Positions 1 to 56,473 of a stretch of DNA of 56,473 nt are shown here, one piece after another. The notes below the pieces were generated by a model. The model ran no database searches. It was not told the origin of the DNA and saw only the letters and a program-made list of their open reading frames with translations. The DNA is from Segetibacter koreensis DSM 18137. Its GTDB lineage: Bacteria; Bacteroidota; Bacteroidia; Chitinophagales; Chitinophagaceae. The position numbers and the translations under genes were made by a program. Each line of letters opens with the position of its first letter. The first letter of the stretch is position 1. The DNA lies in contig NZ_KB893333.1 in NCBI RefSeq assembly GCF_000374045.1, forward strand, positions 1 through 56,473. The letters are read 5' to 3'.

Positions 1-262
1 TGCATCCTAAAGTCTTAGCCAGGTAGAGAAGATACTCCATCAGCATATCTTCTGTAAAATCTGACGGACTTACCTCTGCATAGTAGACCAGCAAATAACG
101 AAGCTCTGATAAATAATTACGAACTGTGTGAATACTGTAATGACCAAGAGATAAATACTGATCGGTCTTTTCCAGTGCCGCAAGTGCCCGCGGACTTAAA
201 GTTTTTTTTCCATGATCTTTTAGTTTTAAATAAAAAGGTACAAAAAGATCATCATCGATTTC
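1..262 (-). CDS. Tyrosine recombinase/integrase, N-terminal SAM-like domain (partial, start codon not visible)
   Basis: The minus strand is open from position 262 to the window edge. It encodes a typical phage-integrase SAM-like DNA-binding domain, with the stretch YSIHTVRNYLSELRYLLVYY near the middle followed by an acidic FTEDMLMEYLLYLAK segment. This is the core-binding arm of site-specific tyrosine recombinases; the catalytic R-H-R-Y domain would lie beyond the left edge. No ATG, GTG or TTG precedes the domain in frame: a TGA at 263-265 is followed directly by GAA ATC GAT. The 5' end is therefore truncated, frameshifted (there is a run of eight A near residue 20) or uses a rare start. In Bacteroidota such genes often belong to mobile elements, which would fit the gene-poor DNA beside it. 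The family call is firm; whether the gene is intact cannot be judged. Confidence 0.7.
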
Positions 263-264
263 TC

Positions 265-282
265 ATCGCCTGAATAGGCGAT
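265..282. repeat. 7-bp inverted repeat just upstream of the integrase remnant
   Basis: ATCGCCT (265-271) and AGGCGAT (276-282) form a perfect 7-bp hairpin with a 4-nt loop. It starts at the in-frame stop that precedes the integrase reading frame. It could be an element terminus, a recombination site or a transcription signal. No T-tract follows, so a terminator is unlikely. Confidence 0.4.
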
Positions 283-899
283 GTTGGTTCAACACTTTTA
301 TTGACGAAATTTCATTTTAAAAGCTGCTGATAATCAATACCCTACTTTTGGCTTTTTAAATAGCTGCTGCGTAAAGCGTACCGCAATATACTTTAATGTT
401 TTTCATTTAAAGTCGCGACACTAAATATTTTTTATCTTTTTTTCGACTGCTATTTCTTTATAAAGCTGTGTTACCAAAATTTCTTTTATACTTGCTTTTG
501 TATTAAGATTGGCAGGTGAAGAACACCTGACAAGGCAAAAAATTATACATTAACGGTTGCCGGTTTAACCAAAAGGAGACTTAATTTATAAACATGTTAT
601 TTTTCGTATCACAGGAAAAAACCGATAAGGAAATTTGTCTAAGAGAAGAAACGATATTACTTATTCAAAAACTTTAGAAAAACTTATCATTACAACCCAG
701 GAAATTGAAGATATAGTGTCTGCGCTTTTATGGTTTAGGCAAACTTTTGATAATACAAACAAAACTTTTTGCATTGGCTTAAGCTTTTCATCAAAGAACT
801 GAATTAAGAAGCAGAAACAATTTGGAAGCTTTGTAAAGGCAATTTTTCGAACTCCAGGCTTACAAATCTCTTATTTAACACATAATCTTTGGTCCTCTT
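283..899. other. Gene-poor stretch next to the recombinase
   Basis: About 600 bases without a convincing gene. I see a perfect hairpin CAGGTG-AAGAA-CACCTG at 513-529. There is also a 27-codon plus-strand frame at 594-677 with AAGGAG 15 bases upstream, which is too short and too distant from its putative ribosome site to call. The composition is AT-rich and every frame is broken by stops. Confidence 0.4.
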
Positions 900-1769
900 T
901 CAATCCATCAATTCTTCTTCATTACCAAACTTTCCATTTTTCATATCTTCATAAGCCTGTTGAATTTCTTCACGAGTATTCATTACAAATGGCCCGTAAG
1001 CTACTAAAGCCTCATTGAAGGGTGTTGCATATCCAAACAGAATAATGGCATCTGAAGTAGCTTCCATTTGCAGTTCTTCTCCATCATGATTAAATTCTAC
1101 AAGATGATGTATGCGTGCAAATTCTCCATTTACTTTTAACTCGCCTTTTACTATATACAAAAAAATGTTCTGATCCTGCGGAACATTGATATTGTACCTC
1201 CCTCCTTCCATAAAATACATAAATGAAAGATGAATATCTGTCAACGGCTCAAAAGGACCTTTTGTCCCATTCCAGTTGCCCGAAAGAACGTGTATTGAAA
1301 CTTTTCCATTATCAACGTCAACTGTAGGAATAGCTGACGCTTGCAGCCCAACATATTTGGGTGGAGTCATTTTATACTTTGCCGGCAGATTCAACCATAA
1401 TTGCAGAATTTCGAGCGGGCCGCCTTTGGCTTTAAACTCGGGTGAAGAGACTTCCGCATGTATCAGCCCGCTTCCGGCAGTCATCCATTGTACACCACCT
1501 TCTTTTATAACGCTTACCATACCGGTGCTGTCTTTATGTGTAAGGTCACCTTCTAAAATAAAAGTAACGGTTTCAAATCCGCGATGTGGATGTGGACCAA
1601 ATGGCAAACCATTGTTATGAGGATGATACTCCTGCCATCCATGATGGTTTAGAAAGATAAACGGATCAAGTAAGTTCATAGAAACGGCATGGGTAGGCAT
1701 GGCCCGGTAAGTAACCAAATCTGCTATTGGTTCGTATACCGCTTTATGTTTTGCTTTAATGGTTCTCAT
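900..1769 (-). CDS. Pirin family protein (bicupin)
   Basis: 289 residues, the normal length for pirins, which are two-domain cupins. The N-terminal cupin carries the metal site: GPHPHRGFETVTF gives His60 and His62, and AGSGLIHAE gives His104 and Glu106, the usual three-His-one-Glu set for Fe(II). The C-terminal pirin domain (roughly residues 170-280) follows, with the typical ending around GPFVMNTREEIQQAYEDM. Bacterial pirins are cytoplasmic; some show quercetin 2,3-dioxygenase activity and others act as redox-dependent regulators, so the role here is open. The gene stands alone, divergent from the M13 peptidase, with an AT-rich 232-base gap between them. The ATG at 1769 is the only sensible start. 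Confidence 0.93.
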   Translation of the reverse strand: MRTIKAKHKAVYEPIADLVTYRAMPTHAVSMNLLDPFIFLNHHGWQEYHPHNNGLPFGPHPHRGFETVTFILEGDLTHKDSTGMVSVIKEGGVQWMTAGSGLIHAEVSSPEFKAKGGPLEILQLWLNLPAKYKMTPPKYVGLQASAIPTVDVDNGKVSIHVLSGNWNGTKGPFEPLTDIHLSFMYFMEGGRYNINVPQDQNIFLYIVKGELKVNGEFARIHHLVEFNHDGEELQMEATSDAIILFGYATPFNEALVAYGPFVMNTREEIQQAYEDMKNGKFGNEEELMD

Positions 1770-2001
1770 TCTTAATTATAATTTAGTCCTGAAACAATGT
1801 AGAAGTGTTTTCATGTAAAAAAAGGCGATTATTTGTACGAGTAAAAGTAGGTAAGATTATAACGACTGTAGAAAAAACAGTTTCAAACAGCTTGATATAT
1901 AAAAAATTGCACCAATTTTAATAGAAGTATTTGTTATGTATGTTTATCTTAAAAAATATTTTAGAAATTAATTTCTACTTTCATTTTTAAAAGTATTATT
2001 A

Positions 2002-4032
2002 ATGAGAATTACACGTTTTTGTGTTTTTGTTTTATTTCCTGTTTTTTTCGCTTGTAATCATGCCGTAAAAGAAAATACTCAACCCGATTTCTTATCAAAA
2101 AACATTGATACATCTGTTAATCCGGCTGATGATTTTTTTGATTATGCAGTTGGAAACTGGGCAAAAAACACTCCAATACCTTCAGAAGAAGGTGCATGGG
2201 GAATTGGAAATATGGTTCAGGAAGAAATATATAGCCGGTTAAGAAAAATAAATGAAAAAGCTGCGGATGAAAAAGCGACTAAGGGAGTCGAACAAAAAAT
2301 AGGAGATTTCTGGTACAGTGGCATGGATACATTGTCTATAGAAAAACAAGGGCTAACCCCATTGAAAGCCGATTTTGATAAAATAAATAAAATAAAGTCA
2401 ATAAAGGATATTGTAGACGTTACGGCAGACTTTCATAATAAAGGGATAAACGTTTTCTTTAATGATTATGTAGCCCAGGATGATAAGAATAGTGACATGT
2501 ATGCTTATCAAATGATGCAGGGCGGATTAGGGATGCCGAACCGCGATTATTACTTCAACACGGATGCGAGAACAGAAGGCGTTCGAAAAGCTTACCGAAG
2601 CTATCTTATAAAAACTTTTATACAACTGGGAAATACCAAAACGTCTTCAGGTAAAATTGCTGAAAATGTATATAACCTCGAAAAAAGACTTGCGAATTCC
2701 AGCCGCAAACTGGCAGCATTAAGAGACCCCTATAAGAACTATAATAAGATTGATGTAAAAGGTTTGACCGATTTATCTTACAACATTCCCTGGCGATTTT
2801 ACTTAGCAAAGATTAATGCAAAGAAAATAGATTCGGTAATTGTGGGACAGCCGGAGTTTTATGAAACACTAAGCGAAGAAGTTCAATTGACCCCTATAGA
2901 AGATCTCAAAAATTACCTGCGTTTTCACCTTGTAAATAACAGCGCTCCTTATCTTGATAAAAAGACCTACGGCAATTATTTTGATTTTAGAAAAAGTCTG
3001 ACAGGAACATCTGTTCCGCGACCACGATGGAAACGAGTTATAGATGCTGAAGAAGATGCAATGGGTGAGGCATTGGGGCAAATATTTGTAAAAGAATATT
3101 TTAATGAGAATGCAAAAAAACGATATACTGATCTTGTAGAAAACATAAGAGATGCTTATAAAGACAGAATTAAAAAGCTGACATGGATGAGCGACAGTAC
3201 AAAAGAAAAAGCGATAGAAAAATTAGGAAAAATCAGGAAAAAAGTTGGATATCCTGATAAGTGGAAAGACTTCAGTGCTCTAAAAATTGATCGTGGTCCT
3301 TTTGTTTTAAATGTAGAAAGAGGCGATATATGGTGGCATAATTACATGATGAATAAACTGGGCAAACCAGTGGACCGCGATGAGTGGACCATGTCGCCGC
3401 AAACGTACAATGCTTATTACAATCCCAGCAATAATGAGATTGTTTTACCTGCCGGTATTTTTGCTGTTCCGGGCATGAAAGATGAAGAACTTGATGACGC
3501 ATTTGTATATGGCTACGCAGGAGCGTCAACTATTGGTCATGAGATTACTCATGGTTTTGATGACCAGGGTCGTCAATATGATGAACAAGGCAACCTGCAC
3601 AACTGGTGGACTGCTACTGACGGTGTACAATTTAGTAACAGGGCAAAAAAAATAATTCAGCAATACAATGAGTTTAACCCGGTTGATACGCTTCACATAA
3701 ATGGGGATGCAACACAGGGAGAAAACATTGCTGACCTCGGAGGTATTTTATTAGGACTAGATGCATTTAAGAAAACTGACGCCTATAAAAATGGTAAAAA
3801 AATAGGAAATCTCACGCCTTTGCAACGCTATTTCCTCGGGTATGCATATGGCTGGATGTATAAAGAAAGAAAAGAAAGATTGGCAAACCAGGTAATGACC
3901 GATGTTCACTCACCTGCTAAAGAACGTGTAAATGGACCAATGGTAAATGTTCCGGAATTCTACGAAGCATTTAATATTAAACCAAATAGCAAGATGTACA
4001 GAACCGACAGCCTAAGAGCAGAAATATGGTAA
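2002..4032 (+). CDS. M13 family (neprilysin/PepO-type) zinc metallopeptidase, lipoprotein
   Basis: 676 residues, full length for bacterial M13 endopeptidases, which cleave oligopeptides outside the cytoplasm. The N-terminus is a short hydrophobic signal ending in FFAC, so the protein is probably a periplasmic-facing lipoprotein anchored at about Cys18. The M13 N-terminal lobe covers roughly residues 40-420. The catalytic lobe has the zinc motif HEITH (His513, Glu514, His517) and the third ligand in GENIAD (Glu574 with Asp578). The family's NAYY...N substrate-binding and GGILLGLDAF segments are also present. The gene has its own strong bidirectional terminator, so it is monocistronic. Confidence 0.95.
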   Translation: MRITRFCVFVLFPVFFACNHAVKENTQPDFLSKNIDTSVNPADDFFDYAVGNWAKNTPIPSEEGAWGIGNMVQEEIYSRLRKINEKAADEKATKGVEQKIGDFWYSGMDTLSIEKQGLTPLKADFDKINKIKSIKDIVDVTADFHNKGINVFFNDYVAQDDKNSDMYAYQMMQGGLGMPNRDYYFNTDARTEGVRKAYRSYLIKTFIQLGNTKTSSGKIAENVYNLEKRLANSSRKLAALRDPYKNYNKIDVKGLTDLSYNIPWRFYLAKINAKKIDSVIVGQPEFYETLSEEVQLTPIEDLKNYLRFHLVNNSAPYLDKKTYGNYFDFRKSLTGTSVPRPRWKRVIDAEEDAMGEALGQIFVKEYFNENAKKRYTDLVENIRDAYKDRIKKLTWMSDSTKEKAIEKLGKIRKKVGYPDKWKDFSALKIDRGPFVLNVERGDIWWHNYMMNKLGKPVDRDEWTMSPQTYNAYYNPSNNEIVLPAGIFAVPGMKDEELDDAFVYGYAGASTIGHEITHGFDDQGRQYDEQGNLHNWWTATDGVQFSNRAKKIIQQYNEFNPVDTLHINGDATQGENIADLGGILLGLDAFKKTDAYKNGKKIGNLTPLQRYFLGYAYGWMYKERKERLANQVMTDVHSPAKERVNGPMVNVPEFYEAFNIKPNSKMYRTDSLRAEIW

Positions 4033-4057
4033 CCTGGTTACTAATACTTGTAAAAAG

Positions 4058-4097
4058 AAAAGCTGTCTATGACTAAGACAGCTTTTACTTTTTTATA
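4058..4097. terminator. Bidirectional intrinsic terminator between the M13 peptidase and queA
   Basis: AAAAGCTGTC (4058-4067) pairs perfectly with GACAGCTTTT (4077-4086) round a 9-nt loop. The plus strand continues into a T6 run at 4089-4094 and the minus strand into CTTTTTAC. It lies between the convergent ends of the two genes and can serve both. Confidence 0.85.
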
Positions 4098-4141
4098 TCT
4101 ACAGTAAGATTCTATAAGACTTTATCGCGAAAGAAGAAAGA

Positions 4142-5191
4142 TTACAAAATCAACATAGCGTCTCCATAACTTGAAAATGTATATTTATCTTTAATCGCTT
4201 TTTTATAAGCTTCCATAATCAGATCGTAACCACCAAAAGCGCAAGCTAAAATAAGCAGGCTGCTCTTTGGCAAATGGAAGTTGGTAACCATGGAATTCGC
4301 TACGTTAAAATCATAAGGAGGATAAATAAAATTATTTGTCCATCCTTCACCAGGCTTAAGAAAATGTTGAGAAGTATAACTACTTTCAAGAGCGCGCATG
4401 GTGGTGGTACCTATTGAGCAAATGCGCCTATTTTCTTCTTTAGCCTTATTAACGATTTTACATGCAAATTCATCTATCTGGTAATACTCTGCATCCATCT
4501 TATGTTTGTGCAAGTCTTCAACCTCTATCGTTCTGAATGTACCTAATCCTGTATGCAAGGTAATTTCCGCAAAACGAATGCCTTTTATTTCGCATCGCTT
4601 AATTAATTCCGGACTAAAGTGAAAACCTGCTGTTGGCGCTGCCACTGCACCCTCATGTTTTGCGTAAACTGTCTGGTACCTTTCACGGTCTTCTTCGTCG
4701 GGCTTACGTTTAATATATTTTGGTAAAGGCGTTTCACCCAGGGCTTCTAACTGTTTTTTAAAATCCTCTTCAGATCCTTCCCATAAAAACCGGATGGTAC
4801 GTCCGCGGCTTGTGGTGTTATCTATAACTTCAGCTACAAGCTCTTCGGAGTCGCCAAAGAAAAGTTTGTTACCTACACGTATTTTTCTTGCAGGGTCAAC
4901 TACTACATCCCACAAACGGTTAGCATGATTTAGTTCGCGAAGCAAAAAAACCTCAACCAAAGCACCTGTTTTTTCTTTCCGTCCATACATTCTTGCAGGA
5001 AAAACTTTGGTATTATTTACAATAAATACATCTTTATCATCAAAATAATCCAGGATATTGTGAAAATGCTTGTCTTCTAATTGTCCTGTCTTTCTATGCA
5101 CAACCATCATCCGGCTATCTTCTCTTTTCTTTGCAGGATTTTGAGCAATCAAATTAAGAGGCAAATCAAAAACAAACTTAGAAAGTTTCAT
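4142..5191 (-). CDS. queA: S-adenosylmethionine:tRNA ribosyltransferase-isomerase
   Basis: 349 residues, standard length. QueA transfers and isomerises the ribosyl part of S-adenosylmethionine onto 7-aminomethyl-7-deazaguanine in tRNA, giving epoxyqueuosine at the wobble position of Asn, Asp, His and Tyr tRNAs. Family landmarks seen are [14 protein letters not shown] near residue 60, the AAPTAGFHF motif near residue 185, [16 protein letters not shown] and [16 protein letters not shown] near the C-terminus. No other queuosine genes are nearby. A good -7 box lies about 120 bases upstream of the ATG, and the convergent terminator closes the gene. Confidence 0.97.
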
Positions 5192-5312
5192 ACGTTTTAA
5201 TTAAAGAATTGTTGTTAATACTTGTTACTTACCGGGTCATTCATTGACCATTATATACTCTGTTGGCTTACAACTTAATTATCTCCGGTAGTTGAAATTT
5301 TAATAAAGCACG

Positions 5313-5346
5313 CAAAGGTACGAGTGATTCAACATTTAAAAATGTT
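5313..5346 (-). promoter_or_regulatory. Putative queA promoter with adjoining palindrome
   Basis: On the minus strand TACCTTTG (5313-5320) is an exact match to the Bacteroidota -7 consensus TAnnTTTG, giving a leader of roughly 115 bases before queA. Directly upstream is a perfect palindrome, AACATTT-AA-AAATGTT (5331-5346), where a regulator could overlap the promoter. I see no TTG at the expected -33 spacing. Confidence 0.45.
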
Positions 5347-5400
5347 ACAACATTTACATTATTTGAAAATTATGAACCAACATGTATCCTAAACGCCATT

Positions 5401-6297
5401 TTAACTGGAATAATCGTGCCTTCCTTTATTCATTGCACTATCTTGTGCAGTTTCTCTATACGAAAACATCTTTCGGTATTTGGAGGGTGTCATCCCCTTA
5501 GCTTTCAGAAATTGCTTATTAAAATTTGCCAAAGTATTAAAACCGCTATCGTAACAAGCACCTTCGACTGTTGTGTTGGTATCTGTAAGCAACTTGCAGG
5601 CATAGCCAATTCTTACCTCATTTAAAAAATCAATATATTTCTTACGCGTGCTTTTTTTAAAGTAATTACAAAAAGCCGGAATGCTCATATCTGCTATGGC
5701 AGCAATTTTAGATAACTGTACAGGCTCTGTAAAGTTTTCCATCGTATAATGAAAAACACGGTCGATACGCTCCCTGTTTTTATTATTCACTTGCTTTACG
5801 TCCTGCGTTGAAAGCTTTACATATTCTTGCTGAGCGGTAAGAATATTAAGGCATTCACACAAAGTAATTATTCTTGTAAAGCCCGTTTCACTTTCAAGTG
5901 ATTTTATTTTGGGATTTAATAATTCTTTGCTTTTACCTGAAATTTTTAAACCCTGCAGGGAAGTATTTAACAACAATTGTATTTCTTTACTTTCTGGTAA
6001 ATTTAAAAATTCCTTTCCCCAGAAATCGTCACGAAAGTGTACAACTACCCCGCTCGTTATAAGGTCACCGCTTTTTTTAAAGGTGTGTGGAAGGTTAGCG
6101 CCTAAAAAGAAAATATCTCCCACTTCAAATTCGCCTACATAATTTCCTATAAAACTAAGGCCAGCACCTTCCGTAAAGAGGATCAGTTCGTATTCGATAT
6201 GCTGGTGCCAGGGCACTTCAAAGTTGGGCGTACGGTGTGTGCGGGCAACAAATGATGTGTCATTTGAAAGGGGAAGTTTTTCAATGAATGGCTTCAT
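5401..6297 (-). CDS. AraC family transcriptional regulator (probable xylose regulator)
   Basis: 298 residues. The N-terminal cupin-like sensor domain spans about residues 25-110 (WHQHIEYELILFTEG, then VGDIFFLGANLPHTF). The C-terminal AraC/XylS domain with two helix-turn-helices spans about residues 190-285, including IAAIADMSIPAFCNYFKKST and GFNTLANFNKQFLKAKGMTP. It is divergent from xylB with 226 bases between, so it probably senses a pentose or related ligand and activates xylB and xylA while controlling itself. The ligand is inferred only from the neighbours. In this phylum AraC-type xylose control is less usual than hybrid two-component control of PULs. The final 20 residues after the HTH are poorly conserved in style. 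Confidence 0.88.
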   Translation of the reverse strand: MKPFIEKLPLSNDTSFVARTHRTPNFEVPWHQHIEYELILFTEGAGLSFIGNYVGEFEVGDIFFLGANLPHTFKKSGDLITSGVVVHFRDDFWGKEFLNLPESKEIQLLLNTSLQGLKISGKSKELLNPKIKSLESETGFTRIITLCECLNILTAQQEYVKLSTQDVKQVNNKNRERIDRVFHYTMENFTEPVQLSKIAAIADMSIPAFCNYFKKSTRKKYIDFLNEVRIGYACKLLTDTNTTVEGACYDSGFNTLANFNKQFLKAKGMTPSKYRKMFSYRETAQDSAMNKGRHDYSS

Positions 6298-6344
6298 AAA
6301 ACAATTTTAAGTAACCTTTTATCATAAATGTACCTTTTTTATTA

Positions 6345-6388
6345 AAATAGTTTAGGTAAAAAATAAAAAAGTAGTAGTAAATAGTTTA
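6345..6388. promoter_or_regulatory. Direct repeat, possible AraC-type operator between the regulator and xylB
   Basis: AAATAGTTTA occurs twice in the same orientation, at 6345-6354 and 6379-6388, start to start 34 bases (about three helical turns). AraC-family proteins bind direct repeats, so this pair in the divergent regulator-xylB gap is a candidate operator. In such AT-rich DNA chance repeats are possible. Confidence 0.35.
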
Positions 6389-6523
6389 AAATCAGGATAA
6401 TTTGCATCATAAGTTACGATTTTGAAAAGCTTGCCTTTTGCGTTTTTCTTACATCTGCTTTCATATCTGCACTTATAAGTTTTTACAGTAAATGGAGCTA
6501 TTTTTAATAATTAAAAAATAACA

Positions 6524-8011
6524 ATGCTATTACTTGGTATAGATGTAGGAACTTCTTCAATTAAAGTGTCTGTTGTAGACTCTCAGACACAGCAGTGTTT
6601 GTGTTCGGCTCAATTTCCCGATACCGAAAGCCAAATAACATCCCTGCAGCCAGGATGGGCAGAGCAAGATCCGGAAATGTGGTGGCAACATGTACAACAG
6701 GCAATTAAACGAATTGGAGACTCGAAAAACGTAGATCTGCAAGATGTCGGCGCAATCGGAATTGCATACCAGATGCATGGGCTTGTCGTAGTAAATAAAG
6801 AGCAAACCTCACTTAGAGATTCTATAATATGGTGCGATAGCCGGGCTATTCCATTCGGTGAAAAAGCTTTTGAGACCATTGGCGAAGAAAAATCTTTGTC
6901 TCACCTGCTAAACTCTCCGGGTAACTTCACTGCATCTAAACTTGCATGGGTAAAACAGTATGAGCCCCAGGTATATAACTCTATTTATAAAATAATGCTT
7001 CCGGGAGATTTCATTGCCATGAAGCTTACAGGTGAGGTGACCACCAGCCCTTCTGCCCTCTCAGAAGGTGTATTTTGGGATTTCCTGGAAGATTCCGTTT
7101 CTACAGACGTGATCAATTACTTTGATTTTAATACATCTTTCATTCCACAAATCAATCCTGTTTTTGCAGAACATGGCAGGGTGCAACGATCAATTGCACA
7201 ACTGCTGGGATTGAAGGAAGGAATACCGGTTACCTATAAAGCAGGAGATCAGCCGAATAATGCTTTGTCTTTAAACGTTTTAAAACCAGGCGAAGTGGCA
7301 GCTACTGCCGGCACTTCAGGCGTTATATATGGGGTGAGTGATCAGCTAACTTACGATAAGCAATCACGTGTCAACACCTTTGCCCACGTTAACTACAGCG
7401 ACAGTGAAAAACGGTTAGGAATATTACTTTGTATAAATGGAACAGGAATTTTAAACCGTTGGGTCCGCGATACTATGGCTCCAGGTATCTCCTATTCTCA
7501 AATGAATGCTGAAGCCGAGAAAATATCTGCAGGAAGTTATGGATTAAAAGTGCTGCCTTTTGGAAATGGAGCAGAAAGAATGCTGAACAATAAAATAGTA
7601 GGTGCACACTTTCATGGAATTGATTTAAATATTCATACACGTTCACACATATTTCGGGCAAGCCAGGAAGGCATTGCGTTTGCATTCAGATACGGCCTGG
7701 ATATCATGCGTGAAAACAAAATGAGTCCAACAGTTATAAGGGCAGGAAAGGCTAACATGTTTTACAGCCCCGTATTTACAGAAGCTTTTGTAAATGCCAC
7801 AGGTGTACCGGTAGAGTTATACAACAGCGATGGAAGTGTCGGCGCAGCTATAGGTGCCGGTATCGGCGCAAAGGCTTTTTCTAACGAGCAGGAAGCATTT
7901 AGTAAAATGAAGCGCCTAGAGGTTGTGGAACCAAATAACACGGAGGTATATAATACCCTTTACCTGGAATGGAAAGAAGTATTAGAGATGCATTTGAAAA
8001 CTATAGTTTGA
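6524..8011 (+). CDS. xylB: Xylulokinase, FGGY family
   Basis: 495 residues, full length. It phosphorylates D-xylulose to xylulose 5-phosphate with ATP, feeding the pentose phosphate pathway. The N-terminal FGGY domain begins with the phosphate-binding LLLGIDVGTSSIKVSVVD. The substrate segment GIAYQMHGLVVV lies near residue 85, and the catalytic base is Asp242 in AGDQPNNALS. The C-terminal FGGY domain has the GSVGAAIGAGIGA nucleotide-site loop near residue 445. It is followed by xylA after a 416-base gap and preceded by the divergent AraC regulator, so assignment to xylulose rather than another ketose is well supported. No sugar permease is present in this module. Confidence 0.95.
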   Translation: MLLLGIDVGTSSIKVSVVDSQTQQCLCSAQFPDTESQITSLQPGWAEQDPEMWWQHVQQAIKRIGDSKNVDLQDVGAIGIAYQMHGLVVVNKEQTSLRDSIIWCDSRAIPFGEKAFETIGEEKSLSHLLNSPGNFTASKLAWVKQYEPQVYNSIYKIMLPGDFIAMKLTGEVTTSPSALSEGVFWDFLEDSVSTDVINYFDFNTSFIPQINPVFAEHGRVQRSIAQLLGLKEGIPVTYKAGDQPNNALSLNVLKPGEVAATAGTSGVIYGVSDQLTYDKQSRVNTFAHVNYSDSEKRLGILLCINGTGILNRWVRDTMAPGISYSQMNAEAEKISAGSYGLKVLPFGNGAERMLNNKIVGAHFHGIDLNIHTRSHIFRASQEGIAFAFRYGLDIMRENKMSPTVIRAGKANMFYSPVFTEAFVNATGVPVELYNSDGSVGAAIGAGIGAKAFSNEQEAFSKMKRLEVVEPNNTEVYNTLYLEWKEVLEMHLKTIV

Positions 8012-8427
8012 ACAATTTAAAGATTAAGGAAAAATATTATTAGAGGCATTTGGAAGGTACAGGGTGGCAGGTATATGGCTTGTGCATTTAGCAAAAACAA
8101 AGGTAAGGGGGTTTACCTAAAGAGAAACTTTATACTTGAGCTTTAAAACCTACACCCTTTTACCTAATCCATTTGTCTTTAAAAAGGATCATTAAAGTTA
8201 TCAGGAGCAGTTGTTGAACTATTATATTGTTCGTTTGGTAATCAAAACGTATCAACGTTTCGGCAAGACAAAAAGGTATTTTTTTATTTTAAAAAGGCGG
8301 GATTGAAGCGTTTTACAGCGGTGGTTAAATAGAGAAGAACAGTACAAGTGTGCGACGCAACAGAAGCTTGATGTGTAAATAAAGTTGGGTTCATAAACAT
8401 TCTCAAACATAAATAAAACAAATTGCT
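8012..8427 (+). other. 416-base gap between xylB and xylA
   Basis: I find no gene on either strand. The gap is unusually long for an operon of two successive pathway genes and lacks a clear terminator hairpin. It may hold a separate xylA promoter or a long leader. An exact TAnnTTTG box is not present; TTCGTTTG near 8230 is the closest. Confidence 0.4.
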
Positions 8428-9756
8428 ATGTCAGTCTTAATTGGTGAAAAGGAATTTTTTAAAGGTATTCAACAAATAAAATATGAAGGGCCTAAAAGCG
8501 ATAATCCATTCGCATTTCGCTGGTACGATGAAAATAAAGTAATTGCAGGTAAAACCATGAAAGACTACCTGAAGTTTTCTTGCGCGTATTGGCATTCTTT
8601 CAACAATGAAGGTTCAGATCCTTTTGGACCTGGTACACAGATTTTTCCCTGGAACGAAAAACAGGATCCGATTGCGAGAGCGAAAGATAAGATGGATGCA
8701 GCATTTGAGTTTATGACAAAACTGGGATTGGAATATTACTGTTTTCACGATGTTGACGTAGTCGATTATACTAACGATGTTGCCGACAATGAGAGAAGGC
8801 TGCAAACAATGGTCGAATATGCAAAAGAAAAGCAGTCTAAAACCGGAATTAAATTATTGTGGGGAACAGCAAACGTATTTTCAAATCCACGTTATATGAA
8901 TGGAGCGTCTACCAATCCTGACTTTCATGTTTTAGCTCATGCCGGTGCCCAGGTAAAGGCTGCACTGGATGCGACAATGGCTCTGGGTGGTGAAAATTAT
9001 GTATTCTGGGGCGGCAGAGAAGGTTATATGACGTTGCTTAATACAAATATGAAACGTGAGCAGGAGCACCTTGCAAAGTTTTTACATACTGCAAAAGATT
9101 ATGCAAGAAAGCAAGGCTTTAAGGGTACTTTCTTTATAGAGCCTAAACCAATGGAGCCCACGAAGCATCAATACGATTATGACGCTGCAACGGTTGTTGG
9201 CTTCCTTCGGCATTTTGGCCTTGATAAAGACTTTAAAATAAACCTTGAAGTTAACCACGCTACATTGGCCGGCCATACTTTTGCCCATGAAGTACAGGTA
9301 GCTGCAGATGCAGGCATGTTGGGTTCTATGGACGCTAACCGCGGTGATTACCAGAACGGCTGGGATACTGACCAATTCCCTAATAGTGTTGAAGAATTAA
9401 CCGAAGCTATGCTAATTGTATTGGAAGCAGGTGGACTACAAGGCGGTGGTGTAAACTTCGACGCAAAAGTGCGCAGAAATTCAACCGATCCTGAAGATCT
9501 ATTCTATGGTCATATTGGCGGAATGGACGTATTTGCAAGAGCATTGATAACTGCGGATACGATTTTGAACTCATCAGAATATAGAAAGATACGACACGAC
9601 AGATATGCATCTTTTGACAGTGGAAAGGGGGCAGAATATGAGCAGGGCAAATTATCGTTGGAAGATTTAAGATCTTATGCAATAGAAAACGGTGAGCCAC
9701 AAAGAAGAAGCGGAAGACAAGAGTTTCTAGAAAATCTGATCAACAGGTATATTTAA
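8428..9756 (+). CDS. xylA: Xylose isomerase
   Basis: 442 residues, the length of the larger class II xylose isomerases. It interconverts D-xylose and D-xylulose with two divalent metals. Seen directly: the catalytic pair His107 and Asp110 in [10 protein letters not shown], the metal ligand Glu238 in [18 protein letters not shown], the [17 protein letters not shown] segment and the metal-binding GSMDANRGD. The aromatic VFWGGREGY pocket sequence is also present. It lies downstream of xylB, and a strong terminator follows 10 bases after the stop. Confidence 0.97.
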
Positions 9757-9766
9757 TTAACCTTTA

Positions 9767-9814
9767 TTCAGGAGCAAGTGAAATATTATAACTTAGCTTG
9801 CTCCTGAATTTTTT
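9767..9814 (+). terminator. Intrinsic terminator after xylA
   Basis: TTCAGGAGCAAG (9767-9778) and CTTGCTCCTGAA (9797-9808) form a perfect 12-bp stem with an 18-nt loop, followed by T6. Confidence 0.9.
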
Positions 9815-10656
9815 AAACCAACATTTATTATGTGGTTTTCTATAATTAATTCTTAGTTGCGCTTACCTTAAGCAGCTATTCTTACCCTTCGTACTGCTAC
9901 CAGTACTTTCAATTAAAATTGCGTCAATCCAGGCCATAACTATCCTGCCACTACTACATGTTTCTTTTTATGAGTCTTGAGTCTTTTACGGTATAGCACT
10001 TTTACGCCGCGATAAGAAACTATTGTTGTTTACATAATCTTCATAAGCATACTTAAGGTGCTCTTAAATGAATTCAACACTTTTTTTATACGTGATAATT
10101 ATTAAAACTGGCAGCACGGGTACTGTTACCTATTGCAACGATTATCTCTTCTCCCCTATTCATATTGATTTTAAACTTACTGCCATCTCTGGCGTCATAG
10201 CACAAATTGCTGAGTAAGGTCATGTCATTATCTGATACTTCTCATAGAATGGGTCTTGTACGAAATATATTTTTGAAATATCAGCAAATGATAAATCAGC
10301 AAAAACGGCTATAAAAAAAGATAGGTTTTATTAAAATTGATAATGAAAACCGTTTGTCAGAAATGATTTTATAAATCAGAGCCAAATATGCTTTGTTGAC
10401 CTCGAATATAAATTTGATATCAAATAAAAAAAGCAAAATATTTTTATTCTTTTTATAATATTTTTTTATAATTTGAACCTCATTTAGTTCTTACAAGTAT
10501 TGTTTAAAAAAATTAAAGTTTGAAATTTTATTTAACGAAAACCCTAATCTAGTATCAAGTTCAGCATTCATATTTCCTTCAAGCTAAGAGCTTTCCCCCC
10601 AGGTTTTATTATGCTATCCTAATTATTTAATCACCAATTCATAAAATCCGACAAGT
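9815..10656. other. Gene-poor stretch with broken reading frames
   Basis: About 840 bases without an intact gene. On the minus strand I see three short sense-looking fragments in different frames: a 45-codon frame at 10086-10223 (MTLLSNLCYDARDGSKFKIN and onward), a basic peptide ending KTHKKKHVVVAG near 9960-10030, and a fragment VMAWIDAILIEST near 9900-9940. They may be remains of a decayed gene, but I cannot name a family. From 10400 onwards the DNA is very AT-rich and probably carries the promoter of the next gene. Confidence 0.35.
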
Positions 10657-11085
10657 ATGAAAAAAATCGCCATGATGGCCTGGTTATCATTTGTGTGTAC
10701 CCTCTGTTTAAAAGCCCAAAGTAACCAACCTGCTAACCCTTTAAAAGACAAAATAGATTTTCAGGGTTATACTGTTACACTGCTTCCCGCTATTGGCGGT
10801 ACCTATGGCTACAACATTTTAAAAGGGAAAAGCTTGATTTTACATCAGTCGTTTAATCCTTTTAACATGGCTCCTGAGGGCATGCGAAATAAAAATGACG
10901 CGTACAAGATTGCCAAATGGCAAATTGTTCACTTTAACCTTCAAAACAAATCTTCCTTCGCAGCCAACATCTCAACGCCTCAAGACATCCACAATCTTCA
11001 GCCTGAAAATCAGAAAAAAACTTTCCAGACAAACCAGAAACTATCAAAAGAAATTGCGAAGGAATTAAATATTACTATCCAATAA
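10657..11085 (+). CDS. Secreted DUF4907-like protein
   Basis: 142 residues with a clear signal peptide, cleaved about after KAQS (residues 1-22). The segment GGTYGYNILKGKSLILHQSF followed by a helix with DAYKIAKWQIVHF resembles the small secreted DUF4907 family of Bacteroidota, which has a GxYGYxI...IHQP core and an AxxVAxLVI helix. No function is known for that family. The 50 C-terminal residues are polar and low in complexity. The gene stands 25 bases before the large delta-60-repeat protein and probably shares its transcript. Confidence 0.6.
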   Translation: MKKIAMMAWLSFVCTLCLKAQSNQPANPLKDKIDFQGYTVTLLPAIGGTYGYNILKGKSLILHQSFNPFNMAPEGMRNKNDAYKIAKWQIVHFNLQNKSSFAANISTPQDIHNLQPENQKKTFQTNQKLSKEIAKELNITIQ

Positions 11086-11110
11086 ATTCTAAACCGTAAA
11101 CTAATTTCCC

Positions 11111-14100
11111 ATGAAAAAAATACTAATGATTATCGCCATATTGTATTGCCATGAAAACATTTATTCACAACCCGGGACTCTTGATCGTACGTTTGGCAAC
11201 AATGGCATTGTTACGTCTGACATAGGTGCTGATTACAAATATAACTTTGATAACTCTTCTACGGGAAGACAAGTATTACTGCATAACGGAAGTCTTTTTG
11301 TTGTTGTAAATGGACCTATTTTAAACGGAACCGTTATTGCTAAACGGCTTTCAAGTGGCGCTGCTGATTTGAGCTATGGCAAAAAAGGTTTTTCGGCCCC
11401 GGTACATGTTAATGATCCGCATGCTGCGCTTCAGCCGGATGGCAAAATAGTAGTTGTAGGATGGACATACAAGAACTTTGTTTCCGCTCTAACACTAGCC
11501 CGTTTTAATACGGATGGAACTATTGACAGCACCTTAAAAAAATATAAAAATGAAATAATAGATTTTGGAACTAATTTATCAATAGTGATCCAAAACGATG
11601 GTAAAATAATAGTAGCAGGTTCTGCTGCAAATGGAAATGAAGATACCGATTTTGCTCTCGCACGCTATAATGCTGATGGAAGTCTTGATCGTTCTTTCGG
11701 TACAGACGGAAAACAAATAACAGGCTTAGGTTTAAAATTACCGGCAGACTCCAACGGCACTTATCCCGAATTTGATTATGCGACCTCGCTGACTATTCAG
11801 AAAAACGGCAAAATAATAGAAGCCGGTTATGCTTATAATCATTCTACCGCAACATACGATTTTGCTCTCGCACAATTCAATACCAACGGAAGCCTCGATA
11901 AAACTTTTGATCATGACGGAATCACTACAACTGCATTCGGCTCTCACAATGATTATATAAATGCTGTCTCCGTTCAAAATGATGGTAAAATAGTAGTGGC
12001 AGGATCAAGCGGTTCTAACTTTGCCCTTGCACGCTATACTACAAATGGAAGCCTCGATAAGACTTTTGATCGTGATGGAAAAATAACAACAGACTTTGGC
12101 TCAGCGAATGACATTGGTTATTCGGTAGCTATAAGCAATGATGGAAAAATATTGGTGTCAGGCTATACAGTACATGGCTCCAATAACGATTTTGCGATTG
12201 CCCGTTACAATATAAACGGCAGCCTTGATAATACTTTTAACAGAACCGGTAAGCAAACAAAAGACTTCAGCTCTTCAGATGATTATGCTAAGTCAATAGC
12301 AGTGCAAAATGATGGAAAAATAGTAATAGGCGGTTACACTTCCGCAGAAAGTCACTCTGATTTTGCCCTTGTGCGCTATAATACCAATGGAATACAGGAC
12401 AATTCTTTTAATTGCCAGGGAAAACAAATCGCGCTTTCAGACCAGGGCTTTACTGATTATAGTTGTACTGCCATTCAAAAAGATGGAAAAGTAGTGGCTG
12501 CAGGATATAGTTGGAATGGAAAAAATTTCGATTTCGCTCTTGTTCGGTACACTACTGATGGAAGCCTTGATAATACTTTTTCAAATAATGGAAAACAACT
12601 AACTGACTTTGCATCGTCTGACGATAAAGCCACGGCAATAGCAATTCAAAGTGATGGAAAGATAGTGGTCGCAGGAGTAAGCAACGCTGACTTTGTAGTT
12701 GCAAGATATAATACCGACGGAAGCCTGGATATGACATTTAATAGAAATGGAAAACAAAAAACCGACTTTGCCTCTTCACGGGATGAAGCAACATCAGTAG
12801 CAATACAAAGTAATGGAAAGATAGTGGTGGCAGGAACAAGTAATTCAGATTTTGCCCTTGCCCGCTATAATACCAATGGAAGCCTGGACAATACGTTTTC
12901 TACTGACGGTAAGCAAAAAACGGACTTTAACTCTGGTGACGATTGTGCCTATTCACTCGTTGTTCAAAAAGATGGTAAAATAGTAATTGCAGGTACTACC
13001 GTATTTTATACTGCCGGTTATAGCAATGCCAATTTTGCACTGGCGCGGCTTAATACTGACGGAAGCCTGGATAGGACTTTTGACTGGGATGGAAAGCAAA
13101 CGACCAGCTTTGGTTATACCTATAATTACGCCTACTCAATTGCAATGCAAACTGATGGTAAAATAGTAGCAGCAGGTTATACCAGTGACCCTTCTCTTTT
13201 TGCCCTTGCCAGGTATAATATAAATGGCAGCCTTGACAAAACATTTTCAGGAGATGGAATGCAAACAACTGATTTTGGAGTAGACTATAGCATAGCAAAA
13301 TCAATTGCTATAGAAAACAATGGAAAAATACTATTGGCAGGGTATGTTTGGAAAGATGACGGTTTAGATTTCGGCGTTGCCCGCTACAATGCTACTGGAA
13401 GCTTAGATCCAACCTTTTCAGAAGATGGAATTCAAATAACAGAAGCAAGCGATGGTGATAATTTTATAAATAGTATCGCTATCGCAAATAATAAACTTTA
13501 TGCTGCAGGTATTGGCAGATATCCCGGAGATTTTGGAGTGGTAGCGAGATACATACTGGAAGAAAACGAAGCTCCGGTAGTTACTATTGCTACGGAAGAT
13601 AATATTGTAAACTACACATATCCGGCAACAATTAAGATAACTGCAACCGCAACCGATAAAGATGGCAAAATAAGTAAAGTAGAATTTTACAACGGCACTA
13701 CATTACTGCATACAGAAAAATTTGCTCCTTATAATTTCACCTGGAAGAATGTCTCTGCAGGCTATTACACCATTACGGCAAAAGCTACAGATAATGCTGG
13801 CCTGGTGTCTTCATCTAACACTATTAAAATTAAAGTAGAAGTGGCTAATACAGCCCCTCTAATAACTATTGTAACCCCTGCAAATAATACAATGTATACG
13901 GTCCATTCAAACGTCGATATAGTAGCAAAAGTAGAGAATGTAAATAGTAAAATAAGTAAAGTTGAGTTTTACAATGGAACAAAACTTTTGAAAACAGAAT
14001 ATGTATATCCATATACATACACCTACACCGACGTACAGCAAGGCACATACACCATTACCGCTAAAGCTACCGACGAAAGGGGTCTGTCGGCTATATCAGC

Positions 14101-14431
14101 ACCTTTTAAGATTACAATAATAAATGAACCAATAGAAAGTAGCAGGCAACTATTTGAAAATCTAAAAACTGTTATAAGTAACGATATAAGTTTAAAGGTA
14201 AGTCCTAACCCGGCAGTAAATACCTTGCAGCTAATTGCAAATGGGTTACAAGAAAGTAAGCCAATGTTTATATCAATCATATCTGCTTCAGGGATTGTAC
14301 TGAAAACTACTCAGTCAAATGTTGCATCAAAAACAGTACAACTTGATGTGACGTCCCTGGCAAGCGGCGTTTATACTATTAAAGTTGTAAACGGACAGAA
14401 AATGTTGTACAAGCATTTTGTGAAATTGTAA
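11111..14431 (+). CDS. Secreted delta-60 repeat protein with two Ig-like domains and a T9SS sorting tail
   Basis: 1106 residues. A signal peptide (about 1-19) is followed by about twelve copies of the delta-60 repeat, roughly residues 25-815. Each copy reads close to DGKIVVAG...FALARYNTDGSLDxTFxxDGKQ and probably forms a beta-propeller-like solenoid. Two bacterial Ig-like domains follow (about 820-920 and 920-1010), both with SKVEFYNGT and YTITAKATD. The last 80 residues are a type IX secretion tail (LKVSPNPAVNTLQL to SGVYTIKVVNGQKMLYKHFVKL). The protein should cross the outer membrane by T9SS and be attached or released there. Binding or adhesion is likely; I see no catalytic motif. The repeats are also visible in the DNA, so copy number may vary between strains. 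Confidence 0.9.
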   Translation: MKKILMIIAILYCHENIYSQPGTLDRTFGNNGIVTSDIGADYKYNFDNSSTGRQVLLHNGSLFVVVNGPILNGTVIAKRLSSGAADLSYGKKGFSAPVHVNDPHAALQPDGKIVVVGWTYKNFVSALTLARFNTDGTIDSTLKKYKNEIIDFGTNLSIVIQNDGKIIVAGSAANGNEDTDFALARYNADGSLDRSFGTDGKQITGLGLKLPADSNGTYPEFDYATSLTIQKNGKIIEAGYAYNHSTATYDFALAQFNTNGSLDKTFDHDGITTTAFGSHNDYINAVSVQNDGKIVVAGSSGSNFALARYTTNGSLDKTFDRDGKITTDFGSANDIGYSVAISNDGKILVSGYTVHGSNNDFAIARYNINGSLDNTFNRTGKQTKDFSSSDDYAKSIAVQNDGKIVIGGYTSAESHSDFALVRYNTNGIQDNSFNCQGKQIALSDQGFTDYSCTAIQKDGKVVAAGYSWNGKNFDFALVRYTTDGSLDNTFSNNGKQLTDFASSDDKATAIAIQSDGKIVVAGVSNADFVVARYNTDGSLDMTFNRNGKQKTDFASSRDEATSVAIQSNGKIVVAGTSNSDFALARYNTNGSLDNTFSTDGKQKTDFNSGDDCAYSLVVQKDGKIVIAGTTVFYTAGYSNANFALARLNTDGSLDRTFDWDGKQTTSFGYTYNYAYSIAMQTDGKIVAAGYTSDPSLFALARYNINGSLDKTFSGDGMQTTDFGVDYSIAKSIAIENNGKILLAGYVWKDDGLDFGVARYNATGSLDPTFSEDGIQITEASDGDNFINSIAIANNKLYAAGIGRYPGDFGVVARYILEENEAPVVTIATEDNIVNYTYPATIKITATATDKDGKISKVEFYNGTTLLHTEKFAPYNFTWKNVSAGYYTITAKATDNAGLVSSSNTIKIKVEVANTAPLITIVTPANNTMYTVHSNVDIVAKVENVNSKISKVEFYNGTKLLKTEYVYPYTYTYTDVQQGTYTITAKATDERGLSAISAPFKITIINEPIESSRQLFENLKTVISNDISLKVSPNPAVNTLQLIANGLQESKPMFISIISASGIVLKTTQSNVASKTVQLDVTSLASGVYTIKVVNGQKMLYKHFVKL

Positions 14432-14467
14432 TTGATGATCTCGAAAATCGCTGACGATGCTGCATTT

Positions 14468-14505
14468 AAAAAGCGAGGATACTTTTGTATCCCCGCTTTT
14501 TAAAA
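14468..14505 (+). terminator. Intrinsic terminator after the delta-60 repeat gene
   Basis: AAAAAGCG-A-GGATAC (14468-14482) pairs with GTATCC-C-CGCTTTTT (14487-14501), with one internal mismatch and a TTTT loop; the T-tract is part of the descending arm. Confidence 0.8.
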
Positions 14506-14843
14506 AATAGTGGGATACATTCTGAAACTTTCATTTAAAACAAACACATATTCCCCTTATTACTCCTCAATTTGCTGATTTCTTATAGGCTAAAAGTTAG
14601 TAATATTTATTCCGTTAATAATGGCTGTGTGTCCATATTATTAAATAATACCAAAGCATTTTCTATTGAATAAACAAAACTATTAATATAGAATCTGCTT
14701 TGTAATAGAACCGGACTTATTAGTTGTCGCCGGTTAATTTTCTGTTTAAATCAAAGTTCTTTGATTGCGTGTAGAAGTATCGGAGTGAAGGACATTAACC
14801 TTATAAATTGAAACAAGCGTAAATTGCCTTCTAAAATCTAAAA
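14506..14843. other. Intergenic DNA before ywbE
   Basis: About 340 AT-rich bases with no reading frame or RNA structure I can support. It presumably holds the ywbE promoter; no exact TAnnTTTG box is found. Confidence 0.4.
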
Positions 14844-15056
14844 ATGGACGGAACAATCAGGTCTGATATTAAACCTGGAATAGCGGTAAATATTATTTTG
14901 AAAAAAGACCAGCGAAGCGGTGTGCTTACCCAGGGGATCGTAAAGGATATTCTCACAAGTGCTCCTAAACATCACCGCGGTATAAAAGTCCGTTTAGAAG
15001 ACGGTCAGATTGGACGGGTACAGGAGATTATTGAAGATAACAAGCAACGCCTCTAG
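14844..15056 (+). CDS. ywbE: YwbE family protein
   Basis: 70 residues, the usual size. The sequence IKPGIAVNIILKKDQRSG, then LTQGIVKDILTSAP and GIKVRLEDGQIGRVQEI, is the hallmark of the conserved small YwbE (DUF2196) family. The fold is predicted to be a small beta-barrel of the KOW/SH3 type, and the molecular role is unknown. It is followed after only 11 bases by the DUF72 gene, so the two are probably cotranscribed. Confidence 0.9.
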   Translation: MDGTIRSDIKPGIAVNIILKKDQRSGVLTQGIVKDILTSAPKHHRGIKVRLEDGQIGRVQEIIEDNKQRL

Positions 15057-15067
15057 ACTTTTGCAGT

Positions 15068-15790
15068 ATGAGTGTACACATCGGTACGTCAGGTTGGAGT
15101 TATGATCATTGGCACGGCATATTATATCCCCATGGAAGTGCGCGTTGGGACCGGCTGAATTATTACGTGCAACAATATCAAACCGTAGAATTAAACAGCA
15201 GTTTTTACAGGTGGCCAACAACGGCTGCTTTTAAGAGCTGGAAGAGAAGGTTGCCGGCGGGATTTTTAATTAGTGTAAAAGCTCCACGCCTCCTTACCCA
15301 CACCAAGACCCTTTATGCACCTGAACGTTGGGTAGAACGAATAAAGGCTTGCTGGCACGAACTGGGTGATAAGAGAGGAGTGTTGCTGGTACAGCTTTCC
15401 CCCAAATTTACGCTTGACTTAGAAAGACTCCTGTATTTTTTGCAACAGATCCCTGCGTGGATTCAGATGTCGATCGAGTTTCGACACGAAAGCTGGCACC
15501 AGGATTTTGTTTTTAGATTGTTGGAACAGTACGGGGTTGCCTATTGCATAATGAGTGGAGCACACCTTCCATGCGTGTTACGTTCTACGGCGTCATTTGT
15601 TTATGTGCGGATGCATGGCCCTGATCACCAGCATTTGTATGCAGGATCGTATTCAGAAGCAGATCTTAATTGGTGGGCGACGCGCATTAAAGAGTGGGAA
15701 AGGCAGGGAAAAGAAATTTATGTTTATTTCAACAACGATGGAGGAGGCAACGCACTTCACAATGCTAACAGGTTACGTGCTTTTTTATAG
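15068..15790 (+). CDS. DUF72 domain protein (YecE-like)
   Basis: 240 residues, the full length of the DUF72/YecE family of TIM-barrel proteins of unknown function. Family landmarks are IGTSGWSYDHWHGILYP at the N-terminus, TVELNSSFYRWPT near residue 42, FLISVKAPRLLTHTK near residue 68, IEFRHESWH near residue 140 and VYFNNDGGGNALHNANRL at the C-terminus. Conserved charged residues at the barrel mouth suggest an enzyme, but the substrate is not established. It is downstream of ywbE with an 11-base gap. Confidence 0.93.
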   Translation: MSVHIGTSGWSYDHWHGILYPHGSARWDRLNYYVQQYQTVELNSSFYRWPTTAAFKSWKRRLPAGFLISVKAPRLLTHTKTLYAPERWVERIKACWHELGDKRGVLLVQLSPKFTLDLERLLYFLQQIPAWIQMSIEFRHESWHQDFVFRLLEQYGVAYCIMSGAHLPCVLRSTASFVYVRMHGPDHQHLYAGSYSEADLNWWATRIKEWERQGKEIYVYFNNDGGGNALHNANRLRAFL

Positions 15791-16077
15791 CAAACATGAA
15801 GCAGCTCACTTATTTCGTTTGTCGCTCTGAAACGCGACAGGAGGTGTTTATATCTTTAGGGATAGAATGCAGTTGTCCATCCGCGTTTTATTGTTACATA
15901 AGGCAATATAACCACCGTAATCTGTTAGTTTTCACCATTATTTTCGCATATAATCGAGTTGAGATTATTTTATGTCAGGCGGAAAATCATTATCTGCTTT
16001 TGGCGTAGTACCAGCCTTAACATTGGCAGGCACCCAGTGTCGTTTTATTCAGACAATCCCAATTTTGAAGGAGTTTT

Positions 16078-17787
16078 TTAGCCACCTCGCTTTAATTGTG
16101 TTACCGCATGATCAACAGCTCTTGCCGTCAAAGCCATATAAGTAAGAGAAGGATTTTGTGTGGAAGTTGACGTCATGCAGGCTCCGTCTGTTACATATAC
16201 ATTTTTGCATGCATGTAGTTGATTCCATTTATTTAGCAATGATGTTTTTGGATCTTTTCCCATTCTTATCCCGCCCATTTCATGTATATCAAGGCCGGGA
16301 TTTTGTGAAGAGCTATGAGTTTTAATATTAGTAAATCCAGCGTCCGTCAGCATTTCTGTATACTGCCCAAAATAATCCTGTTTCATCTTTTCGTCATTGT
16401 CATCATAAACGACTGATATCTTTAGCAACGGTATTCCCCAATTGTCTTTCTGCGTATGATCGAGACTTACCATGTTAGTCTCCTTTGGAATAGTTTCTCC
16501 CATCATATGTGACCCAACTTTCCACGGGCCAACCTTAGGATACAAAAGCCTCTCCTTCAATCCTGAACCTACTCCGGACGCATCACTTTCAGAGCTTCTA
16601 TACGCTGAAAAACCGGAAGCATATCCACGAAGAAAATCTGTTTCCTGTTTGAATAAATTTCTGAATCTCGGCATATATCCACCTCCAGCGGGGTTTCTGC
16701 CTACAGTGGTAAATTCCTTAAATCCGTCACATTCGCCTGTAATTCGTGCGCTGTAATTATGAAAAGCAACAAACTTACCCATCAGCCCGTTATCATTTCC
16801 TAATCCATTAGGGAATCGGTGCGACGTTGAATTAAGTAAAATCAGGTTAGAATTCAACGCTCCTGCATTTACAAAAATGACATTTGCATAATATTCAATC
16901 ATTTCTTTAGTGGTAGCATCTATTACCCTGACGCCTGTTGCTTTACCCTTTTGTTCGTCATAAATTATAGAATGAACCACAGAAAAAGGCCGTAGAGTCA
17001 TGTTGCCGGTCTTCGCGGCCCAGGGAATAGTAGAAGAATTGCTACTGAAGTAACCTCCAAGCGGACAACCACGCTGACACAAATCGCGGCTCATACATTG
17101 ACCCCTACCTTGTTCCAGGTGGATTGGATTCGGTTTTGACAAATGAGCTATTCTTTCGCTGATGAGATGCCGGTGTTCATATTTTTTACGTAGCTGATTT
17201 TTAAAATAGTCCTCAACAACGTTCAGCGGAAAAGCAGGCAAGAATTCGCCGTCTGGCAGTTGTGGCAGACCGTCCCTATTGCCTGAAATGCCTGCAAATT
17301 TTTCAACATGGCTATACCAAGGAGCAATGTCTTTATAACGTATTGGCCAGTCTACTGCAAAGCCATCACGCGCAGGTCCTTCATAGTCAAAATCACTCCA
17401 TCTTTGTGTTGCCCGGGCCCACATTAGTGATTTTCCACCCACCTGGTAACCGCGTATCCAGTCAAATGGCTTTTCCTGGATGTACGGGTGCTCTGCATCT
17501 TTTACAAAGAAATGAGCTGCATCCTCGCCAAATGCATAACAGCGATTTATAATAGGATTTGCTTTTCGGATATTTATTGGCATTTCTCCCCTATGCTCAA
17601 ACTCATACGGAAACTTATTGGCAGTGGGATAGTCTTTAATATGCTTTACATCTCTTCCTCTTTCCAATACTAACGTTTTAAGGCCCTTTTCAGTAAACTC
17701 TTTAGCAGCCCATCCCCCACTCATTCCCGAACCGATTACAATTGCATCAAAAGTCCGATCTTTAGCAGAACCATTAATATCTCCCAT
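16078..17787 (-). CDS. GMC family oxidoreductase (gluconate 2-dehydrogenase-type flavoprotein)
   Basis: 569 residues. The N-terminal FAD-binding Rossmann motif is GSGMSGG (residues 19-25) followed by LVLERG. The C-terminal GMC domain contains LDIHEMGGIRMG with the likely catalytic His, and VTDGACMTSTSTQNPSLTYM at the end. These enzymes oxidise sugar or polyol hydroxyls; with a subunit-3-type partner they form membrane-bound dehydrogenases that donate electrons to cytochrome or quinone. The gene lies 8 bases after that partner and is the last of the long PUL 1 gene row. It has no signal peptide of its own, which suggests export with the partner. The substrate is unknown; related pairs oxidise the 2- or 3-position of sugars. 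Confidence 0.92.
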   Translation of the reverse strand: MGDINGSAKDRTFDAIVIGSGMSGGWAAKEFTEKGLKTLVLERGRDVKHIKDYPTANKFPYEFEHRGEMPINIRKANPIINRCYAFGEDAAHFFVKDAEHPYIQEKPFDWIRGYQVGGKSLMWARATQRWSDFDYEGPARDGFAVDWPIRYKDIAPWYSHVEKFAGISGNRDGLPQLPDGEFLPAFPLNVVEDYFKNQLRKKYEHRHLISERIAHLSKPNPIHLEQGRGQCMSRDLCQRGCPLGGYFSSNSSTIPWAAKTGNMTLRPFSVVHSIIYDEQKGKATGVRVIDATTKEMIEYYANVIFVNAGALNSNLILLNSTSHRFPNGLGNDNGLMGKFVAFHNYSARITGECDGFKEFTTVGRNPAGGGYMPRFRNLFKQETDFLRGYASGFSAYRSSESDASGVGSGLKERLLYPKVGPWKVGSHMMGETIPKETNMVSLDHTQKDNWGIPLLKISVVYDDNDEKMKQDYFGQYTEMLTDAGFTNIKTHSSSQNPGLDIHEMGGIRMGKDPKTSLLNKWNQLHACKNVYVTDGACMTSTSTQNPSLTYMALTARAVDHAVTQLKRGG

Positions 17788-17795
17788 TCTATTTC

Positions 17796-18329
17796 CTATT
17801 TACTTTTGATTGGATAATATCCGTTATATTTTACTGAAGGAATAATTTCATATTTCTGGATATTCATTACTACGAACTTTGAAGTCATATATCCCTGAAT
17901 GGTTCTTTCTTTCATTATTCGATAAAAGTCAACAACCTCCTGACTGTAACCCTGCTTACTTTCCACACCCTCAAGAATGCGTTGCTTCTGTGCGTTAGTA
18001 CATTTAAGAAATGAACGTCCTAAATTAACCTTTGTACAATTTTCCAGTTGATCTAACCCCTGGACAAATTTCTGTTGTATGTCTTTTTCATAACAGTCAT
18101 CCAGCATTTTTAAAACAAATAAATGTGCTCCCACTTCTTTAGCTCCTGGCGTATTTGTTTGAGGAATGATGATTGAAGCTATTTCTGCAAGAATATTTTC
18201 CTGATCCCGGGTAATCGTAAAATTGTTTAAAGCGATCGATGCTTTTTCCGGACTCGACAAACAGGACGGTATTATAGTAATACCTCCGGCAATAAAAAAC
18301 AAGTTTCTAACAGCGGTCCTTCTTTTCAT
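17796..18329 (-). CDS. Gluconate 2-dehydrogenase subunit 3 family protein
   Basis: 177 residues. The start MKRRTAVRNLFFIAGG has the twin arginine and hydrophobic stretch of a Tat-type signal and runs on to IPSC, so a Tat-exported lipoprotein is likely. The body matches the gluconate 2-dehydrogenase subunit 3 family (ILAEIASIIIPQTNTPGAKE, then helical segments with DDCY). This small subunit escorts the GMC flavoprotein across the membrane. It is followed 8 bases later by the GMC gene and preceded 45 bases earlier by the ilvN-like gene. Confidence 0.9.
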   Translation of the reverse strand: MKRRTAVRNLFFIAGGITIIPSCLSSPEKASIALNNFTITRDQENILAEIASIIIPQTNTPGAKEVGAHLFVLKMLDDCYEKDIQQKFVQGLDQLENCTKVNLGRSFLKCTNAQKQRILEGVESKQGYSQEVVDFYRIMKERTIQGYMTSKFVVMNIQKYEIIPSVKYNGYYPIKSK

Positions 18330-18374
18330 TCTGGGTGGTCTTGTGTCTCTTAATTTTTTCTAAGATAATAAATA

Positions 18375-18902
18375 TCAGGGTAAACAAATCATCTGCGTCA
18401 ATTCCTGTTGAAAACTGTGCCTATATTTTGCAACTGCTATTCTCGCCCCTCTTACCATTTCTGTTATACCTATAGTTTCCAACGATTTCACTATCGCGTC
18501 TGAGGTCTCGGCTGGACCTGTTGTTTCGTAAATAACATAGCTTTCGCCTGCAGTTACATGCCTTGCGCCATAATATTTACATAAATTTTCAATTTTCAGA
18601 TTCGATGATTCATCTATTGCAATCTTAAATAGTATATGGTCTTGCCAAACAATTTCTTCATTTGTGTAGTAGAATGTCTTAAAAACATCAATTTGTTTTT
18701 CAATCTGCAGCATAAGCTTCTTTATTACTTCTTCGCTTTCAAAAACAACTATTGTAAGGCGATGAATTCCGTCGACTTCTGAAGGTGCAACGTTTAGACT
18801 TTCAATGTTTATTCGTCGCCGTGAAAACATAGTCGTCACTTTATTAAGCAAGCCGATACTATTTTCCGTATAAATTACTGCTGTTAATTCTTGTTTCGAC
18901 AT
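18375..18902 (-). CDS. ilvN: Acetolactate synthase small (regulatory) subunit, unlinked to a large subunit
   Basis: 175 residues. The N-terminal ACT domain (about 5-78) reads LTAVIYTENSIGLLNKVTTM then RRINIESLNVAPSEVDGIHR. The C-terminal domain of the acetolactate synthase small subunit follows (KIENLCKYYGARHVTAGESY, then GITEMVRGARIAVAKY). IlvN normally binds valine and controls IlvB in branched-chain amino acid synthesis. The odd point is the place: no ilvB, ilvC or ilvD lies in the window. The gene sits 14 bases after the tagatose-type aldolase and 45 bases before a dehydrogenase pair. It may be a second copy with a new partner or simply a displaced gene. A C-terminal extension after the usual end (about 12 residues) is also unusual. 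Confidence 0.88.
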   Translation of the reverse strand: MSKQELTAVIYTENSIGLLNKVTTMFSRRRINIESLNVAPSEVDGIHRLTIVVFESEEVIKKLMLQIEKQIDVFKTFYYTNEEIVWQDHILFKIAIDESSNLKIENLCKYYGARHVTAGESYVIYETTGPAETSDAIVKSLETIGITEMVRGARIAVAKYRHSFQQELTQMICLP

Positions 18903-18916
18903 CGCACTGACAAATA

Positions 18917-19738
18917 TTAATTATTCTGAACGATTAACAATTTTTCTTTCACAAGTTGAGTCACGCTGTTTGTAGCTTTTGGAAAAACCTTTCTTAAATC
19001 AATCTCCTCACTTTGCTTAAGAATAGACTGAAGCGTTTTCATGAATATATTTTTTATTTCTGTAGCCAGGTTTATTTTACATATTCCCAAAGAAATAGCT
19101 TGCTGAAGCTGTGCTGCAGGTACACCCGAGCTACCATGAAGGACTAATATTGACTTGATGCGTGAATGAATATCTGCCAGCAGGTCAAACTGCAATTTGG
19201 GCTCTTCCTTGTAAAAGCCATGCGCAGTACCGATTGCTATAGCCAAGGCATCAACGCCTGTTTCTTCAACAAACGTTTCGGCTTCTGCAACCCGGGTAAA
19301 CCCCATTTGTGTATGGGCTTGACCGAGCTTGGCTACATATCCAAGTTCTGCTTCGACATTGGCATTGTATGCGGATGCCCTTTTAACCACTTCTTTTGTT
19401 ATTTTAATGTTTTCGTCGAATGGCAATTCGCTTCCATCGATCATAACTGAATCAAAACCTGCATCCAGGCATGCCTGCGCAAGTTCAACAGAACCTCCAT
19501 GGTCTAAATGAAGCCACCCTTCAACTCCATAATCCTTCAATCCTGTTTTAGCTGAGTTAACCGCAGTATTCAACCCCATATACTCTATTGAATTGCTGGT
19601 CAGTTGTAAAATTAAAGGCTGATCAAGTTCCCGGGCTGCCCGCAGCACTCCATGCAAAGTTTCGAGATTATAAAAATTTGTCGCGAGTAACCCTTTCTTT
19701 TGCTCCGTTAGAAGTCGCATCTTTTGTTTTAAAAGCAT
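18917..19738 (-). CDS. Class II ketose-bisphosphate aldolase (tagatose-1,6-bisphosphate aldolase-like)
   Basis: 273 residues, the short KbaY/GatY/FbaA class rather than the 350-residue type. Zinc ligands and catalytic residues are visible: Asp79-His80 in LHLDHGG, Glu131 in VEAELG, His173 in IGTAHGFYK and His201 in VLHGSSGVP; NLATE at 223-227 closes the phosphate site. It cleaves a ketose 1,6-bisphosphate to dihydroxyacetone phosphate and glyceraldehyde 3-phosphate. AgaS-type isomerase and PfkB kinase genes lie directly upstream (4 bases to the kinase), so tagatose 1,6-bisphosphate is the likeliest substrate; fructose 1,6-bisphosphate is the alternative. Confidence 0.88.
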   Translation of the reverse strand: MLLKQKMRLLTEQKKGLLATNFYNLETLHGVLRAARELDQPLILQLTSNSIEYMGLNTAVNSAKTGLKDYGVEGWLHLDHGGSVELAQACLDAGFDSVMIDGSELPFDENIKITKEVVKRASAYNANVEAELGYVAKLGQAHTQMGFTRVAEAETFVEETGVDALAIAIGTAHGFYKEEPKLQFDLLADIHSRIKSILVLHGSSGVPAAQLQQAISLGICKINLATEIKNIFMKTLQSILKQSEEIDLRKVFPKATNSVTQLVKEKLLIVQNN

Positions 19739-19742
19739 GAAT

Positions 19743-20705
19743 TTATATTTCTATATTAAAAATTGATTTTGCTTTTGTAACGAAAGAAGAAAGGTCAGAA
19801 AAGGCGCCCGTTCCACCAGAAGCAGTGGTGTTTATGGCACCGGCAAGATTTCCAAAAAGTAAGCTTTCACGCAAGGATTTCCCCTTAAGAAAACTGCTAA
19901 TAAAACCTGCATTGAAACTATCACCAGCTCCAATAGCATCAACAAAATAAGTGTGCAGATAAGGATTGGCTTCCGTATAGGTGCCTTTGTTATATCCCAA
20001 CGCACCATTAATACCTCTTTTGACAATTATAGTATTAGCGAAGGGACCCAATAAATCAAAGGCATCACATAATTGTTTCGTGTCGGTCAGGGCAAAGATC
20101 TCCGCTTCGTTTGGCAAGAAAAAATCTACATATGGCAAGCACTCCTTATAGGGAAAATCCCATTTATTTGCAGGATCCCATTGAATATCGAGTGAGGTTG
20201 ACATGCCTTTATGCCGAGCTGTTTTAAACAATTGCACTATATCTCTTTGCATTCCTTTTTGCAAAAAGTAAGAAGACAGGTGTAAGTGTTTATAGTCGGA
20301 AAAGCAATCGGCAGGAATATCTTTAAGGTGAAAGTGGTTCATGGCACCGCAATGAGTGACATTAGCCCGGTCTTGCTGATAATTTAATATCATAGTAAGG
20401 CCGGTTTGGTAATGTGCAGATACCACAACTAATTGTGTCTCTACCTGTTTTTTATTTAATTCTGAAAGAATAAATTCTCCAAAAAAATCCTTTCCTACAA
20501 TACCGCAAAAGGATGTTGATATACCGAGTGAAGCGAGGTTAGCAGCAAAGATGGCGGAAGAGCTACCAAGAGTAAAAGTCATTTCATCCGCCAATATCTC
20601 CTGTCCGATTACAGGAAATCCTTCTACCTTATTTAGTAAGATATCAACGTTTAATTCACCTATTACCAATACATCTTTCTTTTTCATAAAATCAATTGAC
20701 AACAT
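19743..20705 (-). CDS. PfkB family carbohydrate kinase (probable tagatose-6-phosphate kinase)
   Basis: 320 residues with the full ribokinase/PfkB fold: sugar-binding VIGELNVD near residue 14, GSSSAIFAANLASLG near 47-61 and the second PfkB signature IGAGDSFNAGF with the catalytic base Asp262. Substrate cannot be read from sequence. Placement between AgaS (20 bases upstream) and the bisphosphate aldolase (4 bases downstream) makes phosphorylation of tagatose 6-phosphate at C1, as by LacC, the best guess. A second in-frame ATG at 20687 (MKKKDV) fits PfkB N-termini better than the first and may be the true start. Confidence 0.88.
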   Translation of the reverse strand: MLSIDFMKKKDVLVIGELNVDILLNKVEGFPVIGQEILADEMTFTLGSSSAIFAANLASLGISTSFCGIVGKDFFGEFILSELNKKQVETQLVVVSAHYQTGLTMILNYQQDRANVTHCGAMNHFHLKDIPADCFSDYKHLHLSSYFLQKGMQRDIVQLFKTARHKGMSTSLDIQWDPANKWDFPYKECLPYVDFFLPNEAEIFALTDTKQLCDAFDLLGPFANTIIVKRGINGALGYNKGTYTEANPYLHTYFVDAIGAGDSFNAGFISSFLKGKSLRESLLFGNLAGAINTTASGGTGAFSDLSSFVTKAKSIFNIEI

Positions 20706-20725
20706 TAATTATCAACTACAATTAG

Positions 20726-21892
20726 CTACACTGCAACAGGTTCAGGATAAATCGTGACCCCTTCTACAACCCGACTGATTGACCCTGAAATTGATGGATT
20801 ATCAGGTCTAAGTCCCAGATAAATAGAGTGGTAGAAACCAAGTAGCTGACCAATAAGCGTAGCACTAATAAACGCCAGCTCATTTATTGAACCGGTGCCT
20901 TCTGAAAAAGTAATAGCCAGGACGGAATTCTTTAGCGCTTCTATATGTTGATTACAACTAACTGTACGGATATTACGGGCATCAGCATCTATTGATAAAC
21001 ACAAATCCCGCTCATACAAAAACACGTGCTCATCAGTTGAAAATAAATAAACTATTAACGAATCCTCGTTCGAAACAGCTCGTGGTCCATGACGGAAACC
21101 AAGGAATGAATCATGCTTGCAAACCACCTTCCCATCTGTTAATTCCTGCAATTTCAAATGACATTCACGTGCTACTCCTAACAGCGGACCAGACCCTAAA
21201 AAAATAACCCGTTCATATGGCTGCTCAGCAACGGTTTTAATCATGGGCAAGTGCCTTCCAAGCAATTCTTTAGTATCTTTTATTAAAACATGCAGAGGTT
21301 GTCGTAAATTATCGAGTCTGTCTATTTTCGAGATCAAGATTGCGGACAACAGCATTGCTGTAAAGCTTCCGGTCATAGCCAGGCTTTTGTCGTTGGATCT
21401 TTCGGGCAATACCAAATGGTAGGCGTTTGTAAAACGGTTTTTAACCAGCTTGCCATCTTTATTACACGTAATGATAAAGTGAAAAACAGTGTCACAATAT
21501 TCATTCGCGAGCTCCACCGCAGCAAGACTTTCAGGACTATTACCAGACCTGGCAAATGATATCAACAATGTTGGGATTTTTCTTATAAAATGAAGTCGGG
21601 GATGTGTAATCAGATCTGTGGTAGCAATAGCGTTAGTTATTCTTTTTGTATTTAATTGAATGATCCCCTGCGCTGCTTCTCCAATAAATGCGGACGAGCC
21701 AGCTCCCGTCAAAACAATTCTCAGGTCGGGGTTTTCTATTAAGGGAAACAGGAATTTGCAAATCGCATTCTTTTGCGAGTAGATCAAATCAAATACTTCC
21801 TGCCAGAGAAGGGGCTGTCCCTCAATTTCCACGGCTGTATATAGGCCGCCTTTCTCCTCAATTTCTTCTTGTTTAAAATCTAGATATGGCAT
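20726..21892 (-). CDS. agaS: AgaS-type SIS domain protein (galactosamine-6-phosphate deaminase/isomerase)
   Basis: 388 residues, the AgaS length, with two SIS domains. The first has TGAGSS at 62-67 and the sugar-phosphate loop ARSGNSPES at 114-122. The second has FLGSGPLLGVARE and the AgaS-like FRHGPRAV. AgaS converts galactosamine 6-phosphate to tagatose 6-phosphate plus ammonia in the GalNAc/galactosamine pathway; glucosamine-6-phosphate synthases share SIS domains but carry an amidotransferase domain that is absent here. The genes downstream supply the next two steps, kinase and aldolase, which strengthens the call. Twelve bases separate it from the DMT permease upstream. Confidence 0.88.
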   Translation of the reverse strand: MPYLDFKQEEIEEKGGLYTAVEIEGQPLLWQEVFDLIYSQKNAICKFLFPLIENPDLRIVLTGAGSSAFIGEAAQGIIQLNTKRITNAIATTDLITHPRLHFIRKIPTLLISFARSGNSPESLAAVELANEYCDTVFHFIITCNKDGKLVKNRFTNAYHLVLPERSNDKSLAMTGSFTAMLLSAILISKIDRLDNLRQPLHVLIKDTKELLGRHLPMIKTVAEQPYERVIFLGSGPLLGVARECHLKLQELTDGKVVCKHDSFLGFRHGPRAVSNEDSLIVYLFSTDEHVFLYERDLCLSIDADARNIRTVSCNQHIEALKNSVLAITFSEGTGSINELAFISATLIGQLLGFYHSIYLGLRPDNPSISGSISRVVEGVTIYPEPVAV

Positions 21893-21904
21893 ACTTCTTA
21901 CGTT

Positions 21905-22840
21905 CTATTTTACTTGATTTAGCAAAGTGCGCTCTGCTACTTTTATGTTATTTTTCCTTTCCATTTTTGACTCTGCAATTCCCATCAACAAAGCAGACAC
22001 TATAGCTAATACTATCCCCGCTATAATTAAAGGGTGGGGAATAACTGCATAAATAATTAAGGATATAACAACTGTAAGCACCGGCGACAAAGCAGTTGTC
22101 ATGGGAGCAACAATGATGGCCTTGCCATAGCGGAAAGCATAGACAAGACACAACGCACCAAAGGCGTTTAGTATCTGGATTCCTGCTGCGAGGTAAGGGC
22201 CATTTAATCCATAATTAATAGGCTTTGAAAAATCAGTCATCCATAGAGCTATCGGTATAAGGGCGACTGAACTAATCATCATATAAAAGAAAATACTTTC
22301 TGCCTTCATTTTATCATTAGCAAAGCGCATAACAAAACCCTGGGTTCCCCATGCAACAAGAGGTATGATCGTCATCACAATCCATAAATAACCTAAAGTA
22401 TTGCCGTTTCCTGCAGGAACGTATGACAATAAGAGTATTGCCAAAACTGCTATCCCTATGCCTATCCATCCGACAATCCCGGTAGATTCTTTTAAGAACA
22501 ATACTGCTAGCAATATCGTAACAACAGGCGTTAGAGACAGAATAGGAAAAACAATATATGCCGGCGCAATTTTTAAAGTAAAAAAAAGCACCAACTGCCC
22601 TACGGCACCCAAAAAACCAGACAGGCATCCATAGAGTATTGAGTTTCTGTCATGGTCCAACTTCCATTTGTTGATTGACAGAGCAATAATGGCGGCCGGT
22701 ATCATGGTAAGCGCCCATACTACATAACCCAAAGTAGCGGGAAAGCCATTTTTTTCGGGCAGTTCTATCAATGCTCCCCATACTCCCATAAAGATGACAT
22801 GTATAATAACAAACCCTATCCAGGTTCTTGTCTTTTGCAT
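21905..22840 (-). CDS. DMT superfamily permease (EamA domain)
   Basis: 311 residues with about ten hydrophobic segments arranged as two EamA repeats; a basic tail of about 25 residues is cytoplasmic. Conserved features include the FLGAVGQLVLFFTLKIAPAY turn, VTILLAVLFLKE in the first repeat and the paralogous PVLTVVISLIIYA in the second. DMT permeases move metabolites, amino sugars and sugar acids among others. Its place between the S9 peptidase and AgaS, with a 12-base gap to the latter, makes it the candidate inner-membrane importer of the sugar released by this PUL. Substrate is inference only. Confidence 0.85.
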   Translation of the reverse strand: MQKTRTWIGFVIIHVIFMGVWGALIELPEKNGFPATLGYVVWALTMIPAAIIALSINKWKLDHDRNSILYGCLSGFLGAVGQLVLFFTLKIAPAYIVFPILSLTPVVTILLAVLFLKESTGIVGWIGIGIAVLAILLLSYVPAGNGNTLGYLWIVMTIIPLVAWGTQGFVMRFANDKMKAESIFFYMMISSVALIPIALWMTDFSKPINYGLNGPYLAAGIQILNAFGALCLVYAFRYGKAIIVAPMTTALSPVLTVVISLIIYAVIPHPLIIAGIVLAIVSALLMGIAESKMERKNNIKVAERTLLNQVK

Positions 22841-22885
22841 ATTGATTTCTTAACGCGTACGTCTATGATCGTACTGATAATCTTG

Positions 22886-24856
22886 TTATTTCTTTAAATA
22901 TTTTGCAAACCACTCAACTGTACGGTTTAGTACATCGTACCTGTTTTTTGGTTTAAGGTCAGGTCGCCATCCATGTCCTTCACCGATATATTGAACAAAT
23001 CGACTTTCAACATTTAGCTTTTTCAATGCTATATACATTTCTTCCGCTTGTGATACTGGCACTTCATTATCGCGGTCACCGTGCAACAGTAATGTAGGTG
23101 TTGTTATATTTTTTACATTTCTCAACGGTGACCATTGCCAGAGCAATGAGAAATTATCATAGGCTCTTCCGTTAAATTCCGATTCGATTAATGAATGGTA
23201 CAAAGAAGTGCCCGCGAAGCTTATTAAATTACTTATACCGCCGTCTACAACTGCAGCTTTAAAGCGATTGGTCTGCGTAATAATCCAGTTGGTCATATAT
23301 CCGCCATAACTCTGCCCTGTTACGCCTAGTCGCTCGACATCTATCCAGCTATTTACTTCAATAGCAGCATCTACGCCTGCCATTAAATCTTTATAATCTC
23401 CCCCACCCCAACTTAAGACACTCCCGCTTGAAAAAGCCTGTCCATAACCACTGCTTCCGCGCGGATTAATAAATAAAACGCTATATCCATTTGCTGATAA
23501 TATTTGCATCCGATCTTCAAACTCGTATCCAAACATGTTATGTGGGCCGCCATGAATGACAAGTATAAGTGGATACTTACGAGCAGGATCAAAGTGAGAA
23601 GGTTTTATTAACCAGCCTTGTACATCTAAGTTGTCAAAGCTTTTGAACCAAAAACTTTCTGCATGCTGCAGAAGGCACTTCTCTAAAAGACTACTGCTTT
23701 TATTGGTCAACTGCCTGGTAATATTTCTATCTATAGCATGAAGAAAAATTTCTGTCAGATGAGTCGTATCTGTACTTGTGTAACAGACAGTATCCCCTGA
23801 TTTGCTAACTGTATATTCGAGTATGTGACATTTTTCTCCTACCACTAATGTTATAGCGTTGTCAATAATGCAAACACTATAAATAGCTGTAGTGCCTTTA
23901 TCTCCGGCAGTAAAATATATTCCTTCGGCCTTAGGATGCCAGTTTATTTGTTCAATTCTTCGGTCGAATGCCTGAGTTAAACAATGAAAAGAGTTACTGT
24001 CTGTTCGAACTAGATAAAGGTGCGTATCTTCTGCCGGGCTGTCGTTTGTACTTACTTTACTTGTTGTTCCCAGGAAAGCTATAGACGCTCCGTCTGGCGA
24101 CCACGCTGGTTGATAAGTGGTTCCAAAATTTTCGGTATGCCTCGTAATATTTTTTGTACTTAAGTCAACGCTCCATAAATCGTGTAACTGGTTATCATCG
24201 GGGTTCGCCGATCTCTTACTAATGAACGCTATTTTAGTGCTGTCAGGAGACCAGGATATAGAATGCTCATTGTAGGTAGTATTGGTAATTAGTTCTGGAA
24301 GTCCGGCATTGATTGCAACTACCCACACATGTGAAAGCCCATCATCTGCAATTGAAGGCCTGCCTCTGCCACCCTTTGTTTTGTATAATAACCTGTCAAT
24401 TACTTGTACACCGTCATCCTTTTCAATATTTGAAAAGGGCTTCGTACTTATATAGCCTATCATTGAGCCATCGGGTGACCATGCAAAATTTTTAATGCTT
24501 AAGTGCCCCATGAAATAATGCGACTCATATACCGGTACTAACGGCTTTTGTTCTTCTGTATCTAAAGTATAAATCCAGATATAGGTAGTGTCTTTATGTT
24601 CTGCTAAATATGCGATTTGCTTTGACACCGGAGACCATTGCGGCGAGGATCCTTCCCAAACTTTTACTTCCTGTTCGGTATTTAGGTCTATAATAGATAT
24701 AAAATCTTTTTGTGCATTTTCTTCAATAATAGTTTTTGTACTTACATAGGCTATATATGTACCATCACAAGACAAACCAACAGAACTAAGCATAGTTATA
24801 CTCTGCAAGTCTTCAACCTTTAAGGGACGTCTTTCTATATTCTGTTCCAAACTCAT
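22886..24856 (-). CDS. S9 family peptidase (prolyl oligopeptidase/acylaminoacyl-peptidase type)
   Basis: 656 residues. The N-terminal 370 residues form a PD40/WD40-like propeller with repeated WSPDG blades (FAWSPDGSMIGYIS, ISWSPDSTKIAFIS, PAWSPDGASIAFLG). The C-terminal alpha/beta hydrolase carries the triad Ser516 in GQSYGGY, Asp596 in HGDRDNEVP and His628 in GEGHGWRP. Such enzymes cut short peptides or remove acylated N-terminal residues. There is no signal peptide, so it is probably cytoplasmic, unlike many PUL peptidases. In this locus it might process glycopeptides after import or remove an acyl group, but that is speculation. It is 45 bases upstream of the permease and 271 bases downstream of the GH123 gene. 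Confidence 0.92.
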   Translation of the reverse strand: MSLEQNIERRPLKVEDLQSITMLSSVGLSCDGTYIAYVSTKTIIEENAQKDFISIIDLNTEQEVKVWEGSSPQWSPVSKQIAYLAEHKDTTYIWIYTLDTEEQKPLVPVYESHYFMGHLSIKNFAWSPDGSMIGYISTKPFSNIEKDDGVQVIDRLLYKTKGGRGRPSIADDGLSHVWVVAINAGLPELITNTTYNEHSISWSPDSTKIAFISKRSANPDDNQLHDLWSVDLSTKNITRHTENFGTTYQPAWSPDGASIAFLGTTSKVSTNDSPAEDTHLYLVRTDSNSFHCLTQAFDRRIEQINWHPKAEGIYFTAGDKGTTAIYSVCIIDNAITLVVGEKCHILEYTVSKSGDTVCYTSTDTTHLTEIFLHAIDRNITRQLTNKSSSLLEKCLLQHAESFWFKSFDNLDVQGWLIKPSHFDPARKYPLILVIHGGPHNMFGYEFEDRMQILSANGYSVLFINPRGSSGYGQAFSSGSVLSWGGGDYKDLMAGVDAAIEVNSWIDVERLGVTGQSYGGYMTNWIITQTNRFKAAVVDGGISNLISFAGTSLYHSLIESEFNGRAYDNFSLLWQWSPLRNVKNITTPTLLLHGDRDNEVPVSQAEEMYIALKKLNVESRFVQYIGEGHGWRPDLKPKNRYDVLNRTVEWFAKYLKK

Positions 24857-25127
24857 TTACAATACGATGTTTAATAACTTTTACCTTCCGCCACGCAAAT
24901 CAATTTTTACATTAATCTTCAAGTACAATCTGCGTTATAGAAGTATTAATTCTAGTCAGCCCGCACGTTCACTTTCTCAGGTCTTTATCCACAAGAAGGC
25001 GAAACTTTCGGCACTATCTTTTTTAGAGGGGCTACTCCTACATTGAAAACCCCAATACCAATTAGGCAAGCAGCAAAAACATAGGTAAAAACCTTAACCT
25101 CAAAATAAATAGCATCAATATAAATAT

Positions 25128-27047
25128 TTATTTTACCTTTTTAATAGATTGATTGATAAGTTCTCCCAATTCAATCCGCTTCTTATCCCACTGCTCGGGA
25201 TTATAGCTCCATACATCAATATTACCTACGGCTGCATCGCCAAAGGGTTTATTAATAATACTATTTACAACCGCACTGACACGGCTATCATTTTTATCAA
25301 TATTTGTCAATAATCGCATATACTCATATTCCTGTACCCCATCGCGCATAGTCTTTAATCTAATTGAGGGACAGGCGGCATTAACATTAGGTATTATACC
25401 AGGGCTGTACAGCAGCATCCCATTTCCATTCAGCTTCTTTTCGTCGTAACCTTCAGCGTTACCTCCATCGTTAGCACTTTTCCACGTCTCGGAGTCGTAC
25501 CACCCTGCCTTCCACCCGGCGCCCGCGCCCCAGCTTATCCATGAGTGGGCTTTATACTTCCACGCGCTCCAGCTAATAGCCCGGTCATTTACTAAAGGAA
25601 GGTCGGTAAACGTGGAGCTGCCCACCCAACTATTGATTTTACTCTCATAAATCATTGGTCCGTATAACCATTGTTTAATGCCCATTCTGCCATACTTTTC
25701 AAACCTTTTTTCATCAAACTCAATAGTGTGTACCGCCCATGAACTAATTGCATTTTCAATTACTCTCATTGCACTATCGGTATAACCACCATCGACTCTA
25801 AATTCTGCTTCAGGATACTCTTTTTTAAATAATGCCCCATAGTACGCCATCCTGTCCCACGCCTCGGGAAAATAAGATTCGTCAAGTCCGTCTAAATACA
25901 CAGTCACATCGGTTGTCTTGAGATTTACCATAGACCTGACATGGTCTCTGACATTACGAATGATATTTGCATAAATTGCTTTGTTTTCTTCTTTTCTTTC
26001 AACATCTGGTTTTCCTATGTCGGGCCAGCCGGGAGTATTATGTTTACCATAAACATCGAATGGTAGCAGGAAAGTTTCTATAGGCGTTCCATAACCAGGG
26101 CCGTAATTGTAACCATACGCTTTTGTAAATGCCTCGCCGGTCAAATATTTCTTCAGGCGTTTGTCAAATCCAGTCCAACTGATTGAAACATTTTTTCCAG
26201 TCTTTTTCATATCCGGCTTATACGTCGGATCCATTATACCCACCCGGTTTCTCTTCATCAACTGGTAAATTTCCAACTCTTGTTTTTCATTCATGCTACT
26301 TACAAAACCCTCGTGTTGCAAACTGGCTTTTAATAAATTTTCGTTGGGTAAGGCAAAGTCCCAAATATTTAATTGCACAGGTATAGAGCGGGTAACATTA
26401 TCAATGGTAATAGTTATTGTGCTGCTATACAACCCACTTTTAGCAGCAATCTTTTCAAAAGGAATGTACTGGTCAACCCAAATGATTTGCGACTTTTGAT
26501 TTGTTATCCGGTTATTAAAATCGGGCAATTGAAGTGGGTAAACCCACGCATTGACTTTATGGGATTGGGTGCCTTGCTGAATATACTTAAAAGGTATCAC
26601 GGCGTCAGGATACCAGCCTTTACCCAGTGCGGCTCTTGGATATCCAGTGCTTGCTGTTTTTACTTCCACGGCCCATTCTAAAAACAATTCAGGAAGAATA
26701 TTTATCTGAGCACTATTGTTTTGGAAAGGCTTCATTGATACGTTGATGCCTTTTAGTGGCGTCTCTGTTTTGTTTGTCAATACCAGTTGAAATGAAACAT
26801 ATTCTCCCCTGGCTCCTTGCAAATGGGCGACCTTTCCATCGTATACCCAATTATTTTCTAGTATTGAAGGAGCACCATTATTTGTTATTGTATCTGTAGA
26901 ATAAGGATGATCGATAATTCGGTTTGTAGAAGGATCAATGCGCACCGAAGAAGGAATTACGCTAATGCTCCACTTGGTACTGTCATTAGCATTGGCAGTA
27001 ACAACAGTAAAAAAACCAAACAATATAAGTGTAAAACATTTAATCAT
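25128..27047 (-). CDS. Glycoside hydrolase family 123-type protein (DUF4091), probable beta-N-acetylgalactosaminidase
   Basis: 639 residues with a signal peptide ending about at TANAND (residues 1-21). The N-terminal beta-sandwich (about 25-230) contains RGEYVSFQLVLTNK. The catalytic barrel follows, with the adjacent Asp-Glu pair of this family at Asp389-Glu390 in YLDGLDESYF. The C-terminal WGAGAGW...NGNGMLLYSPG and SIRLKTMRDGVQEYEYM are typical of DUF4091/GH123. Characterised GH123 enzymes are exo-beta-N-acetylgalactosaminidases using substrate-assisted catalysis in which the Asp-Glu pair acts. The AgaS, kinase and aldolase genes downstream agree with release of GalNAc. DUF4091 also occurs in proteins of unknown specificity, so the substrate remains an inference. 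Confidence 0.85.
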   Translation of the reverse strand: MIKCFTLILFGFFTVVTANANDSTKWSISVIPSSVRIDPSTNRIIDHPYSTDTITNNGAPSILENNWVYDGKVAHLQGARGEYVSFQLVLTNKTETPLKGINVSMKPFQNNSAQINILPELFLEWAVEVKTASTGYPRAALGKGWYPDAVIPFKYIQQGTQSHKVNAWVYPLQLPDFNNRITNQKSQIIWVDQYIPFEKIAAKSGLYSSTITITIDNVTRSIPVQLNIWDFALPNENLLKASLQHEGFVSSMNEKQELEIYQLMKRNRVGIMDPTYKPDMKKTGKNVSISWTGFDKRLKKYLTGEAFTKAYGYNYGPGYGTPIETFLLPFDVYGKHNTPGWPDIGKPDVERKEENKAIYANIIRNVRDHVRSMVNLKTTDVTVYLDGLDESYFPEAWDRMAYYGALFKKEYPEAEFRVDGGYTDSAMRVIENAISSWAVHTIEFDEKRFEKYGRMGIKQWLYGPMIYESKINSWVGSSTFTDLPLVNDRAISWSAWKYKAHSWISWGAGAGWKAGWYDSETWKSANDGGNAEGYDEKKLNGNGMLLYSPGIIPNVNAACPSIRLKTMRDGVQEYEYMRLLTNIDKNDSRVSAVVNSIINKPFGDAAVGNIDVWSYNPEQWDKKRIELGELINQSIKKVK

Positions 27048-27112
27048 AAATTCAACTAATCAATTTATACTAAATAAAAGTTCTTTCTACGCCGATCGTT
27101 GTAAACAGCTTT

Positions 27113-28324
27113 CTAATCACCTACCGGAAAAATAAGTAATTGACTTAAAGCCTCATCCTCTCCCATTACAATGTATTTTCCATCTTCGGATGCGGTTATC
27201 GTTCGTAGTTGAAACCCGCGCCATTCAATTCCTTGCTCTATTCCCGGTGCTTTCAGGATAAACTGGGGATTACCCAAATCTTTAAATCCTTCATTTTTTG
27301 GTTCATAGCTAAACAGGTGTGCGTATCCTGGCAATGCTCCTGCTATTCCATATAACTTGCCGTTGGCCCCAAAGCACATACTTCTTAACCTGTTCATCAT
27401 TATCGGTTTACCTAAATTCTTTACGTTATTTGTTGAGGCATCTAACTGGAACAATTGCCCATCTCCCCCGTTTCCTCCATATAGTGAACCGTCACTGCTC
27501 TTGGTCCATGCATCCACCCGACCTAGTGTTCGTCTTCCCCATACCTCTGGTAAGTCTGATACCGTATGGAAGCTTTCATCAGAAGGATTGAAGTAAAAAA
27601 CTTTATTAATAGCCCGGCTGCCATATACCAGGCCCTTGTTATCCACTGCAAGAGAACTGCTTAAAAACTCCTCTGGCTTTTCGTGGTATTCGTTGACTAA
27701 AGTGTCAAATTGGGCTTTAGTTGGAGCAACTTCTTTATAAGTCTTGAAAGTCTTACTAGCTATATTGTACGAAAAGAAAATACCGGAAGGATAAGTAATG
27801 CCGTAAAGCATATTTGCCTTCTCATCACCAGTTATAGCATTGACTCCCTCACCTCGGACAGGTGTACCAAGGTCGGTGATGCTAATGTTGGCGTTTGTAC
27901 CAATATTAACCTGTAAAATGTGACCACTTCCAGTTGTACCGTTTTCTAACTTATTAGCAATTGTACCCGCAAATAATGTATTGTTCTTGCCTTTGAAGAA
28001 ACCCGATTGTATACTTCGTTGGCCTTTCACAACTTCGTTTAAATCTTTAAGTTCTATCAACTCTTTTTTGTTTAAAGACGCAACAAATAGATAAGGTGCT
28101 AATTTTTCGTCTGCTGCAGTTCCACCAATTATATTATCGCCTATTACTGCAAGAGATGCAATCGAGTTTCTGTACATCGGCATTCTTTTGAGGTTAGTAT
28201 TAGAAAGCGATACTTCAATACCAAACCCTTCAGTAGGTTTATAATACGTGTACTGAGAAAATGAAGAATCAGCCAAAAAAACAAGTGTCGCAACAGTTAA
28301 AACCTTTATAGGGGAAAAAATCAT
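27113..28324 (-). CDS. Secreted beta-propeller protein, PUL 1, copy 2
   Basis: 403 residues with a signal peptide (about 1-23, ending SSFSQ). The rest is a string of propeller-like blades with repeated GxLYG turns (MLYGITYPSG, GLVYGSRAIN, SLYGGNGGDGQ, KLYGIAGALPG). The start codon overlaps the stop of the preceding propeller gene (ATGA), so the two are translationally coupled. I see no catalytic motif of a known glycosidase or lyase. Proteins of this sort in PULs are often labelled as kelch- or NHL-like of unknown function; it could be a binding partner or an unrecognised enzyme. Confidence 0.8.
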   Translation of the reverse strand: MIFSPIKVLTVATLVFLADSSFSQYTYYKPTEGFGIEVSLSNTNLKRMPMYRNSIASLAVIGDNIIGGTAADEKLAPYLFVASLNKKELIELKDLNEVVKGQRSIQSGFFKGKNNTLFAGTIANKLENGTTGSGHILQVNIGTNANISITDLGTPVRGEGVNAITGDEKANMLYGITYPSGIFFSYNIASKTFKTYKEVAPTKAQFDTLVNEYHEKPEEFLSSSLAVDNKGLVYGSRAINKVFYFNPSDESFHTVSDLPEVWGRRTLGRVDAWTKSSDGSLYGGNGGDGQLFQLDASTNNVKNLGKPIMMNRLRSMCFGANGKLYGIAGALPGYAHLFSYEPKNEGFKDLGNPQFILKAPGIEQGIEWRGFQLRTITASEDGKYIVMGEDEALSQLLIFPVGD

Positions 28325-29550
28325 TTTTGAACTTTTTTACCGGGATTGAACTTAATTAAAAAAGGAGCAGAATGGTCATTTTTATCCAAATCTCTTCGAC
28401 CGGCAAAATATAGATTGCCTTCTTTATCTTTGGTATCAGAACCAGTAGCTTCACTAAGTTCATCTACAGGATATTCATAAATAATAGTGTGTTTTCGTGT
28501 TTTCGGATCGAATTCTATTAAGACAGTTTTATTCTCTATTACATAATTTCCATGTCCACCTACTATGTAATAGAGTTTCCCATTGTTTCCGATATTTAGA
28601 TTAGGCACATAAGGTCCCCACGGATTTATTTTGCTGCTACTGTCTGCTACTCCACCTAAGTCAACAACTTTTCCGATACCGATTTTATCAGGATACAAGG
28701 CAACAATCTTTGCTCCGTAGGTAATAAGATAAATGACATTGTTCTTTTTGTCTTTTGCGTACGCGGTAATACCTGTAACAATTTTGCCCCCGGGAGTTCC
28801 TTCAAATGCAGGCAAACTAGTAGCGGCAAATATTAAAGAATCAGAATTTTTTTCATACTTTACAAGGCGTTGGCGCCAATCTACATAATAACAGTTTCCC
28901 CACCAATCGGTGAACAATACCCTAGGCACATGTGAGCTGCCTAGCCGTCCGAAATCCTTCATACTATTCTTTGCCGGATCATACACCAGGAAATGAACCT
29001 GGGGATAAGATACGCCGTATAACTTTCCTGTTTGTGGATCCAGGTCGATGTCCTTAATGCTTTCGTACTGCATTCCCATGCCCAGGTTGATGAAGTCTTT
29101 AGTTTTCGGATGCCATTTCATGAAAAAGCCTCCTGCATACCCTGAAGGGTGGTTCATAAAATATTCTTCTCTCGACTCTCCACCGTCAGTAGAAAAATAC
29201 ATGTACCCATCATTACCTTCAATAATTTTAGAATGGATTTTTGCCTGCCATTGAAAGTCACGCAAATGTGCCAGGTCACCGATTAGGCCATTGTTTGTCA
29301 TTTTACCTGATGCTACATCATAGTCAAATAACGCGACTTTATCCCGATGATTTGTTACGCCTACAACTACTTTATTATACTTGCTGCTAAAACCAATATC
29401 GTCCCATGTAGATTGACCTTCAGGAAAGCCGGTATAGTCAATAAAAGCAATATTCGCCTTGGTTATACTTTGCTGACCAATTCCTTTTTGAAAAGCAAAG
29501 AAACAGCAGCCGACAAAGGACAAAAAGATTTTAAAATAGTTCAACTGCAT
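28321..29550 (-). CDS. Secreted beta-propeller protein, PUL 1, copy 1
   Basis: 409 residues from the ATG at 29550; a GTG at 29559 would add three residues but the ATG gives the cleaner signal peptide (MQLNYFKIFLSFVGCCFF, cleaved about at KGIGQQ). Propeller blades with KLYGVSYPQVHFLVYDP, DYVxW-type and NLYFAGRRDL turns fill the rest. It is distantly similar in layout to the overlapping gene downstream, suggesting an old duplication or a heterodimer. No family-defining catalytic residues are recognisable. It lies 103 bases after SusD and has no glycosidase signature. Confidence 0.8.
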   Translation of the reverse strand: MQLNYFKIFLSFVGCCFFAFQKGIGQQSITKANIAFIDYTGFPEGQSTWDDIGFSSKYNKVVVGVTNHRDKVALFDYDVASGKMTNNGLIGDLAHLRDFQWQAKIHSKIIEGNDGYMYFSTDGGESREEYFMNHPSGYAGGFFMKWHPKTKDFINLGMGMQYESIKDIDLDPQTGKLYGVSYPQVHFLVYDPAKNSMKDFGRLGSSHVPRVLFTDWWGNCYYVDWRQRLVKYEKNSDSLIFAATSLPAFEGTPGGKIVTGITAYAKDKKNNVIYLITYGAKIVALYPDKIGIGKVVDLGGVADSSSKINPWGPYVPNLNIGNNGKLYYIVGGHGNYVIENKTVLIEFDPKTRKHTIIYEYPVDELSEATGSDTKDKEGNLYFAGRRDLDKNDHSAPFLIKFNPGKKVQK

Positions 29551-29653
29551 TACGAGCACTTTGAATTTTTAGATTTATAGATACCAACATGAATGTAACC
29601 CATTACTAAGGTTTTATTAAGCTTTTTCTAAAAAAAGTCTTCCGGCTTAACAA

Positions 29654-31132
29654 CTAATAGCCCTCGTTTTGAGTGATGGCAGGACTGCTGGTTGTAACTA
29701 CAATTGCAGGAATGGGATACAACAATTGGTATTCTTTAATTGGAGTAGAAATACCCACAGTTGGTGTTCCTGCGCCTTGTGACACCTTTGAATTCATCAC
29801 TTGCAAAGCTCTGCCTGTTCTTAGCAAATCAAACCACCGATGTCCTTCAAATGGAGATTCAAGTCTTTCTTCATTGTAAACAGCAGCTTTAAAAGTATCG
29901 TAGTTCAGCCCTTCCACGACAGCAAGTCCTGCCCTTTGTCTTACCATATTTACATAAGTGTAAGCATCGCCGGTTGGACCATGGTGAACTTCATTAAGGG
30001 CTTCCGCGTACTTTAATAAAATGTCGGCAAATCGCAATACATACCAGTCAGCACCAGAATCCAAATAACCGCCGCCTGTTTCGCGTTCTACATAACCCCG
30101 AATATATTTAGCAGCCACAAACACACCTCCATTGGTATATCCATCGGCAATATTATTTCTGCGAACGTCATTTGCCGTATATGCATTTGCTATGTCTTCC
30201 GTCGGTTGATTAAAACCATAGGCACCGCCACTTGGAATGGTAATACCTTCAGAGCCTGTTGGGGCGAAATGATTGGGAAGGTTTGAACCTAAATAGGCTG
30301 ATCCATTTTTATATTGAGCCTGCCAGATAGCTTCTTTATTTCCCTGCATACCTGCTTTAAATAAATCTGCATACACTGGCAACAGTTCATAGACTTTCAG
30401 GTCAACAACTTTTTTAAATTCTGCGGCAGCTTCTGTATATTTTTTTTGCGTTAAATAAACATCTCCCAACAAGCTTTCTGCGACTCCAATCGTAGCCCGA
30501 CCTACATTAGCATCATCATATGAGACAGGAAGAAGGGTTTCAGCTTCAGTTAAATCGCTTACAATCTGTGCGTATACTTCATCAACCGAAGCTCTTCCTA
30601 CTTTATAACTCGCGTCAATATCAGAGACAGGTTCTGTTACCAGTGGCACTCCTCCGTACAAGCGAACAAGATTATAATAAGACAAAGCTCTCAGCACTTT
30701 AGCCTCACCTGCAAACTGCTTTTTTAGGTCATCAGCTATTTGTGCATTATTAATATTGCTGATAATACTATTTGCCCGGGCAATAAGCGTATAACTGTTT
30801 TGCCAGAAAGCAGTAAGGTGTTCATTATCTGTTGTTTCTTTAAACTCATCGAGATTCATTTTAGCATCGTTGCCATCGCCCCCAGGGGTTAGTTCTGTAG
30901 TATTGTCTGATCGTAAGTCGACTAATAAAGAGTAGTATCCATTGCCCTGGTAAACCTGGGCAAAAGCTGAATAAGCACCGACCAAAGCCTGGTTGAAATC
31001 TGCTTCTGTTTTATAAAAATTATCTACGCCAATTTGTGAAATCGGAGAAGAGTCAAGAAACTTTTTACACGATGAAAGAGATGATACAACAAATATGGTA
31101 ACAAGTATTGCAAGGAATTTTCTGCAATTCAT
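29654..31132 (-). CDS. SusD/RagB family outer-membrane glycan-binding lipoprotein (PUL 1)
   Basis: 492 residues with a lipoprotein signal; the lipidated Cys is Cys22 in SSLSSCKKFLDSSP. SusD-type TPR helices and family landmarks are clear: PISQIGVDNFYKTEADFNQAL near the N-terminus, EAKVLRALSYYNLVRLYGGVPLVTEP (residues about 135-160) and the C-terminal NEERLESPFEGHRWFDLLR. It sits on the cell surface as the lid of the SusC pore and captures oligosaccharide. It is 41 bases downstream of its SusC partner. Confidence 0.95.
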   Translation of the reverse strand: MNCRKFLAILVTIFVVSSLSSCKKFLDSSPISQIGVDNFYKTEADFNQALVGAYSAFAQVYQGNGYYSLLVDLRSDNTTELTPGGDGNDAKMNLDEFKETTDNEHLTAFWQNSYTLIARANSIISNINNAQIADDLKKQFAGEAKVLRALSYYNLVRLYGGVPLVTEPVSDIDASYKVGRASVDEVYAQIVSDLTEAETLLPVSYDDANVGRATIGVAESLLGDVYLTQKKYTEAAAEFKKVVDLKVYELLPVYADLFKAGMQGNKEAIWQAQYKNGSAYLGSNLPNHFAPTGSEGITIPSGGAYGFNQPTEDIANAYTANDVRRNNIADGYTNGGVFVAAKYIRGYVERETGGGYLDSGADWYVLRFADILLKYAEALNEVHHGPTGDAYTYVNMVRQRAGLAVVEGLNYDTFKAAVYNEERLESPFEGHRWFDLLRTGRALQVMNSKVSQGAGTPTVGISTPIKEYQLLYPIPAIVVTTSSPAITQNEGY

Positions 31133-31173
31133 AATTTATATTTTAGGAGATGAACTATTAGATTTAATAATTA

Positions 31174-34100
31174 CTAGAAACCTACATTTAAGCCAAAAAT
31201 AATTGTACGTGCAAGAGGATAAGTACCATAATCAATGCCTGGTGTAAGTGCTGATGAAATCCACGGATCTCCTTCTGTCGTATTTACTTCAGGATTGTAG
31301 AGACTGTATTTAGTGAAAGTGTACAGGTTTTGAATGTTTACATATACCCTTGCACTCTTTATAAAGGAGCCATTTAAAATTTTACCCAACCTGTAACCAA
31401 GAGATACATTTTTTATTCTTAAAAATGACCCGTCTTCCACCAGCCATGAAGAAATAGTCCGATTGTTTGCTGAATTGCCAGGCTGAAAAGTTTTGCCGTC
31501 GCCTGGCTGGTCAGGAGACCTCCAATAGTTTTTAAAATCAGCTCCCACATTGCGATAATTGCTTCTTTTAACAAGGTTAATAACCTCCATATCCTGAACT
31601 CCCTGCAGCAAAACACCAAAGTCAAAATTTTGAAATGTTATACTATTATTTAAGCCATAGGTAAATTTAGGCAGGTTGTTACCAATGATAGTTTTATCCA
31701 AATCATTAATAGCGCCGTCACCGTTTATATCACGAAATTTGGCATCACCTGCATAAGTGCCGGGAAGATGTGCTGATTTATCCACCTCTTCCTGGGTTCT
31801 GTAAATTCCATCGAAAATAAATCCGTAATAGCTGCCTAATGGACTTCCTATTTGGGTGATATGAGTTAGAGAGTTTTCCTGCGCCCTATTAGCAACAATT
31901 ATGGGTGTGCCGCCCAGACCGAGGGCCTCAACAGTGTTAGTATTAAAAGAAATGTTGAAGTTAGAAGTCCAAGTAAAATTACGATTTTGAATGTTTCTTG
32001 TTTCCAGCGCTATTTCAAGGCCTTTGTTTCTCAATTTTCCGAGGTTTCTAAGAGAGGTTTCATAGCCTGTAGAAAGCGGCACCGGAACATTTAGCAATAA
32101 GTTAGAAGTAAGTTTATTGTAATAGTCAAGAGTTAGGTACACCCTGTTTTGAAACAATCCCAGGTCCAGTCCAAGGTCAACTTCTTTTGCCTGCTCCCAA
32201 CCCAGCAGCGGGTTACCCAGGTTACCTTGTGCAAGTCCGCTAACAACATTACCATCGCCTGAGCCTAGAATGTAATTTGAACCATATATCAAACCAACAG
32301 AAGCATAATCAGGAATTTGATTGTTACCAATAAGTCCGTAACTCGCTCTCAGCTTAAGCTCGCTCACACTTTTCACATCTTTCATAAAATCTTCCTGTCC
32401 TACCCGCCAACCTACAGACGCTGAAGGAAACGTTCCCCATTTATTGTCAGAACCAAAACGTGATGAACCGTCTCTTCTGAAAGTACCTGTTAAAAAATAC
32501 TTTTGGTTATAGTTATAGGTCACCCTTCCCAAAACAGATAATAGAGACCATTGTGAGCGTAAAGAATTACCTCCGGTAACAATACCCGCATTTAATGTGG
32601 GCACTAAATCATTCGGAAAAGAATTGGCATTAACTGCTGTTGAATTGAAAGAAGATTTTTGTTCTGTAACCCCTACTAATACATTTAAATTATGCTTCTC
32701 ATTGAACGTATTGTTATACGTTAACGTGTTCTCGTTTATCCAACTAACATTGGTTGATGAGTACGAACGCCCTGCAGATGGATTTACGCTTATAAAAGAA
32801 GGAGAAAATTTATTATTGTTGAAAATGTTTATATCGGTATTGAAGCTGGTTTTAAACTGGAGATTTTTAACAATATCAATCGTAGTAAAAATGCTGCCCA
32901 CAGTACTAAATTGATTCATTGTGTTTTGAATGCCTTCACCAAAAGCAAGCGCATTATTGTAAATGATGTTTTGTGAAGTTCCATCATCAAAATGAAGTGT
33001 ATAGGATGTTGCATAGCTACCATCAGCATTGCGTGCAGCATACAACGGAGGAGTTGATAAAACAGTCGTGCCTATAGCGCCGTAGTCTGATATACCACCC
33101 GTTGTAGCAATCTTGTTATTGGTATAGGAAGGTGACAACCGAAAACCAATGCGAATTTTATCCGACACCTTTGCATCTACATTACCCCTAAAAGAATATT
33201 TTTTATAGCCCGAGTTGATAACTATTCCCTGCTGATCCTGGTAATTGCCCGAGAGGTAATAACGTACATTTTCTGTACCACCAGACGATGACAACTGGTA
33301 ATTGGTCATCGGGGCTCTTTTGTAAAGCAAATCCTGCCAATCTGTTGTTGGTAATGATGCTGCATTTTTAAATTCATCCGGGATTTTATAAGAAGGGCTG
33401 CTTCGTACAGCATTTGGGTCATTGGCATTGCCGCCTGCGTGTACCCAATTCACATTTCTGGCATCAATCTGGCGTTGCGCATATTCCTGGTTAGTCATTA
33501 CCGCAACCTTTTTCGCGATATCCTGAAAACCGGTGCTGACGTTTACGCTTATTTGAGATCTGCCTGCTGCACCTTGTTTGGTAGTAATCAAAACTACACC
33601 GTTTGAACCCCTTGATCCGTAAATAGATGTTGCCGAAGCATCTTTTAAAATGTCTATTGACTGTATGTCTCCGGGATTAATGGCAGCCAGTGGGTTTACA
33701 GGCGACTGGTCACCAATATCACCACCCTGCGCAGCAGCAGTATTTGTTGCATTATCTAATGGCACTCCGTCAACAACATATAATGGTGAGTTGCCAGCGG
33801 TAATGGAGCCTGTTCCTCTTATTTTTAGCGATATTCCTCCTCCCGGTGCGCCTGAAGTTTGCTGTACCTGCACACCTGCCACCTGCCCAGCAAGCGCCTC
33901 ACTAAACGATACTACTGCCCTATCCTGCAATTGTTTTGCTCCAACAGAAGCGACAGACCCGGTGACATCTCTCTTAGTTTGCGTACCATAGCCTACTACA
34001 ACCACTTCATTTAACGATGAAGCGCCTCTTTCCAATTCTATATTCAGTGTTCGTTGGTTATTGATTGACACTTCCCGGTCGTTAAATCCGACATATGAAA

Positions 34101-34392
34101 AAACAAGACTACCACCTGGAGGAACTTGCAGCCTAAAAGCACCGCTGGTGTCTGTTGCCGTCCCGCCTTTTCCACCTTTTACTTTTATAGACACACCTGC
34201 CAGTGCCTGTCCGGAAGTTCTTTCTGTAACAACGCCGCTTACCGATACAGGTGTCCTCCTCGAATTTTGTGCATTTGCAAAAAAGGTGATCGAAAATAGC
34301 AAAAGAACAAGAAGAAACTGTGGGAAACATTTCAGGCTCGTCAGGCATGCGCGGCACACCAAAAACCTGTTAAGGATTAACTTTTTTCTCAT
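31174..34392 (-). CDS. SusC/RagA family TonB-linked outer-membrane receptor (PUL 1)
   Basis: 1072 residues. The order is signal peptide (about 1-41, ending FANAQ), carboxypeptidase-regulatory-like domain (about 48-120, VSGVVTERTSGQALAGVSIKV), a TonB-box-like EVVVVGYGTQTKRDVTGSV, the plug with YVVDGVPLDNA and NPGDIQSIDILKDASATSIYG, and a 22-strand barrel ending in RTIIFGLNVGF. It imports oligosaccharide with energy from TonB. It is the first gene of the long minus-strand row, and an exact -7 box lies about 55 bases upstream. The first methionine gives a rather long N-terminus (MRKKLILNRFLVCRACLTSLK) before the hydrophobic stretch, so an internal start is possible. Confidence 0.95.
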   Translation of the reverse strand: MRKKLILNRFLVCRACLTSLKCFPQFLLVLLLFSITFFANAQNSRRTPVSVSGVVTERTSGQALAGVSIKVKGGKGGTATDTSGAFRLQVPPGGSLVFSYVGFNDREVSINNQRTLNIELERGASSLNEVVVVGYGTQTKRDVTGSVASVGAKQLQDRAVVSFSEALAGQVAGVQVQQTSGAPGGGISLKIRGTGSITAGNSPLYVVDGVPLDNATNTAAAQGGDIGDQSPVNPLAAINPGDIQSIDILKDASATSIYGSRGSNGVVLITTKQGAAGRSQISVNVSTGFQDIAKKVAVMTNQEYAQRQIDARNVNWVHAGGNANDPNAVRSSPSYKIPDEFKNAASLPTTDWQDLLYKRAPMTNYQLSSSGGTENVRYYLSGNYQDQQGIVINSGYKKYSFRGNVDAKVSDKIRIGFRLSPSYTNNKIATTGGISDYGAIGTTVLSTPPLYAARNADGSYATSYTLHFDDGTSQNIIYNNALAFGEGIQNTMNQFSTVGSIFTTIDIVKNLQFKTSFNTDINIFNNNKFSPSFISVNPSAGRSYSSTNVSWINENTLTYNNTFNEKHNLNVLVGVTEQKSSFNSTAVNANSFPNDLVPTLNAGIVTGGNSLRSQWSLLSVLGRVTYNYNQKYFLTGTFRRDGSSRFGSDNKWGTFPSASVGWRVGQEDFMKDVKSVSELKLRASYGLIGNNQIPDYASVGLIYGSNYILGSGDGNVVSGLAQGNLGNPLLGWEQAKEVDLGLDLGLFQNRVYLTLDYYNKLTSNLLLNVPVPLSTGYETSLRNLGKLRNKGLEIALETRNIQNRNFTWTSNFNISFNTNTVEALGLGGTPIIVANRAQENSLTHITQIGSPLGSYYGFIFDGIYRTQEEVDKSAHLPGTYAGDAKFRDINGDGAINDLDKTIIGNNLPKFTYGLNNSITFQNFDFGVLLQGVQDMEVINLVKRSNYRNVGADFKNYWRSPDQPGDGKTFQPGNSANNRTISSWLVEDGSFLRIKNVSLGYRLGKILNGSFIKSARVYVNIQNLYTFTKYSLYNPEVNTTEGDPWISSALTPGIDYGTYPLARTIIFGLNVGF

Positions 34393-34446
34393 AAAATAGT
34401 AAAGTTTGGTGCAGAGAGAATTTTTTGTATTGAAAAGGAACTCTTA

Positions 34447-34454
34447 CAAATATA
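34447..34454 (-). promoter_or_regulatory. -7 box of the probable PUL 1 susC promoter
   Basis: TATATTTG on the minus strand matches TAnnTTTG exactly, placing the transcript start about 48 bases before the SusC ATG. The upstream side is A/T tracts; a TTG at -33 is not evident. Confidence 0.5.
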
Positions 34455-34565
34455 TACAGAATCATAAAATAAAAAAATATTTTCGAAAGATTTTGAAACA
34501 TTATTTAAAGCAAATAGAAAGGTTTTAAAAGTATAAGGTCGCAGAATTCCGACGAAGATTAGTTT

Positions 34566-34589
34566 CAGGGATTAAATTTTCAATCCCTG
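34566..34589. promoter_or_regulatory. Perfect palindrome, candidate operator of the DeoR-type regulator
   Basis: CAGGGATT (34566-34573) and AATCCCTG (34582-34589) are perfect inverted 8-mers separated by AAATTTTC. The centre is about 130 bases upstream of the susC -7 box and 140 bases upstream of the regulator -7 box. No T-tract follows, so it is more like a protein-binding site than a terminator. Confidence 0.45.
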
Positions 34590-34719
34590 CATTTACTTGA
34601 TAGGAAGAAACTTGTATAGAAGAGGAAAAGACCAACTGTGAGTATAAAAATTAAATTTTCAAAAAAAGGAGAAGAAAGCTTAAATAGTGGGACACCTTTT
34701 CACTTTCTTATTTTTAATT

Positions 34720-34727
34720 TACTTTTG
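34720..34727 (+). promoter_or_regulatory. -7 box of the probable regulator promoter
   Basis: TACTTTTG matches TAnnTTTG exactly on the plus strand and lies about 105 bases before the regulator ATG, implying a leader of roughly 100 bases. Confidence 0.35.
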
Positions 34728-34831
34728 ATAATGAAAAAGCTTCTGTGCATCAATCTTTTTCGTAAATCTGCAGTACTATATTAGGCGCAAAGCTTGTCAC
34801 TAAATTTAAAAAAACTGAGTAATCATAATAT

Positions 34832-35611
34832 ATGGAGGTGAAAAAAAATATTTCGACGGTTGAACGTCGTACGCAGATTGTTGAAAAGTTAGAAGCGGAA
34901 GGGCAGCTTGATGTGACATCCTTAAGTAAGCAACTTGGTGTAAGTGAAGTGACGATTCGCAACGATCTTAATTGGCTGGAACAAAAAAATATGCTGATAA
35001 GAGCGCGTGGCGGAGCAATGAAAGCAGAACGTGTTGGAGCAGAAGTGAGTTTGTCGGAAAAGAACAAACTTCATTACCACGAGAAACTAAAAATAGGCAA
35101 AGCAGCGGCAGCGTTGATAGAAAGTGGTGATACCATCATACTCGACTCTGGCACTACAACAATGGAAATAAATAATAATCTTTCGGGCATAGAATCATTG
35201 ACGGTAATAACGAACGCGCTAAATATTGCCAACAAGCTGGTTGAGCACGAACATGTGAACGTCATTGTTCCTGGTGGTTTCTTAAGAAAGAATTCTTTAT
35301 CACTCGTGGGCACTACTGCCGAAGAAAGCTTTAAAAATTATTTTTGTGACAAATTGTTTCTAGCTGTCGATGGCTTCAATACAACCTATGGCTTATCTAC
35401 GCCTAATGTAGAAGAAGCCCATCTCAACCGGGTAATGATCTCTATTGCAAGACAAGTCATTGTAGTTACTGATTCAAGTAAATTTCATAAGAGAAGTTTT
35501 GCTTTTATAGCTCCCATAACTGCCGTAGATATTGTCGTTACCGACTCTGGAATTCCCGAAGAAGATAAAAAAAGATTAGAGACAGCAGGTATCAAGGTTA
35601 TTATTGCATAA
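34832..35611 (+). CDS. DeoR family transcriptional regulator, AgaR-like
   Basis: 259 residues. The N-terminal DeoR helix-turn-helix (about 10-65) reads ERRTQIVEKLEAEGQLDVTS then LGVSEVTIRNDLNWLE. The C-terminal sugar-phosphate sensor domain (about 80-235) has ILDSGTTTMEI, the ITNALNIA turn, and DGFNTTYGLSTPN (180-192) plus DSSKFHKRSFAFI. That last pair is the style of AgaR, the repressor of the N-acetylgalactosamine genes in Proteobacteria. It is divergent from SusC and convergent with the GH20 gene, whose end is only 13 bases away. A repressor released by a phosphorylated amino sugar would fit the AgaS-kinase-aldolase genes. A Bacteroidota PUL under a DeoR repressor, without hybrid two-component or ECF sigma control, is unusual. 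Confidence 0.92.
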   Translation: MEVKKNISTVERRTQIVEKLEAEGQLDVTSLSKQLGVSEVTIRNDLNWLEQKNMLIRARGGAMKAERVGAEVSLSEKNKLHYHEKLKIGKAAAALIESGDTIILDSGTTTMEINNNLSGIESLTVITNALNIANKLVEHEHVNVIVPGGFLRKNSLSLVGTTAEESFKNYFCDKLFLAVDGFNTTYGLSTPNVEEAHLNRVMISIARQVIVVTDSSKFHKRSFAFIAPITAVDIVVTDSGIPEEDKKRLETAGIKVIIA

Positions 35612-35624
35612 GTATAACAATTCA

Positions 35625-37994
35625 TTACTCATTTACATCTTCCCATTGAAGTTGCTTATTTCGTATTGGGAGATTATTTTTAGAGGCAAAATTGTTCCTT
35701 ACTTTTTGAAGGTCTTTGGCCCACTTCCCTAACGGATAATGCAATTCCCTGTAAATAAGATAAGTCATGTCTATAGTACGATCAGGACGATGATCTTTCA
35801 CATCATCAACTTTGTGAAGAAACTTGCGCCCGTTTGCCTCCTCCACCCTTGGTTGCCATTCTTTGTACCAAACAGTTGTAACAGATTTTAGCATTTCATC
35901 ACGTTGCACCTTTATAACCTCTGCCTCATTCAACACTTCATCCATTAAAGATGTCGCAACACCTGCATCTCTGGGAGCAACTTTTGCAGCAAGTTTCATA
36001 AGAGAATCCATATGCTGCAGGTGAAGTAACATGGTGAGGTTTTGACGGCATAACATCGCTACGGAAAGCATTACCTCAAGGCTGTAATTCTGGTATTCTG
36101 CACTTCTTATGTTTTTATGCAATAGATCGGTAAGTTCATAATTCTCTTCTAAAAACTTTTGAACGGATTGCAGCCGTTGTCTGTTCAATTTACTCCAATC
36201 AGATTTTACAGCGAAATCATTAGAGGGAAGAGCAAGCATAGGCAGCGTTTGGTCACGCGCAGGTTTTGGTGTTTTATAAATTTCTGCATGATTACCGAAA
36301 ATTGGTGTGCGCAATGTAGAAGGCACCCACTCCCAGCTATCGTCATAAAATTGGGCCTGCCGACTTAGCAATCGATATATAGTATCCATTTTAATTGAAC
36401 TATATCCATAATAAGAAGTATAAAACCTTTCTTCTAAATCTTTTGAGGTGACGCCGCGATGATTCCATCCTGCAGCAGCACCGGTTGCATATCCTAGCCA
36501 AAACGTCTCCGGGTGCAACCCCGCGTCTGCCCAACCAGCAATAAAAACGCCCATAAAGTCAGACTTTTGTTGCGATACTGCAGAAGATATGGTTTTTAGC
36601 ATTCCTTCCACCCGACCGGTTCGGCGGTCGTTGCCAGCATCAGCAACTGTATCACCAGAAGACATGGGATAGTAGCTTGGAAAAAGCGGCTCCTCACCTT
36701 CTGTATAGGTATAAATATATTGCCTCATCTTGTTTGCCTTATATTTCGACGCCGTGCTGCTATCATACACACCGTTAATAAGGTGAGAAGGAAGGAGTGG
36801 TATGTCTTCTGGTTCTAATGGATATTCTCCCCAGAACGAAACTTTTCTTTCTTTTTTATTTAATTCATCAGCAATTCGCCGGGTAAAATGGGCCAACAGT
36901 TTGCTTCTCCCTCCCATGGCTTCCGCTTGTTTTCGGTCATCGTCGGCTTTGCCCACATAATATGCTTCATCTGTCGAAAACACAAGGTAATTTCCACCTT
37001 TATTAGCCTCTATTAGTTCCCCAAACAGCTTTAGCAATAAACTGTCCGTCTGGGGGTTCATAACACTAAACTCATAGTTAGAATTTGGGAAGGCCCTCAA
37101 ATGTGCGTACTCACGATGCTTCAATATAAATGCGACATGCGCGGGCGCATCGAGGTAAGGCACCAGCTCAACGAAATGAAACTTTGCATAATCTGTTAGC
37201 TCCTGGTATTCTTTTGCGGACAAAGCATAAGGCTCAACAATTGCAGGAGCGCTCTTAAATTGAAAATGACCTTCAAGTTTAATCGAAAAAGCATTGATTT
37301 TAAAATAAGCCGCTTGCTTTATTATTCGCTTTAGCGCCGTCATTTTCTCCAGGTGGTGCGCATCGTCCCAATAAATCATCCTAACGTTCAAATCCGGCCA
37401 GTCAACAATCTCTCCTTCGGGCAACGACAGGTTCTCTTTTTGAGGCCTTAAAAGTTGCAAAAAAGTTTGAACGCCATAGTATAAACCTTGTGGTGCATTT
37501 GCTGTAACTGTGATTTGTTTATCAGTCAAATTTAGTTTATAAGCTTGCTTTTCTAATTCAATACGATTAGTATCGGTGGATGCACCTATTTGTACGGAGC
37601 CGCTTTTAACTATCAACCTGATTGCAGGTAAAGAACTAGTATTTACAATGTTTTTTGAATAAATTTTAAAATTTATTCTTTTTTCTTTTAAGCCATCAAA
37701 CAGACTTTCAAAAGCAGCGTTAGTTTCTGTAGTTCGATTATCTTCTACACCCCAGTTATCATCCAAAGAAAAGGTTTTAGAAGAAACGGCAACTTTCTGA
37801 GGTACCGGTAGCAAACCAGCAACATATTTTGAATTGATAGCAGAACTTCCCGAGGAAGTTCTGCTTTGTTGCCCATTAGCAGTGAAAAAAGATAAAAAAC
37901 AAAAAAACATGGTAAAATTGTTTGCCAGGAGAGAGTTACGGAAGTTCATGCCCTGGTATCTTTTAGAGCTTTGCAGTTTCAAGTAGGATAGCAT
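35625..37994 (-). CDS. GH20-type beta-N-acetylhexosaminidase, divergent active-site motif
   Basis: 789 residues from the first ATG. A second ATG at 37949 (MNFRNSLLANNFTMFFCFLS) begins a much better signal peptide, ending TANGQQ, and is the likelier start. The GH20b-like N-terminal domain (about 55-190) ends in GLYYGVQTFLQLL. The catalytic barrel follows, with VPYLDAPAHVAFILKHREYA and the Asp-Glu pair at 342-343 (numbered from 37994). That pair reads FSTDEAYY instead of the usual HxGGDE, so the His-Gly context is lost. A long C-terminal helical region (about 560-780) follows. GH20 enzymes remove terminal beta-GlcNAc or beta-GalNAc, which suits this locus. It is convergent with the regulator and outside the main gene row. 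Confidence 0.85.
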   Translation of the reverse strand: MLSYLKLQSSKRYQGMNFRNSLLANNFTMFFCFLSFFTANGQQSRTSSGSSAINSKYVAGLLPVPQKVAVSSKTFSLDDNWGVEDNRTTETNAAFESLFDGLKEKRINFKIYSKNIVNTSSLPAIRLIVKSGSVQIGASTDTNRIELEKQAYKLNLTDKQITVTANAPQGLYYGVQTFLQLLRPQKENLSLPEGEIVDWPDLNVRMIYWDDAHHLEKMTALKRIIKQAAYFKINAFSIKLEGHFQFKSAPAIVEPYALSAKEYQELTDYAKFHFVELVPYLDAPAHVAFILKHREYAHLRAFPNSNYEFSVMNPQTDSLLLKLFGELIEANKGGNYLVFSTDEAYYVGKADDDRKQAEAMGGRSKLLAHFTRRIADELNKKERKVSFWGEYPLEPEDIPLLPSHLINGVYDSSTASKYKANKMRQYIYTYTEGEEPLFPSYYPMSSGDTVADAGNDRRTGRVEGMLKTISSAVSQQKSDFMGVFIAGWADAGLHPETFWLGYATGAAAGWNHRGVTSKDLEERFYTSYYGYSSIKMDTIYRLLSRQAQFYDDSWEWVPSTLRTPIFGNHAEIYKTPKPARDQTLPMLALPSNDFAVKSDWSKLNRQRLQSVQKFLEENYELTDLLHKNIRSAEYQNYSLEVMLSVAMLCRQNLTMLLHLQHMDSLMKLAAKVAPRDAGVATSLMDEVLNEAEVIKVQRDEMLKSVTTVWYKEWQPRVEEANGRKFLHKVDDVKDHRPDRTIDMTYLIYRELHYPLGKWAKDLQKVRNNFASKNNLPIRNKQLQWEDVNE

Positions 37995-38968
37995 TAATAT
38001 TTCTATATTTTTAAATTGTCAAGTCTTTATTTACACACTTCCAACGATTTCATCAAGAGCTTAAATCGGTTTACAATTATACTATTAGTGGAGCAGCCAG
38101 TTCTTTCTGCAGCGCTTCTGCCCTGCTATTTTTTTTGTTGTTGTCCGCCATTATCCACAGATATTCCGGCGCTGCCGAATACTGCGAAATGCTCCCTTTG
38201 TGCAACGAACCCCGTTCTGTTTTTCATTTACTTATCATACGTTTCAGTTCCTGTGTTTTCCCTTCTAGTCAGGCCCAAGTAATGAGACAGAGTTATTGAC
38301 CACATTTCTACCACCACTCTGGTTTCCTTCGTGGCATAATGGAAATGGTTATCTGCGATAAAGATAAAGTAATGAAACTAAAATTTAAAAATAAAAAGTT
38401 TATGAAAGACCAATAATTACAAAAAGAAATAAAATAAAAAAACTTAAATTAAGATTAAAAGTTGTCAAAACTATAATTTAAACGAAGCTAAATTTCGCTC
38501 ACCCGTTTTATTTTATGAAGCTATAAATTAAGTAAATCAAAAGAAGTACCGTTCAAATGTAAAGTTGAAGTATACGCCTTTCCGTTAAAAGCTAACAGCA
38601 GAAGGATCACCAATCCGGTAGAAATTATTTTTTTTATAGCATGATGTAAAGGCAAAAGGTAGTGAAAAATGAATGTAAAATAGACGGTACGCACGTAAAT
38701 TGTCCAAAATTGATAGTGATAACAAGGGCAAAAAATATCATTAAACTTCCATCGGGCAGAAATTAGAATTTGAATAGATAATGGAGCAACAATATTATAA
38801 GATGGATAGTGCTTTTATAAAAATCGATAATTATTAATCGTTGAACATCTTTTTAAATGCTACGATAACGGCTAACAAGATTTATTAAAATGGAACAAGT
38901 ATAAAGACAAGCAAGTTTCAAAGATGGACAGGTTGTTGGCAAAGGAATACTAACCTCTTTAAAAAAAA
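37995..38968. other. Long gene-poor stretch between the GH20 and DUF3179 genes
   Basis: 974 bases without a gene I can support. On the minus strand two sense-looking frames without start codons appear: 38077-38223, which includes HKGSISQYSAAPEYLWIMAD, and one near 38246-38390 that includes TLSHYLGLTRREN. They may be remnants of coding DNA. From 38390 to 38968 the sequence is very AT-rich with stops in all frames. Confidence 0.4.
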
Positions 38969-40144
38969 TTATCTTTTCTTTGTTTCCGGATGAAACGTTT
39001 GCCACGAATGCCAGAATTCCTGGTAAGCTTGCAAACTTTGTAATTTTTCGCCCTTCAAAATACCATTTGTACAGTCACCAGCCATATTCCAAATCGATTG
39101 GGTATTATCAATTATTTGTTCATCGTTATATTTTGTAAATGACAGAACTTTTCCTTTAACCCTTCTGTCAAACACATGAAATGTAGCAGTATCACTTTCA
39201 AGAGTTAACAAAACAGGAATATTGCGTAAGGAATCTTGTATTATTCTACTCTTTACTAATTCATTCCAATCAAAAGCTTTTGATTCGCCATTATATTTTA
39301 CACCAACCACCCACGACTTCGATCTCCAGGATAAAGAGTCTCTTTTTGTAAGACTGCTTTTGCCGTTGCCTTTATCGTAGTTTGCCATGTCTTTATATTC
39401 ATCTGCAAACAGGGTGTCGGGCTGCATTATGAAGGAATTAGGATATTGTTGCAACCATGCCGCTAAAGTTGACTGTCGCGAAGGAATTTCTTGCAATGCC
39501 GTTCCTCTCAGGGGGCCGGCAACGGCGACTCCCGTTGCTTGTTGCCACCAGCTTTTTGTTGTAGCGTCTTCAAACATGGCATTGAAGTGGTCCATTCCTA
39601 CAAGCCTAAACGTTTCCACTTTACCACGAACCTCCGGGCTAAATGCCCGACCAGTTCTGCAAACCGTGCAATAAGTAACTATCACCGGAGTGTGGCCAAC
39701 AGAATCTCTTACCTGGTGATGATAACCAATAAATTGAATTGGATAAGCTTTCGCTTCGCCGTTAATTGCAACACCGATAACCAACTTATCTCCTTTGATT
39801 TTATTTGTACCTGGTTGTGCAAAAACTAGTTGATGAGGTTGATAAAACATCTTGTCAGCCTCAGCCTGAAAGTTTATAAAAAAGAAAACTATTGCGTACA
39901 AAAGCAAAGCGGATGGCAAGATAATCCTGGCTTGCTTCTTACCGTTTTTAAAAATATTTATAACCGGGAACAATATAAGCAGAAATGCAAGTATTCTCAA
40001 CCACACAATATTTCCGCTTAACCAATACGCGAAAGAAATCGTGTTCGTTTGCTGGCTTCCGGGAAATGGCATAATGAAGTAAACCCTAAGTATTTCGACA
40101 GTGAACAAAAGCAAGAACCCGATAATTAATAGCAGTCTTTGCAT
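38969..40144 (-). CDS. DUF3179 domain membrane protein
   Basis: 391 residues. Three hydrophobic segments stand at the N-terminus (about 2-27, 40-65, 75-93), followed by a large domain outside the membrane. The DUF3179 hallmarks are VIGVAINGEAKAYPIQFIGY, then the TYCTVCRTG cysteine motif near residue 160, and a second copy-like segment VVGVKYNGESKAFDWNEL near residue 285. The cysteines could bind a metal or act in redox chemistry; the family has no assigned function. It stands alone, downstream of the second SusCD locus in the same direction but 313 bases away. Confidence 0.92.
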   Translation of the reverse strand: MQRLLLIIGFLLLFTVEILRVYFIMPFPGSQQTNTISFAYWLSGNIVWLRILAFLLILFPVINIFKNGKKQARIILPSALLLYAIVFFFINFQAEADKMFYQPHQLVFAQPGTNKIKGDKLVIGVAINGEAKAYPIQFIGYHHQVRDSVGHTPVIVTYCTVCRTGRAFSPEVRGKVETFRLVGMDHFNAMFEDATTKSWWQQATGVAVAGPLRGTALQEIPSRQSTLAAWLQQYPNSFIMQPDTLFADEYKDMANYDKGNGKSSLTKRDSLSWRSKSWVVGVKYNGESKAFDWNELVKSRIIQDSLRNIPVLLTLESDTATFHVFDRRVKGKVLSFTKYNDEQIIDNTQSIWNMAGDCTNGILKGEKLQSLQAYQEFWHSWQTFHPETKKR

Positions 40145-40457
40145 AATTCAAAGTGTTTTTTCCTAGAGAGATCAGGAACAAGCAACCCTTTTTGAGAATT
40201 GAGAATTTTATTTTTAGGTTAGATATTTAGTTCGTCTATCCGTTGCGTTAGCAACACATAAAAGGACAATGTCTTATAGTGTTTTGCGCCAGAAAAACTA
40301 CTTAATCGTCATTTCAACGCACGAAGCAATTTGCTTGGCTAATCGTAACATGCTTCATAATTCAGCAGATCGCTTCGTTCCTCCTTGAAATGACAAGTAC
40401 ATTCGTTTTTATAATGCAACAGTCAAAGAATTACCCATCGCGCCACGTCGTATCGGC
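40145..40457. other. Intergenic region carrying a palindromic repeat element
   Basis: 313 bases between SusD of the second locus and the DUF3179 gene. The middle is occupied by the 87-bp palindromic element at 40308-40394; the flanks show no gene. Confidence 0.5.
40308..40394. repeat. REP/MITE-like palindromic element
   Basis: The ends GTCATTTCAA (40308-40317) and TTGAAATGAC (40385-40394) are perfect 10-bp inverted repeats. An inner pair ACGAAGC (40321-40327) and GCTTCGT (40372-40378) is also inverted. Hairpin elements starting with GTCATTTC and containing GAAGC blocks are common between genes in Bacteroidota. Being at the 3' end of the SusCD row, it may also stop or protect the transcript. 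Confidence 0.65.
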
Positions 40458-41762
40458 TTAATATTGTTCGGTAAAAGGACGCGGAAATGCCTTCCATACA
40501 TCGTCACCTTGCCTGTCAACCGGCAATTCACCTAAACGGTCGTAACGACGCATGTCAATCCACCGATGACCTTCGTAAAACAGGGAATATCGTCTTTGTT
40601 TGAGCATTTCATTAATCAAGGCAGCTTTAGTTTGAGCTCCGGTATAGTTTGCAAGCTGATGTCCTTTCCTTATAGTGTTGATTGCTTTAATGCCTTCGCT
40701 AAAGTTATTCAATTGAATGTTTGCTTCTGCATAAATCAGGATCAATTCTTCATTTCTTACAATAGGAACAGGCGCAGTGCTTGATGTATACACCCAGATA
40801 TCACGATTGCTTGCTAACCCACTTAAAGATGCGGTAGTTGTCCGAAGCGTGGCTTTGTTTATCCTGTCGTCACCTGCTTCGATATCTCTGGCGTAGGTTG
40901 GATGAGCCACCCTTACTTCGCCTGTTTGGTTTTGAGGTATAAAAACAGGGTTTAGCTGGTCGCCTGAGCCTGTGCCAAAAACATGAAAAACACCTAAATA
41001 AAAGTCTTTATTTAAGTCAAAAAAAGATTGAGATAACGCTGTTAAAGCTCCTTGCCAATCCTGGCGGTAAACGGCAACTCTTGCCGCAAGAGCCCGGTTG
41101 AATTTAGCCAGACCAGCTGCATCATTAAAACCATTAAATCCAGCTAAAGGAAAGACAACAGTCGCACCGGACAAATCATTTACAGCCGAATCAAGCAAAG
41201 ATGCAATTGCTGCTAATCCATCATTATAAGTTACGAATTTACCTAAATTGTCAGGATCAGCAACATCTACTCTTATCCCATTTGTATCGGTTAGATTAAG
41301 ATTTATTAAAAGCTGGTAAGCTTTAATAGTTCTTGCAAAACCTGCATAACCTTTTTTCTTTGCTTCAGAAATAAGAGAAGAATTGGCAGCCGCTTGTAAC
41401 AAAACATTACAATTTTTCACGACTCTGTATCTTGCTGACCAGGGGTTTGTAATATAAAAATTACTGTTGCTCAACGTGGCATTATTAGCGCCTGGTAAGT
41501 CAGTAACATACCTGGGTTCAGCATTCGAAAACCGATAACCTTCTCTTCCAATAACGCCTACGTCGTCAAGGTACAGAGCGAGCTGGTTTCTCATACCCGC
41601 TTCGGTACCGCTTACAAGATTGTTCAAGTCGCTTTTAGATGCATTTTTTAAAAAGTCCTCAACCGTAGCATTATTGAGGTTACCGTAATCCTTTTTGCAA
41701 CTGACAAAAAAACTGCTTAAACTTACCAGGATTAATGCCGCCAGGATGATATTCTTTTTCAT
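40458..41762 (-). CDS. SusD/RagB family lipoprotein (second locus)
   Basis: 434 residues from the ATG at 41762; an upstream ATG at 41777 would add five residues (MFKNI) in front of a perfect lipoprotein signal, MKKNIILAALILVSLSSFFV followed by Ser-Cys. SusD family landmarks: GFARTIKAYQLLINLNLTDTNGI, NRALAARVAVYRQDWQGALTA, VRNEELILIYAEANIQL and YSLFYEGHRWIDMRRYDRL. It should form the surface lid for the SusC upstream, 66 bases away. At 434 residues it is shorter than the usual 500-600 of glycan-binding SusDs, which may reflect a smaller ligand. Confidence 0.93.
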   Translation of the reverse strand: MKKNIILAALILVSLSSFFVSCKKDYGNLNNATVEDFLKNASKSDLNNLVSGTEAGMRNQLALYLDDVGVIGREGYRFSNAEPRYVTDLPGANNATLSNSNFYITNPWSARYRVVKNCNVLLQAAANSSLISEAKKKGYAGFARTIKAYQLLINLNLTDTNGIRVDVADPDNLGKFVTYNDGLAAIASLLDSAVNDLSGATVVFPLAGFNGFNDAAGLAKFNRALAARVAVYRQDWQGALTALSQSFFDLNKDFYLGVFHVFGTGSGDQLNPVFIPQNQTGEVRVAHPTYARDIEAGDDRINKATLRTTTASLSGLASNRDIWVYTSSTAPVPIVRNEELILIYAEANIQLNNFSEGIKAINTIRKGHQLANYTGAQTKAALINEMLKQRRYSLFYEGHRWIDMRRYDRLGELPVDRQGDDVWKAFPRPFTEQY

Positions 41763-41828
41763 AATATTTTTAAACATTTATTTTTCAATTTTCGATTAAT
41801 GTTGATTCGGGCTCAATCAAACGGCCGT

Positions 41829-44771
41829 TTATAGATCAATAGATAAATGAAAGTTTGCGCGTTTTGAGGCAGGGTAAGGGTCAACATCTACACCAGAGGA
41901 AAAGCCGGTACCAAAATTTGAAACTTCAGGATCATAAGATTTGTACTTAGTGATGGTGATGTAATTATTGAGCGATACACCAAATCTTATTCCTTTAACA
42001 TAAGAGATAGGAACCCTCGTAAAAGAATAATACAAACCTATTTCCCGAAGCCGTGCATAAGTGGATGTAGCCACGAATTGATGCGCATCAGAACCAACCA
42101 GCGAAATTCGATAGATTCCGTCGGGAATGCCTTGCTTATTAGTGACGTTATCAAAGTCTGCGCTCGTACCTCCAAAGTCGTTTTGCAGAGTTGTTAAGTT
42201 TACATTCTGACCGCCCTGTTTCCAATGAATAAGAAAACGAAGGCTGAGGTTTTTAAAGAAAGTAAGTTCATTATAAGAATTCATTTGAAACTTAGGTTCT
42301 GCATCACCCAGCACACCTACGCCTTGCCCGTTAAGCCCTACGATTTGTGTAGCCGATTTTCCTTGCTCAATTTGGTAGGAACCCAAAACATATCCAAAAG
42401 AACCTTGTGGAGCTGCTGGTATGATAAGCTTGGTAACCAATGAGCGGTTGAGCCAAAAATTAACAGAAGTATTCCATGTGATGTTTCTTGCTTGAACTGG
42501 TCTTGCATTCATACCTAATTCTACACCCCGGTTTCTCAGGTTTCCTGCATTTAGCCATTTTGTAGAAAATCCTGAAGATGAAGCCAAATTGCTCAGCATC
42601 AAAAAATCTTTAATAACCTTATTGTAATATGTAAGTTCAAAACCTAGTCGGCCATTCAAAACACTAAAGTCTAGTCCTGCTTCAAATTCGGTCTGTCTTT
42701 CAGGTTTTATAGTAGACTGGCCTTGTTGTGTATTTACAATCACTCCCGGAAATCCTGTAATATTAGACACAACTAAAGATGTAAACTTGCTGCCATAAGC
42801 GGGAACGTTGTTTGCTTGCCCATATGCTGCGCGCAATTTTATGTTTTCAAAAAAACCATCTTTAATTAATCCTGTCTTTGTCAGGTTCCATGAAATGCCG
42901 CCTTTGGGATAAACATAAAATTTTCCCGCATCACCGTTATTGCTCGACCTGTCGAAACGCACTCCTGCAGTCAGTGAAACAGCATCGGCAATATTTGCTT
43001 CCTCCTGAACAAAAATGCCTGAATTTTGAAATTTGGTCCTTAATTGTGTTGCATTCAACGCACCAGCCTGGTCAACATTTGATTGACCGGAAATGATCTG
43101 AGTAGCTACATTCAATAAATTATTATAATCGCCGGTTTCCTGGGTAAAGCCTGCTGAAGTCGTCAGCGATAATTTATCAGAGGCATTCCAAGTATTTACC
43201 AAAGAGAGAATGTAATTCGTACTTAAGTTTTTAGTAAAGCCCTGGATAGAAGTGCCTTTATTAACTGCCTGAAATTGGAGAATGCCTGGAAATAAAACGT
43301 TCGTATTTAGGTTGTAGAAATCAAAGCCACCTCTTGCAATAAATCTCGTAGTACTGGAATTACTTTTTTGTAAAATGGCATCCAGGTTTGCTCCTGTGAT
43401 AAATCTGTTTACTGTCTCATTGTTCTTCATGAGTGCAATGGTTTGTAAAGGATTGGCTGCAGCAAAAGGATTGTTGGGATAATTCCCTGCTTTATCAGGA
43501 TGCAATTGAGCAAAGCTGGGTGTAGAAGCCAAAGCAATGCCTGTTGTTATTCCGGCATTATCATTACCAAACAAGCCCCTGTCTGCAGAAGAATTAATAT
43601 AGCTTGTACTAACTCCAAACTTTATATTGTCCGTAATGCGGTGGTCAATATTAAGTCGCATACTTGTGTTTTGGTAACCGGTATTTTTTACAATTCCACC
43701 TTCATCTTTCTGAGCTGCAGAGAAATAGAAGCTTGTTTTTTCATTTCCGCCGCTCATGCTTACTACAGTATTTCTTAAAAAGCCTGTATTTCCGTATATC
43801 TCTTTTTCATAGTCATAAATTTGGCCCTTTGATTGAGCATCTAAAAATTGTTGTCTTAAGGCCACACTCGTAGCACTATCACGAGATAAACTTGCCGCCC
43901 TGTCTGCTGTAAAGGCTCTAACACCTAATAATTTTCTTGCAGTTACAAACCCGATATCCTGCGAAACAGAAACACTTGTTTTTCCCTGCCTTCCCCTTTT
44001 TGTTGTAATAATAATAACTCCGGCGGCAGCTCTCGAACCATACACCGCCGCGGCAGATGCGCCTTTTAGTATTTCAATGTTTTCAATGTCTTCAGGACGC
44101 AGGTCTGCTATCCGGCTCGAAGGATTGTCCTGGTTAGATGTAGTTCCCCCGCTTCCTTGTGCTGAGGTAACGGCGTTCATTCCTGCGGAAGTAGAGGTGT
44201 TATCAACAAAAACTCCATCTACTACATATAATGGCTGAGTGTTTCCATAGACAGATGTAACACCACGTAGCTTCACCGAGATGCCTCCGCCAGGAGCTCC
44301 CGAATTTGCATTGATATATGCCCCGGGAATTTTTCCTGAAAGTGCAGCATCGAACGTTTGTGCCGGCGAAGTTCCGCTTAATTGTTTTGAAGAAATAGTG
44401 GCTACAGCATTTGCCAGGTTTCTCCTTTTTACAGTTGTCGCCAGTCCTGTTACAACCACTTCATCGAGTTTTGCTACGTCTTCTTCTAACTTTATTTTCA
44501 GGTCTGGCCTTGCCCTTATGGTCTGCGTTTTATACCCTGTTGCACTAACAATTATAGAAGCATCGGGAGGAATTGCAAGACTAAAATTTCCTTTAGCATC
44601 AGTTGCCACGGAAACAGTTGAATTTTTCACAGCAACGGTTGCTGAAGGAATGGGTGCACCACTTGCATCAATGACCTGTCCCGTTACCGCAATATTTTGC
44701 GCCGGAACTATAACAGGAATAAAAAGCATACACAGTATTCCTGTTATAATTAATAACCTTTTTTTCATCAT
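41829..44771 (-). CDS. SusC/RagA family TonB-linked outer-membrane receptor (second locus)
   Basis: 980 residues. Signal peptide (about 1-24, ending VPAQ), carboxypeptidase-regulatory-like domain (about 28-95, VTGQVIDASGAPIPSATVAVKN), a TonB-box-like region EVVVTGLATTVKRRN, plug with YVVDGVFVDN and DIENIEILKGASAAAVYG, then the barrel ending KRANFHLSIDL. It imports a ligand with SusD. Directly upstream (70 bases) are AhpD-like genes and not glycosidases. It is fewer residues than the PUL 1 SusC mainly because of a shorter barrel. Confidence 0.94.
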   Translation of the reverse strand: MMKKRLLIITGILCMLFIPVIVPAQNIAVTGQVIDASGAPIPSATVAVKNSTVSVATDAKGNFSLAIPPDASIIVSATGYKTQTIRARPDLKIKLEEDVAKLDEVVVTGLATTVKRRNLANAVATISSKQLSGTSPAQTFDAALSGKIPGAYINANSGAPGGGISVKLRGVTSVYGNTQPLYVVDGVFVDNTSTSAGMNAVTSAQGSGGTTSNQDNPSSRIADLRPEDIENIEILKGASAAAVYGSRAAAGVIIITTKRGRQGKTSVSVSQDIGFVTARKLLGVRAFTADRAASLSRDSATSVALRQQFLDAQSKGQIYDYEKEIYGNTGFLRNTVVSMSGGNEKTSFYFSAAQKDEGGIVKNTGYQNTSMRLNIDHRITDNIKFGVSTSYINSSADRGLFGNDNAGITTGIALASTPSFAQLHPDKAGNYPNNPFAAANPLQTIALMKNNETVNRFITGANLDAILQKSNSSTTRFIARGGFDFYNLNTNVLFPGILQFQAVNKGTSIQGFTKNLSTNYILSLVNTWNASDKLSLTTSAGFTQETGDYNNLLNVATQIISGQSNVDQAGALNATQLRTKFQNSGIFVQEEANIADAVSLTAGVRFDRSSNNGDAGKFYVYPKGGISWNLTKTGLIKDGFFENIKLRAAYGQANNVPAYGSKFTSLVVSNITGFPGVIVNTQQGQSTIKPERQTEFEAGLDFSVLNGRLGFELTYYNKVIKDFLMLSNLASSSGFSTKWLNAGNLRNRGVELGMNARPVQARNITWNTSVNFWLNRSLVTKLIIPAAPQGSFGYVLGSYQIEQGKSATQIVGLNGQGVGVLGDAEPKFQMNSYNELTFFKNLSLRFLIHWKQGGQNVNLTTLQNDFGGTSADFDNVTNKQGIPDGIYRISLVGSDAHQFVATSTYARLREIGLYYSFTRVPISYVKGIRFGVSLNNYITITKYKSYDPEVSNFGTGFSSGVDVDPYPASKRANFHLSIDL

Positions 44772-44841
44772 GTTTTGGTTTAAATGGTCCGTTTAGAATA
44801 ACAATCTTTACAAGCAGTATTTTATAATTGATTACAGAAAA

Positions 44842-45405
44842 TTATACAACAGTTTGTTTAGCGGAAAAAATGTGAGCACCATATCCATTTGTGGCTACTT
44901 GTTTCGCCCTCGGCGGATAGGTTGAAAGGTCAGTCGGTGTGGTAGCAGCGAGTCCGTCGACGTACCTGTTGAACATACAAAAAACCGCAGCAATCAGAAC
45001 CGTGTCATGAACGTCTCTATCACTTGCACCAAGAGTTTTTGCTCTTTCAACTTGTTCAGGAGTTACATACTTTCCTCCTTTTTGTACACTGCCTGCAATA
45101 GACAGCAATGCTTTTAATTTATCAGACACCGGAGCTGAATTATAGTCTTTCTTCACCTGTTCAACAAGGTCTTTGTTGCCGTCTAAATATTCGCAAGCAA
45201 TTGCACCATGAGACTGGTGGCAATAAAAGCAATCGTTGAGGTAGGATACATGAGCAGCAATTAATTCTCGCTCTGCCATACTTAACCCTTCATCGTCACG
45301 CAGTAAAACATTTGCCAACTCGCCCATTGGTGCTGCTGTTTCCGGCCGGAAAGCCATTAAAGCCCTAATGCCGGGAAGATTTCTATCTACATCAATATGG
45401 GGCAT
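44842..45405 (-). CDS. AhpD-like/carboxymuconolactone decarboxylase family protein, paralogue 1
   Basis: 187 residues, no signal peptide, so cytoplasmic. The AhpD active-site layout is kept: Glu47, Cys59, Cys62 and His66 in ERELIA...NDCFYCHQSH have the same spacing as Glu118, Cys130, Cys133 and His137 of mycobacterial AhpD; the position of its His132 is Tyr here. The second half has GKYVTPEQVERAKTLGASDRD and HDTVLIAAVFCMFNRYVDGL. AhpD-type proteins reduce lipoyl or peroxiredoxin partners or peroxides; other members of the superfamily are decarboxylases. Its N-terminal LPGIRALMAFRPET is shared with the three paralogues below. It lies 70 bases upstream of SusC. Confidence 0.9.
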   Translation of the reverse strand: MPHIDVDRNLPGIRALMAFRPETAAPMGELANVLLRDDEGLSMAERELIAAHVSYLNDCFYCHQSHGAIACEYLDGNKDLVEQVKKDYNSAPVSDKLKALLSIAGSVQKGGKYVTPEQVERAKTLGASDRDVHDTVLIAAVFCMFNRYVDGLAATTPTDLSTYPPRAKQVATNGYGAHIFSAKQTVV

Positions 45406-45485
45406 AATTTTAATTTTTGTATTGAAAATGTTAGAAGTGAAAATGAGAAACGTGAAAGCGGATGTTTTTACCTTTTTACTTTATT

Positions 45486-46037
45486 TTATTTATAAACATT
45501 CAAATCCGCGTAGCCTTCTTCGGCTCTGATTTTTGCGCGGTCTACATATAATTGACGGTCTTGGGGAGCCCTGGTATTTAACCCGTCAACGTAACGGTTG
45601 AACATGCAAAAGGCAGCAGCGATCAGAACAGTATCATGTATTTCTCTGTCTGTCGCACCAAAAGTTCTCGCATGCTCAACTTGCTCAGGCGTTACATACT
45701 TTCCACCTTTTTGCACACTGCCAGCTATAGCTAGCAATGCTTTCAGTTTATCTGAAATAGGTGCTGATTGATAATCTTTTTTAATGGCGTCAATAAACGG
45801 TATATCACATTGAAAGTAATGTTGTGCAAGTGCACCGTGTACATTTTGACAATAAAAACAGTCGTTTTGAGATGACACATATGCACCAATCATTTCCCTT
45901 TCGCCGCGTGACAACGTGTTGTTATCATCATGTAATAGAACTTCTGCCAATTCATTTAAAGGTTTAGCCGTTTCAGGCCTAAAAGCCATTGGACCTCTAA
46001 TGCCTGGTAAGTCTTTTTGTAAATCGATGAAAGCCAT
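45486..46037 (-). CDS. AhpD-like/carboxymuconolactone decarboxylase family protein, paralogue 2
   Basis: 183 residues. The closest relative in the window is the downstream paralogue 1 (shared LPGIR, MAFRPET, SAPxSDKLKALLxIAGSVQKGGKYVTPEQVE and NRYVDGL). Active-site residues by spacing: Glu48, Cys60, Cys63 and His67 (NDCFYCQNVH). No signal peptide. It is 80 bases from paralogue 1 and 49 bases from paralogue 3, all in one direction. The high identity in the core suggests a fairly recent tandem duplication with retained catalytic residues. Confidence 0.9.
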   Translation of the reverse strand: MAFIDLQKDLPGIRGPMAFRPETAKPLNELAEVLLHDDNNTLSRGEREMIGAYVSSQNDCFYCQNVHGALAQHYFQCDIPFIDAIKKDYQSAPISDKLKALLAIAGSVQKGGKYVTPEQVEHARTFGATDREIHDTVLIAAAFCMFNRYVDGLNTRAPQDRQLYVDRAKIRAEEGYADLNVYK

Positions 46038-46086
46038 ATTTGTTATTTGAAAAATTGTAATTGAATTTTAATTTGGCCAGTTACTG

Positions 46087-46632
46087 CTAACCTGTCGTTG
46101 GCAACTGGTATCCCTTTTCCGTCATTCTTTTGCCCATTGCGTCGTACTCGGCAGGGTCTGTTGGGGTTAAGCTTGCAAGACCATCTACATAGCGGTTAAA
46201 CATGCAAAAAGTCGCAGCAATCAAAACCGTATCATGTATTTCCCTGTCGTTAGCGCCAAGTTTTCTTGCAGCTTCTATGTCTTCGGGCAATACTTCTTTC
46301 CCTAATATTTGTACTTTACCTGCTATATGCAGCAATGTTTTTAGCTTTTCGCTTACGTTGGCGTGTTGCATATCTTTTAGGACAGCATCGACTGTATCTT
46401 TATTGTCACTAAAAAGACATCGCGCGGCTGCAGCGTGACTGCTCATACAAAACGTACAGTCATTTAGATAAGAAACATAGGTAGCTATCAGTTCTCTTTC
46501 AGCTTCGCTTAACGGCGATTCGCCTCTTAATAAAACCTGAGCTAAATCATACAATGGTTTGCCCGTTTCTGGCCTGAACATTACTAATGCCCTAATGCCG
46601 GGAACTCCTTCTGGAACATTAATGTATGCCAT
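46087..46632 (-). CDS. AhpD-like/carboxymuconolactone decarboxylase family protein, paralogue 3
   Basis: 181 residues with the same plan as its neighbours but more divergent: VPGIRALVMFRPET, active site Glu47, Cys59, Cys62, His66 in NDCTFCMSSH, and GANDREIHDTVLIAATFCMF. The residues round the CxxC (CTFC instead of CFYC) resemble paralogue 4, so the four form two pairs. A 196-base gap separates it from the MFS permease gene upstream, the largest break in this row. A CCCC-TTTA-GGGG palindrome (46811-46822) lies in that gap, close to the permease stop. Confidence 0.9.
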   Translation of the reverse strand: MAYINVPEGVPGIRALVMFRPETGKPLYDLAQVLLRGESPLSEAERELIATYVSYLNDCTFCMSSHAAAARCLFSDNKDTVDAVLKDMQHANVSEKLKTLLHIAGKVQILGKEVLPEDIEAARKLGANDREIHDTVLIAATFCMFNRYVDGLASLTPTDPAEYDAMGKRMTEKGYQLPTTG

Positions 46633-46810
46633 AAATAAGCCTTATAATTTTTAAAAACATTTTGTAAACTATAGAAAATAACATCTATTAAGATCTTGCA
46701 TAGATCAACATCTTGTATAAATAGCCGCGTCGAAAAAATTCAATTCCGCCCCCTATTATGTTGCGTTTTAAACCGCAAAAAGCGCTATGTTCATCTTTTA
46801 AGCCTTTAAA

Positions 46811-46822
46811 CCCCTTTAGGGG
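46811..46822. repeat. CCCC-TTTA-GGGG palindrome behind the MFS gene
   Basis: CCCC and GGGG with a 4-nt loop, inside a longer imperfect inversion (AGCC at 46801-46804 and GGCT at 46821-46824), just after the permease stop. There is no T-tract, so termination is uncertain; it may attenuate or stabilise the message between the two halves of the row. Confidence 0.4.
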
Positions 46823-46828
46823 CTGGGC

Positions 46829-48100
46829 TTAATCCTGATAATTGATAGAGTTTTGTTTTCCAAATAGTGTGGTGATAAAACCGATAACAAATACAAATGA
46901 AAAAATAAATATAGCATTGCCATAACCGCCAAGAAAACTAACCAAAGCGCCAACAAAGAAAACTACGGTGGCTGTAAACAGCCTCCCTGCACTAAAACAA
47001 AAACCGGTTGCAGAAGCACGAACAATTCGTGGAAATAACAGAGGAATATAAACTGAAAGAACGCCTTGACTGATACCAAAGAAAAGTGCCAGCACCGAAA
47101 GTTCTATAAAAGCTGTTGTGTTAAATGCTGTATTAATTTTAAAAAGCAGTAATGAGAAAATGAAACTGACTAAAAAACACATGAGCATCGTTCTTCTCAA
47201 TCCTATTGCGTTTGCGATCCATCCTGAAATAAAACCTCCCGTTAAACCGCCGGCTCCAAGTATCATCATACTCAGTCCCCGATTGTGTTGCTCATTGGAT
47301 GGCGAGATACTTTGTACCCATGTCGGCAGCCAGGAGAAAATCGCCCATAACCCGATTAACATAGTTCCAAAGATTACAGAACCGAGAAGCAGATCTTTTC
47401 TGTAAGATATATTAAAAAGTTTTTGGGAAAGAACGATTTGGCCATCTTTTTCCGGTGAACCATCTTTCCTGCTTTCAGGTTCTTCTAATGTAAACATCGC
47501 CGTTACTGCAACCAACATAGGGATCAATCCAATCAAAAAAGCCTGCCTCCACGTTGATACAAACAATTCTATAAAGCCTGCAGAAAAAATGCCGACAGGA
47601 ATTGAAATGGATAAGATACCTAATGCTACTGCCCGCTTCTTGGGAGACCATGCTTCTGCAACAAGAATATTTGTAGTGACCAACACGCCACCAATGCCAA
47701 AGCCTGATAAAAAACGGCAGACAGCTACCAAAAACCATGATGGTGAAAAACCTGTCAACACGGTGAATAAAGCATAAAAAGCTGTAGCTAAAATAACGGT
47801 TTTAGACCGCCCAATCTTATCGCATATTAATCCCCATGCGATGCCACCAAACATCCATCCAAAAATAAAGACTGAGCTTATGTAAGCGCTGACATTATTA
47901 AATTTTTCTACCGATACATCTCCTAATAAATCCTTAACTGCAACCGGCAAATAAACAGACATTAGCGTAGATACCGTACCGCCAAACATAGTACTGGTGA
48001 AACAAATCGCAAACAGTAATAGATGCTTTGTTGTTTTTACTTTCGTAACTACACCTTCCTCTTTAAGGGGAAGTGCAGCCGATAAAATTGTGTGAGACAT
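46829..48100 (-). CDS. MFS transporter
   Basis: 423 residues with twelve hydrophobic segments. Motif A between the second and third is GLICDKIGRSKT, and VCRFLSGFGIGGVLVTTNIL with EAWSPKKRAVALG follows, in the style of sugar and aromatic-acid proton symporters. The central loop (about 205-225) is charged. It lies between AhpD-like paralogues 3 and 4 (9 bases after the latter), so import or export of the same compound these proteins act on is likely. The exact substrate is not readable. Confidence 0.92.
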   Translation of the reverse strand: MSHTILSAALPLKEEGVVTKVKTTKHLLLFAICFTSTMFGGTVSTLMSVYLPVAVKDLLGDVSVEKFNNVSAYISSVFIFGWMFGGIAWGLICDKIGRSKTVILATAFYALFTVLTGFSPSWFLVAVCRFLSGFGIGGVLVTTNILVAEAWSPKKRAVALGILSISIPVGIFSAGFIELFVSTWRQAFLIGLIPMLVAVTAMFTLEEPESRKDGSPEKDGQIVLSQKLFNISYRKDLLLGSVIFGTMLIGLWAIFSWLPTWVQSISPSNEQHNRGLSMMILGAGGLTGGFISGWIANAIGLRRTMLMCFLVSFIFSLLLFKINTAFNTTAFIELSVLALFFGISQGVLSVYIPLLFPRIVRASATGFCFSAGRLFTATVVFFVGALVSFLGGYGNAIFIFSFVFVIGFITTLFGKQNSINYQD

Positions 48101-48109
48101 AAAAACAAT

Positions 48110-48679
48110 TTAGATTTTCTCTTTTTTCAAATGATCGTATCCCTGCGGCAGACGGGTGTAACCGTGGCGGACTAATCGGTTTGCCAGCACATTAAAGTAA
48201 CCAGAGTCATCAGGCAGTGCTGTTGCCAGTCCATCTACATAACGATTATAGAGACAAAACAATGCAGCAATTAATACCGTATCGTGAATTTCTACATCAG
48301 TCGCTCCTTCATCTTTCGCTTTTTGTATAGCTTCTGGCGTTACACTTTTACCACTTTCTCTTACCATTGAGGCAATGGTTAGTAGCGCTTTCATTTTACC
48401 ACTTACAGGTGCGGTGTTAATGTCTTCTTTTACCTTTTTCGCTGTTTCAGTATTGCCGATTAAAAGGTCGGCAGCAGCGGTATGTGCTGTTGTACAAAAG
48501 GTGCAATTGTTACCACTTGATACAACGGTGGCTATCAGCTCGCGTTCTCCTTCTGTAAATGTTGATTGGCCTCGTAATAAAATTTGGGTTAATTCCCGAA
48601 TAGGCTGCGCGGAATCTTTTCGATACTCAAGTAAGCCGGTTATTCCGGGCAAATGTTCTTCCAGAGGTATGTAAGGCAT
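48110..48679 (-). CDS. AhpD-like/carboxymuconolactone decarboxylase family protein, paralogue 4
   Basis: 189 residues, the most divergent of the four copies. It keeps LPGITGL, the active-site set Glu47, Cys59, Cys62, His66 in NNCTFCTTAH, and IHDTVLIAALFCLYNRYVDGL. The FRPET of the others is YRKDS here. It is followed 9 bases later by the MFS permease and preceded 47 bases earlier by the haloperoxidase-type gene, so all three are probably on one message. No signal peptide is present. Confidence 0.9.
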   Translation of the reverse strand: MPYIPLEEHLPGITGLLEYRKDSAQPIRELTQILLRGQSTFTEGERELIATVVSSGNNCTFCTTAHTAAADLLIGNTETAKKVKEDINTAPVSGKMKALLTIASMVRESGKSVTPEAIQKAKDEGATDVEIHDTVLIAALFCLYNRYVDGLATALPDDSGYFNVLANRLVRHGYTRLPQGYDHLKKEKI

Positions 48680-48726
48680 GATTTGTAGTTTTTGTTATAA
48701 AAAAAACCGATAAAGGAAAAAGGCGT

Positions 48727-50280
48727 TTATTCTGCTCCGTCCGCCATGGCTTTCGCTACCGCGTAAGCGCCAATTTTTTTTCCGACAGTCAAACCAGCCT
48801 GGCAATCGCTTCTGTGATGTATTCCTCCATACATTCTGGAGTTAGATGCTTCCTGTGCCATTGCGTTGTAGTCAGAGGCCCTTTCAGGAACAATATGCGA
48901 TAGCACTTCTGCTGCAGCACCACTAAAAGTTGAATGACCGGATATGTATGAAGGAAAATTAGGAATGCCCGTTAATGTTTTAATAGCCGGGTTCATTTGA
49001 GAAGGCCTGGGATTGAAATAATAATATTTGGTATTCCAACAAACAATTGCCGCATCCATTAGTGACATATTAAGGAGGGCGAGATTGCGCGCCCATCTAA
49101 TTTCGCTATAATCTTTTTTAAGGAAGTCGTCAGCCGCAATTGCATTCCAATGACCGGCAGGAGTAGATGTACCAGCGCCGTCAGCCCAGAAATGAACGAT
49201 TCTTATTTGTTCGCGCGAAGGATTTTTGACGTAATTATATATCTCTTCAGTTTCTTTTTTCATTTCTTCGCTACCCGTAGATGGAGGAGGGCCGGGACGC
49301 AAAGAAGCACATGTAGCCGAGTCAAAAAGAAATGCTTTTACTTTACCGTACAAAGGAAGCATGGGAGGTCGTTTGGGTGATTCAAAAGTGTACCACGGCG
49401 TTTCATTTTTTGCTATACAGTCTGTTTCAAACTTCGACCAATCGACTGCGGTGCCTCCTGCTTTGCCTGCACCATCGGTTTTGGCACGTGCAATAAAAAC
49501 CTGTGCAACAGACCTTCCTAAAATTTCTCCGGCCGCAATATCACTACGCACATTAGCGCCTGCCATTAGTCTGGCCTGTTCTGCTTCTGCGGCCTTTTGC
49601 TCTATAAAAGCTATTTCAGTCGGAAATAATAATTTCATCATTTCTGCAGTAACGCCGGCCACCACCGCATCTTCTGAAGGGTAAGATGGCAAATTGCTTT
49701 GAGGTACCAAAAGGTTTGCTTTCAATGTCGAATCTACTTTATATGGTGCCGCTCTATTATAGATTTTTTTATAATGCCATGCAGCAACTAATGCATCGTA
49801 TTGCGCAGCGCTTATATAAGCATAAGCTCTTGCCGCATAAGGTGGATTTGAAAAAGGAAATTGCGGATAGTTAAACGGATTCGCAGCATTCGGAATGGGA
49901 TAAGTACCATCTTCTGCCTGGTAAGGTGGCAGATTGTGTTTTGCCACTAACCCTCTCATAATTTCATTCCAGCGAAGCACTGTACCCGCGCTCCAATATT
50001 TAACTACTGCTTTTTGACCTTCGGTAAGGTTCTGTTGTAATCCTTTTATTTCGTTTAACTCACCTATATACCCCGAAGTATTTGTTGCGGCAGGTGTTGC
50101 TACTGCAAAAGTATCAGGGCGTGATAGCAGAACGGTTTTCCAGCTTCCTGCTTCCATGTCAATATTAGTTTGATTAAGCGCAGGAAGATTTTCAGTATGT
50201 TCAATAATACTTTTAGAACAGGCAAATTGTATGATAATTAAAAGACCTGTAATCAGAGATAGTATAGATATTTTTTTCAT
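48727..50280 (-). CDS. PAP2 superfamily / vanadium-dependent haloperoxidase-type lipoprotein
   Basis: 517 residues from the ATG at 50280; a TTG at 50286 would add two. A lipoprotein signal ends in IIQFACSKS, so it faces the periplasm. All three blocks of the vanadate-binding signature are complete (numbered from the TTG at 50286): Lys420-x6-Arg427-Pro428, SGH at 449-451, and Ser483-Arg484-x5-His490. This constellation is shared by vanadium haloperoxidases, which make hypohalous acid from peroxide and halide, and PAP2 acid phosphatases. The long helical N-terminal half and total length of more than 500 residues favour the haloperoxidase-like branch. It is the second gene of the row, 19 bases behind the outer-membrane protein. 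Catalytic type, halide or phosphate, cannot be decided from sequence. Confidence 0.88.
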   Translation of the reverse strand: MKKISILSLITGLLIIIQFACSKSIIEHTENLPALNQTNIDMEAGSWKTVLLSRPDTFAVATPAATNTSGYIGELNEIKGLQQNLTEGQKAVVKYWSAGTVLRWNEIMRGLVAKHNLPPYQAEDGTYPIPNAANPFNYPQFPFSNPPYAARAYAYISAAQYDALVAAWHYKKIYNRAAPYKVDSTLKANLLVPQSNLPSYPSEDAVVAGVTAEMMKLLFPTEIAFIEQKAAEAEQARLMAGANVRSDIAAGEILGRSVAQVFIARAKTDGAGKAGGTAVDWSKFETDCIAKNETPWYTFESPKRPPMLPLYGKVKAFLFDSATCASLRPGPPPSTGSEEMKKETEEIYNYVKNPSREQIRIVHFWADGAGTSTPAGHWNAIAADDFLKKDYSEIRWARNLALLNMSLMDAAIVCWNTKYYYFNPRPSQMNPAIKTLTGIPNFPSYISGHSTFSGAAAEVLSHIVPERASDYNAMAQEASNSRMYGGIHHRSDCQAGLTVGKKIGAYAVAKAMADGAE

Positions 50281-50305
50281 TTTCAATCAATTTTTCAAAA
50301 TAAGG

Positions 50306-51247
50306 TTACTTGGAAGATTTGTTGGGATGTAGGCTGAAAATATAATACAGGCCGGCGCCATAAGAAGTGGCACGTCCTACATTACGGCCAGATAGTACAT
50401 AATCAGCTTCGCCAGTCAGCTCAATATGGGTGAAACGCGGTAGCGTATACTTCGCGTGAACGCCAACAGAAGTGCTATTCATCCTGTTGCTTGGAAAAGG
50501 CATATCATTTTTTCTGATATCAAAACCTCCGAGCGTCGTCATGTTATTTAACAGCGCTTCTGCAACAAGATATTTTTTTCTGATTCCTACGCTAAAATTA
50601 TACAAAGCCATATCAGGCATTTTTACCTCCGTTGTATTATGAAGCTCGGTAGTGTAGTAAGCGTCTCTGTCAAGTTTTACGTTGCTTCTGCGCACATAGG
50701 CTCCTGAAATTGTTGTAAAGAAAATTCCCTTTTGGTAATCAGCTAAAAGTCTTCCTGAAACATTTGTTGAACCTAATCCTATCGAGAGAGGAAGGAAGTC
50801 AATTACATAATTACTAACGGGTGTACTAACTCCTGCGACAGCAAAAAGAGAAAATTTTTCTTTAGCTGATCGTATAGTAATTGGTTTCCATTTTAAGAAA
50901 AGGCTTGCATCCTGTAAACCTTTCATCCCGTGCAAAGTACCTTTTGAAGCACTTGTCCAAACGTAAGGAAGCCCGGCTAAAACATTAAGTTTATCGGAAA
51001 TGCCATAGTTAGTCATATACATCACTGACTGGGTACTTACGCTCCCTATGTTGTCGTTATTTCTTTTATAAGAGCCTTCCCAGTAGTCTGTCCATTTTGA
51101 ATTCATATAAGAAAAGCCGTTACACCATTGTGCTTTATTAAGCATGATGGCATCATGCTCAGTTTGAGCAAAAAGTTTCGAATAAGAAAAAGCCAAGGAA
51201 ATAATCAGTAAACACAAAAGCACGCGCCTTTGTAAATTATTCTTCAT
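50306..51247 (-). CDS. Outer-membrane beta-barrel protein (MetA-pathway phenol degradation-like transporter)
   Basis: 313 residues with a signal peptide (about 1-28, ending SKLFAQ). The remaining sequence alternates as amphipathic strands with the features of the Phenol_MetA_deg-like barrel family: MTNYGISDKLNVLAGLPYVWT near residue 80, LFAVAGVSTPVSNY near 140, and a final strand YGAGLYYIFSL. Members are proposed to pass hydrophobic or aromatic compounds through the outer membrane. It seems to be the first gene of the AhpD/haloperoxidase row, 19 bases ahead of the haloperoxidase-type gene. Confidence 0.8.
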   Translation of the reverse strand: MKNNLQRRVLLCLLIISLAFSYSKLFAQTEHDAIMLNKAQWCNGFSYMNSKWTDYWEGSYKRNNDNIGSVSTQSVMYMTNYGISDKLNVLAGLPYVWTSASKGTLHGMKGLQDASLFLKWKPITIRSAKEKFSLFAVAGVSTPVSNYVIDFLPLSIGLGSTNVSGRLLADYQKGIFFTTISGAYVRRSNVKLDRDAYYTTELHNTTEVKMPDMALYNFSVGIRKKYLVAEALLNNMTTLGGFDIRKNDMPFPSNRMNSTSVGVHAKYTLPRFTHIELTGEADYVLSGRNVGRATSYGAGLYYIFSLHPNKSSK

Positions 51248-51362
51248 AATAATTAAGTTAGTTGTTGGGTAAATATTAAAGCTAATAGTCCAGTAGCATA
51301 CTAAATGCTAATGTAAAAGCACACAGGCAGTTGTAGGGTCTGCATTGCTTGTGTCAATAAAT

Positions 51363-51935
51363 TTAAAGAAGTGCTTTAAGCTTTTCGGGAGGTTGTTCAG
51401 GAGTGGCGTGAGGAAATGTAGCTAATTCCCACGGTTTGCTGAAAGACGAGTAACATGATTGAACGCTAAATATGCGGGAAGTATAGTTAAGCTCACTTTT
51501 ATCAAATTCACTAAAAATATTTTTTAAAGAAACAGATTTAGAATCTGAAGATTTTTTTGAATTTGAATTAGCAGTTGCGTCACTTATATTTTTGTAAGAA
51601 TCATTTGCTTCTGATTGCAGACGCATTTTATTGTAATCAGGCAGGCACAATAGTACAAGCTGACCTTCTAGAATTCTTCTTTTCACGTACTTATAAATCT
51701 TGCCATTGATTTTTATTTCCCCATCGACGCGTTCAAAGGAAGAGTTATTAGGTAAATACGGAAGTGATAAAGGAACTTTTATAGTAAGCAAGTCAGCTTC
51801 ATTGTACAAATCTTCATTAAGCGAAGCTTCCAATTGTTTGTCTGATTGCTGTTGCTCATAGCAAATCATTACTCTGTATCCCACGAGATTGATCAGGAAT
51901 AAAGAAATTAAAAATATGGAAGCAAGTTTTTTCAA
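51363..51935 (-). CDS. Small conserved Bacteroidota protein with N-terminal anchor (TTG start)
   Basis: 190 residues. The start is TTG at 51935: the preceding in-frame codons are TGA ATT, and no ATG exists before a perfect MKKLASIFLISLFLINLVGY signal or anchor. The body (KVPLSLPYLPNNSSFERVDG, then IKINGKIYKYVKRRI and a Cys near residue 97) is of a type often found beside TonB-dependent receptors in this phylum, with no known role. A Ser/Asn/Lys-rich linker (about 115-140) follows. It lies 115 bases upstream of the outer-membrane barrel gene and may or may not be part of that row. Confidence 0.7.
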   Translation of the reverse strand: MKKLASIFLISLFLINLVGYRVMICYEQQQSDKQLEASLNEDLYNEADLLTIKVPLSLPYLPNNSSFERVDGEIKINGKIYKYVKRRILEGQLVLLCLPDYNKMRLQSEANDSYKNISDATANSNSKKSSDSKSVSLKNIFSEFDKSELNYTSRIFSVQSCYSSFSKPWELATFPHATPEQPPEKLKALL

Positions 51936-51990
51936 AATTCAAGGCAAAATACAAATTTCTTTTACATAAAATAAATTTTTTATTGCGTCC

Positions 51991-52386
51991 TTATTGTGTG
52001 CTCAGGCTTCCTTTATTTTTCTTATGCCAGTAATAATAAGATATAATGCCGGGAATTATCCATAATAACATAAACAACATCATAGGGTCGAACTGACCTG
52101 ATGATGCTACGCCTGAATAAATAGCACCGGCCAGATCGAAGAACAAACCAGCATAAGCCCATTCCTTTACGCTGCGGTTCAAGCCGGGAACCAGGATTGC
52201 AATCGAGCCGATCAATTTTGCAATGCTGATATATCGTATAAAGTAGACTGGATAGCCCAGTGCATCATGTATCAGTTGAATAGATTTTTGAGAAGGCTTT
52301 AGTCCCCCGACAGCGGAGAAGATCATTGAGGCAGCAAAAACAATAGTAGATATCCAATAGAGCAGTTTAGCAGTTTTGGTGGTCAT
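51991..52386 (-). CDS. DoxX-like membrane protein
   Basis: 131 residues with four predicted membrane helices, the usual DoxX size. The sequence IFSAVGGLKP, then LGYPVYFIRYISIAKLIGSI and LFFDLAGAIYSG fits the DoxX-like family of small four-helix inner-membrane proteins. Roles in oxidative stress or quinone-linked complexes have been proposed for some members. It stands alone, 55 bases behind the TTG-start gene. Confidence 0.88.
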   Translation of the reverse strand: MTTKTAKLLYWISTIVFAASMIFSAVGGLKPSQKSIQLIHDALGYPVYFIRYISIAKLIGSIAILVPGLNRSVKEWAYAGLFFDLAGAIYSGVASSGQFDPMMLFMLLWIIPGIISYYYWHKKNKGSLSTQ

Positions 52387-52607
52387 AGTATTATTTTAAA
52401 TTCTGAATCACGGATAAAAATAATTCCTTCCTTTCATAATTCAAATGGCCCGACTGCTGATATTTCCTCCACTGATGTAGGAGCTTCACCAAATCTCAAC
52501 TAGAGTTTATTTGCAGGTGAAGTACACTGCAAAAACGATATTTAAAATTATAAACGAAAAAGATGAAGCACAAGCCTCATCCTTTAATAACCGACAAACA
52601 AAAGCCT

Positions 52608-53345
52608 TTAGTACCTCTTTACTACCCTGTAAATAAATCGTTCGGGCTTGCTTGTTACTCCTGATGCTTGCTGCAATTTTTTCAGCTGGTCCGACTTCCA
52701 GAAAGCGTACGCTTTGGCTGTGTCCAGCAACGCTACCACCACTGTTACTTTATGGTTATCATCTGCATTATGTCCGTAAGCGCGATCCATCAAGCCGTTG
52801 TCTGCCCTCATCTGGCGGGAACTGTCAAACGATCTTTGCCACTTATCCCAATCTTTTACAGTGAAAGTTGTTCTTGAGCGCAGGTCAGAACTAATAGTAG
52901 CTGTGTCCTGGAATGTCATAGTTGTAAAATCAATAAGGGGCTTACCTACAACACCTCCTTTTTGCATAGCCTGCTTTAACCCCGGGTCTTTAGCAAACGC
53001 TTTTGCTTTGTTTAGGTCATCTACTTTTACTGCCACCAGGAGAGTGTTCGAATCTTTTAGGCCACGGCCAATGACATAGTTATGAGTACCACTGGCCACC
53101 CGCATGGAATCGTGGGCATCATAAGAGGCTTGCCATTTGTTGAAATTCGCAACCTTATGTGTTACAATCATCATGTTTTGAGGTGTATTAATGATAGTGG
53201 AAGGCTTGGAATTTGCAGCGGCTGTAGCGTTTTTAGCTGTGCTGTCATTTGCGGTAGTGTCCGTACCTTTCTTCCCTCCACAGGAGGCAATACAAAAAAG
53301 AGCTACAGCCAGCGAAAATCTTGAACTAAGGGTTAAGGATTTCAT
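52608..53345 (-). CDS. Lipoprotein with two tandem dimeric alpha/beta-barrel-like domains
   Basis: 245 residues. The lipoprotein signal ends in FCIASCGGKKG, and a Ser/Thr/Ala/Asn-rich linker (about 26-50) follows. Two similar domains of about 85 residues come next: MMIVTHKVANFNKWQASYD with DSMRVASG and then TFTVKDWDKWQRSFD with RQMRADNG. The layout resembles the small ferredoxin-like dimeric-barrel family (antibiotic-biosynthesis-monooxygenase-like), here duplicated in one chain. No function is known. A TATATTTG -7 box lies about 65 bases upstream. Confidence 0.72.
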   Translation of the reverse strand: MKSLTLSSRFSLAVALFCIASCGGKKGTDTTANDSTAKNATAAANSKPSTIINTPQNMMIVTHKVANFNKWQASYDAHDSMRVASGTHNYVIGRGLKDSNTLLVAVKVDDLNKAKAFAKDPGLKQAMQKGGVVGKPLIDFTTMTFQDTATISSDLRSRTTFTVKDWDKWQRSFDSSRQMRADNGLMDRAYGHNADDNHKVTVVVALLDTAKAYAFWKSDQLKKLQQASGVTSKPERFIYRVVKRY

Positions 53346-53409
53346 CGTTGTAAATTTAAAAATGAAGAATCAGAAACCGGTGTAGTTAAAAAACAAGAGT
53401 AAAGTGTAT

Positions 53410-53417
53410 CAAATATA
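53410..53417 (-). promoter_or_regulatory. -7 box before the two-domain lipoprotein gene
   Basis: TATATTTG on the minus strand, an exact TAnnTTTG match, 65 bases upstream of the ATG at 53345. No TTG at standard spacing is seen. Confidence 0.35.
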
Positions 53418-53621
53418 CTACAAAAAAGTCGCAAAGAAAATAGGCGTCATCCGGAACGAACGATAATTTCCGTTGCTATTGTATTCTTCACCAACCGCTT
53501 TGTACGAGTTTATTTGCAGGGAAAGGACCGGTGAAAAAGTGAGAAAACTTGAAAAAGATGCAAAGGCAAAAAGATTGTATGGTGTCGCTCGTGTATACTG
53601 GTATAGCTGTAACTGCCCGTT

Positions 53622-54659
53622 TTACTTACCTGCAGCTATCTTTTCTAATGCCGGTAATATCTCTGAAGAAAGTGCAGAAACGACGTCATTGATATCTTCA
53701 TATAAATAAGTTTGCAAAACCCATGGAAATCTTCTAAAATGCTCAAACATTCCATACTCCCTTTGGCTATTCAATAGTAAAGGTTGAACAGGAACGGAGG
53801 GCAAGGCCGGTACAATCGCAAGAAGCTCTTGTGGGATACTTTTTGCATCTGTGACGTCAGCTATGATAAATTTAGCAAGGTGTGCAAGTGTTGAAACTGT
53901 TTCTGTAATGTCACGATTAGAGGGCTTGCTAAAATCAAAAAGTACAGCCAAATAATTTCTCTTTCTTAATTCGTCCCGCAAAATATCCAAGATTAGCTTT
54001 CGTTCTTCAGTAAATCGGCCTAAAATTAATACCACCTTTGAAGAAATTGTGTCAATAGCATTTCTAATATTTTCATTATTTAAAAGCAGATATATGAATT
54101 GGCCGACTTGAAAATCGTCTACAGTTATACCTGCTTCTTCGTCTGGCGTGATAATAAGGTTCGCTTGCTCTCTTGGGTTTCCTTTCGTATTCCACGCAGA
54201 AAGTCCATAAATTTTGCAACCATTTAATATTGCATTTTCAATATTTGTTTCTACAAAACTTGCCCGTTGAAGATTTGCTTCAGTAAGATTAGCATAAGAT
54301 AGGTCTGTTCTAAAAAAATCTGACCCGAAAAAATTTGCGTTAGATAAATTAGTTTTGCTAAAATTTGCTTTACTTCAATCTGATCCTGTTAATCTAACTC
54401 CTGTAAGTGTTGCACCCGTCAAATTTGCATTTGTAAAATCAGTTTCAAAGAGATTTGCACGGTCTAAAGAAGCGTTAACAAGATCGGCATCATTGAAAAA
54501 ACATCGACTTAAATTGGCACCTTTAAAATCAGCTCCACTAAGATTAATCTGACTAAGATCAGCACTAGTGAGATCAATAATTTCTGAATTACTTATTCTC
54601 CAATTATTCCAAACTTCTACTCCTTTTTTAATCAATTTCAATTGATAGTCATTTGCCAT
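53622..54659 (-). pseudogene. Pentapeptide-repeat protein with TIR-like C-terminal domain, interrupted by one in-frame TGA
   Basis: One continuous frame of 346 codons with a single TGA at 54375-54377 (codon 95). Before it lie MANDYQLKLIKKGVEVWNNW and pentapeptide repeats; after it the repeats go on (SKANFSKTNLSNANFFGSDF) to about residue 150. A linker and then a TIR-like domain from about residue 207 follow (VVLILGRFTEERKLILDIL, LAHLAKFIIADVTDAKSIPQ, VPVQPLLLNS). This combination is a recurrent bacterial family without an assigned role; TIR-like domains in bacteria often act as NADases or nucleotide sensors in defence. The TGA stands at the central Leu/Phe place of a repeat, so TTA to TGA is the simplest origin. 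The downstream part has no good start, so the gene is probably inactive unless read through. No further disruption is seen, so the loss is recent or an assembly error. Confidence 0.85.
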
Positions 54660-54818
54660 AATTATTAGTGGTTATTTAATTAATAAACGTAACCAAATAT
54701 ATGAACAGAGGAATATTCAGTCCACAACTACAATTAATTCCGTCGATATTGCCAGGCATATCAAAACAAAAAGTTACCGAAGTAGTTATAGTCATTACAA
54801 CTTTGCATAAAAAATCCC

Positions 54819-55361
54819 TTACTCCTGCTTCACCCATATTAATTTCTTCACATCGTACCCAAGGGCTGTTGCCTTCTGCAAAAAGCGTTGTTTAATGTTT
54901 TCCGGCATCGTTTTCTCTCTTGAGAGCAACCAGAGATAATCGAGGTTCTTCCCCGCAATCAATGCGTAAGTATAGTTGTCATCCAGCTCGATTACATTGT
55001 AGCCGGAATAAAAAGGTCCGAAGAAAGATACTTTTAATTTGGCTTCGTTGGGCGAGGAAACAAATTTGGCTTTGCCTGTAGCCTCTTTCCATTTTCCCGT
55101 TTTATAATTATAGCCACGGTTCACTACTTTAATGCTTCCATCTTTGTTCAGCGAGTAATCAGCGGTAGTGTTATTCAAATTCCTTTCAAAGCGAAAATCG
55201 AACCGTGCGATCTCATACCATTTTCCTAAATATTTTTTTATGTCGAACGGCTTTACCGCCACTGCATTTTTAGGTATGGTCTTGCACGAGTTTAAAAGTA
55301 CCAGGGTAACCAGGCCGAGCATTGGCAGACCAACTACGTTTCTTGTTTTCATTTCCATCAT
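54819..55361 (-). CDS. Lipocalin family lipoprotein (Blc-like)
   Basis: About 180 residues. The longest frame starts with GTG at 55370, but ATGs at 55361, 55358 and 55352 (MKTRNVV) are likelier; I give 55361. The lipoprotein signal ends in LVLLNSCKT. The lipocalin landmarks follow: YLGKWYEIARFDFRFE near residue 47, then DYSLNKDGSIKVVNRGYN, FFGPFYSGYNVIELD, YTYALIAGKNLDYLWLLSRE and a C-terminal helix-strand. Bacterial Blc lipocalins are outer-membrane lipoproteins that bind fatty acids or lysophospholipids under envelope stress. The gene stands alone. Confidence 0.93.
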   Translation of the reverse strand: MMEMKTRNVVGLPMLGLVTLVLLNSCKTIPKNAVAVKPFDIKKYLGKWYEIARFDFRFERNLNNTTADYSLNKDGSIKVVNRGYNYKTGKWKEATGKAKFVSSPNEAKLKVSFFGPFYSGYNVIELDDNYTYALIAGKNLDYLWLLSREKTMPENIKQRFLQKATALGYDVKKLIWVKQE

Positions 55362-55370
55362 GTTATTCAC

Positions 55371-55710
55371 TTACAACATGCGCCTTAATAGTATTGTTCA
55401 GGGGGACGATTTAAATTAATGATGATAGCACGATTGCGTCACGCAATAGAATAGGGCAGGTTATAATTCTAATGTCGCTTTCGTTTTAGCGTGATAGTTT
55501 TTTAGTAGCTGCTATGCTACCCAAGACATGCTGGTATCCTTCGCGTCCTCGATGTTCAACTCCACGTTAGGCTGGACATTGATGTAGGAACATGAGGCAA
55601 TCGGACTGGAGTAAACGGCAACATGTACGGTTGCAGGAATATATTTGAATCGGGAAACCTTGTTTAGAAGGATTGATAATGCTTACTTTGAAGAAGTAAA
55701 GCTACAATAA
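55371..55710. other. Intergenic region between lipocalin and GIY-YIG genes
   Basis: 340 bases. A minus-strand frame of about 56 codons without a start codon (near 55505-55675, including PNVELNIEDAKDTSMSWV) is the only coding-like signal and may be chance. A plus-strand -7 box TATATTTG stands at 55640-55647. Confidence 0.4.
55640..55647 (+). promoter_or_regulatory. -7 box before the GIY-YIG gene
   Basis: TATATTTG, an exact TAnnTTTG match, 64 bases upstream of the ATG at 55711. Confidence 0.35.
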
Positions 55711-56064
55711 ATGCCGAGAGTTACATACAGAGTATATGTGGTAGAACTATCAAAAAGAGTATTTACCGAAAACTGGAAGTTTAGAGCGGCTAACCCACAA
55801 TTTAATGGCACACTGGAATGTCTTTATGTAGGCATGACCAGTAAGAAACCTGCGGAACGATTGCAACAACACAAAACCGGATACATAAACCAGAAAGGAC
55901 ACAAGCTATCGGCTTACGTAGTTCAGAAGTACGGAATATATCTTCGTCCAAGTTTGTATGAACATCTGAATGTAAAACCCATGAACCGCGAGGAAGCTTT
56001 GGCAATGGAGGAAAAGCTTGCCTGGGATTTGCGAAGGCAAGGTTATGCGGTTTGGTTTAACTAG
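55711..56064 (+). CDS. GIY-YIG-like nuclease domain protein
   Basis: 117 residues. The first strand is YRVYVVEL (about 6-13). The second is CLYVGMTSKKPAERLQQHKTG (about 37-57), which matches the GIY-YIG core with YVG in place of YIG and the catalytic Arg in AERLQQH. A conserved Glu follows in MEEKLAWDLRRQGYAVW near the C-terminus. Small proteins of this build are widespread and uncharacterised; they lack the DNA-binding extras of UvrC or homing nucleases. It stands alone on the plus strand. Confidence 0.8.
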   Translation: MPRVTYRVYVVELSKRVFTENWKFRAANPQFNGTLECLYVGMTSKKPAERLQQHKTGYINQKGHKLSAYVVQKYGIYLRPSLYEHLNVKPMNREEALAMEEKLAWDLRRQGYAVWFN

Positions 56065-56252
56065 GTAAAAAATTTTACTCTGACTTTGTTTAAGTGTTGC
56101 CTCGACTCGCTTAAATCATTATTGATAGCAGGCTTTGCGTCTGAATGCCTAGACTTTTTTAATTCAGCCCGAACTGTAACTGATTATCGATAAGTCGATG
56201 AGTATATATTCTTCAACCAGCATAGCAAATAACTCCCTGTTGTGCGTTCGTG

Positions 56253-56473
56253 CTATTTGCTGGTATTCGGTTCTTTATAAACCATTCCATATTTTTTTTC
56301 AGTAATTGCATATTCTTCCTCAGTTTTTTCTTTTACAGGCATTCCTACTAACGTGCCATTCTCTATAAAATATTCTTCAAATCCCGCCGGTGAATACTGA
56401 AAAATCATCAGCAGATTTTCTTTCCCGGTATTGTCAAGACCGTGCCATGTCCCTCTTGGAACGAATGCAACAT
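56253..56473 (-). CDS. C-terminal part of a cupin domain protein (partial)
   Basis: The frame enters from the right edge and ends at TAG 56253-56255. The 72 visible residues begin VAFVPRGTWHGLDNTGKENL, the second cupin motif with the His of the metal site and the following Asn-Thr-Gly turn, then MIFQYSPAGFEEYFIENG and a charged tail ending PNTSK. This is the usual end of single-domain cupins. Function cannot be set from the fragment. Confidence 0.75.
   Translation of the reverse strand, partial: VAFVPRGTWHGLDNTGKENLLMIFQYSPAGFEEYFIENGTLVGMPVKEKTEEEYAITEKKYGMVYKEPNTSK

Follow-up and report, generated by a model that had tools for sequence, protein, structure and literature searches.

The question raised by this locus is whether four AhpD-like proteins, a haloperoxidase-type protein, an MFS permease and a SusC/SusD pair that are encoded in a single row belong to one system, and which chemistry such a row may serve. 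Bacteria commonly encode AhpD-like proteins and haloperoxidase homologs, and many members of both groups have no assigned substrate. No published account of an AhpD/MFS/receptor/haloperoxidase row of this kind was found in the open-licence literature, which was covered mostly at the level of titles and the opening lines of abstracts. The locus is part of a 56,473-nucleotide stretch of Segetibacter koreensis DSM 18137 (Bacteroidota; GCF_000374045.1, contig NZ_KB893333.1, positions 1-56,473), designated the window. Comparison with other genomes suggests that two conserved Bacteroidota gene sets, termed set A and set B, are joined in the row.

Genes of the locus

The nine genes at 40458-51247 given in a preliminary description of the window were all recovered as minus-strand open reading frames, with the same coordinates and in the same order (Table 1), and family scans assigned SusD, SusC/RagA, four CMD/AhpD-like proteins, an MFS permease and a PAP2-superfamily protein. 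The row is longer than this, because the genes at 51363-51935 (x363) and 38969-40144 (DUF3179) recur in the same rows elsewhere, in 50 and 28 of 66 unique MFS loci, respectively; x363 is its first and the DUF3179 gene its last member. Upstream of x363, a comparison of 79 stretches with 430 controls yielded mainly AT-rich words (enriched 2-5 fold), which were not taken as a shared promoter motif. Generic scans, with 46 promoter hits versus 37.1 (sd 5.8) in shuffles and 10 terminator hits versus 12.6 (sd 3.8), were likewise set aside.

Table 1 Features of the row, in the order of transcription
Feature	Position	Strand	Evidence or remark
x363	51363..51935	-	190 aa, TTG start; heads the row
Bar, outer-membrane-type beta-barrel, COG4313-like fold	50306..51247	-	structure model and Foldseek
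VHPOa, PAP2-superfamily, vanadium-haloperoxidase-type, probably exported	48727..50286	-	PF01569, E 5.9e-18; 4cit, E 4e-18
AhpD-like 4 (AhpD4)	48110..48679	-	TIGR01926, exactly at cut-off; groups with MFS-upstream copies of other loci
MFS permease	46829..48100	-	PF07690, E 4e-35
AhpD-like 3 (AhpD3)	46087..46632	-	TIGR01926; tree set from the position after MFS
AhpD-like 2 (AhpD2)	45486..46037	-	TIGR01926; tree
AhpD-like 1 (AhpD1), copy travelling with SusC/SusD	44842..45405	-	TIGR01926; tree
SusC/RagA-type TonB-dependent receptor	41829..44771	-	TIGR04056, 508.5 bits, over cut-off
SusD-type protein	40458..41777	-	PF07980, E 2e-16
DUF3179 protein, CxxC (YCTVC), hydrophobic N-terminus	38969..40144	-	PF11376, E 1e-56

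Set A: a position-conserved transport-type gene set

Sequence comparison shows set A to be an operon-like, transport-type group of genes with conserved positions, composed of x363, AhpD4, an outer-membrane receptor, the MFS permease, AhpD3, AhpD2 and the DUF3179 protein. The MFS gene is present in 25 of 195 genomes of the family, and AhpD-like genes adjoin it in all 25. The wider collection was picked by AhpD (L001-L080, being 80 loci kept of at least 568 confirmed relatives), by MFS (L081-L103) or by VHPOa (L104-L120), and shares among the 66 unique loci, from which five duplicates (L081, L082, L088, L090, L100) were dropped, therefore carry a selection bias. An AhpD gene comes next after MFS in 64 of these 66 loci and lies at most 4.5 kb upstream of it in 48 of the 53 loci with enough DNA. 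The receptor varies: at the thresholds used, SusC of the window's subfamily was found in 28 of the 66 loci, the TonB receptor TBDTa in 24, both in none and neither in 14. Some of these 14 loci sit on short contigs. SusC/SusD together with their own AhpD1 replace the TonB receptor in the locus type of the window. The linkage is not specific to this strain and is far more regular than that of chance neighbours: the same gene set, in conserved order, recurs in other genomes.

The AhpD-like proteins

All four window copies score at or over the TIGR01926 cut-off of 81.8 bits (92.3, 87.3, 89.7 and 81.8) and have the motif E-x11-C-x-x-C-x3-H, so that the Glu, CxxC and His residues are retained in every copy as previously described. 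The role that we assume for these residues follows in part from PMC7950407. Among 217 AhpD rows from MFS-bearing loci (14 of them from the duplicate loci), 206 keep the motif; TxxC replaces CxxC in the other 11, and two-cysteine chemistry therefore cannot hold for every copy.

In a FastTree phylogeny the paralogs fall into four sets, and these are probably separate and old lineages that follow gene position. The AhpD4 set has 58 rows, 55 of them from the position upstream of MFS (local support 99), the AhpD3 set 47 rows with 43 from the post-MFS position (99), the AhpD2 set 51 rows with 33 labelled position 2 (98), and the AhpD1 set 27 rows including all 20 copies labelled directly before SusC (99). 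The position labels are partly wrong owing to the ORF-overlap filter, and gene counts were therefore based on stop-to-stop segments. The same filter mainly accounts for the gap of some 350-610 bp that follows MFS in 12 loci, where selenocysteine-containing or broken AhpD3 copies had been considered. This idea was rejected: tblastn revealed an intact AhpD in nine loci (eight of AhpD3 type, and one of AhpD2 type in L026), and in the remaining three (L006, its duplicate L081, and L011) no more than the beginning of the annotated copy that comes next.

The haloperoxidase-type proteins VHPOa and VHPOb

The best-scoring solved relative of VHPOa is a vanadium haloperoxidase, the Zobellia iodoperoxidase 4cit (E 4e-18, with the best stretch at residues 309-512). 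The VHPOa motifs K-x6-RP (from residue 420), SGH (449-451) and SR..H (483-490) presumably form the vanadate pocket; they are common to acid phosphatases as well, and in an alignment of the window protein with 28 relatives the first is present in 29 of 29 sequences and the other two in 28 of 29. The open reading frame starts at TTG, with an in-frame ATG at 50280. Of the earlier assignment as a haloperoxidase-type lipoprotein, the PAP2 part is supported by the family scan, and the haloperoxidase part is in keeping with the 4cit match; a strict lipobox pattern had no match in the window VHPOa, and 'lipoprotein' is therefore plausible at most. For VHPOb of the same genome, the match to 4cit is near full-length (E 1.5e-122, residues 2-437 of 439). 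A reference for the Zobellia vanadium haloperoxidase is found in the excerpts of PMC9296495.

VHPOa orthologs were counted in 68 genomes of the family, which are 75 minus seven with weaker or short matches alone; one of these seven, G131, has a contig-end fragment that may be an ortholog. In the VHPOa tree, the 15 unlinked copies are a chosen part of all unlinked ones.

Both PAP2 proteins could alternatively be phosphatases by which a sugar or lipid conjugate is dephosphorylated ahead of its uptake. Acid phosphatases come next after 4cit for VHPOa (7f17, E 1.7e-11), and its NCBIfam matches are phosphatase models, far under cut-off. No more than 20 kb separate the VHPOa gene from a trehalase gene in 31 or more of the 59 family genomes having both, a lower bound because the pairs were picked by eye as both matches on one contig, and a GH65 gene is located upstream in locus L117. 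We nevertheless regard the phosphatase explanation as quite improbable in view of the almost full-length haloperoxidase match of the partner VHPOb and of the window's own genome, in which trehalase had no match at E<=1e-20.

Set B and its association with set A

Set B, again by sequence comparison, consists of x363, a Zobellia-type haloperoxidase, barrels, a second haloperoxidase-type protein and a TonB receptor, and normally forms a separate locus. In the window its barrel-haloperoxidase half lies inside set A, and a different contig of this genome carries the other half. The row is not indivisible: the VHPOa gene stands beside an AhpD gene in 6 of the 68 VHPOa-bearing family genomes, a number from which draft contigs may hide some cases. 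MFS and VHPOa are neighbours in 4 of the 23 family genomes that encode both, and also in Runella, Larkinella and Spirosoma.

Although VHPOa adjoins set A in a minority of cases, the two sets are associated across genomes, consistent with the link between a haloperoxidase-type enzyme and AhpD genes that had been suggested. VHPOa is encoded in 23 of the 25 MFS-bearing family genomes versus 68 of 195 overall; the 23 joint occurrences compare with 8.7 expected (p 3e-10, with kinship handled by genus count alone), and 19 of the 20 genera with MFS also carry VHPOa. A trehalase control was enriched as well (odds ratio 6 vs 32) and is not neutral, because trehalase is itself linked to VHPOa; the association of MFS and VHPOa holds within trehalase-positive and within trehalase-negative genomes. 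In a sample of the phylum, AhpD and VHPOa occur together in 10 of 296 genomes with 1.7 expected, and 11 of 21 genomes with close AhpD relatives are without VHPOa.

These data bear on the explanation that the genes are chance neighbours in several unrelated transcripts, for which the usual position of barrel and haloperoxidase genes elsewhere and the gaps of 196 bp ahead of AhpD3 and 313 bp ahead of the DUF3179 gene could be adduced. With gene order conserved in 66 unique loci, the co-occurrence at the genome level, and a similar row in L137, a locus of a genome outside the window's class that carries on one strand MFS, four AhpD genes, a TonB receptor, ASPIC/UnbV and a VHPOb-like gene, we consider this very improbable.

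A rather unlikely, if more serious, alternative is oxidant defence, in which the haloperoxidase makes hypohalous or hypothiocyanous acid, the AhpD-like proteins shield the cytoplasm and the transporters are secondary. It would account for the near confinement of the set A permease to haloperoxidase-bearing genomes of the family, and it has precedents in RclX, an AhpD-like protein of Pseudomonas aeruginosa required to survive HOCl and HOSCN (excerpts of PMC7950407), and in a CMD-family gene of Zobellia that is induced on brown algae (excerpts of PMC9296495). An import-type receptor in 52 of the 66 loci, together with several AhpD lineages that each keep their position, goes beyond the needs of detoxification, and no regulator was recognised by family scans among the genes of 38969-51935. 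AhpD1 has its nearest solved relatives among other peroxidase-related proteins, RclX being compared by its description.

Barrel, permease and accessory proteins

Bar matches no Pfam or NCBIfam family at E<=0.05, PF13557 included, a profile linked to COG4313 that gives a score just over cut-off with the second barrel type of set B (L032:411-1481). A model of Bar built from 6 sequences (pLDDT 74.4, pTM 0.72) has as its best Foldseek match in the PDB the COG4313 channel 4rl8 (E 6e-10, TM(target) 0.77, 14% identity), followed by the FapF polypeptide transporter 5o67 (E 1e-8). The modelled fold is nearest to COG4313 channels, and other barrels such as FapF match too. Studied members of COG4313 include TcpY, proposed for trichlorophenol, and SphA (excerpts of PMC4493636), which agrees with the earlier comparison of the barrel to transporters of phenolic compounds.

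The x363 protein, studied by an alignment of 35 sequences and by a model (pLDDT 78.9), has a long N-terminal helix, which is probably a membrane anchor, a small beta domain and an invariant C-terminal PP; it had no Pfam or NCBIfam match, and no PDB structure resembled the model at E<=0.001. For the DUF3179 protein, nothing meaningful was found among PDB sequences (best E 0.66). Excerpts of PMC9312934 count DUF3179, with UxxC/T, among the selenoprotein families.

The best NCBIfam match of the MFS permease is the aromatic acid/H+ symporter model TIGR00895, with 142 bits far under the cut-off of 418.55, and the aromatic, halogenated or peroxidised substrate proposed before is not corroborated. 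This nearest model nonetheless favours an operon for the uptake and catabolism of some small compound, aromatic or otherwise, with AhpD-like decarboxylases or isomerases and a haloperoxidase that modifies the compound or is merely a neighbour, as do the MetE-like enzyme that joins 12 of the 66 loci and Acidobacteriota loci (e.g. L068, L069) in which AhpD genes lie beside MFS and a TonB-like outer-membrane receptor. Such an operon is unlikely in the light of the redox motif kept in nearly all AhpD rows and of the row's genes, among which family scans found no ring-cleavage or CoA enzyme, and it leaves the presence of VHPOa in nearly all MFS-bearing family genomes unexplained.

Proposed mechanism and significance

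We favour, at somewhat less than even chances, that the two conserved sets act on the same or linked chemistry, in which a peroxide or halide oxidation outside the cell is followed by import and by reduction with thiols in the interior. The exported VHPOa would draw on H2O2 and perhaps on halide. Its target would be a small molecule, probably hydrophobic or phenolic, that is oxidised or halogenated either in the periplasm or outside. The product might then enter via the barrel and SusC/SusD and subsequently the MFS permease; transport proteins for both membranes are indeed encoded, as had been noted. In the cytoplasm, the AhpD paralogs may act on the oxidised product via their CxxC thiols, by reduction or in some other way, and the DUF3179 protein could perform related thiol chemistry in the periplasm. 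The more specific proposal of an old Bacteroidota pathway, in which the cell's own haloperoxidase modifies a small molecule outside, the product is re-imported via a dedicated but swappable outer-membrane receptor and MFS, and a set of specialised AhpD paralogs reduces it stepwise by means of thiols, is possible but doubtful.

Fixed AhpD lineages beside an importer, occurring almost only in haloperoxidase-encoding genomes of the family, offer a concrete handle on both protein groups. The replacement of a TonB receptor by SusC/SusD where no glycan enzyme is recognised bears on the part of Sus-type pairs in non-glycan uptake. The row may mean that the cell imports and reduces a reactive small molecule which it either produces itself or encounters.

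Comparison with known systems

With polysaccharide utilization loci (PUL) the row shares the SusC/SusD pair, an inner-membrane permease and predicted cytoplasmic enzymes; it differs in that family scans recognised no glycoside hydrolase, lyase or sulfatase among its nine genes, x363 and DUF3179, and in that a plain TonB receptor replaces SusC/SusD in related loci. The earlier view that this is not an ordinary PUL is thereby upheld. A GlcNAcase-like gene (35625-37994, under cut-off) lies outside the conserved row.

RclX/RclR of Pseudomonas aeruginosa is similar in that an AhpD-like CxxC protein is tied to hypohalous and hypothiocyanous stress, as described in the excerpts of the RclX paper cited above; rclX is a single gene beside its regulator, in contrast to several AhpD lineages with transporters here. 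The COG4313 channels Pput2725, TcpY and SphA resemble Bar in modelled barrel fold and size and differ from it in sequence and family profile. The Zobellia vanadium haloperoxidase has in VHPOb a near full-length homolog in the same genome, and VHPOa matches its C-terminal part; VHPOa is set apart from it by an N-terminal half without a confident 4cit match and by its place inside an AhpD/MFS/SusCD row.

Gene content of the row

The row in the window consists of two joined gene sets, set A, built from x363, AhpD4, an outer-membrane receptor, MFS, AhpD3, AhpD2, and DUF3179, and set B, a haloperoxidase locus. The preliminary description had correctly spotted a real conserved gene set, and its picture was partly right, the row being two joined sets and not a single indivisible system. 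Its nine ORFs were confirmed on the minus strand at the stated location, in the transcription order barrel (Bar), PAP2/haloperoxidase-type protein (VHPOa), AhpD4, MFS, AhpD3, AhpD2, AhpD1, SusC, and SusD, with intergenic gaps of 9 to 80 bp, except that MFS and AhpD3 are 196 bp apart. Family scans (Pfam, NCBIfam) assigned SusD, SusC/RagA (over the cut-off), MFS_1, PAP2, and four CMD proteins, all four of which score at or over the TIGR01926 cut-off. AhpD2, AhpD3, and AhpD4 share 62%, 56%, and 44% identity with AhpD1, and E-x11-CxxC-x3-H is kept in all four copies, as had been claimed for Glu, CxxC, and His.

Coordinates of selected genes of the row
Feature	Position	Strand	Location	Remarks
Barrel (Bar)	50306-51247	minus		ORF; no match in Pfam and NCBIfam scans
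VHPOa, PAP2/haloperoxidase-type protein	48727-50286	minus		PAP2 match
x363	51363-51935		115 bp upstream of barrel	190 aa; no match in family scans
DUF3179 protein	38969-40144		313 bp past SusD	

A DoxX_2 membrane protein is encoded at 51991-52386, 55 bp upstream of x363, and a DoxX-type gene also lies 3' of VHPOa in locus L120. Downstream of the row and separate from it, at 34832-37994, genes for an AgaR-type regulator (over cut-off) and a GlcNAcase-like protein (below cut-off) are convergent.

Conservation of set A

Of 195 genomes of the family, 36 carry close AhpD relatives (E ≤ 1e-30) and 25 carry MFS (E ≤ 1e-60), which in all 25 adjoins AhpD matches on the same contig (hit lists compared by eye). 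The family is taken as Chitinophagaceae, since one genome is identical to the Parafilimonas terrae record (L082 duplicates L007). A locus set of 80 AhpD-chosen loci, 40 genome stretches, and the window yielded 66 MFS-bearing loci after removal of 5 duplicates, window included, and shares over these 66 reflect how the loci were selected. The search for the same gene set in other genomes showed that order is kept: the gene right after MFS is an AhpD in 64/66 loci, and 48 of the 53 loci with enough DNA have an AhpD no more than 4.5 kb upstream of MFS. MFS-bearing loci were found in records that include Chitinophagaceae, Mucilaginibacter, Ohtaekwangia, Runella, Larkinella, Spirosoma, Aquirufa, and Emticicia. 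Judged from these relatives, the row starts one gene earlier and ends one gene later than first stated, x363 being present in 50 and DUF3179 in 28 of the 66 unique loci. The structure predicted for x363 combines a small beta domain with a long N-terminal helix; this model had no match in the PDB at E ≤ 0.001. DUF3179 (with UxxC/T) and AhpD/CMD (with CxxU) are both named among selenoprotein families in PMC9312934, and therefore both are plausible thiol-redox proteins.

In a FastTree analysis of 203 different AhpD sequences, each window copy falls into its own supported set dominated by the same position (AhpD4 58, AhpD3 47, AhpD2 51, and AhpD1 27 rows; local support 98-99). The tree requires 35 position-label changes, whereas 200 shuffles averaged 113 and never came as low; the least pure set is that of AhpD2 (33/51 rows from its own position), and some labels are wrong because AhpD3 was dropped from several loci by the ORF filter. 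The four copies therefore appear to be old, distinct lineages, each with its fixed place, rather than recent tandem duplicates. TxxC replaces CxxC in 11/217 AhpD rows (one a duplicate) and in two more copies in L015 and L060, which suggests that some paralogs perform chemistry other than the two-cysteine type. The TxxC copies (L001, L007, L015, L029, L043, L053, L058, L059, L060, L083, and L094) sit upstream of MFS or next after it.

Several further AhpD neighbourhoods were observed. At L139:8585-10825, an AhpD-like domain is followed in one uninterrupted open frame by a TonB receptor, and the frame continues past the contig end, representing either a fusion or a lost stop. In L024, L027, L050, L068, and L069 (Acidobacteriota-group or Nevskia records), close AhpD relatives occur paired or in threes and adjoin a TonB-like outer-membrane receptor, MFS, or a MetE-like enzyme. 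L056:2559-5912 (Bryobacterales) is a separate AhpD-PAP2 neighbourhood, in which two AhpD genes are flanked by an amino-acid permease on one side and a PAP2 protein on the other.

The receptor of set A varies. The window-type SusC subfamily is present in 28/66 loci and another TonB receptor, TBDTa, in 24/66; at the thresholds used, no locus of the 66 has both (L054 carries TBDTa and a below-threshold SusC), and neither was detected in 14/66, some of which are on short contigs. All 20 AhpD copies labelled directly before SusC fall within one supported tree set of 27 rows. We read SusC/SusD with their own AhpD1 as standing in for TBDTa.

The haloperoxidase locus (set B)

VHPOa orthologs occur in 68/195 family genomes, and an adjoining AhpD gene was seen in only 6 of these 68. 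Their usual home is a separate locus with x363, a Zobellia-type haloperoxidase (VHPOb), a second barrel (Bar2), Bar, and VHPOa, often followed by the TonB receptor TBDTb. In the window's genome set B is split, with x363, VHPOb, and Bar2 on contig C2 and Bar and VHPOa in the window. In the VHPOb encoded there, residues 2-437 out of 439 align with 4cit, a vanadium haloperoxidase structure (E 1.5e-122), so that set B can be classed with good confidence as haloperoxidase-type. VHPOa keeps the pocket motifs (K-x6-RP in 29/29 aligned sequences; SGH and SR..H in 28/29, all but a second copy from L059), yet it is further from 4cit, and acid phosphatases match as well.

On contig C2 (L124:379-9773), Bar2, VHPOb, and x363 are convergent to ebo genes, with EboC and EboE models over their cut-offs. 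Contig C21 (L123:8252-9577) encodes a further PAP2-type protein of 441 aa (234 bits with the VHPOa profile) with two sets of PAP2-like motifs by eye, matched by phosphatase models only, below cut-off. Haloperoxidase loci often adjoin trehalase (L106, L109, L111-L113, L116-L118, and L120), which lies within 20 kb of VHPOa in no fewer than 31 of the 59 family genomes having both; in L117, GH65, LacI, and MFS genes adjoin the locus.

Association of the two sets

VHPOa was found in 23 of the 25 MFS-bearing family genomes (8.7 expected, p 3e-10, such co-occurrence p-values ignoring relatedness apart from a genus count, by which 19/20 MFS genera also have VHPOa, one, g24, via different genomes). As 45 family genomes have VHPOa without MFS, the dependence is one-way. 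Trehalase, taken as comparison gene and present in 100/195 genomes, is also enriched with MFS (21/25, odds ratio 6, versus 32 for VHPOa); it is a non-neutral control because it is itself linked to VHPOa. The MFS-VHPOa link persists in trehalase-positive (20/21 vs 59/100) and trehalase-negative genomes (3/4 vs 9/95). A phylum-wide draw of 296 genomes (E ≤ 1e-40 each) contained AhpD in 21 and VHPOa in 24; 10 genomes have both, against an expectation of 1.7, leaving 11 with AhpD and no VHPOa. In the VHPOa tree, the 14 linked copies are mixed with the 15 unlinked ones chosen for it: the tree needs 8 label changes, of which starred branches force at least 5, and shuffling would give 10, so the sets have joined or parted more than once. 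Locus L137, from the same phylum and outside the window's class, carries on one strand a VHPOb-like gene (product 404 bits with the VHPOb profile, below Pfam cut-offs), ASPIC/UnbV, a TonB receptor, four AhpD genes, and MFS.

Proposed function and comparison with known systems

We found no published description of this conserved gene set in the open-licence literature. Gene content, gene order, conservation, the exchange of receptors, co-occurrence, the motifs, and the barrel fold of the model are observations, on which a proposed mechanism is built. In our proposal, an exported peroxide-using enzyme would act on a small molecule, importers would carry the product into the cell, and cytoplasmic AhpD paralogs would reduce it there. 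The row may alternatively serve plain defence, a reading we retain chiefly because of RclX: according to PMC7950407, this AhpD-like protein is required to survive HOCl and HOSCN. Small-molecule import is preferred over it mainly because importers form the core of set A in the majority of loci. The barrel model, derived from six sequences, is nearest to a COG4313 channel; FapF, CymD, and FadL are among the structures that match next, and the studied COG4313 members named in PMC4493636 are TcpY, proposed for trichlorophenol, and SphA.
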